Below, piece by piece: positions 1 to 64,000 of a stretch of DNA of 64,000 bases. The notes beneath the pieces are model-generated. The model did not search any database and was not told the DNA's origin. It worked only from the letters and a program-made list of their open reading frames with translations. Position 1 is the stretch's first letter; each line of letters opens with the position of its first letter. Position numbers and translations under genes: made by a program. Source of the DNA: an uncultured Caulobacterales bacterium (GTDB lineage Bacteria; Pseudomonadota; Alphaproteobacteria; Caulobacterales; Maricaulaceae); NCBI GenBank assembly GCA_937929915.1, contig CALFUN010000017.1, forward strand, positions 124,001 to 188,000. The letters are read 5' to 3'.

Positions 1-1106
1 TCTGTTGCCGTAACAGCTTCCGATGTACGCGTATAACGGCCCATATCAATCGTATGTTTTAATAAGCCCTGTCCCAAAGGCGCAAATGTCGCCGCCAATG
101 TTGTTTCCGCCAGACCGTAACTTGGCGTAAATGCGCCTTGAGAGAAGCCCATTGTGCCAAATAACTCTTGAAACTCCGTCAAAGGCTCTGGACGCACCAT
201 ATCACCACCAATACCGGCCGCCCGCCAGCTTGAGAGATCAAGCTCGCGGTCCTCGCGCCAGCGGCGCACACATAGCTCATATCCAAATGTCGGTGAATAA
301 GACAAAGTCCCTTTATGATCGGAAATCAGTTGCAACCAAGAAATCGGACGACGCGTGAAATCTTGGGGATCGATATAATCAACACTAAGCTGGCACATGA
401 GCGGTGTGAGCATAAAGCCAATCAGGCCCATATCGTGATAGAGCGGCAACCAGCTTGTCGCGCGGTCACTTTCAACTACTTTTAGGCCATGCTTGGAAAT
501 ACCATGGCAATTTGCGGATACAGAAGCTTGTGTACCGATAATGCCTTTGGGCGAACTTGAGCTACCTGATGAATATTGAATATAGCACAGATCATCTGCG
601 CCAAATGGGCGAATCGATGACCCCATTGGCAAATTATCCAGCTCATCAAATGTCATGACGGGAATCGCTTGATCGTTTAGCGCAGAACTCATAATCGGTT
701 CCATTGTCGCTGGGCAAAATAGCGCGTGGAAATCTCCCGTATCGGCCATACGCTGTAATTGGCGCTCATATGATCCGCGCCCGCCAAGCGTTACAGGCAG
801 CGGCAACGGCGCAGGTACAAGCCCCGCATATTGGCAGGCAAAAAATACAATAGCAAAATCAGGTGTAGAGACAGCCGCAAGGCCTATACGGGCGTTTTTA
901 GGAGCAAATTTGACCAAACGCTTGGCTAAAACCAACGCCTTTTCACGCAAATCTTTATAGGTCAGAACCGTTTTAAGCTCGGCCTTGCCTGTAAAATAAT
1001 TCAGACCTGTTTCACACGTCGCAGCGTAATCTAAGGCATCACATAAGGTTGGAAAATCGCCATATCGAATAGCTTTGCCGCGCGCAATAGGTGTTGGCTC
1101 GATCAT
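1..1106 (-). CDS. Fatty-acyl-AMP ligase (FAAL)-like protein, partial (3' end off window)
   Basis: This adenylate-forming enzyme probably activates a fatty or aryl acid as an acyl-adenylate. About 368 residues are visible, and the C-terminus lies beyond base 1. The A3 phosphate loop YSSGSSSSPKG sits near residue 180. It is followed by SWLPLYHDMGLIG and SYSPTFGYELCVRR, signatures that in this superfamily mark FAAL rather than ordinary acyl-CoA synthetases. The ATG at 1106 is preceded by an AGGATG ribosome binding site about 7 nt upstream. Family knowledge: FAALs usually hand the acyl-AMP to an acyl carrier protein or a polyketide/NRPS module. No such partner is visible because the gene's downstream side is outside the window. 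An acyl-CoA ligase remains possible until the FAAL-specific insertion is checked. The 207 bp upstream (1107-1313) shows no gene. Confidence 0.8.
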   Translation of the reverse strand, partial: MIEPTPIARGKAIRYGDFPTLCDALDYAATCETGLNYFTGKAELKTVLTYKDLREKALVLAKRLVKFAPKNARIGLAAVSTPDFAIVFFACQYAGLVPAPLPLPVTLGGRGSYERQLQRMADTGDFHALFCPATMEPIMSSALNDQAIPVMTFDELDNLPMGSSIRPFGADDLCYIQYSSGSSSSPKGIIGTQASVSANCHGISKHGLKVVESDRATSWLPLYHDMGLIGFMLTPLMCQLSVDYIDPQDFTRRPISWLQLISDHKGTLSYSPTFGYELCVRRWREDRELDLSSWRAAGIGGDMVRPEPLTEFQELFGTMGFSQGAFTPSYGLAETTLAATFAPLGQGLLKHTIDMGRYTRTSEAVTAT

Positions 1107-1313
1107 TTTTACATCCTATTTGAACGAGCGTGGGGCGCTCTGTCACAAACTGTTAACTATAAAAGGTTCCCAATTCGTAAATTATCACCTAGCATAAAAT
1201 TTACAGAGGCCATTTCACGCTATGTAACACTTTGTAACAAATTACGGTTTTATAATTAGAGGGCTTCCTATAATTTCCAAACATAAAGTCAAGAGTTTCG
1301 CCCGAATAAGGGC

Positions 1314-2354
1314 TTAAACGGATAGGCGTTCACGAGCCATTTCATCGGCCACTTCACTTGTTGCTCTGTGCGATAGCTCAGCCCTGCGGAAAATCTCTGC
1401 CAATGTATCTTCTAATTCATCAAGCTTACGCCCAACCCAAGCTCGGTCATATTTACCGCTAACTTCAGAGGCGACATTGATAATTCCGCCGCCATTAATC
1501 ACATAATCAGGGCAATATAACATGCCGCGTTCACATAATGCTTGGCCCATATCTGCTGTTGCGAGTTGATTATTTGCAGCTCCGCCAATAATTTTCGCCT
1601 TTATTTGCGGTAAAGAGCGCGCGTTAATGGCGCCGCCAAGAGCGCAAGGCGCATAAATATCGACATCTTGTTGGTGAATATCATCCGTCGACACAATGCT
1701 AGCCCCCAGTTCAGCCTCGGCACGTTTTAGCACATCTGCATTAATATCAGCGACATAAAGCTTCGCACCAGCGCCCGATAAATACCGACATAAACCGTAG
1801 CCAACATGACCAAGACCCTGCACTGCGACCCTCATACCTTTGACATCCTTTTCGCCAAATTTATGTTTCACAGCCACATTTATGCCCCGAAACACACCTT
1901 CGGCGGTCACAGGTGATGGGTCACCAGATGCGGACGCGCCTTCATCTAAGCCTGCAACATAGTCTGTTTGCGTTTTGATGACAGCCATATCGGCCGGCGA
2001 GACACCAACATCTTCGGCGGTAATATATTGTCCCGCAGCCTTTTCAACCGCGCGGCCATAGCTCTCAAATAACGTCTTGCGGTCAAAATCGCCACGTGGC
2101 TTCATGATAACGGCTTTCCCGCCGCCAAGTGACAATCCCGCCATTGCATTTTTATAGCTCATGCCTTTGGACAGGCGCAGCGCATCGGTTAAAGCTTCTG
2201 CATCGCTATCATATTGCCAGAAACGCGTACCGCCGCAAGCGGGCCCGCGATTGGTATTATGCACAGCTATAATTGCCTTTAGGCCAGTTTTATCATCGCA
2301 AAAGGCATAAATCCCTTCGTGATTATCGAAATCAGGGTGTGAAAATATAGTCAT
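1314..2354 (-). CDS. ldh: Leucine dehydrogenase (Glu/Leu/Phe/Val dehydrogenase family)
   Basis: This cytoplasmic NAD-dependent enzyme oxidatively deaminates leucine and other branched-chain amino acids to 2-oxoacids. The protein has 346 residues, normal for LeuDH. The N-terminal catalytic domain shows GGTRFW and the K-containing GLSLGGGKAVI (about residue 75-80). A Rossmann domain follows with VQGLGHVGYGL near residue 180. The C-terminal motif INGGGIINVASE is typical of the family. It stands alone between the FAAL gene and the cobT-like gene, each with its own gap. In context it could feed 4-methyl-2-oxopentanoate to the 2-oxoacid dehydrogenase at 45560-48903 and the leucine cluster at 53607-63265. 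PheDH or ValDH activity cannot be excluded from sequence alone. Confidence 0.9.
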   Translation of the reverse strand: MTIFSHPDFDNHEGIYAFCDDKTGLKAIIAVHNTNRGPACGGTRFWQYDSDAEALTDALRLSKGMSYKNAMAGLSLGGGKAVIMKPRGDFDRKTLFESYGRAVEKAAGQYITAEDVGVSPADMAVIKTQTDYVAGLDEGASASGDPSPVTAEGVFRGINVAVKHKFGEKDVKGMRVAVQGLGHVGYGLCRYLSGAGAKLYVADINADVLKRAEAELGASIVSTDDIHQQDVDIYAPCALGGAINARSLPQIKAKIIGGAANNQLATADMGQALCERGMLYCPDYVINGGGIINVASEVSGKYDRAWVGRKLDELEDTLAEIFRRAELSHRATSEVADEMARERLSV

Positions 2355-2406
2355 GCGGCCTAGTAACTAAAGGATTAAGGCAAATCCTACCTAATAATTA
2401 GAATAT

Positions 2407-3387
2407 TTAGTCATTTTCTAATGTTGATAATCCACCAGATGCAGCTTTGAGCAAATGCATCGCCAAGGCTCCGCCTGTCCCATCGCCAATATTCAAACCT
2501 AAATCCAGAATTGGTTGCATTTCCAAACGTTCGAGTAAAGCTTGATGCGCTGGTTCTGCACTGACATGGGCCGCAAGGCAATGCGCCACAGCATCAGGAG
2601 CCACTTCATGCAGCACAGCCGCCGCCGCGCAAACAGCATAGCCGTCCAAAATAACGGGAATACGTTGATGCCGCGCCGCGATAATCGCTCCGACAATCCC
2701 AGCTAAGTCGCGCCCGCCAAATAAGCGTAGCACATCGAGCGGGTCTTTGAGCATATCCTTGTGGCCCTGCGCGCATTGCTCAACAGCGTCTATACGTTTT
2801 TTGGCCTGCTCACCCTGCCCGCGCGCCCAGTAATCTGCCGCGCCGCCAAAAAGGCCATGCGCTAACCCCGCAGCGGCAGCCGCGGCCCCAACGCCAGCAC
2901 TGCCGAGGACAATGACATCTGCACCCTCTGCAACGACCTCCATACCAAATGCGATTGCCGCAGCGCAATCCCGTTCAGATAATGATGGCGATTGGGTAAA
3001 GTCAGCCGACGGATATTCAACACCAAGCTCATAAACCTTGAAAGCGGCGCCTGCTTGTGCAGCAATACCTCTAACGGCGGCGGCGCCTTCTGTTAAGCTT
3101 TGAACGCGGTCTTTTGAAATTTGAATAAAGTCGTCACCGAAAAGCGATTTTGCAACACCATGCGTAGCTGCAAAAACCGCGATAAGAGGCCGCTGCAAAC
3201 GCGGCTTATTTGTGCCTTGCCAGCCTGCCATCCAAGCCAAATGCTTATCAAGATGTCCTAGCGGGCGAAGATCACGGCCCAGCACTTGCGCAGATTTTAA
3301 AACGGCCTCTGACATCGCCATATCCGCTTGCGGCATAGTCTCCGTCAGCGCGCGAATATCATCAAATGGATTTCCAGTTTCTGTCAA
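2407..3387 (-). CDS. cobT: CobT-like nicotinate-nucleotide:dimethylbenzimidazole phosphoribosyltransferase
   Basis: In cobalamin assembly CobT makes alpha-ribazole phosphate, the lower-ligand nucleotide. The 326-residue length and the overall layout fit the family: the N-terminal LDKHLAWMAGWQG stretch, FAATHGVAKSLFG, FGGRDLAGIVGA, IPVILDGYAVCAAA and the C-terminal GLNIGDGTGGALAM. Two signature regions depart from the textbook enzyme. The usual G-I-G-N-T-T loop reads GSAGVGAAAAA. The C-terminal Glu-Gly base motif (LGEG) reads IGDG, an Asp for the catalytic Glu known from Salmonella CobT. The protein may be a lineage-specific active variant, use another base, or be a divergent paralogue. Start ATG at 3387. 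No other cobalamin gene is in the window, although a cobalamin-dependent enzyme is predicted at 49559-52801. Confidence 0.75.
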   Translation of the reverse strand: MTETGNPFDDIRALTETMPQADMAMSEAVLKSAQVLGRDLRPLGHLDKHLAWMAGWQGTNKPRLQRPLIAVFAATHGVAKSLFGDDFIQISKDRVQSLTEGAAAVRGIAAQAGAAFKVYELGVEYPSADFTQSPSLSERDCAAAIAFGMEVVAEGADVIVLGSAGVGAAAAAAGLAHGLFGGAADYWARGQGEQAKKRIDAVEQCAQGHKDMLKDPLDVLRLFGGRDLAGIVGAIIAARHQRIPVILDGYAVCAAAAVLHEVAPDAVAHCLAAHVSAEPAHQALLERLEMQPILDLGLNIGDGTGGALAMHLLKAASGGLSTLEND

Positions 3388-3544
3388 TTTTCATCCTGAT
3401 AGCTTTTAAGGCTTGGCGGCAGCGATTCTGACGCGGAATAATGATAGTGTCATTCCATATTTTATTAACCCTCTCAAAGCAAATTTTAGTGACTTTTTTG
3501 ATATTTTAAAGTCTTAACAACCTTATTAATTTATATCTGTGTCT

Positions 3545-4105
3545 ATGAGCCAAAAAATATTTTTAAATGCCGCTATTATTTGCGCCTGCGCTGTTGCCGG
3601 AACTGTTTATTTAACGGATAAATCGAATAATAGTTTACAAGCTCAGGCAGACACGCCGCCTGCGCGCAAGCTTCGCACGATTGACACCTCTAAAACTGTA
3701 GCGCCTGTTCAAACTGGACAACATCGCACATCAGGCTCCACTGTGACTTTGAGAAAAAATCCACAAAATGGGCATTTTTGGACATATGCCCGCGTCAATA
3801 CAGGCCGCATCCATTTTCTTGTCGATACAGGCGCATCTTCTGTTGCGCTTACATTAAATGATGCCAAAAAAATTGGCCTGAAAACCCGTGATTTAAATTA
3901 TAATGTACCTATATCAACGGCAGGCGGCACCAATTATGCAGCTTATGTGAAACTTGAAACTGTTTCCATTGGCGGCATAACCATTCGGGATGTAGACGCG
4001 ATGGTCGTTCCAAAAGGTCTTAACACATCTCTTTTAGGCATGAGCTATCTTGGCGAGCTTCAAAAGGTCGAAGCGACTCGCGATACATTGTTTTTACGGC
4101 TTTAA
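3545..4105 (+). CDS. Retropepsin-like aspartic protease (TIGR02281-type), membrane-anchored
   Basis: This 186-residue protein has an N-terminal signal/anchor (ILFNAAIICACAVAGTVYL-like hydrophobic stretch, about residues 5-22). A low-complexity linker follows, then a single retroviral-type aspartic protease domain in the C-terminal half. The catalytic motif FLVDTGASSVALT contains the Asp, and the flap-like segment and the hydrophobic-hydrophobic-Gly element LLGMSYLGEL follow. One domain implies an active homodimer, as in retropepsins. The domain should be periplasmic. Family members are common in alphaproteobacteria, but their substrate is not established. The start is drawn at ATG 3545. A GTG two codons upstream (3539) is the alternative, and neither has a clear ribosome binding site. 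Its 3' end is convergent with the TauE gene. Confidence 0.75.
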   Translation: MSQKIFLNAAIICACAVAGTVYLTDKSNNSLQAQADTPPARKLRTIDTSKTVAPVQTGQHRTSGSTVTLRKNPQNGHFWTYARVNTGRIHFLVDTGASSVALTLNDAKKIGLKTRDLNYNVPISTAGGTNYAAYVKLETVSIGGITIRDVDAMVVPKGLNTSLLGMSYLGELQKVEATRDTLFLRL

Positions 4106-4129
4106 TTTTAAAGATTTAAACCTTTAAAA
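4106..4129. terminator. AT-rich bidirectional hairpin between convergent genes
   Basis: The arms TTTTAAAG (4106-4113) and CTTTAAAA (4122-4129) are perfectly complementary around an 8-nt loop. They lie between the stop of the protease gene and the stop of the convergent TauE gene. The A/T-rich arms supply a U-tract in both directions, so the element could terminate both genes, but the stem is weak. Confidence 0.35.
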
Positions 4130-4969
4130 TAAGGCCTTACGTGCCATATTCATGGCTACAAATAATAAGCAAATCCCGAAAATCAATTTCAATCGAGACT
4201 GACTAAGACTATGCGCCAATCGCGTACCAAGCGGGATTGTCAAATAGGCGCTCATGGCGATTAAGATAAACCCAAGTCCGTTGACATAACCAAGGGAAAA
4301 AGCTGGCCGCCCCGCAACGCTCCAGCCTGATATGATGAAACCGATTGTGGCTGGCAAAGCTATGGCAAAGCCAAATCCTGAAGCTGTACCAACGGCGCGG
4401 TGTATAGGCATATTGCACATACTCATGAGCGGTACAGTTAACGAGCCGCCGCCAATGCCCATTAAGGCCGATAACACACCCACAGCACCGCCAAAGACAG
4501 GCCGCGCAAGCCCGCCCGGTACATCATCACGTAATTTCCAATCGGGCCGCCCAAATATAAACTGCATAGCGACAACACTCATCACACACGCAAATAACAA
4601 TGTTAAAGCCTGCCCTGACATATGCGGCGCGATCCATAAAGCCGCCAGAAAAGACCCAAGCGCAATCCATAGCGCGTAGCTTTGCCAGAACGGCTTTGGC
4701 CATAATAAACGCCAATCCACAGCGCCGTGCCTATGATGGCTACGGACAGAGCGCAGCGCATTGACAATGATAATGGCCGAAGATGTCGCCACCGCACAAT
4801 GAATCACTACATCATCCGCGACACCTAAAGCTTTGAAAGAGAAAAAAAGAGCTGGCACCATGACAGAACCACCGCCAATCCCGAACAAGCCCGCACTTAG
4901 TCCTGAAAGCGCTCCAACGATCAATAATGTGACGATAAGCGGAAAATATTGCGCGATTAAATCTGCCAT
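4124..4969 (-). CDS. TauE/SafE-family membrane transporter (sulfite/organic anion exporter type)
   Basis: This 281-residue polytopic inner-membrane protein has about eight hydrophobic segments and two copies of the family's glycine-rich repeat: GLFGIGGGSVMVPAL near residue 28 and ALMGIGGGSLTVPLM near residue 165. Members export sulfite, sulfoacetate or other small anions, or import formate-like anions. Nothing here fixes the substrate. The ATG at 4969 lies 3 nt downstream of the dusA stop (4973), so the two genes are probably one transcript with dusA first. No sulfur metabolism genes are adjacent. Confidence 0.85.
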   Translation of the reverse strand: MADLIAQYFPLIVTLLIVGALSGLSAGLFGIGGGSVMVPALFFSFKALGVADDVVIHCAVATSSAIIIVNALRSVRSHHRHGAVDWRLLWPKPFWQSYALWIALGSFLAALWIAPHMSGQALTLLFACVMSVVAMQFIFGRPDWKLRDDVPGGLARPVFGGAVGVLSALMGIGGGSLTVPLMSMCNMPIHRAVGTASGFGFAIALPATIGFIISGWSVAGRPAFSLGYVNGLGFILIAMSAYLTIPLGTRLAHSLSQSRLKLIFGICLLFVAMNMARKALF

Positions 4970-4972
4970 AAT

Positions 4973-5962
4973 TTACGCAGCGGATCTCGCATTTTGCATC
5001 GCTTGATAAGCCGCCGCGATAATCTCAGATGGCGGCGCTTTGCTGATAAGTCCTTCACTTAATGAGCGCCGCCATAAACGCGCCCCGACCTCGCCAGCAA
5101 ATAACCCCATAATATGCCGAATAAGCGCTTTAGTGGTGCGGTCAATATCTTGCTGCGCTTGTGCATAACCTATCAAGTCTTGGATAATATCCTCGCGCAT
5201 AGGCTGAAATGGCGAGGCGCCGTAAAATAATTCATCAACCTGCGTTAATATCCATGGATTGTGATAGGCCGCGCGGCCAAGCATGACGCCATCAAGCTCT
5301 TGCGTTTCGTTTTGCGCGGTTAATAAATCTTTTATCCCGCCATTTAAGACAATTTCCAAGTTCGGATGGTCACGCTTGATCTGCTTGACCAATTCATAAT
5401 TAAGAGGCGGGACATCACGATTTTCTTTTGGCGATAAACCTTTGAGCCACGCCTTACGTGCATGTATGATAAAATGCGTACAGCCCGCCGCCGCAACTTT
5501 ATTGATAAATTCGGGTAAAGTCTCGGTTAGGTTTTGATCGTCAACCCCAAGACGGCACTTCACCGTGACAGCTACATCCACAGCCTGTGCCATAGCGCCA
5601 TAACAGGCTGCCACTAAATCTGGTTCCTCCATAAGGCAGGCACCAAAACGCCCTGATTGCACACGATCCGACGGACAGCCAATATTAATATTGATCTCAT
5701 CATATCCGAAATCTTCGCCAATTTTAGACGCTTGCGCCAATTTGTCAGGGTCAGAACCGCCAATTTGTAACGCCACAGGATGCTCACATTCTGCAAATCC
5801 CAATAAACGCTCACGCGGCCCGTATATGACCGCATCGGCGACAACCATCTCTGTATAAAGCAAAGCATAGCGAGACAAACGCCGATGAAACCAACGGCAA
5901 TGCCGATCCGTCCAATCCATCATGGGTGCAACACTTACTGTAAACTCTTGATTTTGTTTCAT
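4973..5962 (-). CDS. dusA: tRNA-dihydrouridine(20/20a) synthase
   Basis: This FMN enzyme reduces uridine 20/20a in the D-loop of tRNA using NADPH. The 329 residues match DusA. The N-terminal VAPMMDWTDRHCRWFHR is diagnostic of the DusA subfamily. NINIGCPSDRVQSGRFGACLM near residue 93-113 holds the catalytic Cys loop. LNGGI and GVMLGRAAYHNPW (about 210-240) form the FMN phosphate site. Start ATG at 5962. It is the first gene of a two-gene minus-strand unit with the TauE gene. Confidence 0.93.
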   Translation of the reverse strand: MKQNQEFTVSVAPMMDWTDRHCRWFHRRLSRYALLYTEMVVADAVIYGPRERLLGFAECEHPVALQIGGSDPDKLAQASKIGEDFGYDEININIGCPSDRVQSGRFGACLMEEPDLVAACYGAMAQAVDVAVTVKCRLGVDDQNLTETLPEFINKVAAAGCTHFIIHARKAWLKGLSPKENRDVPPLNYELVKQIKRDHPNLEIVLNGGIKDLLTAQNETQELDGVMLGRAAYHNPWILTQVDELFYGASPFQPMREDIIQDLIGYAQAQQDIDRTTKALIRHIMGLFAGEVGARLWRRSLSEGLISKAPPSEIIAAAYQAMQNARSAA

Positions 5963-6063
5963 TTTTTGTTATACTTCAGACAGTTAGAAAGGACGCATAT
6001 ACCCTCAAATTCACTGTAAATCACTCCGATTCTCTGCAGCTCTGCACATAAATTGCGCAGATT

Positions 6064-6219
6064 ATGAGCATTATAGCCAAACCCAATCAAATAGCTAGCA
6101 CAGCTAGATTAGCCGCAGTAATTTTCATAGCTTCCGCGGCTTTTTGTTCAATAGCCCCCACGCTTGACTGTGAATGTCGTCATTACCGCAATCCATGTTC
6201 CGCCAACATCCTCTTTTAA
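6064..6219 (+). CDS. Possible small Cys-containing exported peptide
   Basis: This 51-codon ORF starts with ATG at 6064. It has a polar N-terminus, a hydrophobic core (LAAVIFIASAAFC, about residues 16-28) and a short C-terminal part with three more Cys residues. The shape resembles a secreted peptide or lipoprotein precursor, although Phe just before the first Cys is unusual for a lipobox. No good ribosome binding site is visible and I recognise no family. It could be chance. Confidence 0.2.
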   Translation: MSIIAKPNQIASTARLAAVIFIASAAFCSIAPTLDCECRHYRNPCSANILF

Positions 6220-6295
6220 TATCAGTCCCTTATCTGAACACCATTCATCAACACATATTGGCTATCCATTTAAAAGGATGAAGTCTTTACAAATC

Positions 6296-6305
6296 TAACA
6301 TGTTA
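6296..6305. promoter_or_regulatory. TAACATGTTA palindrome upstream of kdsD
   Basis: This perfect 10-bp palindrome lies 28 nt upstream of the kdsD ATG. It has the same core as the sites in the aromatic locus (21514-21531, 25683-25694, 34906-34915). It lacks the extended A/T arms of the 21.5-kb site. It could be a weaker operator for the same regulator or a coincidence. Confidence 0.3.
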
Positions 6306-6333
6306 TGATTGGCTAGTTTCAAGGGTTTAAACA

Positions 6334-7287
6334 ATGTCAAATTCTCTCAAATACGCTAGAGACGTAATTCATGCTGAAATATCGGGCTTAACTGCGCTTG
6401 CAGATAGCTTGGATGAGAGCTTTATGACGGCCGTTGATTTGATCCTAAAGGCCCAGAATTATCTGATCGTAGTTGGCGTTGGCAAATCTGGGCATATTGG
6501 CCAGAAAATCGCAGCCAGTTTTGCCTCTACGGGCACATATAGTTTCTTCATGCACCCGACAGAGGCCAGTCATGGCGATTTAGGTATGGTGAAAGATGGG
6601 AGCGTTATTCTCGCAATTTCGAACTCTGGCGAAAGCCGCGAACTGCGTGATGTTTTGCAATATGCCCAGCGCAATAATATCGCCGTCATAGGCATAACCA
6701 AAGACCCCTGCTCCACGCTGGCCCAATTTAGCCAGACTATATTGCGCTTACCTGCCACAGCTGAAGCCTGCCCAAATGGGATAGCCCCCACAACATCTAC
6801 GACAAATACATTGGCTCTTGGGGATGCTCTGGTTGTAGCAACAATGATTGCGCGCGGCTTTACTATAGAGGACTTTGGCAAACGTCACCCCGGCGGTAAA
6901 ATCGGTATGAGATTGCAAACCGTCGAAGAATGGTTGGCTATGCACCCTAAAAACACACCATCTATCACTCTTGATACGGCTATAGATGAAGTTGTCACAA
7001 TCATTTCCAAAGGCGGACAAGGCTGCGCGGCTGTGATGAATGGCTCTCAGATGGCGGGTATCATTACAGATGGCGATTTACGTAGAGCGATGGACGAGGA
7101 TTTTCTCAAGAAAACGGCCAAAGACGTTATGACGACATCCCCGTTTACTCTATCTACATCCATGCGCATATCGCATGTCATTGACGCTTTTACAAAAAAA
7201 CGGATCAGCAATGCGTTTATCGTTAAAGATGGCCGTCCGCTTGGCGTTATTGATATGAAAAGCCTTTTAGAGGAAGGCTACCTCTAA
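6334..7287 (+). CDS. kdsD: Arabinose-5-phosphate isomerase (KpsF/GutQ/KdsD family)
   Basis: This enzyme interconverts ribulose-5-phosphate and arabinose-5-phosphate, the first committed step to KDO. The 317 residues match the family. An N-terminal SIS domain carries GVGKSGHIGQKIAASFASTG (about residues 49-68), HPTEASHGDLGMV and the SNSGES sugar-phosphate loop near residue 90. Two CBS domains follow (about 200-317), with GIITDGDLRRAMD and the terminal LGVIDMKSLL. Its TAA overlaps the kdsB ATG by one base (TAATG), so the operon is translationally coupled. It is a capsule- or LPS-type KDO supply gene. KDO-8-phosphate synthase is not in the window. Confidence 0.92.
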   Translation: MSNSLKYARDVIHAEISGLTALADSLDESFMTAVDLILKAQNYLIVVGVGKSGHIGQKIAASFASTGTYSFFMHPTEASHGDLGMVKDGSVILAISNSGESRELRDVLQYAQRNNIAVIGITKDPCSTLAQFSQTILRLPATAEACPNGIAPTTSTTNTLALGDALVVATMIARGFTIEDFGKRHPGGKIGMRLQTVEEWLAMHPKNTPSITLDTAIDEVVTIISKGGQGCAAVMNGSQMAGIITDGDLRRAMDEDFLKKTAKDVMTTSPFTLSTSMRISHVIDAFTKKRISNAFIVKDGRPLGVIDMKSLLEEGYL

Positions 7288-8111
7288 TGCTTATCGTCGT
7301 CCCTGCCCGCTTTGCCTCTACGCGTTTTCCAGCAAAACCCTTAGCTCTTATTAAAGGTATCAGCATGGTACGCAGGACAGCACAAATCGCGCAAATCGCA
7401 GCACATGGCTTGGAGAATTGCGATTATGTTGTCGCAACAGATCACGAAGAGATCGCTACGCATTGCCAAACGCATAATATCCCAGCCATTATGACACCGG
7501 TTGATTTAACATCAGGTAGCGACCGAGCTTTGGCTGCGGCAAAGTTGTTCAAAACCAAGGCAAAAACTATAATCAATTTACAAGGCGATGCACCATTTAC
7601 ACCGCCTGAGCATATTACGTCTATTGCGCGCGCGCTTGCAGCAGGTGCAGATGTGGCCACACCTTATATACGTTTATCATGGGAAGCTTTGGACAGGTTA
7701 CGCCAGAACAAAAACACCACACCTTTTTCGGGGACAACACTCACAATCGACAAAAGCGGGCGGGCGATTTGGTTTTCTAAAAACATTATTCCCGCCATTC
7801 GCAAGGAAGTTATTTTACGCAGCGAAAGCCCTATCTCTCCAATTTGCCGTCATATTGGACTATATGGTTATAGCCGCACAGCTTTAGAGCAATTTGAGGC
7901 ATGGCCTGAAAGCGCTTATGAAGCTCTCGAAGGACTTGAACAATTACGCTTTATTGAAAATGGGCTAACGATAGACTGTGTGGAAGTCTTACCGCCTAAA
8001 ATTGCCAGCTCGGGTATTGACACAGAAGAAGATTTAAGGCGCGCCGAAGACTTGATCGCGCAATATGGCGATCCCTTTATAAAATCTCTACCCCAAAAAG
8101 CGGCCTCATGA
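7287..8111 (+). CDS. kdsB: 3-deoxy-manno-octulosonate cytidylyltransferase (KdsB/KpsU family)
   Basis: This enzyme makes CMP-KDO (or a related CMP-octulosonate) from CTP. The 274 residues begin with the nucleotide-binding PARFASTRFPAKPLA. They continue with VATDHEEIA, TSGSDRALAAA and INLQGDAPF, the metal/CTP site that usually reads VQGDEP. The Glu-to-Ala change in that motif and the GSDR in place of GTDR mark a variant subgroup, so the sugar could be a KDO relative. It is coupled by overlap to kdsD upstream and to the phosphatase downstream (ATGA overlap at 8108-8111). The genetic context strongly supports the octulosonate assignment. Confidence 0.85.
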   Translation: MLIVVPARFASTRFPAKPLALIKGISMVRRTAQIAQIAAHGLENCDYVVATDHEEIATHCQTHNIPAIMTPVDLTSGSDRALAAAKLFKTKAKTIINLQGDAPFTPPEHITSIARALAAGADVATPYIRLSWEALDRLRQNKNTTPFSGTTLTIDKSGRAIWFSKNIIPAIRKEVILRSESPISPICRHIGLYGYSRTALEQFEAWPESAYEALEGLEQLRFIENGLTIDCVEVLPPKIASSGIDTEEDLRRAEDLIAQYGDPFIKSLPQKAAS

Positions 8112-8704
8112 GTCTCGTCTACATTGTGCGTCATGGCAACACCTTTGACAAAGGGGATGTTGTGCGGCGTGTCGGAGGCCGAACAGATTTACCTTTATCT
8201 ATGTCAGGACATATACAAGCCGAACGTTTGGCTGAACATTTCGCGCATATTAGCTTTGGCAAGGTTTATGCCTCTCAATTAAAACGGCAAACCGAAACAG
8301 CTCAAGCAATATTAAACGGACAGGAACAATCACCTGAAATTAAAACGCTCGAATTTTTACGGGAAATTGACTACGGCCCTGATGAAAACAAACCTGAAAC
8401 TGACGTTATTGCCCGCATAGGCGAAGTTGCAATGGCAGGTTGGGAGCTTTACGCCCGCCCGCCTCAAGGCTGGAATGTGGATGCCAACGCTATTCGGCAA
8501 GGCTGGGCGCAGTTCTTTCAGTCGCGGCGGAGCGAAACAAAACCAATCCTCTTAGTCACCAGCAATGGCACAGCCCGCTTTATTTTTGATGTGGTCGATC
8601 ATAAAGGCGGCTTGTCACGCAAATTACGTACAGGCGCATATGGCATAGTGAACATTTTAAGCGACAAGCCTTACCTAATGTCATGGGATGTTAGGCCAAA
8701 TTAG
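8108..8704 (+). CDS. Histidine phosphatase family protein in kds operon
   Basis: This 198-residue member of the phosphoglycerate mutase-like superfamily has the catalytic VRHGNTF at its N-terminus (His near residue 9). It also has the second-half LREIDYG motif near residue 96 and a VTSNGTARF segment that replaces the usual GHG near residue 160. Its start overlaps the kdsB stop by 4 nt, so it is the third gene of a kdsD-kdsB unit. Family knowledge gives only a phosphate-ester hydrolase. From position I infer that it may dephosphorylate a sugar intermediate, possibly the KDO-8-phosphate step normally done by the HAD enzyme KdsC. The substrate is unproven. Confidence 0.75.
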   Translation: MSLVYIVRHGNTFDKGDVVRRVGGRTDLPLSMSGHIQAERLAEHFAHISFGKVYASQLKRQTETAQAILNGQEQSPEIKTLEFLREIDYGPDENKPETDVIARIGEVAMAGWELYARPPQGWNVDANAIRQGWAQFFQSRRSETKPILLVTSNGTARFIFDVVDHKGGLSRKLRTGAYGIVNILSDKPYLMSWDVRPN

Positions 8705-8753
8705 AGGCTAACCCGTAATTTGGTGATGACTGCATCAACCCAGTCACATAGCT

Positions 8754-10028
8754 CTATTGTGTTAAGCGAGCCCCTTCATCCGAACGCGGTAACAAAGGCG
8801 GAAGCTGCGCGCTTCTGTGGTCTGTTTTTATGCTAATTTGCGCCGCATCTCCAAAGCTAACGCGGTACCCTATAAAGGACGTTGCTGGCGCTTGCGTGCC
8901 TAAACCACTGCCGCCGCCAATAATAACCTCTTGGGTTGGGAAATATACTGTCCCTGTAATCGTCATCTTTGCCCCGCCCATTAAAGTATTTCTTCCATTT
9001 GGGTATTGAGGGTTTTTCTTTGTATTAGAATGCGTATCTTGATAAAAAGCAAGCCCAGCTAATTTCCCTGACCTTGGGGCTGTAACTGTTAACTCTGAAC
9101 CTTTTTCAACGTCCAATATCGCGTTTCTGCCGCGCATTATAAACGTTACACGATCGGCAATCGCCGAAGATTCTTTTGTAAATTTCAAAGGCCCATCAAG
9201 CATGATGTATTCACCTGGGGTGAAACTAACATCTAATCCCGAAACAGTTAGACCGCCGCAATATGTACCCGGATATAATCTCAGACCATCTTGCTCGGCA
9301 TGAATACCTGTATTTCTTATTAATAAACGTCTATCATTTATGCAGGCCTCAGATGCAGGCGCTTCCAAATCTGTATAAGGATCCTCAATCACGCTACATT
9401 CTGTATTGGCAAAAGGTATAAATGTTCCGCTTGCGCCGCCAGACGTGCAAAAAGATTTCGCTGACGCGCGGCTTGATCCATCAACAAATGCCGCCTGAGC
9501 ATGTGTTGAATTAACTTGGACAGAACAGTCTTTAGCTTGAAAATCAGCACCGTCCATGACTTCAAAAGATTGCGCCCCATCAGGATCTAAAGCCAAAACA
9601 CATATAACATCATTTTTGGTCAACTCTCCAACGGCGCTTTCATAAACACCAATGTCTTCCTTGCCGATGGCCTTGATTATCGTAGCAGGCACAGTGCCGC
9701 GGGCGCTTAACTCAACACGTTGCGCGCTAGAATCAATTACATTTAGCTCAAAATTTTCATTCTGACCAAAGTTTTGCCAAAAGTAATTTTCCGCAAACAC
9801 CTTACGCTCTTGAACGGTTAAATTTTGGTTCAAAACAGCCGCTATCGCTGCATCATCAAGAGCCGCAGATAGCTGAACTCTTACTTTTTCGGCGCGTGAG
9901 TAATCTGTAACAAAGGATGTTAAAGTCAATATTGGCAAAGCTAAAATAGCAAACCACACAGCTATTTGGCCGCTCTGGTCAGCTTTATATTTTTGTGTTT
10001 TTTTCACAAAATGTCTGTGAATATACAT
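8754..10028 (-). CDS. TadG-related Flp pilus assembly protein
   Basis: This 424-residue protein opens with a basic stretch and one N-terminal transmembrane helix in the TadE/TadG arrangement (QSGQIAVWFAILALPILTLTSFVTDYS, split here by family convention into a Gly-containing leader and a hydrophobic helix, about residues 18-43). The helix is followed by RVQLSAALDDAAIAA, a hallmark of TadG-like proteins. The remainder (about 130-424) is a Cys-containing, beta-rich extracytoplasmic domain. TadG-type proteins are minor pseudopilin or anchor components of the tight-adherence pilus. No other tad gene is in the window, so this is an orphan copy. Start ATG at 10028. The 164 bp upstream has no gene. 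Confidence 0.75.
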   Translation of the reverse strand: MYIHRHFVKKTQKYKADQSGQIAVWFAILALPILTLTSFVTDYSRAEKVRVQLSAALDDAAIAAVLNQNLTVQERKVFAENYFWQNFGQNENFELNVIDSSAQRVELSARGTVPATIIKAIGKEDIGVYESAVGELTKNDVICVLALDPDGAQSFEVMDGADFQAKDCSVQVNSTHAQAAFVDGSSRASAKSFCTSGGASGTFIPFANTECSVIEDPYTDLEAPASEACINDRRLLIRNTGIHAEQDGLRLYPGTYCGGLTVSGLDVSFTPGEYIMLDGPLKFTKESSAIADRVTFIMRGRNAILDVEKGSELTVTAPRSGKLAGLAFYQDTHSNTKKNPQYPNGRNTLMGGAKMTITGTVYFPTQEVIIGGGSGLGTQAPATSFIGYRVSFGDAAQISIKTDHRSAQLPPLLPRSDEGARLTQ

Positions 10029-10192
10029 AATATCCCTTAGGTATCTAACAGTCTAGAAACCCCTTTCCACAACTTTATAATGTAGATAGGTTTATTTAAA
10101 ATGACGAAACGTAGTTAATGGTTAGCTAACACTTAAATAAGATTGATGAGCTATTTAGCTACTATTCATATAAGCTCATGAAAAATATGATT

Positions 10193-11020
10193 TTACAGCG
10201 GCTTAATGATCATTCCGTCATAAGCAGGGCGCGTAAAAACGGGTAATTCCCCCGCCAGAATATTATAATCCATGTCAATATGTAGGTTCGTTAGCACACC
10301 TTGTTTGACCTGCGCTTTTGCTAGCCAAGATAGCGCGCGGTCTGCATTGGCATGTGTCGGGTGGTCATTATACCGAAGCGCATCCGTAATCCAGCTATTG
10401 ACGCCCATCAGCGCTTCGAACTCTTTATCAGGCACATCCCAAACATCGGGTGTATAGGCGATTTTACCGTTAAAAATGAACCCAAGAGATGGTGTTGGGC
10501 CGTGACTGACCTCTATTGTCTCAACATTTATCGCTCCGCCTGCCCCATCTATAGTGATAACATCTCCGTCTTTAATAAGGTCTTGCAGCTCTAATATTGG
10601 CGGATGCACGCGGCCTTCAGGCATTTCAAAGCAATATTGAAAGCGCGCCCAGACATGTTCTTTTGTATGTTTATCCATATAGGTCGGGATTTGTCTGCGC
10701 ATGCGATAGGCAATCGCGCGCAAATCATCTATACCGTGGCTTTGATCGGCATGATCATGCGTATAAAGCAAAGCATCTAAGCGCTGCGTTTGTGTTTTTA
10801 AAAGCTGTTCACGCAAATCTGGCGAGGTATCAACAAGCACTTGCGTAATTTGGGTCTGCTCATTAGGCACGTCTCCTTCGCCGTGCCAAGCTTGCACGAG
10901 GATAGAGCAGCGCGTACGGCGGTTTTTTGGCTCATTAGGGTCACATATACCCCAATCCCCGCCAACACGCGGCACACCGCCTGATGATCCGCAGCCCAAT
11001 ATAATCGCGCGCAACCCCAT
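10193..11020 (-). CDS. MBL-fold metallohydrolase, PhnP-like, in the tatD cluster
   Basis: This 275-residue metallo-beta-lactamase-fold hydrolase starts with LGCGSSGGVPRVGG and carries CDPNEPKNRRTRCSILV, as in PhnP-like phosphodiesterases. The metal motif reads YTHDHADQSHGIDDLR near residue 88, a Gln at the usual second Asp-His position. A later Asp lies in YTPDVWD and the terminal His region is LTNLHIDMDY. The natural substrate is unknown, and cyclic phosphodiesters are the family's known targets. Its ATG shares its position with the tatD stop (11020), so it is the last gene of the rlpA-dacC-tmk-holB-tatD-MBL run. This conserved alphaproteobacterial neighbourhood suggests a housekeeping role. 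Confidence 0.83.
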   Translation of the reverse strand: MGLRAIILGCGSSGGVPRVGGDWGICDPNEPKNRRTRCSILVQAWHGEGDVPNEQTQITQVLVDTSPDLREQLLKTQTQRLDALLYTHDHADQSHGIDDLRAIAYRMRRQIPTYMDKHTKEHVWARFQYCFEMPEGRVHPPILELQDLIKDGDVITIDGAGGAINVETIEVSHGPTPSLGFIFNGKIAYTPDVWDVPDKEFEALMGVNSWITDALRYNDHPTHANADRALSWLAKAQVKQGVLTNLHIDMDYNILAGELPVFTRPAYDGMIIKPL

Positions 11021-11817
11021 TATGAAAACATATCAAGGCATGGACGTTTCGCCTTTTGAAACAGATTAAAAAACGCATCCGTTGTACGGGCCGCCGTTTC
11101 GTCAAAGCTCCAGCCTTTCACATCAGCAAGGCCTTGGCACACTTCCTTGACATAAGCAGGCTCATTACGCCGCCCGCGATACGGTACAGGGGCTAGATAA
11201 GGGCAATCTGTTTCAATCATTATCCGCTCATCTGGCATATTTTTGATTATATCCCGAACGGCGTGGGCGTTTTTAAATGTGACAATACCAGATACAGAGA
11301 AATATAACCCCATATCAGCGGCGCGGCGCGCAAGCTCTGGCCCAGACGTATAGCAATGCAGCAAAGCTGGAAACTCCCCCTCTTTAAACGCCGCCTCTAA
11401 CATATCCAGCATCATCTCATCAGCTTCGCGCGTATGGATAATAAGCGGCAGTTGTGTGTCTCGCGCGGCATCAATATGCGCTTGGAAATTATGCCTTTGC
11501 GCGTCAACATCGCTGTAATTATAATGAAAATCTAAGCCTGTTTCCCCAATGCCGATGATTTTTGGATGATCTGCCATTTTCGCAATTTGGGCGGCGGTAA
11601 TATTCGGATTATCTTTGGCATCATGCGGATGTGTCCCGACACTTGCCCAGATATTGTCATCGGCCTCACCGACCTTAAGTGTGGCCTCATAGTCTTTGAT
11701 ATTACAGCAAATATTAAGCATAGGCCCAACACCCTTGCGCCGGGCCGCAATAATAACATCTTTCACATCATCTGCGAAACGTTCGCCATGCAAATTAACA
11801 TGTGAATCCACTAACAT
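11020..11817 (-). CDS. tatD: TatD-family metal-dependent hydrolase/DNase
   Basis: This 265-residue TIM-barrel hydrolase of the TatD family covers 3'-5' exonuclease and D-aminoacyl-tRNA-related activities known for homologues. Visible signatures are IGIGETGLDFHYNYS (the metal Glu), HTREADEMM (His), HCYTSG (His) and ETDCPYLAPVPYRGRRNEP (the metal Asp). The N-terminal motif reads VDSHVNLH in place of the canonical D-S-H-x-H, so one of the two first-strand metal ligands is Asn. It overlaps the stop of holB upstream and the start of the MBL gene downstream. Confidence 0.88.
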   Translation of the reverse strand: MLVDSHVNLHGERFADDVKDVIIAARRKGVGPMLNICCNIKDYEATLKVGEADDNIWASVGTHPHDAKDNPNITAAQIAKMADHPKIIGIGETGLDFHYNYSDVDAQRHNFQAHIDAARDTQLPLIIHTREADEMMLDMLEAAFKEGEFPALLHCYTSGPELARRAADMGLYFSVSGIVTFKNAHAVRDIIKNMPDERIMIETDCPYLAPVPYRGRRNEPAYVKEVCQGLADVKGWSFDETAARTTDAFFNLFQKAKRPCLDMFS

Positions 11818-12881
11818 TACGCGGCTCTTATCATAGATAATGTATCGAACATGGCCGCCGTTTTATCGAGATTTATCGCCATTTCAACCTGTTGATTCGT
11901 CTTTGCGGTTTCCCAAGCTTTTTGCCAAGCTTGCGGCGATTTTGATACGGGCAATGGTTTAAACGCGCCATGCCATTCTCCTGTGGCTGAAAACACAGCT
12001 TGCGCTTGGAGTATGTCTTGCAAAGCTTCCCAAAATAACGCGCGCGTATTGGCAGCATTGGCTGTCGATAGCGATTTCGCAAGGCTCATATCAACATCAC
12101 GGCTATGGCGGTCAAGTGACGCTAAAAATCGCGATAAAGGCCGCAATACACTATCGGAATTGCGCGCTAATGACAGAGCCTTACCCGGCGCGCCGCGCGA
12201 GAGTTTCACCGCGGCATCTATTATGTCATTTGGCGCATTAGAGCGTGATTGCATCCACTCACTGATTTGTTCATTTGGTACGGGCCGTAAACTTAGCTGC
12301 ATACAGCGCGAGCGGATTGTCGGAAGCAGACGCCCCGGCGCAGATGACAGCAATAAAAACAATGTTTTATCAGGCGGTTCCTCAAGCAGCTTTAATATTC
12401 CATTTTCAGAATTACGGTTTAAATCATCCGCGCTATCAATCAAACAAACCCGCCAAGAATCGGACTCAGAGGCTGTGTTTTCAAAAAACTTAGCCAGCTT
12501 ACGAACATCTGCAATCGGAATATCATTCCGTATTTTTTTGGTTTTATGGTCATAAGGCCTACGTAAAAGGACGAAATTCCCATGCCCAAGCGCTTCAACC
12601 CTTTGCGCGATAGGATCAGATTGGGGGATGTTCAAACTATTTTCCAATAGGCTTTGCCCGCCCAGCATATAGCGAATGATACGGTAAGCCAGTGTTGCTT
12701 TGCCTATACCCGTCGGCCCTGTCAGTAGCCATGCGTGATGCAACCGCTTTGAAGCTTTGGCCTGTAAAAACCGCGTTTCTGCATCACTATGCCCGATGAG
12801 GTCATAAACCGCGCGTGGATGCAGGCAGCCTTCCGCGCAATCGGACTCTGGAAAAGTCTCGATTTCAGCCGTGCGCGCCAA
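11817..12881 (-). CDS. holB: DNA polymerase III delta' subunit
   Basis: This is the clamp-loader subunit that helps load the beta clamp on DNA. The 354 residues include a Walker A-like GPTGIGKATLAYRI near residue 55, a LIDSADDLNRNSENGILKLLEEPP block (a Walker B/sensor region that I quote only by its ends, LIDSADD and LLEEPP), and the SRC motif in TIRSRCMQL near residue 190. The C-terminal collar domain is low in similarity, as usual. The ATG at 12881 is 3 nt from the tmk stop, and its stop overlaps the tatD start. This is the standard tmk-holB pairing. Confidence 0.9.
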   Translation of the reverse strand: MARTAEIETFPESDCAEGCLHPRAVYDLIGHSDAETRFLQAKASKRLHHAWLLTGPTGIGKATLAYRIIRYMLGGQSLLENSLNIPQSDPIAQRVEALGHGNFVLLRRPYDHKTKKIRNDIPIADVRKLAKFFENTASESDSWRVCLIDSADDLNRNSENGILKLLEEPPDKTLFLLLSSAPGRLLPTIRSRCMQLSLRPVPNEQISEWMQSRSNAPNDIIDAAVKLSRGAPGKALSLARNSDSVLRPLSRFLASLDRHSRDVDMSLAKSLSTANAANTRALFWEALQDILQAQAVFSATGEWHGAFKPLPVSKSPQAWQKAWETAKTNQQVEMAINLDKTAAMFDTLSMIRAA

Positions 12882-12883
12882 AA

Positions 12884-13561
12884 TTACCCCGCAGCCGACC
12901 CAAGGCGCCCCGCAAGGTCTGGATATTTCTGTGTGAGAGCAAATAGAATTTGCGTATGAACAGTTTGGCGCGGCTCATCGGCATCAATGGTTGTTATACG
13001 GCCCGCATTTGACGCGGCAATATCCAAAAAAGCATTTCGCAATGTTTTGTGAAACTCAATCGACTCAGCGTCAAATCGCGACAGGTCTTCACCGCGAGTT
13101 TCCACACGTTTTTGTGCCATAATTGGATCCATATCAAATAAGATTGTCAAATCGGGTTCAAATCCATCCATAACAGCCTCATGAACCTTGCCAACACGCT
13201 CTGCACCAAGACCTCGCGCATAGCCTTGATAAGCCAGACTTGAATCTGCAAATCTGTCGCTTAAGACCCAGACTCCGCGCTCAAGTGCAGGTTTTATAAT
13301 TTTCTCAACATGATCCATGCGGGCTGCATACATAAGCAGTAATTCCGTCATGCCTGACCATTTATCAGCAGCCCCGCCTAGCACCAAATCTCGGATAGCT
13401 TCTGCACCTTTGGTTCCGCCCGGCTCGCGTGTCAAAATTGTTGTAATCCCAGCGCCCTCCAAAGCATCGCAGAGCAGTTTGGCTTGGGTTGTCTTACCGG
13501 CCCCCTCGCCGCCTTCAAAGGTTATAAATTGGCCTTTTAGAGGCGTGTTTTCGGCACTCAT
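12884..13561 (-). CDS. tmk: Thymidylate kinase
   Basis: This enzyme phosphorylates dTMP to dTDP with ATP. The 225-residue protein has the P-loop FEGGEGAGKTTQAK near residue 15 and the DR(F) motif SDRFADSSLAYQGYARGLG near residue 100. It also has TREPGGTKGAEAIR, the substrate-binding segment. Its start overlaps the stop of the upstream dacC-type gene by 4 nt (13558-13561), and holB follows at 3 nt. Confidence 0.95.
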   Translation of the reverse strand: MSAENTPLKGQFITFEGGEGAGKTTQAKLLCDALEGAGITTILTREPGGTKGAEAIRDLVLGGAADKWSGMTELLLMYAARMDHVEKIIKPALERGVWVLSDRFADSSLAYQGYARGLGAERVGKVHEAVMDGFEPDLTILFDMDPIMAQKRVETRGEDLSRFDAESIEFHKTLRNAFLDIAASNAGRITTIDADEPRQTVHTQILFALTQKYPDLAGRLGSAAG

Positions 13562-14790
13562 AATTCACCTCGAATTTTACCAATCAGAACAGCCCAAGCT
13601 TTCCCAAAGGCAGATTTAGATTCTACATCTTCGGCGGCAAAAAGCGGGTAACGTACATCTTCACGCCCTTCAATACTCACAATTAACTCGGCGATTTCAT
13701 CGCCTTTGACAATCGGAGCTGGCACAGTTTTATATTCGACACGCGTTTTGACTTTACTACGCTCAGAAATATGCAAGCCTTTAACAACAGGTGCAGCCAG
13801 TGTCAGGCCGACATCTTCTGATTTCCCCATAAACACGTCGGCGCGGGCCAGTTCTTGATTGGCCTCTTGCAAATTATAAATCTCAAATTCATTAAATGCT
13901 GAGTTCATCAAAGACAGGCTAACTTCACGGCGTTGCGCCGAGCTTTCAAGGCCGTTTATAACAATGATACGGCGCATACCGTTCCGTTCAGCCGAGCCTA
14001 CAAGGCCGTAACCAGACACCTCTGTATGGCCCGTTTTTAGCCCATCAGCCCCTGTGAATTTACCAAGCAATGGATTGCGATTACCCTGAGAGATACCATT
14101 CCATGTAAAACTGCGCTCATTATAAAGCGGATAATATTCAGGGTGATTTTTAATCTGCAAACGCGCAAGTTTAGCCAGATCAATGGCACTGATATTATGC
14201 TCTGGATGCGGCCAGCCTGTCGAATTCTTAAATGTCGCAGAGCTTAACCCCATTTCGCGGGCTCTGGCCGTCATCTGCGCGGCAAAGGCATCTTCTGACC
14301 CTGCCATACCTTCAGCAAGGACAATACAAGCATCATTGCCCGATTGAATGATAACGCCCTTAATCAGGTTATCAACGGAGACGCGCGAATTTAAATCAAG
14401 AAACATTGTCGAAGACTCCGATTTTGCCCCGCCTCGCCGCCAAGCTTCTTCGCTCACCGTGAATTCTGTTTGAGGCGTCAAACGACCCGATTTTAGCGCA
14501 GTAAATACCATCTCCGCCGTCATTATTTTGGTCATAGAGGCAGGCGCCATAGGGCGAGAGGCGTTTTTTTCATATAAAACTTCGCCTGTTTCAAAATCTA
14601 ATATGGCCGCATGGGGCGCAGCCGTTGCAAAGACGGTTTCAGGCACGCTACTTTGTGCAAAGACTGAGAGCGGTAAGAGGGCTGGCAAACAAGCTATAAG
14701 AGCTGCACCAAGTAAGGGGGGTCGTCTACCAGTTAAAAACACGGTTATCCTCAAAATTAAATGCGCCAAGTCAGCTGACAGCAGAATCAC
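13558..14790 (-). CDS. dacC: D-alanyl-D-alanine carboxypeptidase (class A low-MW PBP)
   Basis: This periplasmic DD-carboxypeptidase trims the terminal D-Ala of peptidoglycan stem peptides. The 410 residues start with a long N-region and a signal sequence ending near LLPLSVFAQSS. All three active-site motifs are present: SMTK (in APASMTKIM, about residue 83), SGND (about 148) and KTG (in LKTGHTEVSG, about 250). A C-terminal PBP5-type beta domain occupies roughly residues 310-400. An internal start could shorten the N-region by a few residues. It is followed by tmk with a 4-nt overlap and preceded by rlpA, a normal alphaproteobacterial order. Confidence 0.92.
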   Translation of the reverse strand: MILLSADLAHLILRITVFLTGRRPPLLGAALIACLPALLPLSVFAQSSVPETVFATAAPHAAILDFETGEVLYEKNASRPMAPASMTKIMTAEMVFTALKSGRLTPQTEFTVSEEAWRRGGAKSESSTMFLDLNSRVSVDNLIKGVIIQSGNDACIVLAEGMAGSEDAFAAQMTARAREMGLSSATFKNSTGWPHPEHNISAIDLAKLARLQIKNHPEYYPLYNERSFTWNGISQGNRNPLLGKFTGADGLKTGHTEVSGYGLVGSAERNGMRRIIVINGLESSAQRREVSLSLMNSAFNEFEIYNLQEANQELARADVFMGKSEDVGLTLAAPVVKGLHISERSKVKTRVEYKTVPAPIVKGDEIAELIVSIEGREDVRYPLFAAEDVESKSAFGKAWAVLIGKIRGEL

Positions 14791-14897
14791 AATAAGCGCC
14801 CCAAAGGACGCTTATCAAGATTTACATGGCTTTAAGGCTATCGCAAGGCGAGACTGAGCTTACCTTAGATAATTTTACGCTCATCACTCACTTTAAT

Positions 14898-15869
14898 TTA
14901 TTTGGTCTCTAAACGTTCACGAATAAGGCGAGGTTGCGGCGCAGTCTCATTATGACCTGCAACATGAATTGGGCCTTTAATCGTCAATGTGATTTCGCCT
15001 GTCCCTTCAGGCTCTGTTGGCTCGACAGCATGGGGCGCAATCGGTGCAATCGGCGCTGGCAGAGACGGCTCGATACGAGGCGTAGGGGCAAAGGGTTCGG
15101 GTTGAGTTGGCACCTGCATAACTGGTGCTGGCGCTTCAACATAGCTATCTTCTGGATATGGCACAGGTTCAGGCGCTTTTGGTAGAACTGAGCGGTTCGC
15201 CGCCATTGGATCTGCGGGACCAGCATATTGCACACGCACCTTGCCAAGACCATGTGTTGTAATCCCCAAAGCCGCTGCAGAGGCTTGAGACAAATCAATA
15301 ATACGATCACCAATGAACGGCCCGCGATCATTGAGCCGCACCATCAATGTCTTACCATTTTCAAGATTCGTCACAAATAACATAGAATTTAGCGGCAATG
15401 TCTTATGCGCGGCTGTCAGGTCATTCTTATTAAAAATTTCACCCGTCGCCGTTGGTTTCCCGTGAAATTTATCCCCATACCAAGAGGCCGTGCCCACAAC
15501 ATCATATTTAGGCTCGTGTTTAGGTGTATAGGATTTTCCCATAATCGTATATTTCTTACCAACGCGTTGATGTTTATAAAGGTCACGATCAACACTGGCT
15601 TGGTCAAATTTTTGAATTGGATCAGGTAATGTGCGCGGCATAGGCGTTGGCGTTGGCGCGGGTGTCACAATAGACGGGGCCGGTGTTAATGCGCGCGGAC
15701 GTTTCGGTATAGCAGGCAGTGAGGCCAGCTGCGCTGCGCCCTTCCCTAATTTATAAGTAATTGGCGCGCCTTGGGTAACTTTCGTTATCTTCGATGTTGC
15801 ACATCCTGTAACTGTTACGCCCGACAGTACAGTTAAAAGCCCTAATTTGACCCAGTTTAACTTACGCAT
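14898..15869 (-). CDS. rlpA: RlpA-like septal ring lipoprotein / lytic transglycosylase
   Basis: This 323-residue outer-membrane lipoprotein has a signal peptide ending in the lipobox VTGC (Cys about residue 23). A Pro-rich linker follows, then the double-psi beta-barrel domain (about residues 120-215) with GTASWYGDKFHGKPTATGE and the conserved Asp in RLNDRGPF. A long Pro/Ala-rich tail follows. No SPOR domain is visible at the C-terminus, unlike E. coli RlpA. RlpA proteins cleave denuded glycan strands at septa or bind septal peptidoglycan. It precedes dacC by about 107 bp. Confidence 0.9.
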   Translation of the reverse strand: MRKLNWVKLGLLTVLSGVTVTGCATSKITKVTQGAPITYKLGKGAAQLASLPAIPKRPRALTPAPSIVTPAPTPTPMPRTLPDPIQKFDQASVDRDLYKHQRVGKKYTIMGKSYTPKHEPKYDVVGTASWYGDKFHGKPTATGEIFNKNDLTAAHKTLPLNSMLFVTNLENGKTLMVRLNDRGPFIGDRIIDLSQASAAALGITTHGLGKVRVQYAGPADPMAANRSVLPKAPEPVPYPEDSYVEAPAPVMQVPTQPEPFAPTPRIEPSLPAPIAPIAPHAVEPTEPEGTGEITLTIKGPIHVAGHNETAPQPRLIRERLETK

Positions 15870-16141
15870 ATTTTATCACCTTTTCACACGGGCCTTAAGG
15901 CCACTTGAAAGCTGCATTTATTCATGCATGTCTTTCATCATTGTTTGGTAACCTAAATGAGTAAGTTTAAATTCGCGTGTGGAAACAGGATTAATTGACC
16001 CTTACGTGGCATGGTATGTAAAAGGTTAACGGCTAAACTCCATTTGATATGAGATTTATGGGTTTCCAAGCAAAAACGGCTTGAACCCTTATGCAAAAAG
16101 CCTTAGAGCCTGCTTCGCATAACCAGCATACCCTCATTTAC

Positions 16142-16231
16142 GGGCGGGTGGCAGAGTGGTTGAATGCACCGGTCTTGAAAACCGGCATAGGTGAAAGTCT
16201 ATCGGGGGTTCGAATCCCTCCCCGCCCGCCA
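16142..16231 (+). tRNA. tRNA-Ser (anticodon UGA)
   Basis: This is a 90-nt class II tRNA with the 3' CCA encoded. The acceptor stem GGGCGGG pairs with CCCGCCC. The D arm contains AGTGGTTGAA. The anticodon stem CCGGT/ACCGG encloses CTTGAAA, so the anticodon is TGA, reading UCA codons. A long variable arm (ATAGGTGAAAGTCTAT) and a TTCGAAT T-loop with GGGGG/CCCTC arms complete the fold. It lies immediately beside a stretch of decayed genes. Confidence 0.97.
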
Positions 16232-16533
16232 CTATTTATGATTAAGCTTTTGAAATAAAATCATTTTCTTGAAGAAATATATTTCAAACCCTAAAATTAA
16301 CCCTAAAAACAATCAAATAACGGCCTTACTCCACCATATGACCTGATTGTAATTGCGACAATCTGTCCCCTTCGCCCATTACGTTAGAGCCACGGTTAAA
16401 AGCAACACGAGACCAGCGCAACTAACTACTCCGATACTGCTTAATCATAGCTAGGGTTACATTTCTGCGATAACATAATGGGCTTACCCCGCCGGGCTTT
16501 GAATAAGCTGACCACATTTAAAGCCATTACTAA
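16232..16533. other. Gene-poor stretch downstream of tRNA-Ser
   Basis: These 302 bp lie between the tRNA and the Sel1-repeat gene. They are A/T rich close to the tRNA and show no convincing ORF, integrase remnant or copy of the tRNA 3' end. I see nothing that can be assigned. Confidence 0.6.
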
Positions 16534-17472
16534 CTAACCATCAAGTTCTTCTAGTTTATCGCAACCCCATTGGTCGGACCCATTACAGCCTTGATTAAGC
16601 AGAGCACGTCCAATTTCTTTATCTTGCGCAACGCCTTTGCCGAGAAAAGTTAGGACCCCCAAATGACTGCAGCCCAACATATGCATATCATCGCAGGCTT
16701 GGGTAAATAGATTTGCGGCTTTGTCATAGCTTTGTGTAACGCCAGTCCCGTCTTTATAAAGGACACCTAGCCTGGTACAGCCCCAAGCATTCTCGCTCTC
16801 ACAAACTTGAGTGTAAAGATTAGCTGCCTTGATATAATCTTGCGCTACGCCATTACCAGTTTCATACAAAAAACCGAGATTATAACAGCCCCAAATATTC
16901 TCACCTTCACAAACTTTTACATAAAGACTTGATGCTTTGACATAATCTTGCTCGACACCATTGCCATTTTCATACATCACACCAAGACTAATACAGCCCA
17001 ACAAATACCCACCGTCACAAGCTTGAGTATAAAGGTCAGCGGCTTTTACATAATCTTGCACAACGCCAACCCCTTTTTTGTAAAGGAAACCAAGATTATT
17101 ACAGCCCGTCATTTCCTCTCCCTCACAGGCTTGGCTATAAAGTTCTACCGTTTTTATATAATTCTGCTTAACACCATTGCCTCTCTCGTAAAGAACCCCA
17201 AGATTAGTGCAACCTGCCATATCACCTCCCTCACAAGAATGAATGAAGAGATTTGCCGCTTTGACATAATCCTGCTCAACACTCGCGCCATTATTATAAA
17301 GGCTTCCAAGTTCAGTGCAGCTAGACATTTTTCCATCATCACAGGCTTTGGTATATAAATAACGTAAGGCTTTACCATTCACAGAGGATTGAGAGGCATC
17401 ACTACAAGCACCTCCCAAAATGAACAGGACACAAGCAATGCTTAGCATAAAATACTGGTTCTTAATTGCCAT
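16534..17472 (-). CDS. Cys-rich Sel1-repeat lipoprotein
   Basis: This 312-residue protein has a lipoprotein signal ending in LGGAC (Cys about residue 23). Seven tandem 36-residue Sel1-like repeats follow, plus a partial eighth. Each has the pattern GC..LG.LY..G.GV.QDY.KA..LY..AC. The two Cys per repeat, eight residues apart, resemble the disulfide-stapled repeats of Helicobacter Hcp proteins. It is probably exported and anchored at a membrane. Sel1 repeats bind peptides or protein partners, and no specific function can be assigned. I prefer ATG 17472 because a GGGAG ribosome binding site lies 9 nt upstream. ATG 17478 is the alternative. The repeats are very even, suggesting recent duplication or selection. 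Confidence 0.85.
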   Translation of the reverse strand: MAIKNQYFMLSIACVLFILGGACSDASQSSVNGKALRYLYTKACDDGKMSSCTELGSLYNNGASVEQDYVKAANLFIHSCEGGDMAGCTNLGVLYERGNGVKQNYIKTVELYSQACEGEEMTGCNNLGFLYKKGVGVVQDYVKAADLYTQACDGGYLLGCISLGVMYENGNGVEQDYVKASSLYVKVCEGENIWGCYNLGFLYETGNGVAQDYIKAANLYTQVCESENAWGCTRLGVLYKDGTGVTQSYDKAANLFTQACDDMHMLGCSHLGVLTFLGKGVAQDKEIGRALLNQGCNGSDQWGCDKLEELDG

Positions 17473-17563
17473 CTTCATAGGCTCCCATGGGTGGTTTTAT
17501 GCTTAAACTGTCGGACTATAATAATTCCTATTTTTACAGAACCGAGAATAGCTACATATGCTT

Positions 17564-17760
17564 TCATTTCATCGAACTCCCCATTAACCTAACCCCTAGT
17601 TGTCCTTCATTCTGAAACGTAATACCCGCATCCACAAGAGCGTCATAAAGGACTTTAACGCTATCGGCGCGTACGGGCTTTTCGAATTCCTACCCCTTAC
17701 TGTCGCTGGCCCTACTTCACATTTTTCAGCCAGTTTAGCCGCCACCAAAGGCCGCCTCAA
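17564..17760 (-). pseudogene. XRE-type HTH regulator, C-terminal remnant with frameshift
   Basis: Two overlapping minus-strand frames together read like the end of a phage-type helix-turn-helix regulator. The first frame gives LAEKCEVGPATVRG, the recognition-helix region of the LAxxxxVxxxTVRxxE pattern. After a frame change near 17676 the second gives EFEKPVRADSVKVLYDALV, then AGITFQNEGQLGVRLM and a stop at 17564-17566. The spacing matches small regulators that end in AL-AAG-F-GVRL. The N-terminus is missing and the front abuts the aldolase remnant. I infer a non-functional fragment. A programmed frameshift is unlikely because the 5' half is absent. Confidence 0.6.
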
Positions 17761-18046
17761 AGCCCGGGCTTTGAAAAAAGCGCTCATAGCCACCAGCACC
17801 GCGCCGAATGACCTCTTGGCTTTGCTCCGCGCTCAGAACGGTACCTGCGCCTACATGAGCATTAGGAAATTCTTTGGCGATGGCTTCAAGACAATCCAGC
17901 GCCGCATCCGTGCGTAAGACAACTTCGAGAACGTCCAAGCCGCCCTCAAGCAAGGCTTCTGATATTTTCAGAGCCGTTTTAGGATCGTCGGATTGCACAA
18001 GCGGGACAACCCGTTTGGCTTGGAGAGAGTTCAGTAATTCAGTCAT
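17735..18046 (-). pseudogene. eda: KDPG/KHG aldolase (Eda), truncated remnant
   Basis: A good ATG start and 103 codons encode the N-terminal half of a 2-dehydro-3-deoxyphosphogluconate aldolase: LLNSLQAKRVVPLVQSDDP, the Glu-containing GGLDVLEVVLRT, HVGAGTVLSAEQ and a disturbed RFFQSPGFEAAF that should contain the Schiff-base Lys region's approach. The frame then runs into GGG and a stop. Family members are about 200-210 residues, and the Lys-bearing half is missing, replaced by HTH-regulator sequence. It is therefore inactive. It follows the SDR remnant by a few bases, suggesting a former sugar-acid catabolic operon. Confidence 0.75.
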
Positions 18047-18057
18047 TTATATTGTCC

Positions 18058-18198
18058 TTATGAGAAGAACATTCCGCCATTAATGTCGATGTTCGCTCCC
18101 GTAATATAAGAGGACGCGTCAGATGCAAGGTAAACGACCGTATCTGCGCAATCATCTAGACATTTTTTACTTAGGGTTTTCCATTGATGCGTGAAAGC
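18058..18198 (-). pseudogene. Short-chain dehydrogenase (SDR), C-terminal remnant
   Basis: Directly after the stop of the aldehyde dehydrogenase gene, and in the same frame, the minus strand reads a typical SDR C-terminus: CLDDCADTVVYLASDAS, SSYITGANIDINGGMFFS and a TAA at 18058-18060. The YLASDASSYITGxxxxxxGG pattern is diagnostic of classical SDR enzymes. Only about 40 codons remain and there is no Rossmann or YxxxK part. The sharp join to the ALDH stop suggests a deletion junction. It precedes the eda remnant, as in uronate or alginate-type SDR-Eda operons. Confidence 0.8.
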
Positions 18199-19566
18199 CT
18201 AGCTTATTGAAACTGTTTTTACATTACAAAAGGCTCTTAAACCTTCGGCAGCGAGTTCACGTCCATAACCAGAGCGCTTAACTCCGCCAAATGGCAAGGC
18301 TGGATGCGAGGCCGTCATGGCATTAATGAATGTAGCCCCCGCTTCTATATTTTTTATAGCCCTTTGCTGCTCATCTGGGTCTTGCGTGAAAACGCAGGAG
18401 CCAAGGCCGAACGGACTGTCATTTGCTAGGGTGATTGCCGCGTCCATTGTGCTAACTTTGAACAATAATGCGACGGGGCCAAAAATTTCTTCGTAATATA
18501 TCTGCGAGGTTTTTGAGATATTTTCTAAAATACCAGGCCTGTAATAATAGCCTGCACCGTCAATAGCTTGCGCGCCTGTTACGCGCGTGGCTCCGTCACT
18601 TAGGGCTGTTTCGACCTGTCTTATAATTTCTTTTCGGCTACGATCCGTCACAAGCGGGCCAATATCTGTTTCAGGGTCATTTGGATCGCCGACCCGCAGG
18701 CTTTCAAAGGCCGCCTTAAACTTTGCCCGAAAAATATCATAAACCTCTTCATGCACGATAAAGCGTTTTCCTGCGATACAGGATTGTCCGCAATTTTGCG
18801 TGCGGGCCGTAACAGCGGTTGCAACAGCTTTATCAATATCCGCACTTGGCATGACAATAAACGCATCAGAGCCGCCTAGTTCCAGCACAGTTGGCTTGAT
18901 GACCTCCCCGCAAATCGACGCAACTGACGCGCCTGCCCGCTCGGAACCTGTCAATGTCGCGCCGCGCACACGATCATCACGCAGCATAACACCCACTTGG
19001 TCAATACTGGCAAAGACATTTAACAAAGCGCCTTCTGGGAAGCCCGCGCGCCGCACAACATCTTGCACAGAGAGGCTGCATTGCGGTACATTGGGTGCAT
19101 GTTTGAGTAGGCCCGTATTGCCCGCCATTAATGCTGGGGCCACAAAACGGTACACCTGCCAAAGCGGATAATTCCACGGCATAATCGCTACAATCGGTCC
19201 GAGCGGTAGATATGTTTTATAGGTCTGAGCCGTACCGCCTGTCTCAATATTTTCATCAGCCATAATTTTTGCAGCATTATCCGCGTAATATCGGCACCCT
19301 GATGCGCATTTTTTAACTTCGGCAATAGCGGATTTTAGCGTCTTTCCCATTTCCAAGGTAATTATAGCCCCAAGTTCACCCGCTTCGGCGTCTAAGATAT
19401 CCGCCACTTTATGCATAGCGGCAGAACGCTGTTCCAACGTCCATGTTTTAAGAGTTTGATGGGCCGATAATGACAGGGCCAGAGCCTCTTCAATCTGCGC
19501 ATCTGTATGCTCAGTGAAGCTTTTAAGGATTTCGCCTGTAGCTGGGTTTTGGGTTTGGATTGACAT
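18199..19566 (-). CDS. sad: NAD(P)-dependent succinate-semialdehyde dehydrogenase (Sad/YneI-like)
   Basis: This enzyme oxidises succinic semialdehyde to succinate, the last step of the homoprotocatechuate meta pathway. The 455-residue length and the sequence GNTGLLKHAPNVPQC are characteristic of the Sad/YneI subgroup. The catalytic Glu is in LELGGSDAF and the catalytic Cys in NCGQSCIAGKRF (about residues 230 and 264). It is 3 nt from the hpaE-type gene upstream, so it belongs to the hpa operon. Its 3' end abuts the SDR remnant. Confidence 0.88.
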   Translation of the reverse strand: MSIQTQNPATGEILKSFTEHTDAQIEEALALSLSAHQTLKTWTLEQRSAAMHKVADILDAEAGELGAIITLEMGKTLKSAIAEVKKCASGCRYYADNAAKIMADENIETGGTAQTYKTYLPLGPIVAIMPWNYPLWQVYRFVAPALMAGNTGLLKHAPNVPQCSLSVQDVVRRAGFPEGALLNVFASIDQVGVMLRDDRVRGATLTGSERAGASVASICGEVIKPTVLELGGSDAFIVMPSADIDKAVATAVTARTQNCGQSCIAGKRFIVHEEVYDIFRAKFKAAFESLRVGDPNDPETDIGPLVTDRSRKEIIRQVETALSDGATRVTGAQAIDGAGYYYRPGILENISKTSQIYYEEIFGPVALLFKVSTMDAAITLANDSPFGLGSCVFTQDPDEQQRAIKNIEAGATFINAMTASHPALPFGGVKRSGYGRELAAEGLRAFCNVKTVSIS

Positions 19567-19568
19567 AT

Positions 19569-21104
19569 TTACACCCCTAATTTTGGGATAGCATGCGTAC
19601 CATAGGCCACGCAGGTATTCTTAGTTTCCATGTAAAAATCAAATGACCAATCTCCGCCATCACGGCCAATGCCAGAGGCTTTCATACCGCCAAATGGCGC
19701 GGGAAGATGGCGGTTATTTTCCGAGTTAATCCAGATCATACCCGCCTCTAATTGCTTGGCCACGCGCATAGCTTTGCTGGAATTTTCTGTCCAAACATAA
19801 CCTGTTAAACCATATTCAATATCATTCGCGATCGCGATTGCCTCGGCTTCATCCTTAAACGGGATGGCCGTTAGAACAGGGCCAAAAATCTCCTCTTGCG
19901 CGATACGCATTTGGTTGTTGGCATGGGTAAATAAAGTCGGTTTGACATAACACCCTTCTTTGCCTTTACGCGCACCGCCAACCGCGATTGTCGCGCCGTC
20001 TTGAGCCGCAATATCAAAATAGCTCATGACTTTATCATGGTGACTCGGATGAATAAGCGGGCCAATCTCTGTCTTTGGGTCAAGCGGATGCCCGACTTTT
20101 ATCTTTTTAATCCGCGCAGCCACTTTTTGGGTAAAGGCTTCATAAATACTATCTTGCACCAAAAGGCGCGTCGAAGATGTACAGCGCTCACCATTGAGAG
20201 AGAACTGCATAAATACAGCGGCATCAAGCGCCCGGTCCATATCGGCATCATCAAAGACAATACATGGATTTTTCCCGCCAAGTTCCAAATGTAAGCGTTT
20301 GAGCGTTGGCGCAGCCTGAGACTGGATATAGCTCCCTGTTTGGCTCTCCCCGACAAATGCAATCGCTTTAATCAAAGGATGCTCCGTTAGCGCCTTGCCT
20401 GCGCTCTCACCTAGCCCGTTGACGACATTAAACACGCCTTTAGGTAGGCCTGCCTCATAGGCAATTTCAGCTAGCAACATTGCTGTATAAGGTGAAAATT
20501 CAGCTGGTTTTTGCACAACGGTACATCCGCTCGCCAAAGCTGGCGCGATTTTCCATGTCGAGAGCATAAAGGGCGTATTCCACGGTGTAATAACACCAAC
20601 AGCGCCAAGCGGATGGCGAGTCGTGAAATTATGGTGATGGTCGGCAGGCAGGCTTAAACCTTTACCCGCCTCCACTGCTTTGTCGCCAAAAAACCGAAAA
20701 TTAGCCGCCCCGCGTATGGCCGCTTTTTGCATAAAGCGAATAGGCTGGCCCGTATCCATCGATTCAATCATCGCGACTTCTTCGGCGCGCGCTTCAATCC
20801 CATCCGCAATCGCATACATAATCTCGCGGCGTTTTGCCCCTGTCATATCGCGCCACCCGTTCACGAAGGCTTTATGGGCAGCCTTAGACGCCGTATCAAT
20901 GTCGGCGGGCGTACCTGACCAAACATCCCCTAAGCGAGAATTATCCACGGGCGTAATGTTTTCAAAAGTAACTTTAGATTTGCCTTTGACCATACGGCCA
21001 TTGATAAAATGACCCAGAGGGTCTTTTTTAAATCGAGACATGTAGCGCCGCGCTTTGGCGATACGTTTATCTAAGTCGGTCGTTTGAGAGCGTTTAAGAG
21101 CCAT
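19569..21104 (-). CDS. hpaE: 5-carboxymethyl-2-hydroxymuconate-semialdehyde dehydrogenase-like ALDH
   Basis: This 511-residue ALDH has all active-site elements: the Asn in PWNTPFMLS, the Glu in LELGGKNP and the Cys in NGERCTSSTRLL. The N-terminus has a 45-residue basic extension before the NPVDNS-like segment, longer than typical HpaE. Position decides the call. Its start overlaps the stop of the hpaF-type gene by 11 nt and sad follows. In E. coli hpaE oxidises the ring-cleavage semialdehyde of homoprotocatechuate to the muconate. From sequence alone it could be a betaine-aldehyde-type ALDH. Confidence 0.8.
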   Translation of the reverse strand: MALKRSQTTDLDKRIAKARRYMSRFKKDPLGHFINGRMVKGKSKVTFENITPVDNSRLGDVWSGTPADIDTASKAAHKAFVNGWRDMTGAKRREIMYAIADGIEARAEEVAMIESMDTGQPIRFMQKAAIRGAANFRFFGDKAVEAGKGLSLPADHHHNFTTRHPLGAVGVITPWNTPFMLSTWKIAPALASGCTVVQKPAEFSPYTAMLLAEIAYEAGLPKGVFNVVNGLGESAGKALTEHPLIKAIAFVGESQTGSYIQSQAAPTLKRLHLELGGKNPCIVFDDADMDRALDAAVFMQFSLNGERCTSSTRLLVQDSIYEAFTQKVAARIKKIKVGHPLDPKTEIGPLIHPSHHDKVMSYFDIAAQDGATIAVGGARKGKEGCYVKPTLFTHANNQMRIAQEEIFGPVLTAIPFKDEAEAIAIANDIEYGLTGYVWTENSSKAMRVAKQLEAGMIWINSENNRHLPAPFGGMKASGIGRDGGDWSFDFYMETKNTCVAYGTHAIPKLGV

Positions 21105-21495
21105 GAGTTTTATCCTTGATCATCTGATGGATGTTATTTTTTTTCCACGTCCAGTCTTTTTCAATGTCTTGAATCTCTAAGCCGAGGGAAAGGGGAACGC
21201 CGCCGTCAAAATGCGCTTGCGTAAAATCTGTTAAAACGCCGAATAAGCGCTCACCGATATCTTTTTTAACGGCTTCTATACGCCCTTGGCCTATGCGTAT
21301 TGTAAGATAGATAAATCCATTTTCCTGCGCCCCGTCGCCCACTTTTGCGCTATTGGCTAAATAGGCACGTGTACGAATACCGCCTACTGGTAACGCCTCT
21401 ATAGACATAGCCATAGCATGAAGCTTTTCCGTTAAATCCGAAATTGAAAGCGCTTTGTCTATCGCGGTGTTATATTCAATTATAATATGCGGCAT
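21094..21495 (-). CDS. hpaF: 5-carboxymethyl-2-hydroxymuconate delta-isomerase
   Basis: This small enzyme isomerises 5-carboxymethyl-2-hydroxymuconate, a tautomerase-type reaction using the N-terminal Pro. The 133 residues start with MPHIIIEYN, giving Pro1 after Met removal, and show GGIRTRAYLA and YLTIRIGQGR as in E. coli HpaF/CHMI. It is the first gene of the minus-strand hpaF-hpaE-sad unit and overlaps hpaE by 11 nt. The promoter lies in the 68-bp divergent region shared with the HpaG-like gene, which contains the palindrome at 21514-21531. Confidence 0.93.
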   Translation of the reverse strand: MPHIIIEYNTAIDKALSISDLTEKLHAMAMSIEALPVGGIRTRAYLANSAKVGDGAQENGFIYLTIRIGQGRIEAVKKDIGERLFGVLTDFTQAHFDGGVPLSLGLEIQDIEKDWTWKKNNIHQMIKDKTHGS

Positions 21496-21513
21496 GAAAG
21501 TCCTTGACCTATA

Positions 21514-21531
21514 TATTTAACATGTTAAATA
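21514..21531. promoter_or_regulatory. 18-bp perfect palindrome, probable MarR/HpaR operator
   Basis: TATTTAACATGTTAAATA is a perfect 18-bp palindrome. It sits in the short divergent region between hpaF (minus, start 21495) and the HpaG-like gene (plus, start 21564), where it would cover both promoters. A MarR-type regulator is encoded at 22436. The core TAACATGTTA recurs at 25683-25694 and 34906-34915. Assignment to that regulator is inference, and the palindrome is seen directly. Confidence 0.75.
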
Positions 21532-21563
21532 CATTGCAAATTGTAAAAGTCAAGGTGAGCAAT

Positions 21564-22424
21564 ATGAAATTCATAACTTTTTTATCTGAGGGTCAAGAAA
21601 AGCTGGGCGGCCTTAAAACAGGCGACGATACTGGTGTTGTAGATATTACGGACGGCTTCACCAGCCTGCACCATGTTTTAAAGACAGGCAGATTATCTGA
21701 CGCAGCAGCCGCTATAGAAACAGGCCAAATCACACATCAATTACAAGACTTAAACTTACTGCCTCCTATTACAACGGCTGAGAAATATTTTTGTATTGGC
21801 GTGAATTATGCGAATCGGAATGCAGAATATAAAGATGGATCGGAGGCTCCTAAAAATCCATCTGTTTTTATGCGCTCTCGCGAAAGCTTTGTGGGGCATG
21901 GTCAATTTATTGAACGCCCGCCAGAATCTCACCAGCTTGATTATGAAGGCGAAATTGTTGTGATTATTGGCAAAGAAGGCCGCCGTATTAAACGTGAAAA
22001 TGCGCGCGACCATATTGCGGGGCTATGCGTTATGAATGAAGGCACGTTGCGCGATTGGGTACGTCATGCCAAATTTAACGTCACCCAAGGTAAGAATTTT
22101 GAAAAATCAGGCGCGCTTGGCCCGTGGATGGTGCCGCTCACGGATGATATTGATTTGAAAGATTTGCAAATTCAAACTCGTATTAATGGCGAGCTTCGCC
22201 AAGACGATCACACGTCTAATATGATGTTCCCGATTGAGTTTCAGATTGAATATCTTTCAAAATTTGCTCGCCTTAAAGCGGGTGATGTTATCGCAACGGG
22301 TACACCAAACGGCGCGGGCGCACGGTTTGATCCGCCAAAATATCTTGTCCCCGGCGATGTTGTAGAAGTCACCTGCCCTGCTGTAGGCACGCTGCGCAAC
22401 GAAGTTAAAGACGAAATTATTTAA
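21564..22424 (+). CDS. hpaG: Fumarylacetoacetate hydrolase-family decarboxylase/isomerase (HpaG-like)
   Basis: This enzyme of the FAH fold probably decarboxylates the oxo-hexenedioate intermediate of the homoprotocatechuate pathway. The 286 residues contain CIGVNYANRNAEY, the metal-binding E-x-E region in LDYEGEIVVIIG and the GDVIATGTPNGAG loop. E. coli HpaG is a tandem of two such domains. This is a single-domain form, and the activity may be split or combined differently. I place the start at ATG 21564, with an AGGTGAG ribosome binding site 6 nt upstream. The longer TTG-start frame from 21504 would run through the operator. The marR gene follows 11 nt after the stop, and the two are likely cotranscribed. 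Confidence 0.82.
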   Translation: MKFITFLSEGQEKLGGLKTGDDTGVVDITDGFTSLHHVLKTGRLSDAAAAIETGQITHQLQDLNLLPPITTAEKYFCIGVNYANRNAEYKDGSEAPKNPSVFMRSRESFVGHGQFIERPPESHQLDYEGEIVVIIGKEGRRIKRENARDHIAGLCVMNEGTLRDWVRHAKFNVTQGKNFEKSGALGPWMVPLTDDIDLKDLQIQTRINGELRQDDHTSNMMFPIEFQIEYLSKFARLKAGDVIATGTPNGAGARFDPPKYLVPGDVVEVTCPAVGTLRNEVKDEII

Positions 22425-22435
22425 TCGAAAATCAC

Positions 22436-22864
22436 ATGTCAGAATCCAACCTCAGAGACTTTCAACGCAATCTACCCATGGCGCTTTTACGGGCGCGAGA
22501 ATCCGTCATGGGACATTTCAGACCCTTGCTAAGGGATCATGATATTACGGAACAACAATGGCGCGTTATCCGCGCGCTATATGGGCATGATGGATTAGAA
22601 GTTACTGCGCTGGCAGAAAAAACGCTTCTGCTCATGCCAAGTCTCACACGTATTTTGAAGATTTTAGAAGAACAAAAACTGGTCTACCGTTCTACAGTTA
22701 AAGGCGATAATCGCCGAAAACTTATTCGCCTTGGAGAGCGCGGTAAAGACCTTTACAAAAAAATGGCTCCGCTCAGCGAAGCCAAATATAAAACAATCGA
22801 AGCCAAAATTGGTAAGAAACAACTCGCCGAGCTTTACAAGGTTTTAGAAATAATCGTGGATTAA
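22436..22864 (+). CDS. hpaR: MarR-family regulator of the aromatic locus (HpaR-like)
   Basis: This 142-residue winged-helix regulator of the MarR family has a dimerisation helix at the N-terminus (NLRDFQRNLPMALLRARES). The wHTH has TEQQWRVIRALYGHDGLEVTALAEKT and PSLTRILKILEE. The beta-wing has GDNRRKLIRLGERG. It resembles HpaR, the homoprotocatechuate operon repressor, by family and context. It is probably cotranscribed with hpaG and ends in a 4-nt convergent overlap with ligB. The palindrome family centred on TAACATGTTA is the best candidate operator, and an aromatic intermediate is the likely ligand. Confidence 0.88.
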   Translation: MSESNLRDFQRNLPMALLRARESVMGHFRPLLRDHDITEQQWRVIRALYGHDGLEVTALAEKTLLLMPSLTRILKILEEQKLVYRSTVKGDNRRKLIRLGERGKDLYKKMAPLSEAKYKTIEAKIGKKQLAELYKVLEIIVD

Positions 22865-23679
22865 ATATCCATTACACCCGCAACGCACATGGTCGAGAAA
22901 ATAGGTATCGGTTCAGCATAACGCACCGTACCTTTCGACCCTTCGCATAGACCGCTAATCGCTGTGAGCGTACGGATTTCAAATCCGCCTTGCCCAGCTT
23001 CGCGCAATGTATCTTCATCCGTATAAGACAGTAAACGCGCCTTATCATTTGCCGCCCATGCGTCTAAATATTCACGGTCCCAAGCTTCATTAATTTTACC
23101 GCTATTGGGTGTGGCTGGCCAATGGCTAATCCCGCCCGTTCCCATCACAGCTATTTTTTCAGGCACGAGATCACAGGCGCGGCGCAGCGCACGGCCAAAT
23201 TCATAAGCCCGGCTTAACGGCGCAAGCGGCGGCCCTTGGCAGTTAATATTGGCCGGAATAATCGGCATATCATAGCGCGGCGTTAAGAAGTTTAACGGCA
23301 CCATAATTCCATGATCCATTCGCCATTCTTTGGCATAAGCCAGATCAACCGTCTGCATCATTTCGGTCACAATCCGCTCTGATAATTCAGGTGCGCCGGG
23401 AATTTTCGTTCGCGCAATTTTCAACCAATCAGGGTCTTCAATCGGGCCTTCATATTCCTCGCCCATCCCAACTGCAAAAGACGGCATATTATTCATAAAA
23501 AAATTAGCAAAATGCTCCGCCGCAATCACGACAAGCGCCTCGGCTCCGCTCTCTTCAATATCTTGTCTCAAGCTATCAAGCGCAGCGTAGAATGGGTCCC
23601 GTAGCGCGGGGTCAGCACGCTCTGCACGCCCCGTAATACCTGGGCCATGCGAACAAATACCTGCAAAAACTAAGGCCAT
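22861..23679 (-). CDS. ligB: Class III extradiol ring-cleavage dioxygenase, LigB-type catalytic subunit
   Basis: This is the catalytic beta subunit of a LigAB-type extradiol dioxygenase. It uses Fe(II) and cleaves a catecholic ring. The 272 residues start MALVFAGICSHGPGI, with the first His ligand in ICSHGPG, the second candidate His in AAEHFANFF and the Glu/His-rich C-terminal part. MDHGIMVPLNFL contains the conserved DHG. The start at 23679 has a GGAG site about 10 nt upstream, and the longer frame to 23736 has no site. In this locus it occupies the place of HpaD (homoprotocatechuate 2,3-dioxygenase). The regiochemistry cannot be read from the sequence. Confidence 0.83.
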   Translation of the reverse strand: MALVFAGICSHGPGITGRAERADPALRDPFYAALDSLRQDIEESGAEALVVIAAEHFANFFMNNMPSFAVGMGEEYEGPIEDPDWLKIARTKIPGAPELSERIVTEMMQTVDLAYAKEWRMDHGIMVPLNFLTPRYDMPIIPANINCQGPPLAPLSRAYEFGRALRRACDLVPEKIAVMGTGGISHWPATPNSGKINEAWDREYLDAWAANDKARLLSYTDEDTLREAGQGGFEIRTLTAISGLCEGSKGTVRYAEPIPIFSTMCVAGVMDI

Positions 23680-23756
23680 GAGACGGCTCCGCTTTCTTGT
23701 TTCATTATCAGGCTTCGATTGACAATATGACAACACGAAACCAACTTTAAATTAAG

Positions 23757-24077
23757 TCACACAGCTCCGCCGTGACCATCATCGACAGCTTTGTAAATGC
23801 CGTCACGCACTTGTCCATATTTGCTCAAACCATCTTTCATAGCCTGAATATATTCATCCCATTCCTGCCCGATAAAGGCGGCATAATGCATCAAAATTTG
23901 ACCATTAACGCCATGGATATAAAGCTCTCCAACATCTCCGTTTTTTAGCCATTTTTTTTCAACATCTGTCAAATTATATTCAGCCAAAAGCGTATCAATA
24001 TCTGTTTTGAATTGCGCCTGCACTGAAGGCTCACGATTGAGATTATACAGCAGCTTCTGAACAAAATAGAGAGACAT
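23757..24077 (-). CDS. ligA: LigA-type small subunit of extradiol dioxygenase
   Basis: This 106-residue helical protein matches the alpha subunit of protocatechuate 4,5-dioxygenase-type enzymes (LigA): the N-terminal VQKLLYNLNREPS, the LLAEYNLTDVEKKWLKNGDV block and the MHYAAFIGQEW segment. LigA contributes to the substrate pocket lid of LigB. It lies between hpaI and ligB, 77 bp upstream of the ligB start, and its ATG overlaps the hpaI stop. Its presence with an hpa-type lower pathway is unusual, because E. coli HpaD needs no LigA. Confidence 0.82.
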   Translation of the reverse strand: MSLYFVQKLLYNLNREPSVQAQFKTDIDTLLAEYNLTDVEKKWLKNGDVGELYIHGVNGQILMHYAAFIGQEWDEYIQAMKDGLSKYGQVRDGIYKAVDDGHGGAV

Positions 24078-24886
24078 TAATAATCCCCTTTTGCATCAAT
24101 ACCCGCAGCAAAGCTTTCATAGAGACGCTGCACACCCTTCGCCAGAACGCCGCAATCACTTCCGACACCAATAAAACTTGCGCCAGCTTCTTTATAAATG
24201 CTCACAAGTTCTGACGTTACGGCCAAGACACCCGCAGCTTTACCGCAAGCGCGTACATCCTCTATGGCATTGGATACAGCTTTAACAACATCGGGATGGT
24301 CAGGCTGCCCAGGATAACCGAGCGCTGCACCTAAATCAGATGGCCCGATAAATACGGCGTCAACACCATCGACTTTGGCAATCTTTTTGAGGTTTTTCAA
24401 ACCCGCTTTTGTTTCGATTTGCAAGATAACGCACATCTCATCATTGGCTCTTTTAAAATAATCTGGCGTCATATTCCAGCGCGCAGCGCGTGCCATTGAC
24501 GTCCCCAGTCCGCGCGTGCCGCCGCCATTAGATCCCTTTGCTGCAGGGTAGCGCACAGCACTGACAATAGCTTCGGCTTCTTTAACCGTGTCCACCATAG
24601 GCACTAAAAATGTCTGAACGCCTATATCGCACAGACGTTTCAAAACCGTCTTGTCGCCAGAGACAGGCCGAACAAGCGGATTGATTTCATAAGGCGCAAC
24701 CGCCTGAAGACAGGATAATATATCTCTGTCCGATAGCGGTGAATGCTCGGCGTCAATCAACATCCAGTCAAATCCGCTTTGCGCGCATATCTCGGCCGCA
24801 ATATTATTCGCAAGCCCGAACCAAAGCCCATAAGTTACATCAGCTGATGTGAGGCTTTGTTTAAATCTATTGGTTATCATATCCAT
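24077..24886 (-). CDS. hpaI: HpcH/HpaI aldolase (class II pyruvate aldolase)
   Basis: This enzyme cleaves 4-hydroxy-2-oxo-heptane-1,7-dioate into pyruvate and succinic semialdehyde. The 269 residues carry the class II aldolase signatures: DWMLIDAEHSPLSD near residue 40, LQIETKAGLKNL with the metal Glu, VFIGPSDLGAALG with the metal Asp, and RGLGTSMARA. Its ATG overlaps the hpaH stop by a base, and ligA overlaps downstream, giving the order hpaH-hpaI-ligA-ligB. Confidence 0.92.
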   Translation of the reverse strand: MDMITNRFKQSLTSADVTYGLWFGLANNIAAEICAQSGFDWMLIDAEHSPLSDRDILSCLQAVAPYEINPLVRPVSGDKTVLKRLCDIGVQTFLVPMVDTVKEAEAIVSAVRYPAAKGSNGGGTRGLGTSMARAARWNMTPDYFKRANDEMCVILQIETKAGLKNLKKIAKVDGVDAVFIGPSDLGAALGYPGQPDHPDVVKAVSNAIEDVRACGKAAGVLAVTSELVSIYKEAGASFIGVGSDCGVLAKGVQRLYESFAAGIDAKGDY

Positions 24887-25689
24887 TATGAAAAACTCAA
24901 TTCAACAGTGCCAAGCGGGCCAAAATCTGCTTTGAATATATCACCCGCGCGTGCGATAACGGGCCGCGTGAAACTGCCCGACATAATGAGCTGACCCGCT
25001 TCCAGCGGAACGCCATGTGGCGCAAATCTTTTTGCAAGCCAAATAATGCCGCGCGCAGGATGATCTAAAATACCCGCCCCTAATCCTGTCTCCTCGACAA
25101 TACCGTTGCGATAAAGAATAGCGCCCGCCCAACGCAAATCTACGTCGCGTGGATCAATCTTTGTATTGCCAATAATAATACCCGCATTCGCAGCATTATC
25201 AGAAATCGTATCATAGACTTTTCGCGTATAACCCGTTTCTGGATCAACACGGTGACTGCGCGCGGCAATCAGCTCTAAAGACGGCACAACATAATCTGTG
25301 GCGGCCAAAACATCTTCAATCGTCAGATTGTCACCAAAAAGATCATGCTTAAGCACAAAGGTAATTTCGACTTCAATACGCGGGTCAATGAAATCAGACG
25401 CCGCAATCGTGGCGCCATTTTCAAATAACATATCATCTAAAAGTGTCCCGAAATCTGGCTCATTAATTTTCATCGCCTCTTGCATAGCCCGAGAGGTAAG
25501 CCCGACCTTACGGCCAATCACTTTACGCCCCTCGGCAAGCTTTAACTTCATCCAAGCATCTTGCACAGCATAGCCGTCTTCGATTGTCATATCTTTATAT
25601 TGCAATGAAAAAGCACGCATGGGTGTACGAGATTTTTCTGCCGCATGGTGACGACGAGCTGAGTCTTCTATTTGTTCTTTATTTAACAT
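24886..25689 (-). CDS. hpaH: 2-oxo-hept-4-ene-1,7-dioate hydratase
   Basis: This 267-residue hydratase of the MhpD/HpaH family adds water to 2-oxo-hept-4-ene-1,7-dioate. Signatures include YAVQDAWMKLKLAEG, IGRKVGLTSRAMQEAMKI, IEVEITFVL (metal Glu residues) and MSGSFTRPV near the C-terminus. The family typically works with HpaI. The ATG at 25689 lies inside the palindrome TTAACATGTTAA at 25683-25694, just 11 nt from the reductase stop. Confidence 0.92.
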   Translation of the reverse strand: MLNKEQIEDSARRHHAAEKSRTPMRAFSLQYKDMTIEDGYAVQDAWMKLKLAEGRKVIGRKVGLTSRAMQEAMKINEPDFGTLLDDMLFENGATIAASDFIDPRIEVEITFVLKHDLFGDNLTIEDVLAATDYVVPSLELIAARSHRVDPETGYTRKVYDTISDNAANAGIIIGNTKIDPRDVDLRWAGAILYRNGIVEETGLGAGILDHPARGIIWLAKRFAPHGVPLEAGQLIMSGSFTRPVIARAGDIFKADFGPLGTVELSFS

Positions 25690-25694
25690 GTTAA
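25683..25694. promoter_or_regulatory. TTAACATGTTAA palindrome overlapping hpaH start
   Basis: This 12-bp perfect palindrome shares its core with the 18-bp site at 21514-21531. It overlaps the hpaH start codon (the CATG of the palindrome is the ATG) in the 10-bp gap after the reductase gene. It could serve as an internal operator for the hpaH-hpaI-ligA-ligB segment or block elongation. Binding is inferred. Confidence 0.55.
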
Positions 25695-25699
25695 TTATA

Positions 25700-26920
25700 C
25701 TATATTATGGCATCTTTTATGGCAAGCGCTGTATCAGCAATCTTATATTTATCGAGTGTTTGCCCCTTTGTTAAAAGCATGCGCGCCATAGCAAATTCGC
25801 GCGGAGCGTTAATCGCATCTACGGCTAATAATCTGTCGCCTTTAAAGTAAAAGGCTGCAAAGCTGCGCCCTTTGCTTATATCCCCGCGAATAATAAGTGC
25901 ATCATAGCCATCAGATAATCCCGCAATTTGCAGCTTTAAATCAAATTGATCTGACCAAAACCACGGCAAACTATCATAAGGCTTCGCATGGCCACAAATA
26001 TGGGCGGCAACGACTTTGGCTTGCTCCGTTGCATTTGGAACAGATTCTAAGCGTAAATGCCGATCATATTTTGGATTATAATGCCATGTCACATCACCCG
26101 CAGCATAAATATCTTGATCGGAGGTTTGGCAAAACTCATTGACAACAATACCATTGCCAACCTCTAATTCTGCATGTTTGGCAATCTCCACATTAGGAAT
26201 AACGCCAATACCGATAATGATAAAATCAGCAGGATACTCGGCACCGTCCTTATCAAAGACAATAAGAGCATCCTCTTTTTTCTGAATGGACGCCGCCGCT
26301 ACAGTCTCTTGAATATCTACGCCTTCTTCGCCGTGTACACGTTTATAAAACCCAGAGAGTTCTGGGGCTGTCACGCGCTGCAAGATACGCGGCATCGCCT
26401 CTAAAACCGTGACTTTCACGCCCATTTTCGTCAAAGATGCAGCCGTTTCCAATCCAATGTATCCGCCGCCAATAATGACGGCGCGTTTAGCCGAATGGAT
26501 AGCGCCTTTAATCGCTGTAACATCAGCTATATCGCGCAAGTAATATACGCCCGGCAAATCCGCTCCCTCAATCGGCAGCTTACGAACACGCGCTCCTGTG
26601 GCAAGGACAAGCTTGTCATAGCTAATTTGCTCGCCTTTATCCGTTATAACCATTTTCGAATCGCGGTTAATCTCTGTGACGCGCTGCCCTAATTTCAATG
26701 TAACATCTGCGGCCTCATAGGCTTCGGCGGGCCGTATAAGCAGCTCATCAACCGTTTTCTCACCAGAGAGATAATCCTTGGACAAGGGCGGATGCTGGTA
26801 AGGCAGATGAGTTTCATCCCCGATCAGTGTTATCTCACCGTCCCAGCCGCCTTGCCGCAGACTCACAACAAGTTGAGCCGCCGCATGTGAGGCTCCGATA
26901 ATGACACAATTTTTGGACAC
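25700..26920 (-). CDS. FAD-dependent ferredoxin reductase of the oxygenase system
   Basis: This 406-residue pyridine nucleotide-disulfide-type flavoprotein delivers electrons from NAD(P)H to an iron-sulfur carrier. It has the N-terminal FAD site VIIGASHAAAQL, PYQHPPLSKDYLSGE, a central NAD fold VIIGGGYIGLETAA (about residues 147-160) and the second FAD motif IYAAGDV near residue 270. It matches the reductases of three-component Rieske oxygenases, such as the dicamba O-demethylase type. Its ATG abuts the Rieske gene stop at 1 nt. No 2Fe-2S ferredoxin gene lies in the locus. Confidence 0.88.
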   Translation of the reverse strand: MSKNCVIIGASHAAAQLVVSLRQGGWDGEITLIGDETHLPYQHPPLSKDYLSGEKTVDELLIRPAEAYEAADVTLKLGQRVTEINRDSKMVITDKGEQISYDKLVLATGARVRKLPIEGADLPGVYYLRDIADVTAIKGAIHSAKRAVIIGGGYIGLETAASLTKMGVKVTVLEAMPRILQRVTAPELSGFYKRVHGEEGVDIQETVAAASIQKKEDALIVFDKDGAEYPADFIIIGIGVIPNVEIAKHAELEVGNGIVVNEFCQTSDQDIYAAGDVTWHYNPKYDRHLRLESVPNATEQAKVVAAHICGHAKPYDSLPWFWSDQFDLKLQIAGLSDGYDALIIRGDISKGRSFAAFYFKGDRLLAVDAINAPREFAMARMLLTKGQTLDKYKIADTALAIKDAII

Positions 26921-28051
26921 CTATTCAGCGGCCGTTTTGAGCTTAAAATATTCAGCCTCATCCGCCAAAGCTTTTGCGAGCGCCTTACGCCCCGCGGATA
27001 ACCCGCGGTCAAAATGGATATAAGCAAATGGTATATCTGGATTTTCATTGATAATAATTTGTTGTGCCTCGATCATCTCTTTATCTTCTTCAAACCCTTC
27101 TGCAATTCTATCCGTTAGCATAGTCGTAAACTCAGGATTTCCAAGATTGAAATTATGCGCATAGCTCCAGAAGAAATGCGAGCTTGTTTCGGTTTCTGGC
27201 GTAATGATTTGTGTGGCGTGAAACAGCATAGCTTCAGGGACAAAATTACCGTCAGGCGCGCCAGACCCTGCAGGGGCAGAACCGCTATCCATGTTGAATA
27301 TATTGCCTTTTGTCTCAAGATCATAAATATTCCAGCGATCCACCTTGCCTTCAAAAGTTTCAAAACCACGTAAATATGGCGCAATTTTTTCCTCATCCAA
27401 ATACCACCGTGTAATCCGCACCCCTTTGTCATAGGTTTCCGTTTTCGGTTTAATATCTGCAATCTTGCTTGATCCACCCAATGTATTTTCGTGAACAAAT
27501 GTCAAATGCGAGAAATCCAGCAGATTATCAACAATCAAACGGTAATCCGCGTCAAAATACCGATAACGTGGTTCCCAATCCCATTTACCGGGCTGGCTTT
27601 GATATGAACAATCTGGAATCAGGTCAGTATCTGCCATCTCAGCATCACCCATCCAAATCCAGATAAATCCGTCTTTCTCTGCCACTGGATAAGATTGAAT
27701 ATCTGTGCCTTTTGAAACACCTTTCACGCCCGGTTCTTCGACACATGTGCCTTTGCCATTAAAAACAAGACCGTGATACATGCAGCGCACGCCATCACCC
27801 GTATGACGGCCGATTGAAAGCGGCGCAAATCGGTGCGAGCAACGATCTTCAAGCGCGGACACCACCCCTGCGCTATCGCGGAAGAAAATGACGCGCTTTG
27901 ATAAGAGCTGGCGTGCTAAAATAGCATCACCTTGCACTTCATGCGCCCATGCACCAACATACCAGCAATTCAGCAAGAAGGGATTTCCTGTTAGATAATC
28001 ATTACTGTTTACAGCTGTCTTCGGAACCGTATTGATTAAAGTTACACTCAT
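26921..28051 (-). CDS. Rieske oxygenase, vanillate O-demethylase/VanA-like
   Basis: This 376-residue terminal oxygenase has an N-terminal Rieske domain, with CSHRFAPLS and CMYHGL supplying the two Cys and two His ligands (about residues 69-91). The catalytic domain contains DNLLDFSHLTFVHENTLGG (about residue 168-186), in which the Asp and His residues place the mononuclear Fe. The pattern is that of VanA/dicamba-type O-demethylases. The reductase follows directly. Its promoter is divergent from the LuxR gene. I infer an O-demethylase or hydroxylase that prepares the catechol for LigAB. The formaldehyde genes at 42187-44205 fit demethylation. Confidence 0.87.
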   Translation of the reverse strand: MSVTLINTVPKTAVNSNDYLTGNPFLLNCWYVGAWAHEVQGDAILARQLLSKRVIFFRDSAGVVSALEDRCSHRFAPLSIGRHTGDGVRCMYHGLVFNGKGTCVEEPGVKGVSKGTDIQSYPVAEKDGFIWIWMGDAEMADTDLIPDCSYQSQPGKWDWEPRYRYFDADYRLIVDNLLDFSHLTFVHENTLGGSSKIADIKPKTETYDKGVRITRWYLDEEKIAPYLRGFETFEGKVDRWNIYDLETKGNIFNMDSGSAPAGSGAPDGNFVPEAMLFHATQIITPETETSSHFFWSYAHNFNLGNPEFTTMLTDRIAEGFEEDKEMIEAQQIIINENPDIPFAYIHFDRGLSAGRKALAKALADEAEYFKLKTAAE

Positions 28052-28105
28052 AATTCTTCACCTTTATATTCGCCCCTAGTCATAGTCTTACAACTCTGGC
28101 ATATT

Positions 28106-28123
28106 GTACCTTCTGGAGGGTAC
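28106..28123. promoter_or_regulatory. Small inverted repeat around the ribosome binding site of the LuxR gene
   Basis: GTACC (28106-28110) and GGTAC (28119-28123) flank TTCTGGAG, just before the ATG at 28125. The GGAG of the ribosome binding site lies in the loop, so an RNA hairpin could affect its exposure, or the dyad could be a DNA operator in the divergent Rieske/LuxR region. Five-base arms are short, and chance is possible. Confidence 0.25.
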
Positions 28124-28124
28124 G

Positions 28125-28913
28125 ATGAAGAAAAATGTAGATTGGCGCCCATTCGCAGATCGGCTGACCACACTTGCCAAAGCAGAAGGCCATAGCCGTT
28201 TTCTCGACCGCGCCTTTGCATTTTTGAATGACTATGTGATTGTGGATAGTTGCGCCGTGTTTAAAGTCGCCGCAGATAAGGTGTCAGGCGCTGAACATCT
28301 TTGCACATTTGGAACATTACAAGCAGATGTCGCCGATAAATTGGCACAAGATTATATCTCAAATGGATTTAAAAATGACCCCATGGTGCAAACGGCCTTA
28401 TTAACGCCGCGCGTGCGAGTGCGCCGTTTACCCGACACGCAATATAGCCGCGCTTACCGCAGTCAATATTTCAACAAAGCTGGACTTATCGACAAAATCA
28501 CATCCATACATTCATCAAAAAATGTTTTATTCCTAGTGAGCTTTTACCGCATTGAAGGCCACGGCGTCTTCACAGCAGAAGATTTCAAAGATTTAGAACG
28601 CCTCGCCCCGATCATTGGGCGCTTTGTTTTACGCCATATCCGTATCAGCCGGGGTAACAAAAACTTGGCAGAGACTTATGAGGACAGAATCGCGCAGCTT
28701 GTGCAAGATACAACGCAAATTTTCGCCCATCTTTCTGCGCGCGAAAGACAGGTGTGTCAGAACATCCTTCTTGGACAACAAGAAAAAGACATCGCGCAAC
28801 AGTTAAATGTCACTCTCAATACAGTTGTGACGTATCGGCGGCGTATTTATGCAAAACTCAATATCGGGTCAAAAGCCGAGCTATTTCAACTCGCACTGAT
28901 TTCCCAAACTTAA
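28125..28913 (+). CDS. LuxR-family transcriptional regulator
   Basis: This 262-residue regulator has an N-terminal sensor region without a recognised receiver domain. The C-terminal LuxR/GerE helix-turn-helix (about 195-262) has HLSARERQVCQNILLGQQEKDIAQQL and NTVVTYRRRIYAKLNIGSKAEL. The sensor part is GAF/autoinducer-like in size, but its ligand is unknown. ATG 28125 has a strong GGAGGG site 5 nt upstream. A longer TTG frame from 28104 is less likely. It is divergent from the Rieske gene and convergent with the GlcG/HbpS-like gene, so it probably activates the upper aromatic pathway. Confidence 0.85.
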   Translation: MKKNVDWRPFADRLTTLAKAEGHSRFLDRAFAFLNDYVIVDSCAVFKVAADKVSGAEHLCTFGTLQADVADKLAQDYISNGFKNDPMVQTALLTPRVRVRRLPDTQYSRAYRSQYFNKAGLIDKITSIHSSKNVLFLVSFYRIEGHGVFTAEDFKDLERLAPIIGRFVLRHIRISRGNKNLAETYEDRIAQLVQDTTQIFAHLSARERQVCQNILLGQQEKDIAQQLNVTLNTVVTYRRRIYAKLNIGSKAELFQLALISQT

Positions 28914-28935
28914 ACTGGGGTTATTCCATCAAAGT

Positions 28936-29421
28936 CTATAATGCTTTTAAAGCGGCTTTTGCGCAATCTTCATCTTGTTTGGGCTGTCCGCCGCTCACGC
29001 CGATACCGCCAACATGTTTTCCTTCGCGCATGATAGGCAACCCGCCTTGTACAATGACAATCCCGGGCGCATAGGCCAAACCTTTCGCGCCAGGATTTGA
29101 CTCAACTAGCTTGGCAAGATCTAAGGTAGAGGCTGGAAAAGAAGCCGATGTTTTCGCCTTGCCTAACGCCAAATCAATCGCGCCTGTAATGGTGCCATCT
29201 GGCGCTTGGAACGAAATCAATCTTCCCGCATTGTCATATATGGCAACAGCCATAGGTGGCCAATCATTCGCGGCTTGAGCTGAGATACAAGCTTGGGTCA
29301 GTTCTAATGCCGTTTCGAGGTTCAAGTTTTCTGACGCTGACGCATTTTGTCCTGCACAGGTTACGCCTAAAAGAGCAAGACCGATTGATGCTGTATATTT
29401 TATGAGTTCATAGCTGCGCAT
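28936..29421 (-). CDS. Exported GlcG/HbpS-like heme-binding family protein
   Basis: This 161-residue protein has an N-terminal signal peptide (GLALLGVTCAGQNASASEN, cleavage near residue 30) and a mature GlcG/HbpS domain: LELTQACISAQA, ISFQAPDGT and GKAKTSASFP, followed by the Gly-rich GIVIVQGGLPI and GGIGVSGGQP. The family binds heme or small ligands and accompanies aromatic and glycolate catabolism genes, and its role is not settled. It lies 21 bp downstream of the MFS transporter, so probably in the same operon. Confidence 0.85.
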   Translation of the reverse strand: MRSYELIKYTASIGLALLGVTCAGQNASASENLNLETALELTQACISAQAANDWPPMAVAIYDNAGRLISFQAPDGTITGAIDLALGKAKTSASFPASTLDLAKLVESNPGAKGLAYAPGIVIVQGGLPIMREGKHVGGIGVSGGQPKQDEDCAKAALKAL

Positions 29422-29442
29422 TTAAATACCTCTTTAAGTTTC

Positions 29443-30771
29443 TTAAACGTAATCTAAAGTTTGATCCGCATGTTGCTTTTGCTCTCTCCACAACAGAAAT
29501 GCAATAATTGACGCGATTAAAATCGGCACAGAGAAAAACTGAAATAGACTTTGCGGTGTAAAGCCTGCATCAAATAAAAACCCAGCTAAAGCTGGACCTA
29601 ACACAGCGCCAAAGCGGCTAATGCCTATTGCCCATCCTGTGCCTGTCGTGCGGATATTAACGGGGTAAAGATCAGGCACCGTTGAATATAAACCTATCAT
29701 GCTGCCATGTATGAAAAACCCGATAATACCGATGAGCAAGAGCGTCGGCCCAAGACTTAGGGGCGACATCCCCAATACAAACAGAACAATACCCAAAGCT
29801 AAAAGATATACGCTCGTGACAAGTGACGGCTTTATACGCAAGCTAAATATACCAACAATGACAATACCTGCCATACCAATCAAATTAATCGACCGCCCAC
29901 CGCGATTGCCTTCAGCTTCGGTAAAGCCCATATCGATGAGAATTTTCGGTGTCCATGTCAGCAGAAAATATAATGTCGTTAATAATAAAAAGAAAGCGAG
30001 CCAAATCAAAATTGTTCGCATTTGATACTGACGGCTTAAGAGCTGACTAATCGTTGCTCCAAAGGAAGATTGCGGCTTTCTGACAGGTGGGTTATCGCCT
30101 TGCGGCAAAGAGGTTAGCTTATCTTGGCCCAGCTTTGCTCTGATTTTATTAATACGCTCAAGCGCGTCACTTCGGCCGCTCTTGGCAAGATATGACATAG
30201 ACTCAGGCAAAACCATAACAACAGGTATAAAGAGAAATGATGTCATCGCGCCAAATGCAAAGACATGACGCCACGAGCCAATATCAAGCAGCCAAGCTGC
30301 AATAAAGCCAGATAAAAATGCGCCCATAGGAAAACCAAGCTGGAAGATTGCAACCGCAACACCGCGATATTTTTGGCCTGCATATTCAGCGACTAATGTA
30401 TTGAGACTGGCAAGTATTGCCCCGACCCCCAAGCCTGTGACAATACGGCCTAAGACCAATATCATAATTGAAGGCGCGGCGGTCGCGATAATCATGCCAA
30501 CGCCTGATGCCAATAAACCTGCAATAGCGATGGCTTTACGGCCAAATTTATCAGCCAGCGGACTTAACCCCATCGCGCCTATCATCATACCTAAAAGGCC
30601 TGCACTAAACACAATACCCAAGCTAGAGCGGCTAATATCCCAACTTTCAGTAATAGCATTTGCCGCGTAGGATATGGCCAAAATATCAAAGCCATCTTGC
30701 ATATTCAGGCAAGCGAGCGCGATTAACGCAAATATTTGAAAAGACGATAGCGGCTCTTTGCCCACCTCCAT
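29443..30771 (-). CDS. MFS aromatic acid:H+ symporter (AAHS family)
   Basis: This 442-residue, 12-helix transporter has a central cytoplasmic loop. AAHS signatures are the DGFDILAISYAA region at the first helix (Asp for proton coupling), GLLGMMIGAMGLSPLADKFGRK in the second-third helix loop, GRIVTGLGVGAILASLNTLVAEY and PESMSYLAKSGR before the loop. Known members import 4-hydroxybenzoate, protocatechuate, vanillate or phenylacetates. It sits between an ALDH (27 nt upstream) and the GlcG/HbpS-like gene, as part of one minus-strand unit, so it is probably the inner-membrane importer for the aromatic substrate of this locus. Confidence 0.9.
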   Translation of the reverse strand: MEVGKEPLSSFQIFALIALACLNMQDGFDILAISYAANAITESWDISRSSLGIVFSAGLLGMMIGAMGLSPLADKFGRKAIAIAGLLASGVGMIIATAAPSIMILVLGRIVTGLGVGAILASLNTLVAEYAGQKYRGVAVAIFQLGFPMGAFLSGFIAAWLLDIGSWRHVFAFGAMTSFLFIPVVMVLPESMSYLAKSGRSDALERINKIRAKLGQDKLTSLPQGDNPPVRKPQSSFGATISQLLSRQYQMRTILIWLAFFLLLTTLYFLLTWTPKILIDMGFTEAEGNRGGRSINLIGMAGIVIVGIFSLRIKPSLVTSVYLLALGIVLFVLGMSPLSLGPTLLLIGIIGFFIHGSMIGLYSTVPDLYPVNIRTTGTGWAIGISRFGAVLGPALAGFLFDAGFTPQSLFQFFSVPILIASIIAFLLWREQKQHADQTLDYV

Positions 30772-30797
30772 CTGTGCTTCTGTCTCGCGAGTGATAA

Positions 30798-32216
30798 TTA
30801 ACCTACCATATTATAAATTTTAATATTCGTATTTGCATTAAGCCCTTCTTGAGCAAATTCAACACCTATACCAGACCCTTTAACACCTCCAAATGGAACA
30901 TTAGGCGCTAAGGCTCCGTGTTGATTAATATAGACTGTACCAGCCTCAAGACGCTTTGCGACCGTTTGGGCACGCTCGCGGCTCGCTGACCAGACAGACG
31001 CGGCCAAGCCGAAATCCAGACTATTGGCTTGGGCAATGGCATCTTCAATATCCGTATAACGAATAATCGGTAACGCCGTACCAAATTGTTCTTCATCAAC
31101 AAGTCGCGCGCCAGCTTCAATATCAGCAACAAGCGTCACAGGATAGAAAAACCCAGGCCGATCAAGCGGTTCTCCGCCTGTCAATATAGTCGCGCCGCGC
31201 GTTTTCGCATCCTCAACCAGCTCTGAGACAATATCGAATTGCATTTTATTTTGCAAAGGCCCAAGGGCTGTAGTTGGATCTAGCCCGTCACCCATAGGCA
31301 TATTATTGGCTAATGTAACAAGCTCTGCGCAGACAGCATCATAAAGATTATCAGGCACGTAAAGACGTTTCAAAGCCGCACATGTCTGGCCGCCATTAAT
31401 GAAGGCGCCCCAAAAAAGACCTTCTGCAATCGCTGCGGGGTCACAATCATCGAGGATAATTCCCGCATCATTACCGCCAAGCTCAAGCGTTAAACGCTTC
31501 AAGTTTCCAGCTGCACTTTTCATGATTTTTTTACCTGTAGCTGTGGAGCCTGTGAAAACAATTTTATCAATTCCTTCATGGGCACTCATCAAAGCGCCAA
31601 GATGACCGCCGCCTGATACAGCATTGATAACACCTTTAGGCAAAACAGTATTAATAAGCTCAACCATCCGCAATGTGCTCAATGGCGTGTTAGGCGATGG
31701 CTTTATAACAACCGTATTCCCAGCCCGAATAGCTGGCACAAGATGCCATATAGCAATCATTAATGGCCAATTCCACGGCGTTATAGACCCGATAACGCCA
31801 ACAGGCACACGATGTTGCTCTACGCGGCCTTCGTCATCATCTTTTAAAACTTTTACATCCATATCAAGACTAGATGTATATCCCGCCCAAGCCGCGCATC
31901 CACCGAGTTCAAACTCAGCGCCGAGGCCTTTTAAGGGTTTACCCTGTTCTTTCACAAGTAATTCGGCAAGCTCGGCAGCATGTTCCGTCACAATAGCGGC
32001 GATTTTATTACATGAATCTCGGCGCTCTGCATCAGACACTTTTGCCCAAGATAGTTGCGCTTTTTTAGCTGCGGCAACAGCCTCATTAAGCCCCTCTTCT
32101 GTGCATATTGGCATATAACCAACGATTTGCCCCGTAGCTGGGTTTAAAATGGCTTCACGGCCATCGCCTAAATAGTCTTGACCATTAATTGTCATTGAAA
32201 AAACAGGTTCTGTCAT
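30798..32216 (-). CDS. Aldehyde dehydrogenase for the aromatic locus
   Basis: This 472-residue NAD(P)-dependent ALDH has the oxyanion Asn in TPWNWPLMIA, the catalytic Glu in LELGGNDAG and the Cys in NGGQTCAALKRLY (about residues 160, 258 and 292). It resembles vanillin/aryl-aldehyde and gamma-hydroxybutanal-type ALDHs. Its substrate is not determined. It could oxidise a phenylacetaldehyde made by the PQQ alcohol dehydrogenase at 36092. ATG 32216 is preferred over the frame that begins with MQRYI upstream. The MFS and GlcG/HbpS genes follow. Confidence 0.85.
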   Translation of the reverse strand: MTEPVFSMTINGQDYLGDGREAILNPATGQIVGYMPICTEEGLNEAVAAAKKAQLSWAKVSDAERRDSCNKIAAIVTEHAAELAELLVKEQGKPLKGLGAEFELGGCAAWAGYTSSLDMDVKVLKDDDEGRVEQHRVPVGVIGSITPWNWPLMIAIWHLVPAIRAGNTVVIKPSPNTPLSTLRMVELINTVLPKGVINAVSGGGHLGALMSAHEGIDKIVFTGSTATGKKIMKSAAGNLKRLTLELGGNDAGIILDDCDPAAIAEGLFWGAFINGGQTCAALKRLYVPDNLYDAVCAELVTLANNMPMGDGLDPTTALGPLQNKMQFDIVSELVEDAKTRGATILTGGEPLDRPGFFYPVTLVADIEAGARLVDEEQFGTALPIIRYTDIEDAIAQANSLDFGLAASVWSASRERAQTVAKRLEAGTVYINQHGALAPNVPFGGVKGSGIGVEFAQEGLNANTNIKIYNMVG

Positions 32217-32332
32217 AATGTATCTTTGCATGTGAATTCACTCTCGCGTCCCAAAGACAGGGGCTCAAGTGAGGGATGAATACAGCCAAGCCCGTAAGTA
32301 ATAAGCTTAGGCGTTCTGAAGATATATAAAAT

Positions 32333-32361
32333 TCCCTCCCCTGACATATGCAAGGGAGGGA
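32333..32361 (-). terminator. Rho-independent terminator after the TonB receptor gene
   Basis: Read on the minus strand, an 8-bp G/C-rich stem TCCCTCCC pairs with GGGAGGGA around a 13-nt loop and is followed by AATTTT. It lies 19 bp downstream of the TonB receptor stop. The U-tract is short but the stem is strong. Confidence 0.7.
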
Positions 32362-32379
32362 GAAATAAGGGTGGTAACT

Positions 32380-34863
32380 TTAGAAATTATACCCAAATTG
32401 CACGTAATATTCACGCGGACGGTTAAATGATCCGACTGTGAAAGGCAGCGCCCCAGCTTCAAAGCCAGACACAATAAAGCGCTCATCAGTCAGGTTATCG
32501 ACGCCAAATTTAACGTCCCAATTATCACTTGGCGCAAATTTTACAGACCCGCCAATAAGGGCATATCCATCCTGCACAAGATTTTCGACCGCAAACGGAT
32601 CATTTGTGACTTCGCTGACGTAAGAAATATTTGCATTGAGCGCAATCGCCTCCGTCATATCGTAATTTAAAGCCAAACTTGCTGTGACATCCGGTGTATT
32701 TTGCAGCGGCGTATCTTCAGTTAATTGCTGACCGAAACGATTGACCAAGAGCGGAGCTGCCGCAGGGTCAATATCCGTATATTCAGCATCCAGCAATCCC
32801 AAAGACCCGTTCAAGCGGAGCTTATCTGTGACCAAAGCTTCAAGTTCAACTTCAATACCTTTGATTTCAGCAGCCGCAATATTTTCATTTGACGGGCTAA
32901 CGCCGCGCTGTACGACGATTTGAATATCATCATAATCACTGAAGAAACCAGCAACATTTAACCGAACGCGATTATCTAAGAAATTAGATTTAAATCCGAT
33001 CTCGTAATTATCTGATGTTTCTTCATCAAAGTTAAGTTGACGCAGAACATTCGGATCATTTGGATCCGCTTGTGCCAATAATGCGTCGCTAAAGAACGTT
33101 GTCAAACGCGTTGTGAAGCCGCCTGATTTGAAGCCTTGAGAGAATGTCGCATAAGTATAGAGATCATCCGTGACTTGCCAATTTGCACCAACTCGGAAAG
33201 ATACATTATCAAATGTTTCTTCGAAAGGCTCCGCACGACCCAAAAACGTTGGATCATTTGGACGCGGCAGATCAGCAACATTCAACCCCAATGTTGAAAA
33301 TGTCGTGTTCAAATTCTGCTGACCTAGAGCGAGTGTTTTCTCTTCTTCCGTATAACGTCCGCCAAAAATTAGGCTAATATCATCCGTGAGCTTATAGTTT
33401 GCCTCGCCAAAAAGCGCATAGGCCGTTGTATCTTGGTCAAAACCGCCCGAGACTTGAATAAGGCCGCCCGCAATGGCAACGGCGTCAAGCTGTGAGCCGT
33501 TTTCATCAAAGTAATAAGCCCCAAGGGTCGCATCAAAACGATCGCCTAAATTCACATTGAATTGCAGCTCTTGGCTAAATTGCTCTGTATTTAGAGCAAA
33601 TGTCGTTTGGTCAAATACAAGCGGAGAACTATCAATATCTAAGCCAAATGTAGAATCAAGCTCGCGATAAGCTGAAATCGACTTAATGCTTAAATTATCA
33701 GACACACGCCAATCAACCGTACCTGACACACCATAGCTTTCGATATTTGCAAAATTTGCACCTGTCGCAAAGGTTTCATCAATATCATCTGTGATGAATT
33801 GCTCATTGAATTGCTGATCAGGACGTGAGCCATCCGCATTAATACTCGTATTTAAGAACGGCGATAAGCAAGGCGGCCCAGCTCCTGGCGGAACACCTAA
33901 TGGCAATCCAACACAAGCATTAAACAAACCACCCAAAGCAAAAGTTGGGTCAACTTCTAACAAAGTTGTTGGGTTGGCCGCATCACGGCGCGTTGTATTA
34001 TCGACAGAAAAGAGAACGTCTAGATCATCCGTTGGCGTCCAAGCGACTTTCGCGCGGATAGTCCCGCCAGCTTTCGCCCCCGGCTGCCGATTAGAATTAT
34101 TATCTGATGTTAAGAGTTGATCCAAAGGCACAGACGTCCCGCCTGGCCCGCCTGGTCCGCCTAATGCTGCAATATCTGACGGAAACGGTATGCGTTCTTG
34201 GAACCCATCAATCGTATCAACTGAAAAAGCCACACTTGCGTTTAAATCTTCAACGATTGGGAAATTAATAACCCCACTGGCTTTTTTCGAATCAAAATTG
34301 CCAAGGCGCAAAGTCCCATTGGCATAAAACTCATCCGTTGGATTTTGTGTGACGATATTGACGGCACCACCAATCGCATTACGACCAAAAAGAGTCCCTT
34401 GCGGCCCCTTCAAGACTTCGATGCGTTCAATATCTAATAGCTCTGTTACAGCGCCCGGCGCACGCGCAATATATACACCGTCAATATATAAACCCACACC
34501 TGGGTCTGTATTCAAGGCAAAATCCGTCTGGCCAACGCCGCGAATGAAAGCTTGAAATGTATCAACACCCGCAAATGATGAAGTGCTGTCAAAAACAACA
34601 TTGGGCGTGAACCGACCAATATCAATATTATTGTCTACACCTAAATTTTCGAGTGAATTTTGATTAAAGGCTGATACAGTCACAGGCGCAGATTGTAGAT
34701 TCTCTGATTTTCGGCGTGCTGTTACAATAATTTCGTCAAGTTGACCTGCTGATGCTGTTCCAGAATCCTGTGCAAATGCAAGACTTCCTGACATCATAGC
34801 GACTGACAAAGAGAGAAGTGAAATTCCACTTCTTTTAATATATAGATTTGAATGATTAGACAT
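32380..34863 (-). CDS. TonB-dependent outer-membrane receptor
   Basis: This 827-residue receptor has a signal peptide ending at SLAFAQ and a TonB box (DEIIVTARR). Its plug domain has IDGVYIARAPGA, RIEVLKGPQGTLFGRNAIGGAVNIVT and others (about 60-190). A 22-strand barrel ends in the typical aromatic YVQFGYNF. I prefer ATG 34863 over the upstream ATG inside the palindrome, because the signal peptide starts there. It is an outer-membrane importer for an aromatic or other large ligand, judged by its operator core and position, and a strong terminator follows. TonB/ExbBD are elsewhere. Confidence 0.9.
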   Translation of the reverse strand: MSNHSNLYIKRSGISLLSLSVAMMSGSLAFAQDSGTASAGQLDEIIVTARRKSENLQSAPVTVSAFNQNSLENLGVDNNIDIGRFTPNVVFDSTSSFAGVDTFQAFIRGVGQTDFALNTDPGVGLYIDGVYIARAPGAVTELLDIERIEVLKGPQGTLFGRNAIGGAVNIVTQNPTDEFYANGTLRLGNFDSKKASGVINFPIVEDLNASVAFSVDTIDGFQERIPFPSDIAALGGPGGPGGTSVPLDQLLTSDNNSNRQPGAKAGGTIRAKVAWTPTDDLDVLFSVDNTTRRDAANPTTLLEVDPTFALGGLFNACVGLPLGVPPGAGPPCLSPFLNTSINADGSRPDQQFNEQFITDDIDETFATGANFANIESYGVSGTVDWRVSDNLSIKSISAYRELDSTFGLDIDSSPLVFDQTTFALNTEQFSQELQFNVNLGDRFDATLGAYYFDENGSQLDAVAIAGGLIQVSGGFDQDTTAYALFGEANYKLTDDISLIFGGRYTEEEKTLALGQQNLNTTFSTLGLNVADLPRPNDPTFLGRAEPFEETFDNVSFRVGANWQVTDDLYTYATFSQGFKSGGFTTRLTTFFSDALLAQADPNDPNVLRQLNFDEETSDNYEIGFKSNFLDNRVRLNVAGFFSDYDDIQIVVQRGVSPSNENIAAAEIKGIEVELEALVTDKLRLNGSLGLLDAEYTDIDPAAAPLLVNRFGQQLTEDTPLQNTPDVTASLALNYDMTEAIALNANISYVSEVTNDPFAVENLVQDGYALIGGSVKFAPSDNWDVKFGVDNLTDERFIVSGFEAGALPFTVGSFNRPREYYVQFGYNF

Positions 34864-34905
34864 TTTTTTCCCGCATTTATTTATGAGATTATTTCGGGAG
34901 ATATA

Positions 34906-34915
34906 TAACATGTTA
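34906..34915. promoter_or_regulatory. TAACATGTTA palindrome upstream of TonB receptor
   Basis: This 10-bp perfect palindrome, with partly matching A/T flanks, lies 43-52 nt upstream of the TonB receptor ATG. It has the same core as the 21514 and 25683 sites. This supports control of the receptor by the MarR-type regulator of the catabolic genes. Confidence 0.55.
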
Positions 34916-34980
34916 AGTATTCTATCGAATATCAGACAGCATAAATTCTTGACTGAAAACGCACTACAGCATGAGACAAA

Positions 34981-35928
34981 TTAGACATAGGTGCGTTTGC
35001 GATATTGTGTTGGTGACTCATTAAATCGCGCTTTAAAGACCCGAGAAAAATGCGCCGCAGACTTAAACCCCGCGTTAAATGCGACCTCAGAAATTGTTAA
35101 AGTTTCAAAACGGCGGCTGCGCAACACTTGGGCCGCCTTATCCAAGCGCATGGCGATAATATAACCTGAAACCGTCAATCCTGCATTTGAAAAAATCGAA
35201 AACAAATAGCGCTCCGAAATCGCTAAAGCTTTCGCTACTGAAGGCGGGCAAAGAGTTTCTTCCATCAAATGTTCATTTATGTAACGCTTACATCTCTCCA
35301 GATGTGCATATTGTGTGGACGAAATATTGACTGCCGTTTCATCGGCGTTTTCAAATCCCAATATAAGTAAATCGAAGTAATAGGCCAAAAGCCGTTTCGC
35401 ATGTGTATCGCCTGAATTGGTTAATCTGGCCTCCCAAATAGATTTCACATAGCTAAAAAGAACCTGATTTATCGCAAGCTCTCTATCAGCCCTTTTGAAA
35501 GCCAATTCTTCGGGTTGTGCGTGAAACCGTCCTAAAACTTTACTCGGGATAGGAATCGACAGGATTTCCGTCTCTTCGGTAAATTCAAGTGCGTAACTTC
35601 TCGCATTATCACAGATCACGAAATCACCAGGCTGGAGCTTGACGACATCCGCGCCAAATTTTATGTCGCTGCTCCCTGTAAATTGCGTTTTGACAAGATA
35701 GCGCTCTTGCTCTGAATAGGCTCCAATCGAGCCTCTATGTTCTACACGCGCAGGCGTGGACTGCACCATAATCAAATTAAAATCTGCAATTTCACAGACT
35801 TCAAGGAAAGCTTTAAACTTGGATGAATCTGTAACCTGAATTTCCAATCCGCCAAACATCTTGCGAATGGCTTTATCCCATTCATCAACACGAGTTGTCT
35901 GAAATTTACTTTGCTTTTGTAAAAGCAT
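34981..35928 (-). CDS. AraC/XylS-family transcriptional regulator
   Basis: This 315-residue protein has an N-terminal cupin-like ligand domain of AraC-ligand type 2 (PGDFVICDNARSYALEF near residue 110). A C-terminal double helix-turn-helix (about 215-315) has FSNAGLTVSGYIIAMRLDKAA and ISEVAFNAGFKSAAHFSRVFKARFNESPTQYR. This is the FeaR/NahR-like arrangement of phenylethylamine and aromatic regulators. ATG 35928 has an AAGGAAGG site 11 nt upstream, whereas the ATG at 35967 has none. It lies between the TonB receptor and, divergently, the PQQ dehydrogenase, and could activate either. Confidence 0.85.
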   Translation of the reverse strand: MLLQKQSKFQTTRVDEWDKAIRKMFGGLEIQVTDSSKFKAFLEVCEIADFNLIMVQSTPARVEHRGSIGAYSEQERYLVKTQFTGSSDIKFGADVVKLQPGDFVICDNARSYALEFTEETEILSIPIPSKVLGRFHAQPEELAFKRADRELAINQVLFSYVKSIWEARLTNSGDTHAKRLLAYYFDLLILGFENADETAVNISSTQYAHLERCKRYINEHLMEETLCPPSVAKALAISERYLFSIFSNAGLTVSGYIIAMRLDKAAQVLRSRRFETLTISEVAFNAGFKSAAHFSRVFKARFNESPTQYRKRTYV

Positions 35929-36091
35929 TCGATACAGCCTTCCTTGTAAAAGAATATCATAAATCAATTATGATACAGACAATACGCACAGCATAACAGC
36001 ACTTATAGAGTGTAATTCATGCAGTATTAGACAGACATACGACGTAAATTAAAGTTATCATAGATAATTATGAAAATTGGCAGGATATATT

Positions 36092-38239
36092 ATGACTAAG
36101 CCTATCGCAAAATTACTCATGGCCGCGAGCTTTCTTGCCCTCATTTCCTGTTCGCAAGCAGACAAAGCAACAAAAAGCGACGCTTCGCCAGATAAAGTCA
36201 CCAAAACGGCTTATAATCTATCCGAAGACATAAAAGCCTCGCCAACCCAATGGCTCACCACAGGGCTAGATTATGCGGAAACCCGTTATAGCCAGCTTAG
36301 CACCATCAATACAGATACAGTCAAAGACCTGTCGCTAGCTTGGTCATATGATCTAGATACAAATAGAGGTCAAGAAGCCACGCCCCTTTTTGTAAACGGC
36401 ATTCTCTACACCACGAGCGCATGGAGCAAAGTTCAGGCGTTTAACCCGAAAACAGGTGAGCTTCTTTGGCAATATGACCCAGAAGTCCCCGGTGAATGGG
36501 GCATAAGAGGCTGTTGTGATGCGGTCAATCGGGGCGCGGCTTATTGGGACGGTAAAATTTATCTCGCAACCTTTGACGGCCGCCTTATCGCGATTGACGC
36601 CGCTAATGGCAAACCCGTTTGGTCAAAAGACACAATTATCGACAGAGATAAATATTACACAATCACAGGCGCGCCGCGCATCGTAAATGGCAATGTCATT
36701 ATCGGAAATGGCGGCGGAGAATTTGGCGTGCGCGGATATATCACTGCCTATGATGCCAAAAGCGGAGCGCAAAATTGGAGATTTTACACAGTACCGGGCG
36801 ATCCTTCCAAACCTGCTGAAAACAAAATTCACGAAACCACCAAAGACACATGGACGGGTGAGTATTGGAAAGTTGGCGGCGGCGGCACAGTTTGGGATTC
36901 CATGGCCTTCGATCCCGAGTTAAATCTCTTATATATTGGCGTGGGTAATGGCAGTCCTTGGAACCCTGATGTGCGCAGTCCCGAGGGCGGTGACAACTTA
37001 TTTCTATCCTCCATTGTCGCCCTTAATCCTGATACGGGTGAATATGTTTGGCATTTCCAGACAACGCCGGGCGATCAGTGGGACTTTACGGCCACCCAAC
37101 ATATGATCTTGGCTGATCTGGAGATTGATGGCGCAGAGCGCAAAGTTTTGATGCAAGCTCCCAAAAATGGATTTTTCTATGTTCTTGACCGCATAACAGG
37201 TGAATTTATTTCAGGAGAGAAATTTGCAAATGTGAACTGGGCAACAGGTTTAGATCCAAAAACAGGGCGGCCTGACATCGTTCCCGAAGCCTATTACAAC
37301 AAAACAGGCAAACCGTTTCTTGGCGCGCCAGGGCCAATGGGCGCGCATAGCTGGCATCCTATGAGCTTTAACAAAGAGACAGGTCTTGTGTATTTCTCGG
37401 CCCAAGATTTAGAATTTCCTTATATTTCAGATCCCGACATTGCAGCTGGTAGCTTTGAGATAAAAGAAAAAACCGTCAATCTGGGCATTGATCTCGCCGC
37501 GATTAGCTTGCCTGACAATCAAGCCATTCGAACAACGGTTCGCCGCTCTCTCAAAGGGCGCCTTGTGGCATGGGACCCTGTCAAACAAGAAGAAGTTTGG
37601 CGCGTAGACCATGGCGGCCCTTGGAATGGCGGCACATTATCAACACGCGGCAATCTGGTCTTCCAAGGCAACCGCAATCAAGAATTTGCCGCCTATCATG
37701 CCCAAACTGGCGAAAAACTTTGGAGCAGCGATGCTCAAACGGGCATTGTCGCAGCCCCTATGACTTTTGAAATGGACGGCGAGCAATATGTAGCGATTGT
37801 CGCGGGTTGGGGCGGTGTTTTACCCCTCCTTTTAGGCGAGCTTTCCCATACAGATGATGGGCGTGTCCCTAATAGAAGCCGCGTCCTTGTTTACAAGCTC
37901 GGCGGCACAGCGCAGCTATCGGCACGCGAAGATTTCAAACCCGAAATCGACCCGCCTCTCCAATTCGCAAATGCACAGAGCATTGATAATGGCCGCGTCA
38001 CATATTCGCGATACTGTTCAGGTTGTCACGGCGATACCGCCGTCGCAGGCGGGCCTATTCCTGACCTTCGCGCGACCTACGCTTTACATGATAAAGATGA
38101 TTGGGAAGAAATTGTCATTAACGGCGCGCTCTCAGAAAGAGGCATGGTCAGCTTCAAAGATGTTTTGACATCAGAAAATGTCGAAGACATTCGGGCCTAT
38201 GTCATTGACAGAGCCCGTAAGGCTCCCAAGCCGAATTAG
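36092..38239 (+). CDS. PQQ-dependent quinohemoprotein alcohol dehydrogenase, lipoprotein type
   Basis: This 715-residue periplasmic enzyme oxidises primary alcohols and passes electrons to cytochrome c through its own heme. The signal peptide ends in LISC, a lipobox, so it is probably lipid-anchored. The eight-bladed propeller has the vicinal disulfide GCCDAVNRG (about residue 145), the catalytic Asp in PGDQWDFTATQ near residue 330, and PKNGFFYVLDR. The residue two after this Asp is Thr, not Asp, so it looks like the calcium type II (qhADH) form rather than a lanthanide enzyme. A C-terminal cytochrome c domain has YCSGCHGDT. ATG 36092 has AGGA upstream. PQQ genes are not in the window. Confidence 0.9.
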   Translation: MTKPIAKLLMAASFLALISCSQADKATKSDASPDKVTKTAYNLSEDIKASPTQWLTTGLDYAETRYSQLSTINTDTVKDLSLAWSYDLDTNRGQEATPLFVNGILYTTSAWSKVQAFNPKTGELLWQYDPEVPGEWGIRGCCDAVNRGAAYWDGKIYLATFDGRLIAIDAANGKPVWSKDTIIDRDKYYTITGAPRIVNGNVIIGNGGGEFGVRGYITAYDAKSGAQNWRFYTVPGDPSKPAENKIHETTKDTWTGEYWKVGGGGTVWDSMAFDPELNLLYIGVGNGSPWNPDVRSPEGGDNLFLSSIVALNPDTGEYVWHFQTTPGDQWDFTATQHMILADLEIDGAERKVLMQAPKNGFFYVLDRITGEFISGEKFANVNWATGLDPKTGRPDIVPEAYYNKTGKPFLGAPGPMGAHSWHPMSFNKETGLVYFSAQDLEFPYISDPDIAAGSFEIKEKTVNLGIDLAAISLPDNQAIRTTVRRSLKGRLVAWDPVKQEEVWRVDHGGPWNGGTLSTRGNLVFQGNRNQEFAAYHAQTGEKLWSSDAQTGIVAAPMTFEMDGEQYVAIVAGWGGVLPLLLGELSHTDDGRVPNRSRVLVYKLGGTAQLSAREDFKPEIDPPLQFANAQSIDNGRVTYSRYCSGCHGDTAVAGGPIPDLRATYALHDKDDWEEIVINGALSERGMVSFKDVLTSENVEDIRAYVIDRARKAPKPN

Positions 38240-38264
38240 GACATCAAGATAAAATATTCATCCT

Positions 38265-38272
38265 TTCATTAG
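38265..38272. repeat. 8-bp target-site duplication, left copy
   Basis: TTCATTAG directly precedes the left inverted repeat. An identical copy follows the right inverted repeat at 40485-40492. An 8-bp duplication is expected for IS1595-family insertions. Confidence 0.9.
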
Positions 38273-38297
38273 GGGACTTATATACGAAACTAGACAG
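38273..38297 (+). repeat. Left terminal inverted repeat of the IS1595-family element
   Basis: This 25-bp repeat starts GGGACTTATATAC. It matches the inverse of 40460-40484 at 24 of 25 positions, with one G/A difference at position 14. Confidence 0.92.
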
Positions 38298-38323
38298 TGG
38301 GAGAAATCCTGATGTTTAGGAGG

Positions 38324-39235
38324 TTAAGTCTTTATGTGCTTTACTTTTCCCTGCTTGTCGGATGCGTACCAATGGTCAAGAGTCAAGTCTTTGACGTTGT
38401 CGGCAGTTCCTCCATCGGCGGTGAATGGAGCACCTTCAAAAGTACTTTCAATATACCATCGGTTGTCGAAAACGTCAGAATATTCAGCCCTAATAGTGAT
38501 GTAGCACGTCCTAACGTGGATAGCCCTTATGGAGTCAGAGCCATTTGCTGGAGCTTCTGTGGATACCGCATACTTGAGCGTCCCAGAAGTGTCGCGATTG
38601 TGCCCCACAATTCCGTAGCTGTGGGTATTTCCAAAGTCACTAACCAGAAGATTTTCTCCGCCCCCGAAAAGCCTAACCCTGAATTTGTAACTCACATTGT
38701 GGGCGGGAGTATTGCCTGTGTTTTCAAAAATTGTCTTGAGAGTGAATTTAAAGACATCATTTTTAGAAAACCAACCTTTTTCGCCGTTAGTAACAGGAAC
38801 CCAAAGGACGGCGGATTTAACAGACAAATATGCCTTAGTTTGCTTTTGCCCAATGTCTCTAGTGACTTTCACGCCATTTCTAGCTGCAAGCCACGCACCC
38901 CGTGCAAATACAGTAGTGAGGAGCAAAAGAAAAAGGCCAATTCCATTGATAATGGTCTGCCACATAGCCCATCCGTTAGCTTCTTCGGCGACCTCTATCG
39001 TTCGATTGTCAACAGGGACATCCTCATTGGTAACGTCGAGGGAAGACACAGTATTCTTGTCGCTCTCTGCGGGCTTCTGATTTGGCTCTGTATCAGTGCC
39101 TACAGTTGGTATATCGGATTTTTTGGCCGCACTCGTTTCAGAAGGGCTTTGGGATGGTTCAGCTTTGTCTTGTGCATGACTTATTGGGTTACACAGAATT
39201 AAAATTACAAAAATATAACTTAAGAATCGTTTCAT
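38324..39235 (-). CDS. Passenger membrane protein of the IS1595 element, unknown function
   Basis: This 303-residue protein has a signal peptide or anchor at the N-terminus (FLSYIFVILILCNPISHAQ), a Ser/Glu-rich linker and one transmembrane helix near residue 105-125 (IINGIGLFLLLLTTVFARGAW). After it comes ARNGVKVTRDIGQKQTKAYLSV, then a beta-rich domain with FENTGNTPAHNVSYKFRVRLF. This helix plus TRxIGxKQxxAYLSV arrangement occurs in many uncharacterised alphaproteobacterial proteins. No function is known to me. It reads away from the transposase. ATG 39235 is chosen, and ATG 39250 is possible. Confidence 0.8.
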   Translation of the reverse strand: MKRFLSYIFVILILCNPISHAQDKAEPSQSPSETSAAKKSDIPTVGTDTEPNQKPAESDKNTVSSLDVTNEDVPVDNRTIEVAEEANGWAMWQTIINGIGLFLLLLTTVFARGAWLAARNGVKVTRDIGQKQTKAYLSVKSAVLWVPVTNGEKGWFSKNDVFKFTLKTIFENTGNTPAHNVSYKFRVRLFGGGENLLVSDFGNTHSYGIVGHNRDTSGTLKYAVSTEAPANGSDSIRAIHVRTCYITIRAEYSDVFDNRWYIESTFEGAPFTADGGTADNVKDLTLDHWYASDKQGKVKHIKT

Positions 39236-39256
39236 ATTCAATAGTAGCATATTTTC

Positions 39257-39273
39257 GGGACATAACTAGACGG
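39257..39273 (+). promoter_or_regulatory. Internal inverted-repeat-like motif before the transposase gene
   Basis: GGGACATAACTAGACGG resembles the terminal repeat with its middle removed (GGGACTTA plus ACTAGACAG). It lies between the passenger and transposase starts. It may be a transposase binding site for autoregulation or a relic of an earlier element end. The match is partial. Confidence 0.35.
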
Positions 39274-39326
39274 TTTTTCTTGCATATCCATATTATTTAT
39301 AGTAGATAATTAGACAAGAAAAGAGA

Positions 39327-40295
39327 ATGAAGATTATGTGTAACGAAACCAAAAAACATCAAGCCCCGGGACGTGCAGACCGCGAAGGTCTAAGCGTTAT
39401 AGAGCTATTTAAGATGTTCCCCGATAATGCTTCGGCCCGTAAGTGGCTAGAGGATTTACGTTGGGCTAATAACGAGCGTCATTGCCCTATGTGCGGTTCT
39501 TTGAACACAAAGGCAGTGCCTAACGAAAAGCCTATGCCTTATCACTGTGGCGATTGTCGCAAGTATTTCAGCGTCAAGACTGGCACTGTCATGCAGTCGT
39601 CTAAAATCGGCCTACAAAAGTGGGTTATCGCGATGTATCTTATATCCACAAACCTTAAAGGCGTGTCGAGCATGAAGCTACACCGTGACTTAGGTGTTAC
39701 TCAAAAGACAGCTTGGTTCATGGCGCAGAAAATTCGTGAAGGCTGGAATGAAGGTCAAGACAATGACAAGCTTGACGGGCCAACAGAGATTGATGAAACC
39801 TATATCGGCGGCAAGAACCGCAACAAACACAAGAGCAAGCGTGAAAACATCACTGGCGGTGTAGGCAAAGATATTGTTATTGGCGCTGTTGACCGTGACG
39901 GTGACATTCGCGTCAAGCACATTGAAAAGACAGACGGATATACCTTGCAAATTTTCGTTGAAACGAATGTTGAGCAAGGCACTGTCGTCTATACTGATAC
40001 GCACTCTGGCTATAATGGCCTGTCATATAATTATCAGCATGAGACGGTAAATCACTCAATCGGTGAATATGTGCGCGGTCAGGCTCACACAAACGGCATA
40101 GAGAGCTTTTGGGCAACGCTTAAGCGTGGATACAAAGGCACGTATCACAAAATGAGCGCCAAGCACCTATCGCGCTACATCACTGAATTTGCGGGTCGCC
40201 ATAACGTGCGTGATTATGATACACTTGTTCAGATGGAAATGCTTGCTACTGGATTTGTTGGCAAGCGTTTGCGCTACAAAGACCTTATCGCTTAG
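39327..40295 (+). CDS. IS1595-family (ISXO2-like) DDE transposase
   Basis: This is a 322-residue transposase. The N-terminal zinc ribbon reads CPMCGSLN and YHCGDCRKYFSVKTGT (about residues 52-90). A helix-turn-helix-like part follows with LKGVSSMKLHRDLGVTQKTAW. The catalytic core has the first Asp in DETYIGGKNRNKH, the second Asp in VVYTDTHSGYNGL and the final acidic/Asn region in NGIESFWATLKRGY. The gene is full length with no disruption, so the element is probably active. A 43-codon ORF follows 10 nt after the stop. Confidence 0.95.
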   Translation: MKIMCNETKKHQAPGRADREGLSVIELFKMFPDNASARKWLEDLRWANNERHCPMCGSLNTKAVPNEKPMPYHCGDCRKYFSVKTGTVMQSSKIGLQKWVIAMYLISTNLKGVSSMKLHRDLGVTQKTAWFMAQKIREGWNEGQDNDKLDGPTEIDETYIGGKNRNKHKSKRENITGGVGKDIVIGAVDRDGDIRVKHIEKTDGYTLQIFVETNVEQGTVVYTDTHSGYNGLSYNYQHETVNHSIGEYVRGQAHTNGIESFWATLKRGYKGTYHKMSAKHLSRYITEFAGRHNVRDYDTLVQMEMLATGFVGKRLRYKDLIA

Positions 40296-40305
40296 GATTG
40301 ACATT

Positions 40306-40437
40306 ATGACCGATGAAGAAAAAAGACAGCGTGGACGTCCCGTTAAGAACGAGGTTAAACCTATTCCTGCCCCTGCGGAGAAGATAGCTAAGGCTATTTT
40401 TAATGCCGCAAATAAGAAAATATCCAAACCTGATTAA
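40306..40437 (+). CDS. Small basic AT-hook-like protein of the IS element
   Basis: This 43-residue ORF begins 10 nt downstream of the transposase stop, inside the element. It contains RGRPVKNE, which has the GRP core of an AT-hook minor-groove motif, and a predicted amphipathic helix PAEKIAKAIFNAANKK. It could be a DNA-bending accessory to transposition or to the element's regulation. No clear ribosome binding site is visible (GGATTG, 6 nt upstream, is weak). The function is inference. Confidence 0.6.
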   Translation: MTDEEKRQRGRPVKNEVKPIPAPAEKIAKAIFNAANKKISKPD

Positions 40438-40459
40438 GTTAGGTTTTTTATTTAAGCGC

Positions 40460-40484
40460 CTGTCTAGTTTTGTATATAAGTCCC
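40460..40484 (-). repeat. Right terminal inverted repeat of the IS1595-family element
   Basis: This 25-bp repeat ends with GTATATAAGTCCC. It is complementary to the left repeat at 24 of 25 positions. Confidence 0.92.
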
Positions 40485-40492
40485 TTCATTAG
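40485..40492. repeat. 8-bp target-site duplication, right copy
   Basis: TTCATTAG is identical to 38265-38272. It overlaps by two bases the palindromic arm that precedes the iron alcohol dehydrogenase gene. Confidence 0.9.
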
Positions 40493-40548
40493 GTCGTCTC
40501 AATAGTCTATAAATGCGCAATCATAACGCATAGAAATGGAGACGACCT
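40491..40548. promoter_or_regulatory. 10-bp inverted repeat around the iron alcohol dehydrogenase start
   Basis: AGGTCGTCTC (40491-40500) and GAGACGACCT (40539-40548) are perfect inverse repeats. The right arm begins straight after the ATG at 40536-40538. An inner ATGCG/CGCAT pair lies at 40513-40517 and 40527-40531, and TATAAAT at 40508-40514 resembles a -10 box. It could be an operator over promoter and start. The IS inserted at its left edge. Confidence 0.45.
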
Positions 40549-41681
40549 TGCATGCCTTTCAAACTGTTGCGGATATTCGCATAGAGATTGGCGGGGCAGC
40601 CAAGCTTGATTATTATGTGAAAGGCTTATGTCCTAATAAACGCATCGCGATTGTTACGGATAAGGGCGTGGCCGCTCTTGGTCTTATAGACGCTGGTTTA
40701 GACGCGCTAAAATCTGCAGGTTATGATGTCTTTATATTTGACGAAGTTGTCGCTGACCCGCCCGAATCTATTGTCCTTGCAGGCGCAAAGGCTATCAAAA
40801 AATTTGGCGCAGATTTAATCATCGGCTTTGGCGGCGGGTCGCCTATGGATACAGCCAAAGTCATCGCGCATTTATGCGGCTCGGATCAACCTCTCTCTAC
40901 TCTATATGGCGTTGGCAATGCCAAAGGTCCAACATTGCCGCTAATGCTCATCCCAACCACATCAGGTACAGGTTCCGAAGTCACCAATGTCGCAATTATA
41001 ACAACAGGCAAAACGGCTAAATTAGGGATTGTCGCCAATAGTCTCTACGCAGACCGCGTCTTGTTAGATGCCGCGCTCACATATGGCTTGCCAAAATCCA
41101 TTACAGCATCAACAGGTATAGATGCAATGGTGCATGCGATTGAAGCCTATACATCCATACGTCAAAAAAACCCGCTCTCTGACGCCTATGCTTTGACCGC
41201 CTTGAAGAAATTGCGCGGCGCGATTGTGACGGCCTGCAAGGACGGACATAACACCGAAGCTCGCAATGATATGCTCATAGGCGCGATGCTTGCGGGCCAA
41301 GCCTTTTCTAATGCCCCCGTTGGGGCCGTTCATGCTCTTGCCTATCCGCTTGGCGGATTTTTTCATGTGCCGCATGGATTATCAAACGCTCTCGTTCTCA
41401 CCGAAGTCATGAAGTATAATCTGCCCAAGGCCAAAGAATGGTACGGCGAGATTGCGCGGGATATAGGCATTGGCCAAACTGGCACAACTCTTATTGATGA
41501 CATGCAGCGTATCAAAGACGAAACGGGAGTGCCGCAAACCCTAAAAGATGTTGGCATTGGCGCTCATGACATAGATATGTTAGCCGAAGACGCCATCACC
41601 AAAACTCGCATCTTAGCCAATAATCCACGCGAAATGACATTAGAGGCGACAATAAAAATCTATGAAACCATCCTTGAATAA
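40536..41681 (+). CDS. Iron-containing (group III) alcohol dehydrogenase
   Basis: This 381-residue NAD(P)-dependent alcohol or aldehyde dehydrogenase belongs to the Fe-ADH family. It has the nucleotide site GFGGGSPMDTAKV near residue 95, LIPTTSGTGSE near residue 138, the metal site GIDAMVHAIEAY with Asp and His, and further His ligands in HALAYPLGG and HVPHGLSNAL. The substrate is unknown. Similar enzymes act on short alcohols, glycerol, maleylacetate or phenylacetaldehydes. It begins at ATG 40536, is separated from the PQQ dehydrogenase gene only by the IS element, and overlaps or abuts the thioesterase gene. Confidence 0.9.
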   Translation: METTLHAFQTVADIRIEIGGAAKLDYYVKGLCPNKRIAIVTDKGVAALGLIDAGLDALKSAGYDVFIFDEVVADPPESIVLAGAKAIKKFGADLIIGFGGGSPMDTAKVIAHLCGSDQPLSTLYGVGNAKGPTLPLMLIPTTSGTGSEVTNVAIITTGKTAKLGIVANSLYADRVLLDAALTYGLPKSITASTGIDAMVHAIEAYTSIRQKNPLSDAYALTALKKLRGAIVTACKDGHNTEARNDMLIGAMLAGQAFSNAPVGAVHALAYPLGGFFHVPHGLSNALVLTEVMKYNLPKAKEWYGEIARDIGIGQTGTTLIDDMQRIKDETGVPQTLKDVGIGAHDIDMLAEDAITKTRILANNPREMTLEATIKIYETILE

Positions 41682-41697
41682 GGCCATACATAAATCC

Positions 41698-42132
41698 ATG
41701 AAAAAACCGTCCCCGCATCATTTATCAGATTACAAGCACCGCTTACTTATCCCAACGCGATGGAATGATAATGATATTTACGGCCATATAAATAATGCTG
41801 TTTATTATTTTTATTTCGACACAGTCGTAAACCGGTTTTTGATTGATAATAATCTACTCACGCTTGGGCATAGTCCAATCATTGGCCTTGTCGTCGATAC
41901 GGGGTGTAGCTATTTCGCTCCGATACAATTTCCTGATGATGTGACAGCGGGTTTACGCATTGCTAAACTCGGCAATAGCTCGGTGCGATATGAGATTGCT
42001 CTATTTCGCAATGACGAAATAACCGCCAGCGCGCAAGGGCATTTTGTCCATGTTTATGTCGCTGAAAAAACCCGCAACCCTGTCGCTATTTCTGATGAGA
42101 TGCGCGCAAAATTAAGCCTCATAACCCTATAG
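41698..42132 (+). CDS. Acyl-CoA thioesterase, 4HBT (hotdog) family
   Basis: This 144-residue single hotdog domain has the active-site region TRWNDNDIYGHINNAVYYFYFDTVVNRFL, in which the Asp is typical of the 4-hydroxybenzoyl-CoA thioesterase fold. It hydrolyses an acyl-CoA of unknown identity. I chose ATG 41698 because an AAGG lies upstream. An in-frame ATG at 41662 would overlap the end of the alcohol dehydrogenase gene. It is probably the last gene of that unit. Confidence 0.8.
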   Translation: MKKPSPHHLSDYKHRLLIPTRWNDNDIYGHINNAVYYFYFDTVVNRFLIDNNLLTLGHSPIIGLVVDTGCSYFAPIQFPDDVTAGLRIAKLGNSSVRYEIALFRNDEITASAQGHFVHVYVAEKTRNPVAISDEMRAKLSLITL

Positions 42133-42186
42133 ACCATATGGCTCACACCAAAGCGCAGCTTTAACCCTCCCTAAAGCGTTCCGTCT

Positions 42187-43026
42187 TTATTTAAGCCGTT
42201 CTGCGTGCCATGCGATATGCTCTGCTATAAATGTCGAGATAAAATAATAGCTATGGTCATAACCGTCTTGCAGGCGAATGGTGACTGCTTGCCGCGCAGA
42301 CTTGCACGCCTGTTCAAACAGGTGAGTTTTGAGCTGCGATTCTAGGAAATTATCCGCCAGACCTTGATCGACAAGAATATGCCCCGCCCGCGCACCGTCT
42401 TCAATAAGGGCGCAAGCATCATATTCTCGCCACATCGCACGGTCATCACCAATATAGCCTGATAAAGCTTTATCGCCCCACGGGCAGTTGAGCGGTGAGA
42501 CAATCGGAGAAAAAGCCGAGATAGATTTAAACCTATTCGGATTACGCAGCCCAATCGTCAGCGCGCCATGCCCGCCCATACTATGACCTGTAATGCCTTG
42601 GCGGTGCATATCTGCCATAGGAAACTCTGCAGCAATCACCTCAGGTAGGTCTTTTTCAATATAATCGCGCATGTGGTAATGGGTATCAAATGGCGCTTGG
42701 GTGGCGTTAACATAAAACCCAGCCCCAAGACCAAAATCATACGCTCCGCCTTCGTCATCAGCTACATCATCACCGCGCGGCGATGTATCAGGCGCGATAA
42801 AGATGATACCATGCTCGGCGCAAGCGCGGCGATACTCGCCCTTTTCTGTGACATTGGCATGAGTACAGGTCAGGCCTGAAAGATACCAAAGTACGGGGAA
42901 CGGCCCCTCACCTTCGGGTATAAACACCGAGAATGTCATCTCTGTTTTCGTGGAAACACTCGCGTGGTTATAAACGCCCTGCATGCCGCCAAAAGATTTA
43001 ACCGTTGATAAGGTTTTTAAGCTCAC
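42187..43026 (-). CDS. fghA: S-formylglutathione hydrolase
   Basis: This serine esterase hydrolyses S-formylglutathione to formate and glutathione. The 279 residues contain the nucleophile elbow GHSMGGHGAL near residue 150, the oxyanion region LWYLSGLTCTHAN near residue 46-58, VDQGLADNF with the Asp and YDHSYYFI with the His. It is 69 bp downstream of adhC, so the two form a formaldehyde detoxification unit. Confidence 0.94.
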   Translation of the reverse strand: MSLKTLSTVKSFGGMQGVYNHASVSTKTEMTFSVFIPEGEGPFPVLWYLSGLTCTHANVTEKGEYRRACAEHGIIFIAPDTSPRGDDVADDEGGAYDFGLGAGFYVNATQAPFDTHYHMRDYIEKDLPEVIAAEFPMADMHRQGITGHSMGGHGALTIGLRNPNRFKSISAFSPIVSPLNCPWGDKALSGYIGDDRAMWREYDACALIEDGARAGHILVDQGLADNFLESQLKTHLFEQACKSARQAVTIRLQDGYDHSYYFISTFIAEHIAWHAERLK

Positions 43027-43095
43027 AGTATTTTCCTTAAACTATCACAAAATTCAGCTTTTAAAGCTATAGGATGTTAAAGCCTTATCTCATCC

Positions 43096-44205
43096 CTAAT
43101 AAACCACCACAGAGCGAATACTCTCACCTGCATGCATCAAGTCAAAGCCTTTATTGATCTCATCCAGCGTTAAGACATGCGTAATCATCGGGTCGATTTG
43201 GATTTTGCCGTCCATATACCAATCGACAATTTTAGGCACATCCGTGCGGCCTCTGGCCCCGCCAAAGGCTGTACCTTTCCAAACACGGCCCGTTACAAGT
43301 TGGAACGGGCGGGTTGAGATTTCCTTACCCGCTTCTGCTACGCCAATGACAACAGACACACCCCAACCGCGATGGCAAGCTTCCAAAGCTTGGCGCATAA
43401 CAACCGTATTCCCTGTGCAGTCAAACGTATAATCGGCCCCGCCATCAGTGAGCGCGACTAAATGCTCAATGATGTCTACGTCAATCTCATTCGGGTTGAC
43501 AAAATGGGTCATGCCGAATTTCTCGCCCCAGGCCTTTTTGTCATTATTGATGTCCACACCAATGATTTTATCTGCCCCGACCATCGCTGCGCCTTGCAGT
43601 ACATTTAAGCCAATCCCCCCAAGACCAAAGACGATGACATTATCGCCCACTTGGACTTTGGCCGTATTCGTCACAGCCCCAACACCCGTCGTCACCCCGC
43701 AGCCAATATAGCAAGATTTATCAAAGGGGGCGTCTTTGCGAATATTTGCCACCGCAATTTCAGGTAAGACTGTGAAGTTAGAAAAAGTTGAACAGCCCAT
43801 ATAATGATAAATCGTTTGGCCCTTATAGCTAAAACGGCTTGTCCCATCTGGCATAAGGCCTTTGCCTTGCGTGGCACGAATACGGGTACAAAGATTAGTC
43901 TTCCCTGACAGGCAAGATTTGCAGGTGCGGCATTCTGGCGTGTAAAGCGGGATAACATGGTCACCAACCTCAACAGATGTGACGCCAGCGCCGACTTCGC
44001 GAACAATCCCCGCGCCTTCATGGCCTAAAATACTGGGAAACAAGCCTTCGCTATCCAAACCATCGAGCGTGTAGGCGTCTGTGTGGCAAATCCCCGTAGC
44101 CATGATTTCTATGAGAACTTCACCTGCCTTCGGGCCGTCCAAATCAAGCTCAACAATTTCCAAAGGTTTTTTGGCTTCAAAAGCAACAGCGGCGCGTGTT
44201 TTCAT
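43096..44205 (-). CDS. adhC: S-(hydroxymethyl)glutathione dehydrogenase (class III alcohol dehydrogenase)
   Basis: This zinc enzyme oxidises the glutathione adduct of formaldehyde to S-formylglutathione using NAD. The 369 residues have the catalytic zinc region [38 protein letters not shown] and the structural zinc Cys set [15 protein letters not shown]. The Rossmann [12 protein letters not shown] lies near residue 200. ATG 44205 is chosen because the longer frame starts with TTG. In this window it would dispose of formaldehyde from O-demethylation. Confidence 0.95.
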
Positions 44206-44231
44206 AATCAATCTCTCAAACAATGATTTTA

Positions 44232-44250
44232 AAGCTCTAAATCAGAGCTT
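44232..44250. promoter_or_regulatory. 7-bp inverted repeat in the adhC leader
   Basis: AAGCTCT (44232-44238) and AGAGCTT (44244-44250) are perfect inverse repeats with a 5-nt spacer. They lie 27-45 nt upstream of the adhC ATG in the divergent adhC/CoA-transferase region. The element may be an operator or a small RNA hairpin. Confidence 0.35.
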
Positions 44251-44397
44251 CCATGAAAAATATGATATGCCCTAAAGACCGTGCATATCCAAGGCTAGAT
44301 TCGTAAATAGCCCTTCACAGAATAGCGACCAGAATAGCTAATAGTTTTGCACGCTTTAGCGCTTCGCGTTAAGCTTTGATTCTAATAACGAGATTAT

Positions 44398-45558
44398 ATG
44401 ATGACAAAGCCATTATCAGGGTACCGTTTTATCGAACTGGCAGGCCTTGGCCCTGCGCCATATGCGGGGCAATTATTCGCCGATATGGGCGCAGACGTTA
44501 TCTTGGTCAACCGCCAAACCGCAAAAGGCATTACGCCAATGGCCAATGTCCCTATGGTGTCCAATCGCGGCAAAAAAACGATTGCATTAGACTTACAGAC
44601 TCCAGACGGGGCGGCCGTGTTGCGTGACCTTATTAAAACGGCAGATGTGTTATTTGAGGGCTTTCGCCCCGGCGTTACCGAGCGCCTTGGGGTTGGGCCA
44701 AAAGATTGCCATGCGGTAAACCCAAAGCTTGTCTATGGACGGATTACAGGCTGGGGACAGACAGGGCCATGGGCAAACATGGCAGGGCATGACATCAATT
44801 ATATTTCAACAACGGGCGCTTTGGCCGCTATGGGTAAAGACGGAGAGCCGCCCATGCCGCCGCTCAACCTCATTGGCGATTATGGCGGCGGCGCTATGTT
44901 TTTGGTCACAGGCATTTTGGCAGCCTTATTAAAGGCGGAAAAAACAGGCAAAGGCGATGTCATAGACGCGGCAATGATTGACGGTGTGTCGTCGCTTATG
45001 AGTGTATTTTACGCCCTTGATGGGTTAGGCCGCTGGGATGATAAAACCCGGTCGGCCAATTTACTAGATGGCGGTATGCCTTATTACCGTTGCTATGCAA
45101 CCAAAGATAAAAAATATATGGCTGTTGGATGTTTAGAGCCGCAATTCTTCGCACTCATGCTCGATAAACTCGGCCTGAATGCTGAAGCATTTGGTGACCA
45201 AAATGATACCGCTCAACATCCTATGCAGCATAAAAAACTCGCCGCAATATTTGCGCAAAAAACACGGAGTGATTGGGCCGAGATTTTTGACGGCTCAGAT
45301 GCCTGCGTAACCCCTGTTTTAACCTTTAATGAAGCCCCGCACCATCCGCAAAACAAGGCGCGCGGCGGATTAACCCAGCACGGATCATTCACCCATCCGC
45401 GCAGCGCGCCTGTCTTTGATAGTGACAGCGATAGTGATAACCTAGAGACGAACTTTAACATCCCAAGCGCGAATGCCCATGCGCAAAGCTTATTGAGAGA
45501 GCTTGGTTATGATGCGGATAAAATCGCCGATTTAAAAGCTAAAAAAATTACGCCTTAA
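44398..45558 (+). CDS. CaiB/BaiF-family CoA transferase (alpha-methylacyl-CoA racemase type)
   Basis: This 386-residue class III CoA transferase-family enzyme has ELAGLGPAPYAGQLFADMGADVI near the N-terminus and GRITGWGQTGPWANMAGHDINYISTTGAL with the active Asp at DIN near residue 140. The pattern is that of AMACR (alpha-methylacyl-CoA racemase), which inverts 2-methyl branched acyl-CoAs. Its 3' end converges with the E2 gene of the 2-oxoacid dehydrogenase. A role in branched-chain acyl-CoA metabolism is plausible. A second ATG at 44401 is equally usable. Confidence 0.85.
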   Translation: MMTKPLSGYRFIELAGLGPAPYAGQLFADMGADVILVNRQTAKGITPMANVPMVSNRGKKTIALDLQTPDGAAVLRDLIKTADVLFEGFRPGVTERLGVGPKDCHAVNPKLVYGRITGWGQTGPWANMAGHDINYISTTGALAAMGKDGEPPMPPLNLIGDYGGGAMFLVTGILAALLKAEKTGKGDVIDAAMIDGVSSLMSVFYALDGLGRWDDKTRSANLLDGGMPYYRCYATKDKKYMAVGCLEPQFFALMLDKLGLNAEAFGDQNDTAQHPMQHKKLAAIFAQKTRSDWAEIFDGSDACVTPVLTFNEAPHHPQNKARGGLTQHGSFTHPRSAPVFDSDSDSDNLETNFNIPSANAHAQSLLRELGYDADKIADLKAKKITP

Positions 45559-45559
45559 C

Positions 45560-46789
45560 TTAATCAATTGGCCAATTTTCAATAACTTCAACAAAGCGCG
45601 AGAGCCATCTATTTGTTTGACTCCCATCTAAAACACGATGGTCAATCGTCAAGCTGACAAAGGCCATAGGTTTAATCACCATCATATCTTGATTGTTAAT
45701 CGTCTCGACAATGACGCGTTTTTCGAGCTTACCTACGCCCAAAATTGCAGATTGCGGCTGATTAATAATGATTGGCGTTGCGACAAGTGATCCGCTTACC
45801 CCATGATTGGAAATCGTAAATGTCCCGCCGCGCATATCCGCGGGTTTGAGTTTATTGTCCCGCGCACGGTTTGTCAGGTCTTGTAGATCGCCCGCTATGC
45901 CCAATAAGTTCTTCATTTGCGCGTTTTGCAAGACAGGCACGACCAAGCCTTTATCGCCCAAACTTGCGCCGACCCCAATATTGACATCTGCAAAAACTTC
46001 AAGGAAGTCATCATGCCAGCGGCTATTCACCTGCGGCACGGCTTTCATAGCCTCTACACAAGCTTGGATGAAATAAGCGGTATAGGTAAGCTTCACGCCT
46101 TGATTGGTAAAATTAGCTTTATGCTTCGCCCGGTGCGCAATGATTGCCGTAAAATCCATCTCAAACACAGCCGTAACATGCGGCGCTGTTGCTACAGAGC
46201 GGGACATATGTTCAGCAATACTTCGGCGCATATTGCTATGCGGCACGTTTTGATGCGTTAATGTTGCGGTGCTCGGCGTAGCAGGTTTTCGCGCTTGACT
46301 TGGATCATAGTTTTTAACGTCATTAAGCGTTAAACGTCCGCCGCGCCCTGTCCCAATAATCACAGATACATCCAAATTATTCTCTTGCACAAATTTGCGC
46401 ACAGATGGACTCAGCCGTGTTTCATGCGGAATGGTTGTGTCATGATGAGATGCCGCAACAGGCACCGAAGAAACTCTGGCTTGCGCCATTGGGGCTTCAT
46501 CCGCCTCATTTATAGTCTCATCTGTTATATTCCCACCTGCACGATCTTGCTGCGTTGAGATTTTCGCAATCACATCACCTGGCTGTAAATCTTGATCAAG
46601 CTCCACAAGGCATTCCGTAATCACACCCGCCTCTGGCGCTTCGACTTCCATCGTTACCTTATCAGTTTCAACTTCTAAAACGGGGTCATTTTTTGCAACA
46701 ACATCCCCAACACCTTTGAGCCAGTTTTGCACCTTCATCGTGGTGCCTTCTTCATTATCCGTTGGGATTTTTATTTCGATAATAGCCAT
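45560..46789 (-). CDS. bkdB: Branched-chain 2-oxoacid dehydrogenase E2 (dihydrolipoamide acyltransferase)
   Basis: This 409-residue protein has an N-terminal lipoyl domain with the lipoyl Lys in ETDKVTMEVEAP (about residue 43) and a Pro/Ala linker. A peripheral subunit-binding domain follows (LSPSVRKFVQENNLD, IIGTGRGGRLTLNDV, about 125-160), then the acyltransferase core with LTIDHRVLDGSQTNRWL at the C-terminus. It carries acyl groups from E1 to CoA. The start is 2 nt after the E1 stop, so the two genes are coupled. No E3 gene lies in the window. Confidence 0.9.
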   Translation of the reverse strand: MAIIEIKIPTDNEEGTTMKVQNWLKGVGDVVAKNDPVLEVETDKVTMEVEAPEAGVITECLVELDQDLQPGDVIAKISTQQDRAGGNITDETINEADEAPMAQARVSSVPVAASHHDTTIPHETRLSPSVRKFVQENNLDVSVIIGTGRGGRLTLNDVKNYDPSQARKPATPSTATLTHQNVPHSNMRRSIAEHMSRSVATAPHVTAVFEMDFTAIIAHRAKHKANFTNQGVKLTYTAYFIQACVEAMKAVPQVNSRWHDDFLEVFADVNIGVGASLGDKGLVVPVLQNAQMKNLLGIAGDLQDLTNRARDNKLKPADMRGGTFTISNHGVSGSLVATPIIINQPQSAILGVGKLEKRVIVETINNQDMMVIKPMAFVSLTIDHRVLDGSQTNRWLSRFVEVIENWPID

Positions 46790-46791
46790 GA

Positions 46792-48903
46792 TTAAAACGC
46801 AATCAGTTGACGGATTTTGGTTTCAATATCATCTTCGCTTGGCACTGCAGCGTTGAGCAAAACAGGATTATGCGGGCTCGGAATATCTGGCATTGTCAAA
46901 CGGGATAAAGGCGCATCCAGATCCATAAAACACGTCTCGCCAATTTCACTCAAAATTTCTGCGCCAAAACCTGCTGTGCCATTATCTTCATGCACAACAA
47001 GGCAGCGATGCGTTTTTTTAACAGACGCAATTACAGCCGCCTTGTCCCAAGGGATCAGCGTACGCAGGTCAATAACATCAACACTATGACCAGAGGCTTT
47101 GGCCGCATTCTCGCAGCGCTCCACCATCGCGCCCCATGTCACAATGGTAAGCTCATCGCCTGAAAGCGTTGTCTTAGCCTTGCCAAATGGTAAAACATAA
47201 TCATCGCCCGGATAAGGCCGTCTGGCCCAAGCATGGTCAAGCATCGCGCGGTGTTCAAAGAAAAAGACAGGGTCATTGCCTCGCATAGAGGCGCGCAGTA
47301 ATCCAACCGCATCTTCTGCATTTGACGGCACAGCCACACGCCAGCCTACAGCATGAGCAAATTGCACTTCATTGGTTTGGCTATGCCACGGATCACCGCA
47401 CTTAAAGAACCCGCCCGGAATACGCACCGTAATCGGAGCTGCAAAACGGTTCTTTGTCCGCCAGCGCATCGTGCCGCAATCATTGAGCTGTTCGACAGCT
47501 GGGTCTGCATATTTACGAAACTGGATTTCGGGGACAGGTACAAGGCCCGCGATTGCCATACCAACGGCGCGGCCAATAATACCTTCTTCTGATAGGCTTG
47601 TATCAAACACGCGCGCGTCCCCATATTTGTCTTGAAGTCCCATTGTGACCGCATGTACACCACCTTTAGGGCCAACATCTTCGCCAAATACAACAACTTT
47701 GTCATTTGTTGCTAGTTCAAAATCAAGCGTTTTACGAATAGCCGTAACCATATTGATACGCTTGCCCTCTGGCTTTGGCGTGTCAGATGATGCAGGGAAA
47801 TCATGACCATTTTGATGAATACCGCCCATAGTTTGTGTGATAATATCTCCGTTTTCATCCTTTTCGGAAAACGCAAATGTCGCAACAGTTTCAGGATCAG
47901 CCAGCGGGCGAGCTAAAGCCGCATCCAAAGCTACGCGCACATCATTTTGCGCGCGAGTTTTTATCGCGTCCCATTCGGCTTCGCTCATACGCTCTGGGAC
48001 AAGGTAGGATTTAAGTTTTGGCAGCGGGTCGCGCGACCATTCTTCTGCAACTTCTTCTTCGGATTTATAAGCTTGCGTATCTTGCGCGCTATGACCTTGC
48101 AAGCGCGGAACCCGTAAGCGCAGCAAAACTGGCCCCTTACGGCCACGGACTTGCTCAACGGACTTTTGGATCAAATCTGCGGCTTCAGATGGGTCAGACC
48201 CGTCCCCGTCATGAATTGTCAAACCTTTAAAGGCGGCTAAATTTGCAGCAATATTTCGCCCGGGCGTTTGCAAATCAGAGCGCACAGAAATCCCAAACCC
48301 ATTATCTTCAATAAAAAACAAAATCGGAAGCTGCAAGGTTGTTGCCATTGTCAAAGCCGACCAGAACCCATTGGTCGCGACAGACGCCTCGCCGCCCAAA
48401 ACAACAGCAATCGAATTTTTATAATCTGAGTCTTTTAGCACAGAGTTATAATATTCAACCGCTTGCGCCCACCCTGCACTCGGCGTGTATTGCGCGCCTA
48501 CACCGCCGCACATTGGCAGCCCGCTAGCACCGTCTTTATTCGGAAAGTTAAACGTTACACCAATATCGCGCCCGTCACTATAGCCGCCAGAGCGTGCCAA
48601 AGGCCCAGCCAGCGCATCTTCAGGCTCAACACCAATACTTAAAAGCATAGGACGCGAGCGGTAATAACCGCCCATTGCATCATGTTTGTTATTTATAAGA
48701 CTGCCCAGCATAACTTGCGCAACATCATGTCCGCGAGCGGAAAATTGATATAAAATCTGCTTAGACGGCAGCAATTCTGTCTCTTCAATGTGATCCATAG
48801 TTCGCGACATATGCACAAGATATGTGATGCGTTCCCAGTCAAAATGTGGGTTGATAGAGGCAGCTTCATCAGCATTGGGGATTTTTAAGGCAGGTTGGCT
48901 CAT
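46792..48903 (-). CDS. bkdA: Branched-chain 2-oxoacid dehydrogenase E1, alpha-beta fusion
   Basis: This 703-residue E1 fuses alpha (about 1-345) and beta (about 380-703) subunits in one chain. The alpha half has the TPP region GGEASVATNGFWSALTMAT and NGFGIS. The beta half has VVFGEDVGPKGGVHAVT, EEGIIGRAVGMAIAG and the terminal HEDNGTAGFGAEI. Such fused E1 proteins of branched-chain 2-oxoacid dehydrogenases occur in several bacteria. It decarboxylates 4-methyl-2-oxopentanoate and relatives to acyl-CoA with E2/E3. ATG 48903 is preferred, and the frame to 48909 starts with GTG. Lrp is divergent. Confidence 0.9.
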   Translation of the reverse strand: MSQPALKIPNADEAASINPHFDWERITYLVHMSRTMDHIEETELLPSKQILYQFSARGHDVAQVMLGSLINNKHDAMGGYYRSRPMLLSIGVEPEDALAGPLARSGGYSDGRDIGVTFNFPNKDGASGLPMCGGVGAQYTPSAGWAQAVEYYNSVLKDSDYKNSIAVVLGGEASVATNGFWSALTMATTLQLPILFFIEDNGFGISVRSDLQTPGRNIAANLAAFKGLTIHDGDGSDPSEAADLIQKSVEQVRGRKGPVLLRLRVPRLQGHSAQDTQAYKSEEEVAEEWSRDPLPKLKSYLVPERMSEAEWDAIKTRAQNDVRVALDAALARPLADPETVATFAFSEKDENGDIITQTMGGIHQNGHDFPASSDTPKPEGKRINMVTAIRKTLDFELATNDKVVVFGEDVGPKGGVHAVTMGLQDKYGDARVFDTSLSEEGIIGRAVGMAIAGLVPVPEIQFRKYADPAVEQLNDCGTMRWRTKNRFAAPITVRIPGGFFKCGDPWHSQTNEVQFAHAVGWRVAVPSNAEDAVGLLRASMRGNDPVFFFEHRAMLDHAWARRPYPGDDYVLPFGKAKTTLSGDELTIVTWGAMVERCENAAKASGHSVDVIDLRTLIPWDKAAVIASVKKTHRCLVVHEDNGTAGFGAEILSEIGETCFMDLDAPLSRLTMPDIPSPHNPVLLNAAVPSEDDIETKIRQLIAF

Positions 48904-49089
48904 TATCACGGTCTCATCTGTTTTATCATGCTCATTACCTTAAGCCTTAGAGTGTTTCATGCCATTCTCATATGTATATTCCATATTTAGAAGAATATAT
49001 GACTATAAATTCTCTTAAAAGCAGGTTATTTAACTTATATCTGTATAGAGTATAGTTTTTATATATATCAGGATTTGAGAGTTTTCATT

Positions 49090-49548
49090 ATGGACACAAT
49101 CGATTTTAAAATTCTCGAAATTTTACAAACAAATGGACGCATCAGTAATATTGACCTCGCCCAGCAAGTCAATTTGTCCCCAACGCCCTGCCTGAAACGC
49201 CTGCGTAAATTGGAGCAGTCTGGCGTCATTTCAGGGTACCGCGCGACAGTTGACCCAACAAAGCTTGGCATTAATATTAGTAGCATGGTGCTTATCCGTA
49301 TGAATGATCATACGCGTGAATCTGTGAATAAATTTGCCGAAGCTGTGAAGAAAATTCCTGCGATTACGGAATGTTACATGGCTACGGGGCGCGTTGATTA
49401 TGTCGCGCGCATTCACGCAAAAGATTTCAAACATTACGAGGAAATTATCCGCAACGACATTGCCCGCCTGCCCAATATTATGTCGATGGAAACCTTATTT
49501 GTTATTGGAGACAGTATCACGGATAATGTTATAAAATTTGATAGTTAG
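49090..49548 (+). CDS. Lrp/AsnC-family transcriptional regulator
   Basis: This 152-residue regulator has an N-terminal winged HTH (DTIDFKILEILQTNGRISNIDLAQQVNLS and PTPCLKRLRKLEQSGVI) and a C-terminal RAM ligand domain with PAITECYMATGRVDYVARI. It is divergent from the E1/E2 operon, the usual place for a BkdR-type activator responding to branched-chain amino acids. ATG 49090 replaces a longer frame from 49075. No ligand can be named. Confidence 0.88.
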   Translation: MDTIDFKILEILQTNGRISNIDLAQQVNLSPTPCLKRLRKLEQSGVISGYRATVDPTKLGINISSMVLIRMNDHTRESVNKFAEAVKKIPAITECYMATGRVDYVARIHAKDFKHYEEIIRNDIARLPNIMSMETLFVIGDSITDNVIKFDS

Positions 49549-49558
49549 CTCGCTCACT

Positions 49559-52500
49559 TTAAAGATCAATTTCTACAACACCGCCTTCACTCGCAGCACG
49601 TGATTGGCACAAGATTATATTTGTCTTACGCTGTTTATTTGATAGTACAAAATCACGATGTTCGACTTCGCCGCTGACAAGACCGCATTTGCATACACCG
49701 CAAATACCATCCGAGCATTTCACATCCACATGTATGCCTGCGGCTGCTAAAGCGTCAGTTGGAGCTTGATTGGCCGCCACCGGAATGTCGCGGCCTGATT
49801 TTGCTAGCTTTAGCGTAAAATCAAAATTCTCATAATCAGGCGTTTCAGGGATTGAGAAATATTCCTTATGCAGAGCCTCATCAGGCCAGCCTTGGCGCAG
49901 AGCTGCCATAAGCACCGCGCCCATATAGCGATCTGGCCCGCAAGTATAAAGATGCCAATTTGGCTTATATGTCGACAATATCTTATCCAAATCTGCCCGC
50001 GTTCCATCATCTGAGAAATGCAAATGCACCTTATCAAACCAAGGCGCAGTTTTGATGTCAGTCAAAAAAGACGCCGCAGCTTCGTTTTTACAAGAATAGT
50101 GAAATTCAAAATCACGGCCTTCGCGGTGCAAGCTATGAGCCATAGAGATCATGGGGGTAACACCAATCCCCCCGCCCATAAGAAAGGCTTTGGTCAGGCT
50201 GGACTCCAATGGGAAATGATTAATCGGCTTTGACACAAAAACTTTACGGCCTTCGGTAAAGATACGATGCAAAAGCGCCGACCCGCCGCGCCCTTCATCT
50301 TCGCGCAGAACACCAATTTGGTATTTACTCTGATCCGCAGGGTCGCCTGATAAGCTATATTGGCGGAAAAACTCTGGCGCGATGACAACATCCAAATGCG
50401 CGCCAGCTTCAAATTTTGGCAAAGGCGCGCCATCAAGCGAGCTAAACTCATATTTCGTGATACCGTCTGTTTGCACATCCGCTTTAGAAATTTTAACCCG
50501 CATCACAGGAGCATTTTGCAAATCATAATCTGGGTATTTATGCGCGATATTATCGGTGTTTCCTGCCTTCAATCTGCGCTTATATTCATCTGGAGTTAGC
50601 ATATCTTCATAGGCTTTTATGCCCGCCTCTCTATCCATCGGAAACGGGAATGGGTAAGGCGGCGGGGCGAGGTTGGCAGGGTAAACCGCCAAGGTTTGAT
50701 CTTCGAATTTTAAATCTAAGTCAACTTGCAGATCTCTTTGACTCACGCCATTTTCAGTCAGCGTGTAAGGGCCTTCATCGACCATTTCTATATCCCACCA
50801 CCACTTTTTGACGGGATTGATGCGGCCATTACCAAGCTTGTCATCAAGCTTGGCAAGTGAACTTGCCAGGCTAGGCACATGTGTTGCCGCCCAGCGGAAC
50901 GGCGCTTCGGCAAATAGACCTTCAAGGTTCCACGGACAGGTTTTCATACACCGTCCGCACATAGCGCCCTCTTTTTGAGTAATTCGGTAAGTCGTGCATT
51001 TCTGGCTATCTGACTTCCAAATCTCATAGCCATTAAACATGGTTTTCGGGCCAGCCGTAATCGCCCCGCTCGGACATTCACGCGCGCATTTATTGCAATT
51101 ATTACAAAAATTTTGCAGGCCAAAGTCAATCGGCTGGCTATGCGCGAGCGGCATATTGGTTGTTATCACACCCGATTTTAAGCGCGGCCCTAAAAATGGA
51201 TTTAAGATAACTTCGCCAATACGGCTAACCTCGCCAAGCCCTGCCAAGAGCAATAATGGCGGCTGCAACACCTCTCCGTCCATAACCGTATGGCTCCGCG
51301 CACTATAACCCATACCGCGGATATGCTCGGCAATAATACCGCCCAAGAGCGAAAAGCGTAGATAAGCCCGCATTGACTGTGAACAGGCAATCCAGTCATC
51401 CCCCGCTGCACCTTCCATGGTTTCATGGCCTTGGTCAATCACCATAGAAATTGCGTTTTTATGATAAGGCACAAGCGCCTCACCAACCGCATCATGCGAA
51501 TAATACACCCAATCAGGACAGCGCGAAATCCCAACAGCATCTGCTCCCAGAAAATATAAAGCGGCATGAATGTTATCCGCATTTCTCTGTGCATCTGTCG
51601 TTGTCTGCGACGCTGTCGGTGCCACATCGCCATCTTGCATCAAAACAAAGGCAGCTAGCGGGCGGCGCGGGCCATAGCTTGCCGCGCTTTTACGGACATA
51701 ATTCCCGTTCTTGGCGCCGTCTTGCACAGTTTTGCCCATGTCGCCAAATATAGCGCGAGCAAACATATCTGTACGTTTCGGTACACGCGGAATGCGCGGC
51801 TCATCCATAAAGGTGGTGGGCAGATCAACCCGTTTGATTGTCTCAAATGGAAACCCGCCATCTTTGAATTTACGCGATTTATACGGCACCGCATTAAAAA
51901 CGTTTTTCTCAAAGCCCATCCCAACCCACCAAGCTGGGCCATGGCTTTTCATTTTTTCTATAATAGATTGGTTAGCCCGTGGTTTGAGCGGCATGTCTGG
52001 CGCAAGCTCAAATGTTGTTGTTATGGCGCATATACCAAAATGCGTGCCTAAAAATGGATTACTAATCACAGGGCCAGACGGCGTTTCAATGACTTCGCTG
52101 AGCCCAGCCGCGACAGCCAGCTTGTTCAAATTCACATCCGAACAACTCGCCGTATGGCTACGCGCTTCATACCCTAAAAGGCGGATATAATTAGACAACA
52201 CAACCGATGTTTCAGCCCCGCGAACGCTCGCGCGTTGGGCCTGCGCATTTTGGAACCAATCCGTACCCGCCTCGCCCGCTTTGGGGTCGCGCGGGTATTC
52301 ATAGAGACAGATTAAGGCGTGGGTGTGATGGGCCACGCTACGCGGCGGGGCGGCCATTGTGTCCTTTAGCTCTGCCATAACAACATCAATGCCGCTGGCC
52401 AAAGTCTGTGTCTGTTTCGTAGCAAGATCATTTGCCAGGGCCGCAACATCTGGATTGCTCACAGGCTTATCCAAAAACATCTCTGCTGTCAGCGCACATA

Positions 52501-52801
52501 CCCCAACCTGAGAAGCATCATGATAATAAGCAAAAGCTTTGAGGTGCTGGCTACGCTCTTGCGGGTCGGTTGGCAAAACACCACGCTCTTTTTTGACCAT
52601 ACCGTCACGAATAGCATCCAGCATCGCCGCATATGGCCCCATCGCATTGATAAGATTGTCTCGGTTATCAGCGTCATGAAAGGATAAAGGCGCCATATCG
52701 GGCACGGAGGATAAATTAGCAGCTTGGCTTTGACGCGCTAACCGTTCTAACGGGAATGGCCCTAAATGTACGGGTCTGTTTTTATATGAAAAAAAGCGCA
52801 T
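49559..52801 (-). CDS. Self-sufficient reductive dehalogenase fused to a flavin/2Fe-2S reductase
   Basis: This 1080-residue protein has no signal peptide. Residues about 1-330 and 380-560 form two related cobalamin-fold halves. Both contain GY-ARSHT (residues 210-217 and 498-505) and NPFLG (residues 248-252 and 534-538). Two 4Fe-4S clusters follow, with Cys 566, 569, 572, 576 and Cys 602, 615, 618, 622. From about 760 a phthalate-dioxygenase-reductase-type module begins. Its flavin site is RQYSLSG (813-819), the NAD(P)H site GGGIGVTP (876-883), and the C-terminal plant-type 2Fe-2S Cys are 1029, 1034, 1037 and 1065. The architecture matches catabolic reductive dehalogenases such as Comamonas BhbA and the RdhA of Nitratireductor. 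The halogenated substrate is unknown, and an aryl halide such as a halo-hydroxyphenylacetate is a guess. Confidence 0.85.
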   Translation of the reverse strand: MRFFSYKNRPVHLGPFPLERLARQSQAANLSSVPDMAPLSFHDADNRDNLINAMGPYAAMLDAIRDGMVKKERGVLPTDPQERSQHLKAFAYYHDASQVGVCALTAEMFLDKPVSNPDVAALANDLATKQTQTLASGIDVVMAELKDTMAAPPRSVAHHTHALICLYEYPRDPKAGEAGTDWFQNAQAQRASVRGAETSVVLSNYIRLLGYEARSHTASCSDVNLNKLAVAAGLSEVIETPSGPVISNPFLGTHFGICAITTTFELAPDMPLKPRANQSIIEKMKSHGPAWWVGMGFEKNVFNAVPYKSRKFKDGGFPFETIKRVDLPTTFMDEPRIPRVPKRTDMFARAIFGDMGKTVQDGAKNGNYVRKSAASYGPRRPLAAFVLMQDGDVAPTASQTTTDAQRNADNIHAALYFLGADAVGISRCPDWVYYSHDAVGEALVPYHKNAISMVIDQGHETMEGAAGDDWIACSQSMRAYLRFSLLGGIIAEHIRGMGYSARSHTVMDGEVLQPPLLLLAGLGEVSRIGEVILNPFLGPRLKSGVITTNMPLAHSQPIDFGLQNFCNNCNKCARECPSGAITAGPKTMFNGYEIWKSDSQKCTTYRITQKEGAMCGRCMKTCPWNLEGLFAEAPFRWAATHVPSLASSLAKLDDKLGNGRINPVKKWWWDIEMVDEGPYTLTENGVSQRDLQVDLDLKFEDQTLAVYPANLAPPPYPFPFPMDREAGIKAYEDMLTPDEYKRRLKAGNTDNIAHKYPDYDLQNAPVMRVKISKADVQTDGITKYEFSSLDGAPLPKFEAGAHLDVVIAPEFFRQYSLSGDPADQSKYQIGVLREDEGRGGSALLHRIFTEGRKVFVSKPINHFPLESSLTKAFLMGGGIGVTPMISMAHSLHREGRDFEFHYSCKNEAAASFLTDIKTAPWFDKVHLHFSDDGTRADLDKILSTYKPNWHLYTCGPDRYMGAVLMAALRQGWPDEALHKEYFSIPETPDYENFDFTLKLAKSGRDIPVAANQAPTDALAAAGIHVDVKCSDGICGVCKCGLVSGEVEHRDFVLSNKQRKTNIILCQSRAASEGGVVEIDL

Positions 52802-52894
52802 CTGAAAATCTATCTGGACGATTTTAAGCGGTATTTCTATGATTTTTACAAACTTTTTTGTGATTTAATATTTTCTAGGCAGTAAGAGAAACTC

Positions 52895-53584
52895 ATGAAT
52901 ACGACTCTGCCGCCAAATGGTAGTCTGACCCAAGCCTTTTTGTCTTGGGAAGAGACACTTATCGACAAAATGAAGCTTAACCCGCATCATCCTGATATTT
53001 GGGCATGTTGGCAATCCGCGCAAGGCCTATGTGTGACGCGCAAGGAACATCGTTTACCAAATTTTGAGAAAGCTCAAGCAGACCTCATCGCAAAAGGACA
53101 AGAGCTTGCCACGCGGCGCTCTGGCGGGACGATTGTACCGCAGGGCGAAGGTATTTTGAACATTACAAGCCTGTCTTTGAGTTACGGCCCGCGCAATATC
53201 GGTAAATCTTATATGGATTTTTGCAAAGACATGCAGACGCGGTTCAATACGGTAGGCTTTGATGTTGATATTGGCCCTGTTACGGGGTCTTATTGCGATG
53301 GGGATTATAATCTGATTTTAGACGGCAAAAAACTGGCAGGCACATCACAGCGCTGGGTTAAAGGGCCAGATAAAGCCTTTATCATCCTCAATCATGCCGT
53401 AATATTGGTCACAGAAAACGGCCAAATCGCTACGCAGCGCGTCAATAATTTCCATAAAATAGCCGATGGCAGCGCGCCATATATTGCCGCAAGCTCTATA
53501 TCTTTATGGGAGTCAGAGCAAAATCAAACAGGACTGAGCAAAACACTCTTTTTTGAAAAAGTAATGCAAAATTTATTCAATTAA
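52895..53584 (+). CDS. Lipoate-protein ligase A/B family protein
   Basis: This 229-residue protein of the biotin/lipoate ligase fold has TRRSGGTIVPQGEGILNITS near residue 70 and GSYCDGDYNLILDGKKLAGTSQRW near residue 130-155, the lipoyl-AMP site of LplA-like proteins, with Lys in GKKLAGT. Whether it activates free lipoate or transfers octanoyl/lipoyl groups is unclear. It lacks the accessory domain of E. coli LplA. It is divergent from the dehalogenase gene. It could lipoylate the E2 at 45560 or another lipoyl protein. Confidence 0.78.
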   Translation: MNTTLPPNGSLTQAFLSWEETLIDKMKLNPHHPDIWACWQSAQGLCVTRKEHRLPNFEKAQADLIAKGQELATRRSGGTIVPQGEGILNITSLSLSYGPRNIGKSYMDFCKDMQTRFNTVGFDVDIGPVTGSYCDGDYNLILDGKKLAGTSQRWVKGPDKAFIILNHAVILVTENGQIATQRVNNFHKIADGSAPYIAASSISLWESEQNQTGLSKTLFFEKVMQNLFN

Positions 53585-53606
53585 TTCATAGACTTGATAT
53601 ACATAC

Positions 53607-54419
53607 TTAATGCCTGTCAAAATATGCCAATATACGCTGTGCGCGCTTCACAATAGGGGCTTCAACGAATTTTCCGTCGAGTAGAACCACATTACCATTA
53701 GCGACTTGATAGGCCTCTACGATACGGCGTGCCTCATCGGCTTGCGTTTGGCTTGGCATTAAGGCTGCATGAATGCGGTCAATTTGGGCGGGATGAATTG
53801 CGCTACGAGCATGAATACCAAGCCCTTTCAATCGCCGCGTCGATGCTTCGCAATCGTCTAAATCTCGCACATTTATATGCGGGACACCGAATAGCTGCAC
53901 ATCAAAAGCCGCTGCCGCTGCAACACAGCGCGAATGGCCGTAAAGATGTGTGTCCCAGCTTTGGTCACAATCCACATCCCCCGCATAATCTATCGATCCA
54001 TAAAGCCCGTAGGCCACGCGCGAATGGGCGAAAATCTCGTCACAATTCACAAGCCCTACCGCGCTTTCAATAATCGCGAAAAATGACCCAATTCCGTTTG
54101 GCAAGCGTTTATCCAAAGCTTCCATATCCGCCTGCGTGCTGACCTTTGGCACCATCACATAAGGCAAGCTTAATCCGCTTTGCGCCAGCGCAGCTATATC
54201 GGTCTGCCCTGCCTCCGTATCTAGCCCATTTATACGCAGGCTCACATGTTTATGCTGCGTGTTTAGCAGCCATGTTAAAACAGTTTCGCGCGCAGCCGCT
54301 TTATCGCTTGCCCCGACGGCATCTTCCAAATCAATACAGACCAAATCCGCCGCGCTAGCGCAGGCTTTCTCAAATCTGTCGGCGCGATTACCAGGTACGA
54401 AGAGTAGCGAGCGAAACAT
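53607..54419 (-). CDS. CitE-like beta-hydroxyacyl-CoA lyase
   Basis: This 270-residue TIM-barrel lyase of the HpcH/HpaI/CitE superfamily has RSLLFVPGNRADRFEKA at the N-terminus, Arg in LRINGLDTEAG, the metal Glu in IIESAVGLVN and the Asp in GSIDYAGDVDC. Family members cleave citramalyl-CoA, malyl-CoA or HMG-CoA. The gene set around it equals the M. tuberculosis locus whose CitE homologue Rv2498c acts on (R)-HMG-CoA and citramalyl-CoA. It lies 3 nt downstream of the thiolase gene, and no MvaB-type HMG-CoA lyase is present. Confidence 0.85.
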   Translation of the reverse strand: MFRSLLFVPGNRADRFEKACASAADLVCIDLEDAVGASDKAAARETVLTWLLNTQHKHVSLRINGLDTEAGQTDIAALAQSGLSLPYVMVPKVSTQADMEALDKRLPNGIGSFFAIIESAVGLVNCDEIFAHSRVAYGLYGSIDYAGDVDCDQSWDTHLYGHSRCVAAAAAFDVQLFGVPHINVRDLDDCEASTRRLKGLGIHARSAIHPAQIDRIHAALMPSQTQADEARRIVEAYQVANGNVVLLDGKFVEAPIVKRAQRILAYFDRH

Positions 54420-54422
54420 GAC

Positions 54423-55613
54423 TTAGCTACGTTTCAAGCAAACCGCTGTCGCCTCGCCCCCGCCAATACAAAGTGAGGCCACACCTGTTTTTGCATCACG
54501 CTTTTCCATTTCAGCAATCAAGGTCGTCATAATCCGCGCACCTGACGCCCCAATAGGATGCCCCAACACACAACCGCCACCATTTACATTGACCTTATCA
54601 TGGTCAAGACCCAGCTCTTGCATTGCAATCATTGGGACAACGGCAAAGGCTTCATTAATCTCCCATAAATCAACATCCGCCGCATCCCAATTTGCTTTTT
54701 TGAGCGCTTTTTTGATCGCCGTGACGGGCGCTGTCGTAAAATAGGCCGGTGCATGCGCATGGGCTGCGTGCGAGACGATTTCAGCAAGCACTTTATGACC
54801 GCCTTTTTCCGCCTCTGATTGACGCATCAACACAAGCGCTGCCGCGCCGTCATTAATCGAGCTTGCATTGGCCGCTGTCACAGTGCCGTCTTTGGTAAAG
54901 ACAGGCCGCAAATTTGGGATTTTCTCAGGACGGGCATTGGCTGTGCCTTCATCGGATTTAACAATAACATCTCCTTTACGGCCCTTAACTGTTATCGGGG
55001 TTACCTCACGGTCAAATTTACCATCCGCTTCAGCAGCTTGAGCGCGGCGGACAGATTCGATCGCATAGGCATCTTGTTGCTCGCGCGTAAATTGATACTC
55101 TTTGGCTATCATATCGGCAAAAGCCCCCATAGCGCCGCCTTGATAGGCATCTGTGAGCCCGTCATACATCATTGAGTCAACCATTTTAGTATCCCCCATA
55201 CGCACACCACCGCGCGCATTTGGCATCAAATATGGGGCGCGAGTCATATTTTCCATGCCCCCTGCGACAGCAACATCAATCGAACCCGCTTTAATCGCGT
55301 CATGGGCCATAATCGCAGCCTGCATACCAGAACCGCACATCTTATTGACGGTTGTGGCTTCGCAATGCTCACCAAGACCTGCGTGAATCGCGGCTTGGCG
55401 CGCGGGCGCTTGGCCCTGCCCTGCAGGTAATACGCAGCCCATCACAGTTTGCTCAACCTTATCGGCGGCCACACCAGCTTCTTCCATAGCCGCCCGAATG
55501 GCGGCCGCGCCTAACTCAGGCGCAGATACAGTCGAAAACGCCCCTTGAAACGCGCCCATGGGCGTACGGGCCATACCTACAATAACAACAGGGTTTTGGG
55601 AGGAATTTACCAT
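54423..55613 (-). CDS. Acetyl-CoA acetyltransferase (thiolase)
   Basis: This 396-residue thiolase has the nucleophile Cys in KMCGSGMQA (about residue 92), the His region in EINEAFAVVPM, GHPIGASGAR with the His, and the C-terminal CIGGGEATA Cys. It splits acetoacetyl-CoA to two acetyl-CoA, or condenses them. It lies between a small membrane ORF and the CitE gene, downstream of scoAB. This completes acetoacetate use from leucine. Confidence 0.93.
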   Translation of the reverse strand: MVNSSQNPVVIVGMARTPMGAFQGAFSTVSAPELGAAAIRAAMEEAGVAADKVEQTVMGCVLPAGQGQAPARQAAIHAGLGEHCEATTVNKMCGSGMQAAIMAHDAIKAGSIDVAVAGGMENMTRAPYLMPNARGGVRMGDTKMVDSMMYDGLTDAYQGGAMGAFADMIAKEYQFTREQQDAYAIESVRRAQAAEADGKFDREVTPITVKGRKGDVIVKSDEGTANARPEKIPNLRPVFTKDGTVTAANASSINDGAAALVLMRQSEAEKGGHKVLAEIVSHAAHAHAPAYFTTAPVTAIKKALKKANWDAADVDLWEINEAFAVVPMIAMQELGLDHDKVNVNGGGCVLGHPIGASGARIMTTLIAEMEKRDAKTGVASLCIGGGEATAVCLKRS

Positions 55614-55615
55614 GT

Positions 55616-55822
55616 TTAGTCTTCTTTCTGAGTTTCGTTTTCTGTATTTCGCGCCATATTATTTTGGCCTGTTATGTTTGACTCTTTTTCAAGGGCTTCT
55701 TTTCGCGCGATATGCGCTTGAACGCGCTCTAATTTTTCAGACAGATCCTTTTTATCTGCAAAAGCCTTGTAAGATAAAGCAACGGTTAATCCTAATCCAA
55801 AAAGACATATAAACCCTAACAC
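55616..55822 (-). CDS. Small single-helix membrane protein within the scoAB-thiolase operon
   Basis: This 68-codon ORF starts with GTG at 55822, preceded by a GAGG site 9 nt upstream. It encodes a transmembrane helix (ICLFGLGLTVALSYKAF, residues 5-21) followed by a highly charged coiled-coil-like tail. It lies in the 230-bp gap between scoB and the thiolase gene, ends 3 nt before the thiolase start and is in the operon orientation. I do not recognise the family. A small membrane-associated or adaptor role is possible, and so is a leader ORF. Confidence 0.45.
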   Translation of the reverse strand: MLGFICLFGLGLTVALSYKAFADKKDLSEKLERVQAHIARKEALEKESNITGQNNMARNTENETQKED

Positions 55823-55840
55823 TGCAAAACCTCAACTGCG

Positions 55841-56494
55841 TCATTCAAATATAACATCAGCCTCTGTTTTAGCTTTGATTTCATCCAAAGTCACGCCATC
55901 CGCCATTTGCGTGAGCTTAAAGCGTTTCGGATTGCCTAGCCGTTCAAACACGCCCAAATCTGTAATCACCATATCAATGCAATTTTGACCTGTCAGCGGG
56001 AGGCTGCATTTGTTGAGAAATTTACTCTCGCCGCGTTTATTGGTGTGATCAAACAGAGCGATACAACGTTTAACGCCCGCAACTAAATCCATCGCCCCGC
56101 CCATGCCTTTGACCATTTTACCGGGTATCATCCAATTCGCAATATCGCCATTCTCGGCCACTTCCATCGCCCCTAGGATAGATAAATCAATATGGCCGCC
56201 GCGTATCATGGCAAAGCTGGTGGCACTGTCGAAAAACGACGATTTTGGCAAGGTCGTAATCGTCTGCTTACCCGCATTAATCAGGTCTGCATCTTGCTCG
56301 CCAGCATATGGAAACGGCCCCATACCCAGCATGCCATTTTCAGATTGCAGCGTCACATCCACTCCGTCAGGGATATGATTAGCCACCAATGTCGGTATGC
56401 CAATCCCCAGATTTACATAAAATCCGTCTTGGAGTTCTTGCGCCGCGCGCGCTGCCATTTCATCGCGTGTCCATCCTGTTTTGTCATGACCCAT
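55841..56494 (-). CDS. scoB: 3-oxoacid CoA-transferase subunit B
   Basis: This 217-residue beta subunit has the catalytic Glu in LQSENGMLGMGPFPYAG near residue 55. It has the GG-containing HIDLSILGAMEVAENGDIANW and the conserved KCSLPLTG. With subunit A it transfers CoA from succinyl-CoA (or another donor) to acetoacetate. It is 3 nt downstream of scoA. Confidence 0.93.
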   Translation of the reverse strand: MGHDKTGWTRDEMAARAAQELQDGFYVNLGIGIPTLVANHIPDGVDVTLQSENGMLGMGPFPYAGEQDADLINAGKQTITTLPKSSFFDSATSFAMIRGGHIDLSILGAMEVAENGDIANWMIPGKMVKGMGGAMDLVAGVKRCIALFDHTNKRGESKFLNKCSLPLTGQNCIDMVITDLGVFERLGNPKRFKLTQMADGVTLDEIKAKTEADVIFE

Positions 56495-56497
56495 AGC

Positions 56498-57193
56498 CTA
56501 AACCTCCCGCAAGGTGAGTTGCTCAATGCGTTTCTCGCACTTTGCCTCAACAATACGCTGCACAAAAATACCAGCTGTATGAATGAAGTTGGGGTCAAGT
56601 GAACCGATAGGGACAATCTCGTCAACTTCGGCTATAGTGACTTTCCCTGCCATGGCCATTAGCGGCGCGAAATTACGCGCTGTCGCTTTGAAAATCAGAT
56701 TACCTTCCGCATCACCCCTCCACGCTTTGATGATAGACATATCAGCCTTAAGACCTGTCTCCATGATATAAGTCTCTGCGCCGAACTCTTTATGTTCCTT
56801 ACCCTGAGCAATCACAGTGCCAACGCCCGTTTTTGTGTAAAACCCTGGAATACCAGAACCGCCCGCACGAATACGCTCTGCCAAAGTCCCTTGCGGATTA
56901 AATTCAAGCTCTAATTCTCCGCCCAAATATTGCCGCTCAAATTCTTTATTTTCGCCCACATAAGAGCTAACCATTTTGCGAATTTGGCGCGTTTCCAAAA
57001 GCTGCCCTAATCCAAACCCGTCCACACCTGCATTGTTAGAAATCACGGTCATGTCTTTGGCCCCGCTATCACGCAGAGCCGCAATTAAGTTTTCTGGAAT
57101 CCCGCAAAGACCAAAGCCGCTACTCATCACGGTCATGCCGTCAAAGGGCAGTCCCGCAAGGGCCGCATTAGATGTTTCGTAAACTTTACCCAT
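56498..57193 (-). CDS. scoA: 3-oxoacid CoA-transferase subunit A
   Basis: This 231-residue alpha subunit of a succinyl-CoA:3-ketoacid transferase has GMTVMSSGFGLCGIPENLI near the N-terminus, AGGSGIPGFYTKTGVGT and EVDEIVPIGSLDPNFIHTPG-like C-terminal features (EVDEIVPIGSLDPNFIHT). It starts the acetoacetate activation pair and is 15 nt downstream of tetR, so tetR, scoA, scoB, the small ORF, thiolase and citE form one operon. Confidence 0.93.
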   Translation of the reverse strand: MGKVYETSNAALAGLPFDGMTVMSSGFGLCGIPENLIAALRDSGAKDMTVISNNAGVDGFGLGQLLETRQIRKMVSSYVGENKEFERQYLGGELELEFNPQGTLAERIRAGGSGIPGFYTKTGVGTVIAQGKEHKEFGAETYIMETGLKADMSIIKAWRGDAEGNLIFKATARNFAPLMAMAGKVTIAEVDEIVPIGSLDPNFIHTAGIFVQRIVEAKCEKRIEQLTLREV

Positions 57194-57208
57194 AATACCC
57201 TTTTCTGA

Positions 57209-57829
57209 TCACGCCGCCATACCGCTGCGTAATTGCATTACAAAATGATCGGCAATGTCATTCGCGTCTAAACGGCCTTCAATATCATACCAAGCATTTA
57301 ACCAGTTGAGTGCGCCCATAAAGAAGAATACATAAAGACGCGGATCGCCCGCTCGGATTGTACCGCCCGCCTGTCCGCGTTTCACGACATCAACAACACG
57401 GCGCTCAATTTTATTACGGCGCTTTAAAATCTGCACTTCCCAATCACCTTTCAAGCTATCGACATCCGTGAGTAGAGACACACCTGATTGCGTCAATAAT
57501 TCAACAAAATCTCTGAAAATAGCTTCAAGCGTTTCAAGGCCAGACAATGACGTGCGGGCATAAGATTTCAAAATCTCATCCATAGAATCGTACGTCATGA
57601 CATGAGATTCAAATAAAATCTCTTCTTTGTTTTTCACATAATAATATAGCGCCGCTTTTGTCAGTCCTAAACTTTTGGCAATATCAACCATAGATGTGTT
57701 ATGATAACCACGACGGCGAAAGGCGCTGGCAGCGCTCAAAATAACAGATCGCCGCTTGGCCGCAAATTGCGCATCTCTATCAAAGGGCGCTTTTATGGAC
57801 ATCTGCACTGACATACACTTCGCTAACAT
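57209..57829 (-). CDS. TetR-family regulator of the leucine/acetoacetate cluster
   Basis: This 206-residue regulator has the N-terminal HTH with ILSAASAFRRRGYHNTSMVDIAKSLGLTKAALYYYVKNKEEIL and an all-helical C-terminal ligand domain. Several Met codons occur near the start (57829, 57814, 57802), and the first is drawn. It is divergent from mccB. The inverted repeat at 57836-57859 in the gap is a good operator candidate. The M. tuberculosis homologous locus also carries a TetR (Rv2506). The ligand is likely an acyl-CoA or a branched-chain intermediate, by inference. Confidence 0.85.
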   Translation of the reverse strand: MLAKCMSVQMSIKAPFDRDAQFAAKRRSVILSAASAFRRRGYHNTSMVDIAKSLGLTKAALYYYVKNKEEILFESHVMTYDSMDEILKSYARTSLSGLETLEAIFRDFVELLTQSGVSLLTDVDSLKGDWEVQILKRRNKIERRVVDVVKRGQAGGTIRAGDPRLYVFFFMGALNWLNAWYDIEGRLDANDIADHFVMQLRSGMAA

Positions 57830-57835
57830 ACGAAT

Positions 57836-57859
57836 AAATTTGACTCAAGGTTCAAATTT
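57836..57859. promoter_or_regulatory. 8-bp inverted repeat in the tetR-mccB divergent region
   Basis: AAATTTGA (57836-57843) and TCAAATTT (57852-57859) are perfect inverse repeats with an 8-nt spacer. The element sits between tetR (start 57829) and mccB (start 57895), covering promoter-like sequence (TTGACT inside it). A TetR operator is the likeliest reading. Confidence 0.5.
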
Positions 57860-57894
57860 TAATACGTGAAGTAAAAATTAGGATCAAAGACTCT

Positions 57895-59481
57895 ATGCTG
57901 ACCTCTAAAGTTAATCCCGACAGCCAAGCTTTTCGCGACAATGCCGCGGCCATGCAAGCCTTAGTCGATGATTTACGCGCCAAGGTTAAAAAGATTTCTG
58001 AAGGCGGCTCACAGCGTGCGCGCGATAAGCATTTATCCCGCGGCAAACTCCTACCGCGTGAACGTGTCGAGCGCCTGCTTGACCCTGGAACACCGTTTCT
58101 AGAACTCTCGCAGATGGCCGCTTACGGCATGTATGATGATGCCGTACCGAGCGCTGGTATTATCACAGGCATTGGCCGTGTCGCTGGCCGCGAGGTTATG
58201 ATTATCTGTAATGATGCCACAGTTAAAGGCGGCACATACTTCCCGATGACTTGCAAAAAACAAGGTCGGGCGCAGGAAATTGCCGCGAAAAATCACCTCC
58301 CTTGCATTTACCTTGTTGATAGCGGCGGCGCGAACCTGCCGCGCCAAGCCGAGGTCTTTCCAGATAAAGACCATTTTGGCCGCGCCTTTTACAATCAAGC
58401 GAATATGAGCGCGCAAGGCATTGCTCAAATCGCGGTTGTCATGGGCAGTTGCACGGCGGGCGGCGCTTATGTGCCTGCGATGGCGGACGAATCTATCATT
58501 GTCGCCAATCAAGGCACGATTTTCCTTGCAGGGCCACCGCTTGTCAAAGCTGCGACAGGTGAAGATATTGATGCCGAAAGCCTTGGCGGCGGGGCGCTTC
58601 ATGCCAAAACCTCTGGTGTTGTCGACCATTTAGCGAGTAATGACGCCCATGCTTTGCAAATGGCACGCAAGGCTGTGGCCACACTCGGCACGTCTAAACT
58701 GGCTTACCAGCCAGAGACAGACATCGATCCGCCCGCCTATGATATTGACGAGCTTGCCGGCATTGTCCCAACGGATTTGCGCCAGCCTTATGATTGCCGC
58801 GAAATTATTGCGCGCATCACAGATGGCTCTCGCTTTACCGAATTCAAGAAAAATTACGGCGAAACACTCGTCTGCGGTTTTGCCAATATTCACGGCTATC
58901 GCGTCGGAATATTAGGCAATAATGGCGTGCTATTCTCACAAAGCGCATTAAAGGGCGCACATTTTGTAGAGCTATGTTCACAACGCAATATCCCGCTTAT
59001 ATTCTTACAAAACATCACAGGCTTTATGGTGGGTTCAAAAGCCGAAGCGGGCGGCATAGCCAAAGACGGAGCCAAAATGGTTCATGCTGTGGCTTGCACA
59101 AAAGTCCCGAAATTCACCATCATCGTCGGCGGCTCTTACGGTGCAGGCAATTATGGTATGTGCGGGCGTGCCTATGATCCAAACCTATTATTCATGTGGC
59201 CCAATGCGCGTATCTCTGTCATGGGCGGAGAACAAGCCGCAAGCGTTTTGGCAACAGTTACTAAAGATAATGATAAATGGGATGCTGACCAGCTAGACGC
59301 GTTCAAAACTCCTATTCGCGATAAATACGAAACTGAAGGCCATCCTTATTACGCCAGTGCGCGGCTTTGGGATGATGGCATCATTGCCCCAGAAGATACG
59401 CGCCGCGTGCTAGGCCTTGGCCTCGCTATGGCTGCCAATGCGCCGATGAAAGAGTCAAAATTTGGCGTGTTTAGGATGTGA
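57895..59481 (+). CDS. mccB: 3-methylcrotonyl-CoA carboxylase carboxyltransferase subunit
   Basis: This 528-residue carboxyltransferase (beta) subunit of an acyl-CoA carboxylase transfers CO2 from biotin to methylcrotonyl-CoA. Signatures include [41 protein letters not shown], the oxyanion [13 protein letters not shown] region and [18 protein letters not shown]. The gene starts a five-gene plus-strand unit. Geranyl-CoA carboxylase is an alternative family member, but ivd beside it supports leucine. Confidence 0.9.
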
Positions 59482-59511
59482 TTTCATATGGGTTATTCAA
59501 CATATATGAAA
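59482..59511. promoter_or_regulatory. 8-bp inverted repeat in the mccB-mccA gap
   Basis: TTTCATAT (59482-59489) and ATATGAAA (59504-59511) are perfect inverse repeats in the 95-bp mccB-mccA gap. No U-tract follows, so a terminator is unlikely. An operator or RNA hairpin is possible. Confidence 0.25.
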
Positions 59512-59576
59512 CCCGCTAACCAAAGCGACACCGCCGCGTATATAAGTCTATATTAAAGCCGTAAAATTGAGAACGA

Positions 59577-61622
59577 ATGTCTAAAACGAGTCAGAAAATC
59601 ACAAAAATCCTCATCGCCAATCGCGGGGAAATTGCGTGCCGCGTTATTAAGACCGCGCGCAAAATGGGCCTAGAGACTGTTGCGGTATATTCCGATGCTG
59701 ACCGCAAGGCTTTACATGTCAGACTGGCAGATGAGGCCGTGCATATCGGCGCTTCTCCAGCGGTTGAAAGCTATCTTGTGATTGATAAAATCATCAAGGC
59801 CGCCAAAGATACAGGCGCAGATGCCGTGCATCCTGGGTATGGGTTTCTATCTGAAAATCCTGACTTTGTCCGTGCGTGCCAAAAAGCCAAAATTACATTT
59901 ATTGGCCCCTCACCCGAAAGTATGGAAGCTATGGGGCTTAAAGACGCGGCCAAAAAGCTTATGGACGCGGCAGGGGTTCCGACCACGCCAGGTTATCACG
60001 GCGAAGACCAAAGCCCGAAACTCCTGCGCGCAAAGGCTGGCATGATTGGCTACCCTGTCCTTATCAAAGCGGTGGCGGGCGGCGGCGGCAAGGGCATGCG
60101 CAAGGTCGATACGGATTCAGATTTCGACGCAGCTCTAGCGTCTTGTCAGCGCGAAGCCAAATCTAGTTTTGGCAATGACCAAGTCTTGATTGAAAAATAC
60201 ATTACCTCCCCGCGCCATATCGAAGTGCAAGTCTTTGGCGACATCCACGGCAATGTCGTTCATATGTTTGAGCGCGATTGCTCCCTTCAACGTCGCCACC
60301 AAAAAGTTATCGAAGAAGCCCCTGCCCCTGGCATGACCGATAGCGTTCGCAAAGCTATGACGGACGCTGCGATGAATGCGGCCAAAGCCGTGAATTATGT
60401 CGGGGCTGGCACGGTCGAATTTATCGTCGACGGGTCAGGCAAGCTGCGCACAGACGGGTTCTGGTTCATGGAAATGAATACGCGCCTGCAAGTCGAACAT
60501 CCCGTAACGGAGATGATTACAGGACTTGATTTGGTCGAGCTGCAAATCCGTATTGCTCAAGGCGAGAATCTCCCTGCGCAAAAAGACATCAAAATGGAAG
60601 GCCACGCCGTTGAGGCAAGACTATATGCGGAAGATCCCGCCAATGACTTTTTGCCAAGCATCGGAAAGGTACGGCATTTTGATGACGAGTCGTGGACAAG
60701 CGGTACTGAGATTTACCGTATAGATACGGGCATAGAACAAGGCGAGAAAGTTTCTATCCATTATGACCCCATGATCGCAAAATTGGTGACATTTGCCGAT
60801 GATCGCGAAGACGCTATAGATAATCTCATCGACCTTATTGACGCCGCTGAAGTCTGCGGAGATAGCTTGAATGGGTTGAAAACAAATAGCGGGTTTTTGC
60901 GCCGTTGTTTATCTCATCCTGATTTCCAAGATGCCAAAATCAACACGCATTTCATCCCCGCAAATCATGATACTTTATTGCCAGAAACAGGTGAGCTAAG
61001 AGACGAGCTATATGCGATGGCAGGCTTATATATGGAACAGCTCTCTCGGCACGCAGAAAACACGCCTTTTGGAGATACAAATGGTTGGCGGTTAAATATG
61101 CCTAAGACTGAAACCCATTTTTTCGAAGGCCTAGATGGCCCAGTCAAAGTCCGTATAGGCAAGAAAACGAATAGAAGCATTGCCGTTTATGTAGATCATA
61201 TGGACAGAGATACATCAAAGCTTTATGTCTTTGATCTTGATGCTGAAAATGAAGATCTGCCTAATGAAAAAGTCTGGAACAGCTATAGAGCTTGGGCATT
61301 CAAAAAACTCCAAGACCATATTAGCATCACCCGTCATTCAGAATTTTATATGGTGCCTCTGCCCTCACATGAAGATACCGCAAAAGCCTCTTCCAACGCC
61401 CTAATTGCGCCCATGCCTGGCAAAATTATTGCCGTTAACACCAAGGCTGGCGATGCGGTCAAAGCGGGCGAGCCGCTTATCGTTATGGAAGCAATGAAGA
61501 TGGAAATGAGCCTAGAGGCGCCGCGCGACGGCGTGGTGGCGCAGATTAACGCAGATATAAATGCCCTTGTCGCCGATGGCGATAGTCTTCTGACACTTGA
61601 AGATATAAAACAGGATAAATAA
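59577..61622 (+). CDS. mccA: Methylcrotonyl-CoA carboxylase biotin-carboxylase/BCCP subunit
   Basis: This 681-residue alpha subunit has an N-terminal biotin carboxylase (KILIANRGEIACRVIKTARK, the Gly-rich ATP loop AVAGGGGKGMRKV, EMNTRLQVEHPVTE) in about residues 1-455. A BT-like middle follows, and a C-terminal biotinyl domain has the biotin Lys in VMEAMKMEMSLE. It carboxylates enzyme-bound biotin and pairs with MccB. The gene is separated from mccB by 95 bp and its stop is adjacent to the ivd start. Confidence 0.93.
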   Translation: MSKTSQKITKILIANRGEIACRVIKTARKMGLETVAVYSDADRKALHVRLADEAVHIGASPAVESYLVIDKIIKAAKDTGADAVHPGYGFLSENPDFVRACQKAKITFIGPSPESMEAMGLKDAAKKLMDAAGVPTTPGYHGEDQSPKLLRAKAGMIGYPVLIKAVAGGGGKGMRKVDTDSDFDAALASCQREAKSSFGNDQVLIEKYITSPRHIEVQVFGDIHGNVVHMFERDCSLQRRHQKVIEEAPAPGMTDSVRKAMTDAAMNAAKAVNYVGAGTVEFIVDGSGKLRTDGFWFMEMNTRLQVEHPVTEMITGLDLVELQIRIAQGENLPAQKDIKMEGHAVEARLYAEDPANDFLPSIGKVRHFDDESWTSGTEIYRIDTGIEQGEKVSIHYDPMIAKLVTFADDREDAIDNLIDLIDAAEVCGDSLNGLKTNSGFLRRCLSHPDFQDAKINTHFIPANHDTLLPETGELRDELYAMAGLYMEQLSRHAENTPFGDTNGWRLNMPKTETHFFEGLDGPVKVRIGKKTNRSIAVYVDHMDRDTSKLYVFDLDAENEDLPNEKVWNSYRAWAFKKLQDHISITRHSEFYMVPLPSHEDTAKASSNALIAPMPGKIIAVNTKAGDAVKAGEPLIVMEAMKMEMSLEAPRDGVVAQINADINALVADGDSLLTLEDIKQDK

Positions 61623-62792
61623 ATGACCACGACATACCCGACCTTGCAATTTGGCCTTTCCGAAGAAGCGGCGATGATCCGCGATAGTGTGCATCAATTC
61701 GCCCAAGCCGAAATTGCCCCGCGTGCCGCGCAGATTGACGAAACCAATCAATTTCCACGTGATCTATGGCCCAAAATGGGCGCGCTTGGCCTGCACGGCA
61801 TCACTGTAGGCGAAGAAGATGGCGGCACAGGCTTGGGGTATCTGGAACATATAATCGCAGTTGAGGAAGTCAGCCGCGCATCGGCCTCTGTTGGTCTGTC
61901 ATATGGCGCACATTCCAATTTATGTATCAACCAAATTCGCCGTTGGGGAAATTCTGAGCAAAAAGCGCAACACCTACCTAAGCTTATCAGCGGCGAACAT
62001 CTCGGCTCGCTGGCTATGTCTGAACCCGGCGCTGGCTCTGATGTGGTCAGTATGCGGCTCAAAGCTGATAAAGCTCAAGGCGGTTATTTGCTTAATGGCA
62101 ATAAAATGTGGATTACCAACGCCCCGACAGCCGATACATTATTGGTCTATGCTAAGACCGATCCTAATGGCGGCTCCAAAGGTATTACGGCGTTTTTAAT
62201 CACGCCTGATATGGACGGATTTTCAACAGCGCAAAAGCTCGACAAGCTTGGTATGCGCGGCTCTGATACGTGCGAACTTGTTTTCGAAGATTGCTTTGTC
62301 TCTGACGAAAATGTTGTCGGCGAAATCGGACAAGGTGCAGAAATTCTTATGAGCGGGCTGGATTATGAACGTGTTGTCCTCTCGGGTATTTCTGTCGGTA
62401 TTATGCAGGCTGTGATGGATGTTATCTTGCCTTATGTGCATGAGCGCAAACAATTTGGAAAATCTATTGGCCAGTTCCAGCTTATGCAAGGCAAGATCGC
62501 GGATATGTATGTAGCGCTGTCAACCGCGCGGGCCTATAGCTATGCGGTCGCAAGTGCTTGTGACCGCGGGGAAACCACTCGTAAAGACGCGGCAGGTTGT
62601 ATCTTATATGCAGCTGAAAAAGCCACGCAAGTCGCGCTTGAAGGCATCCAGATTCTAGGCGGTAATGGCTATATTAATGAATATCCAACGGGTAGATTAC
62701 TGCGCGATGCCAAGTTGATGGAAATCGGTGCGGGTACATCGGAAATTCGCCGCTGGCTTATTGGCCGCGAGCTATTCGGAGAGACAGCCTAA
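61623..62792 (+). CDS. ivd: Isovaleryl-CoA dehydrogenase
   Basis: This 389-residue acyl-CoA dehydrogenase oxidises isovaleryl-CoA to methylcrotonyl-CoA using FAD and ETF. Features are [47 protein letters not shown], then [11 protein letters not shown]. The Glu of DYER is at the position of the IVD base. The C-terminal [14 protein letters not shown] lacks the Glu that other acyl-CoA dehydrogenases have there. It starts 1 nt after the mccA stop. Confidence 0.93.
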
Positions 62793-63265
62793 TGCCAATT
62801 ATAGACGCACAAGGTGGTAAATGGTTTGATGAGTTGGACGTGGGCCAAATCTACCGTCATGCCATTCGCCGTACGGTGACTGAAACTGATAATGTCATGT
62901 TCACCACAATGACGCATAACCCCGCACAGCTACATTTAGATGCGCATTATTGCGCAACAGAAACAGAATTTGGCAAACCTCTAATTAACAGCTATTTCAC
63001 CCTTGCTTTAATTGTCGGCATATCGGTTGGCGACACCACCCTTGGTACAGCGGTTGCTAATCTATCGACTGATAAAGTACGTTTTCCAAAGCCCTTATTT
63101 GCAGGTGATACAATTCACTGTGAAACCGAAGTCATAGCATTGCGCGAGAGCAAGTCGCGCCCAACCCAAGGTATTGTTACCTTTGAACATCGCGGCTTTA
63201 ACCAAAATGACGAGCTGATTTGCATATTACAGCGCAGTGGTTTGCAACATAAAAAACCGCGCTAG
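62792..63265 (+). CDS. MaoC-family hydratase of the leucine cluster
   Basis: This 157-residue hotdog hydratase has FTTMTHNPAQLHLDAHY near residue 37-53, TEFGKPLINSYFTLAL, VGDTTLGTAVAN and ESKSRPTQGIVTFEHRGFN. The canonical R-hydratase Asp (D-x-N-P) is replaced by Thr, as in the MaoC proteins of actinobacterial leucine loci, while His and Asn-Pro remain. I infer methylglutaconyl-CoA hydratase, or itaconyl-CoA hydratase, function. The ATG overlaps the ivd stop by one base. Confidence 0.8.
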   Translation: MPIIDAQGGKWFDELDVGQIYRHAIRRTVTETDNVMFTTMTHNPAQLHLDAHYCATETEFGKPLINSYFTLALIVGISVGDTTLGTAVANLSTDKVRFPKPLFAGDTIHCETEVIALRESKSRPTQGIVTFEHRGFNQNDELICILQRSGLQHKKPR

Positions 63266-63280
63266 GGCAAGCCTCTTGCC
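63266..63280 (+). terminator. Possible terminator after the leucine cluster
   Basis: A 6-bp stem GGCAAG/CTTGCC (63266-63271 and 63275-63280) has a 3-nt loop and starts right after the MaoC gene stop. It is followed by the A/T stretch TATTTAAT. The stem is short and the U-tract weak. Confidence 0.4.
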
Positions 63281-63327
63281 TATTTAATCCGCGCATCTAT
63301 AAGGCGGCATGACCTCTGGAGAGCCAC

Positions 63328-64000
63328 ATGCAAGCGGTTGATGGAAACCGTTTTGCCGCATTTCGTCATCGCAGCTTTGCGCGTTATTTCACAGCGCGTT
63401 TCTGCACAGCCTTTGCGACGCAGATTATATCTGTCGCTGTTGGCTGGCAAATTTATGACCAAACCCAAAATGCCGCCTTACTTGGCTGGATCGGACTTGT
63501 TCAATTCTTGCCTGCCCTTTTACTGGTGATTGTCACAGGTATGGCCGCAGATAAGCTTGGTCGGCGCTTTGTCATGGGCACTTCTATATTGTTTGAGATG
63601 GTTTGCGCGCTAACGATATTATGGCTGGCTTTAAGCGGGAAGTTTACTCCGATTTTCGTCCTCAGCACATTAACGATTTTTGGCGTCGCCCGCGCTTTTC
63701 ATACGCCCGCTTCAACATCGCTTGTCGTCAATATCGTCCCGCAAGACGACTTCGCCAACGCGATTGGTTGGAGTACATCATCATGGCAACTGGCTTCCGT
63801 TTTTGGTCCCGTGGCAGGCGGATTGCTCTATGGCATATCTGGCCCATTCGCATATGCGGTAGCCGCAGGGATTTATGCCTTTGCCGCTTTTTGCATTTTC
63901 TCAATCGCTAAACCCGCACAAACCATCCGCGCAATGCAGACAAATTTTAAAACATTAACAGGCGGATTTCGGTATATTTGGAAAGAGAAGATTATCCTTG
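63328..64000 (+). CDS. MFS transporter, EntS-like exporter, partial (3' end off window)
   Basis: About 224 residues are visible. The protein starts at ATG 63328, preceded by GGAGAG 6 nt upstream. Hydrophobic helices carry the EntS/MFS-3-like motifs FATQIISVAVGWQIYDQTQN, LPALLLVIVTGMAADKLGRR (the A motif GMAADKLGRR), the B-like stretch TIFGVARAFHTPAST and SWQLASVFGPVAGG. The family includes siderophore and drug exporters. The substrate is unknown. It follows the MaoC gene after 62 bp and may be independent of it. Confidence 0.85.
   Translation, partial: MQAVDGNRFAAFRHRSFARYFTARFCTAFATQIISVAVGWQIYDQTQNAALLGWIGLVQFLPALLLVIVTGMAADKLGRRFVMGTSILFEMVCALTILWLALSGKFTPIFVLSTLTIFGVARAFHTPASTSLVVNIVPQDDFANAIGWSTSSWQLASVFGPVAGGLLYGISGPFAYAVAAGIYAFAAFCIFSIAKPAQTIRAMQTNFKTLTGGFRYIWKEKIIL

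Follow-up and report, generated by a model that had tools for sequence, protein, structure and literature searches.

An uncultured Caulobacterales bacterium carries a predicted self-sufficient catabolic reductive dehalogenase

The 64,000-nucleotide stretch of DNA analysed here (hereafter the window) carries a gene whose product very probably belongs with the self-sufficient catabolic reductive dehalogenases of the BhbA/JtRdhA class. It would be cytoplasmic and tolerant of oxygen, and is predicted to remove bromine or iodine from ortho-halophenols. The assignment is based on what is seen directly in the protein: the order of its domains, a full set of cofactor motifs, conservation of the catalytic residues and a fold match. 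It supports the central reading of a first-pass annotation of this DNA, which had proposed a soluble RdhA of the BhbA class with a built-in NAD(P)H reductase. The gene is an additional member of a published class that has been studied in marine bacteria and is not rare.

Domain organization of the fusion protein

The gene is a single intact frame running from an ATG at 52801 to a stop at 49559, as previously annotated; its strand, which had not been given, is minus. The 1080-residue translation has no internal stops. Two cobalamin-binding domains, one vestigial and one active, share the chain with two 4Fe-4S motifs and a module of the phthalate-dioxygenase-reductase type. The features are located as follows.

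49559..52801, minus strand: predicted gene for a self-sufficient catabolic reductive dehalogenase (1080 codons and a stop codon)
52331..52486, minus strand: residues 106-157, candidate fusion-specific insert (comparison with NpRdhA)
51986..52336, minus strand: residues 156-272, vestigial copy of the cobalamin-binding domain (internal BLASTP alignment)
51128..51676, minus strand: residues 376-558, active dehalogenase domain that binds cobalamin (approximate limits)
51362..51364, minus strand: Tyr480 codon, equivalent by alignment to NpRdhA Tyr426, the proton donor
51176..51178, minus strand: Lys542 codon, equivalent by alignment to NpRdhA Lys488
50984..50986, minus strand: Arg606 codon, equivalent by alignment to NpRdhA Arg552
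50936..51106, minus strand: residues 566-622, two 4Fe-4S motifs (Cys 566, 569, 572, 576, 602, 615, 618, 622)
49847..50506, minus strand: residues 766-985, domains for flavin (FMN-type) and NAD(P)H binding, resembling phthalate dioxygenase reductase (approximate limits)
49562..49819, minus strand: residues 995-1080, 2Fe-2S ferredoxin domain (Cys 1029, 1034, 1037, 1065)

The protein scored 217.2 bits with the TIGR02486 “reductive dehalogenase” model (cut-off 160.35). Consecutive parts of the chain matched NpRdhA (4ras) with 566 bits and, over residues 766-1073, phthalate dioxygenase reductase (2pia) with 204 bits. The proposal that one chain holds a cobalamin-fold dehalogenase, two 4Fe-4S clusters and an NAD(P)H/2Fe-2S reductase was upheld. 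Residues 766-1073 cover nearly all of the 321-residue phthalate dioxygenase reductase, which is a separate protein, whereas in the window it is fused to the dehalogenase. The flavin of phthalate dioxygenase reductase is FMN. That of JtRdhA is also FMN (PMC10463259), and from these two likenesses FMN is more likely in the window protein than the FAD named earlier.

Residues 156-272 aligned with residues 444-558 in an internal BLASTP comparison (36% identity, E 6e-16), which points to duplication of the cobalamin-binding domain, as described for catabolic RdhAs (PMC10463259). In the vestigial copy, Ser192 and Gly256 occupy the positions of Tyr480 and Lys542 in the active copy. Residues 106-157 comprise 52 residues where NpRdhA has about 10, and their length is 51-52 in all 86 aligned rows, two of which (L002 and L087) are the identical protein. 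They are possibly the fusion-specific insert described for JtRdhA, to which they were likened by description.

At the locus, we found neither of the marks of a respiratory RdhA that were sought, a Tat signal (by eye) and an RdhB gene beside the dehalogenase gene. The N-terminus, MRFFSYKNRP, is without a twin-arginine motif, and there is no room for an adjacent rdhB because the gaps to the neighbouring genes measure 10 bases on the Lrp side and 93 bases on the lipoyl-ligase side. This agrees, for the N-terminus as read by eye, with the reported absence of a signal peptide, and with that of an RdhB partner beside the gene. The TIGR02486 match and the 4Fe-4S pair C-terminal to the cobalamin domain mark the protein as a reductive dehalogenase. 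The marks that place it in the self-sufficient catabolic class are the lack of a Tat signal and of an adjacent RdhB, the duplication, the phthalate-dioxygenase-reductase-type C-terminal module and the catalytic trio of NpRdhA.

Structure prediction, which had been proposed as a check, recovered the cobalamin RdhA fold. The AlphaFold2 model had a mean pLDDT of 76.5, with iron-sulfur loops of low confidence, and its top 14 matches in the PDB were all NpRdhA chains (TM 0.86-0.89 by target length), followed at ranks 15 and 16 by a self-sufficient P450 and phthalate dioxygenase reductase.

A QueG-like epoxyqueuosine reductase fused to a reductase, with tRNA as substrate, was also considered, since QueG, like RdhA, belongs to class III of the cobalamin enzymes (PMC10463259) and the protein weakly matches the QueG model TIGR00276 (27-28 bits). 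This origin was rejected and is already refuted in practice: the TIGR00276 score of 27.8 bits lies far below its cut-off of 200, while the reductive dehalogenase model reaches 217 against 160, the best fold matches are to NpRdhA, none of the three NpRdhA catalytic residues is missing and the genome carries a separate QueG (413.6 bits, contig C5).

Catalytic residues and predicted reaction

Alignment with NpRdhA identified all three catalytic equivalents. Tyr480, Lys542 and Arg606 align with Tyr426, Lys488 and Arg552, and are invariant in 86/86 rows. The first-pass annotation had placed the trio near residues 416, 478 and 540, with Arg at 478, and its doubt arose from an offset; residues 478 and 540 are arginines two places ahead of Tyr480 and Lys542. 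An altered catalytic set was therefore rejected, on both the alignment and the conservation across rows. The two cysteine clusters reported at 566-576 and 602-622 were upheld as well, all eight cysteines being invariant in the 86 rows and aligned with those of NpRdhA. For the 2Fe-2S cluster, Cys 1029, 1034 and 1037 are present in 86/86 rows and Cys 1065 is invariant in 40 sequences.

Beyond the trio, Phe347, Ser476 and Met477 are the same as in NpRdhA and are kept in every row. Several pocket positions differ from NpRdhA, with M346 for F290, C473 for A419 and V506 for N452, as do A363, Y368 and V369 in a loosely aligned loop. The pocket residues of the window protein are those usual among the marine fusions aligned.

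By analogy with JtRdhA and NpRdhA, we infer the cofactors, electron path, chemistry, bromine/iodine preference and oxygen tolerance of the window protein. The FMN in the C-terminal reductase would accept a hydride from NAD(P)H, and electrons would then travel one at a time via the 2Fe-2S cluster and both 4Fe-4S clusters to cobalamin in its base-off form. With an ortho-bromophenol (or ortho-iodophenol) as substrate, the halogen would sit on the cobalt while Ser476, Lys542 and Arg606 grip the phenol oxygen. As the bond between carbon and halogen breaks, Tyr480 would protonate the ring carbon, and the products would be halide and the less halogenated phenol.

JtRdhA, from Jhaorihella thermophila (WP_104007082), dehalogenates ortho-bromo and ortho-iodo phenols with NADPH, also in air (PMC10463259), so that the same reaction is the best prediction for the window protein. 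The first-pass annotation had called the substrate unknown, which overstated the uncertainty, as the substrate class can be named by analogy. This marine fusion takes brominated and iodinated substrates and none of the chlorinated substrates tested (PMC10463259). JtRdhA was compared with the window protein by its description there; as described, both have no Tat signal, a duplicated cobalamin domain, two 4Fe-4S motifs, a C-terminal phthalate-dioxygenase-reductase-type domain and the NpRdhA trio. The hosts seem to belong to different alphaproteobacterial orders, the family kin L002 of the window gene being labelled Caulobacterales.

BhbA, from plasmid pBHB of Comamonas sp. 7D-2 (WP_015585978, so named in PMC10463259; locus L082), has the same full-length architecture and catalytic residues. 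Its pocket signature (F, S, S and A at 346, 368, 473 and 506) differs from that of the window protein and, unlike the window gene, its gene sits on a catabolic plasmid together with ligAB-type genes and one for the substrate-binding protein of a transporter. NpRdhA, from Nitratireductor pacificus (PDB 4ras, 6zxu, 6zxx, 6zy0, 6zy1), shares the trio and the fold of the dehalogenase half, with 232 of 499 aligned positions identical over window residues 158-668. It had been cited among the known relatives, but its 704-residue chain lacks the reductase domain and is no fusion. Ros_A3X954 of Roseobacter sp. MED193 is a marine alphaproteobacterial catabolic RDase that has no Tat signal and debrominates 2,6-dibromophenol (PMC13101508). 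The positions reported there for its 4Fe-4S motifs, residues 283-345, suggest a protein without the duplicated domain, which would set it apart.

Distribution and probable lateral acquisition

Relatives had been thought few. One scan of genome contigs yielded 222 confirmed relative stretches. Among 385 genomes sampled from the class, 9 had full-length matches, counting the genome of the window. Within the family, only 2 of 137 genomes carry the full-length gene; the second copy, in genome G022, is 81% identical. The next kin of the window protein are in gammaproteobacterial MAGs, and its branch is about 59-68% identical to most marine fusions aligned and 49-50% identical to BhbA. The patchy family distribution and the gammaproteobacterial kin suggest lateral acquisition of the window gene.

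An acquired gene found in so few genomes of the family, and in differing gene neighbourhoods there, might be decayed or unused, with no function in this host. We consider this very improbable, as the frame is full-length, every catalytic and cluster residue is retained, and the window and G022 copies, at their level of identity, are both without a stop. A functional dehalogenase, probably laterally acquired, would add a debrominase to an alphaproteobacterial family otherwise nearly without the gene. Its gammaproteobacterial kin bear on the spread of aerobic debromination; otherwise known biology is confirmed. The branch is also a reasonable further enzyme with which to ask why JtRdhA accepts bromine and not chlorine, a question that PMC10463259 leaves unanswered.

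Genomic environment and candidate substrates

We compared 87 loci, the window's and 86 others, with flanks of at most 10 kb and often less, and the neighbours indicated no substrate. The commonest flanking clusters occur in Rhodobacterales loci and appear unrelated by eye (response-regulator/GGDEF, HAD-type and methyltransferase-like). A MarR-like gene lies directly upstream on the same strand in 26/87 loci, the window not among them. The CaiB-like, E2, E1, lipoyl-ligase-like, CitE-like and thiolase neighbours in the window had no match in the flanks of the other loci, and the Lrp neighbour had five (36-47%). The stretch around the gene seems accessory, because matches in the genus are so low: the lipoyl-ligase-like gene has only 31-38% matches, in four genomes besides its own of the 18, and matches across both halves of the E1 fusion reach at most 37%.

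Between 5 and 10 kb upstream of the window gene lie a pair of carboxylase genes and a gene resembling acyl-CoA dehydrogenases; these have cluster mates in Pseudovibrio loci L027, L038 and L073, there too upstream of the dehalogenase gene and in the same orientation. At locus L040, an Lrp-type gene (29% identity) is convergent right after the dehalogenase gene, as in the window. Both likenesses may be due to chance, and neither indicates a substrate.

The immediate neighbours do not suggest haloaromatics, and on this point the earlier description holds for the adjoining genes. The window as a whole does carry a set for aromatic catabolism, which that description missed, at 18.2-32.2 kb:

18199..32231, strand not assigned: homoprotocatechuate-like set, with HpaE and HpaH above curated cut-offs
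19569-21104: HpaE
24886-25689: HpaH

The set also holds an HpaI-like aldolase, an HpaG-like gene, a LigB-type extradiol dioxygenase, a VanA-type Rieske oxygenase and a reductase, an aromatic-acid transporter and two further aldehyde dehydrogenases. HpaH and HpaE lie 24-28 kb from the dehalogenase gene. More speculatively, the dehalogenated phenol could feed this set as a possible sink. No HpaB-family hydroxylase was matched in the genome (91.7% complete).

The same architecture could serve detoxification rather than growth, on a substrate beyond simple ortho-bromo/iodo phenols, such as chlorinated phenols or a brominated natural product (e.g., a bromotyrosine or bromotyramine derivative). The lack of a haloaromatic gene beside the window gene, the missing HpaB match and the differences from NpRdhA near the second halogen site all fit this reading, as does nearest kin L002, whose neighbours (2.7 kb upstream covered there) do not match. 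Furthermore, 3/7 wider-clade rows (L003, L005 and L006) have, no more than about 4 kb away, a gene from a single sequence cluster that by eye resembles an amidohydrolase, but it is not beside the window gene. With a pocket of the usual marine type and the substrate range of JtRdhA against it, we regard this alternative as unlikely, though deserving consideration. More doubtful still is the idea of a separate sub-branch, spread by transfer and made up of the window protein, its 81% sister and the fusions of gammaproteobacteria, that serves as stand-alone one-gene detoxification cargo without a dedicated pathway and takes halogen from some brominated natural product of the sea rather than from simple bromophenols. 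Debromination or deiodination of ortho-halophenols remains the preferred prediction.

Regarding the cobalamin supply, cbiB was not found in the genome, and the BtuB model gave nothing above cut-off, the best of the sub-threshold TonB-receptor matches reaching 58.4 of 599.7 bits. The cell probably takes up B12 instead of making it. Other B12 users, MetH and QueG, are encoded in the genome.

Identification of the dehalogenase and its predicted cofactors

The first-pass annotation had proposed a frame of 1,080 codons, and this was borne out (minus strand, ATG at 52801, stop at 49559). The encoded protein, hereafter the window protein, belongs to the self-sufficient catabolic reductive dehalogenases. 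It scored 217.2 bits against the NCBIfam reductive dehalogenase model (cut-off 160.35). By sequence, its best solved relative was the Nitratireductor pacificus enzyme NpRdhA (PDB 4ras/6zxu; 566 bits over residues 1-105 and 158-747), followed by phthalate dioxygenase reductase (2pia; 204 bits, residues 766-1073). Two Pfam domains were found over cut-off:

Residues 565-624, 4Fe-4S dicluster
Residues 1000-1068, 2Fe-2S domain

For the reductase half, the NCBIfam models among the best 25 of 44 matches were all under their cut-offs, as were the matches of the Pfam NAD-binding models. When an AlphaFold2 model built from 35 sequences (mean pLDDT 76.5, pTM 0.74, weak near the iron-sulfur loops) was compared with the PDB, the top 14 matches were all NpRdhA chains, with TM scores of 0.86-0.89 normalised by target length; below them came the self-sufficient P450 6kbh, phthalate dioxygenase reductase (2pia), 7ylr and a second P450 (6laa). 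A QueG-type epoxyqueuosine reductase was also considered and rejected: the window protein reached 27.8 bits with the QueG model, whose cut-off is 200, and a separate, true QueG (413.6 bits) is encoded on contig C5 of this genome.

This QueG is present alongside MetH, which is encoded in two adjacent open frames (contig C12, 101744-105303; L111 and L112 of the window's genome, G000). The cell probably imports B12, since cbiB had no match in the genome, with a model that matched in 8 of 14 control genomes. None of the genome's TonB-receptor matches exceeded the cut-off for BtuB. The flavin of the window protein is expected to be FMN and not FAD, because the Jhaorihella thermophila enzyme JtRdhA carries FMN (PMC10463259).

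Catalytic residues and substrate pocket

NpRdhA numbering was transferred through a pairwise alignment that covers residues 158-668 and has 232 identities in 499 aligned positions; this placed the catalytic Tyr426, Lys488 and Arg552 at Tyr480, Lys542 and Arg606. The positions suggested earlier (416, 478 and 540) were wrong, since they rested on one constant offset; residues 478 and 540 are arginines lying two positions N-terminal to Tyr480 and Lys542, respectively. Of 86 loci tried, 85 gave full-length proteins, which we aligned with the window protein; L066 was left out because the start of its contig cuts the gene, and L002 and L087 encode one and the same protein. In these 86 rows, the catalytic trio, Phe347, Ser476, Met477, all eight 4Fe-4S cysteines and the 2Fe-2S cysteines 1029, 1034 and 1037 are invariant; Cys1065 is invariant in 40 selected sequences.

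Residues 156-272 and 444-558 form an internal repeat (36% identity, E 6e-16), in which Ser192 and Gly256 of the first copy occupy the positions of Tyr480 and Lys542. The first copy thereby agrees with the vestigial duplication that PMC10463259 reports in catabolic RdhAs. The stretch 106-157, where NpRdhA has about 10 residues, measures 51-52 residues in 86 of 86 rows and may be the insert that has been described as specific to the fusions in JtRdhA.

With residue roles taken from PMC7565698, the pocket differs from that of NpRdhA at F290 (M346), A419 (C473, by the second halogen) and N452 (V506), and in a loosely aligned loop at K307, F310 and P311 (A363, Y368 and V369). The residues of the window protein are the commonest among the aligned fusions and no peculiarity of its own (M346 in 68/86, C473 in 59/86, V506 in 83/86, Y368 in 80/86), whereas BhbA of Comamonas sp. 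7D-2 and the Nitratireductor OM-1 plasmid homologue have another set. The activity is most likely that of an aerobic ortho-bromo/iodophenol dehalogenase. The class as a whole is already characterised.

Genomic environment of the dehalogenase gene

The genes on one side of the dehalogenase are as follows:

45560-48909, E1-fusion/E2 2-oxoacid dehydrogenase genes
49075-49548, Lrp-type regulator, between these genes and the dehalogenase

On the other side lie a divergent lipoyl-ligase-like gene, then CitE-like lyase, thiolase, 3-oxoacid CoA-transferase and carboxylase genes. Nothing in these immediate surroundings indicates haloaromatics. In the E1 fusion (46792-48909), alpha and beta parts form one chain of 705 residues. 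This stretch looks accessory by sequence comparison, because across 17 further genomes from the genus the matches that span both halves reach at most 37% identity (beta half, at most 45%).

Farther away, at 18.2-32.2 kb (18199-32231), the window holds a homoprotocatechuate-like set overlooked in the first-pass annotation. It includes HpaE (774 bits, cut-off 638), HpaH (422 bits, cut-off 351.5), an HpaI-like gene (321.5 bits, under the cut-off of 368.8), an HpaG-like gene also under its cut-off, a LigB-type extradiol dioxygenase, a VanA-type Rieske oxygenase accompanied by a reductase, and a transporter that hits the aromatic acid/H+ symport model under cut-off. Beyond it lie:

32380-35967, TonB receptor and AraC-type regulator

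A link between the dehalogenase and this set would be attractive. According to PMC10463259, the rate of JtRdhA with 3-bromo-4-hydroxyphenylacetate was 99% of that with its best substrate, and the enzyme enabled E. coli W, a strain that possesses the 4-hydroxyphenylacetate pathway, to grow on this compound. Against such a link, the HpaB family had no match in the 91.7%-complete genome.

Distribution and ancestry

A genome_contigs scan confirmed 222 relative stretches. Among the best 80, 79 match from residue 1-4 to residue 1073 or beyond, the exception being the truncated L066. Among plasmid records, eight relatives cover at least 80% of the query, including BhbA on pBHB. Of 385 genomes sampled from the taxonomic class, 27 matched with E values of 1e-120 or lower, nine over the full length (the window's own counted) and 18 with the dehalogenase part only. 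The fusion class is well populated, yet the window's own family is nearly without the gene: 2 of 137 genomes carry it full-length (the window's and G022), and in the nine others with a match at E 1e-30 only the reductase part is present. The order sample (398 genomes) again gave two.

A quick maximum-likelihood tree built from these 86 rows places the window protein beside the copy of G022, which is the same protein as L002 from a MAG labelled Caulobacterales (support 100). Next come L003 (MAG labelled Cellvibrionales) and L004 (Exilibacterium MAG) with support 97, then L005 (gammaproteobacterial MAG) and L006 (Planktomarina MAG) with support 96, the order within the group being unresolved. 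Over the 2.7 kb upstream of the gene and the 10 kb downstream that were compared in L002, the neighbours differ from those in the window. Together, the patchy distribution, the tree grouping and the differing neighbours speak for lateral transfer involving the window gene, in either direction; MAG labels are fallible.

Six close window neighbours had no match among the flanks of the other loci. The upstream carboxylase pair and acyl-CoA dehydrogenase-like gene have cluster mates in three Pseudovibrio loci (L027, L038, L073); these begin 2-10 kb upstream of the dehalogenase and are oriented as they are in the window. In L040, an Lrp-type gene is convergent with the dehalogenase and occupies the same place relative to it. 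An IS1595-type transposase gene (39327-40295), about 9 kb from the dehalogenase, has a cluster mate in the flank of L029. In another genome (G651, contig C14, 897885-899690), a dehalogenase match without the phthalate dioxygenase reductase part lies inside an open frame of 1,259 residues, which may fuse another domain to the dehalogenase part. Within the wider clade of the window protein, L003, L005 and L006 each have a gene from a single sequence cluster, amidohydrolase-like by eye, at most about 4 kb from the dehalogenase.
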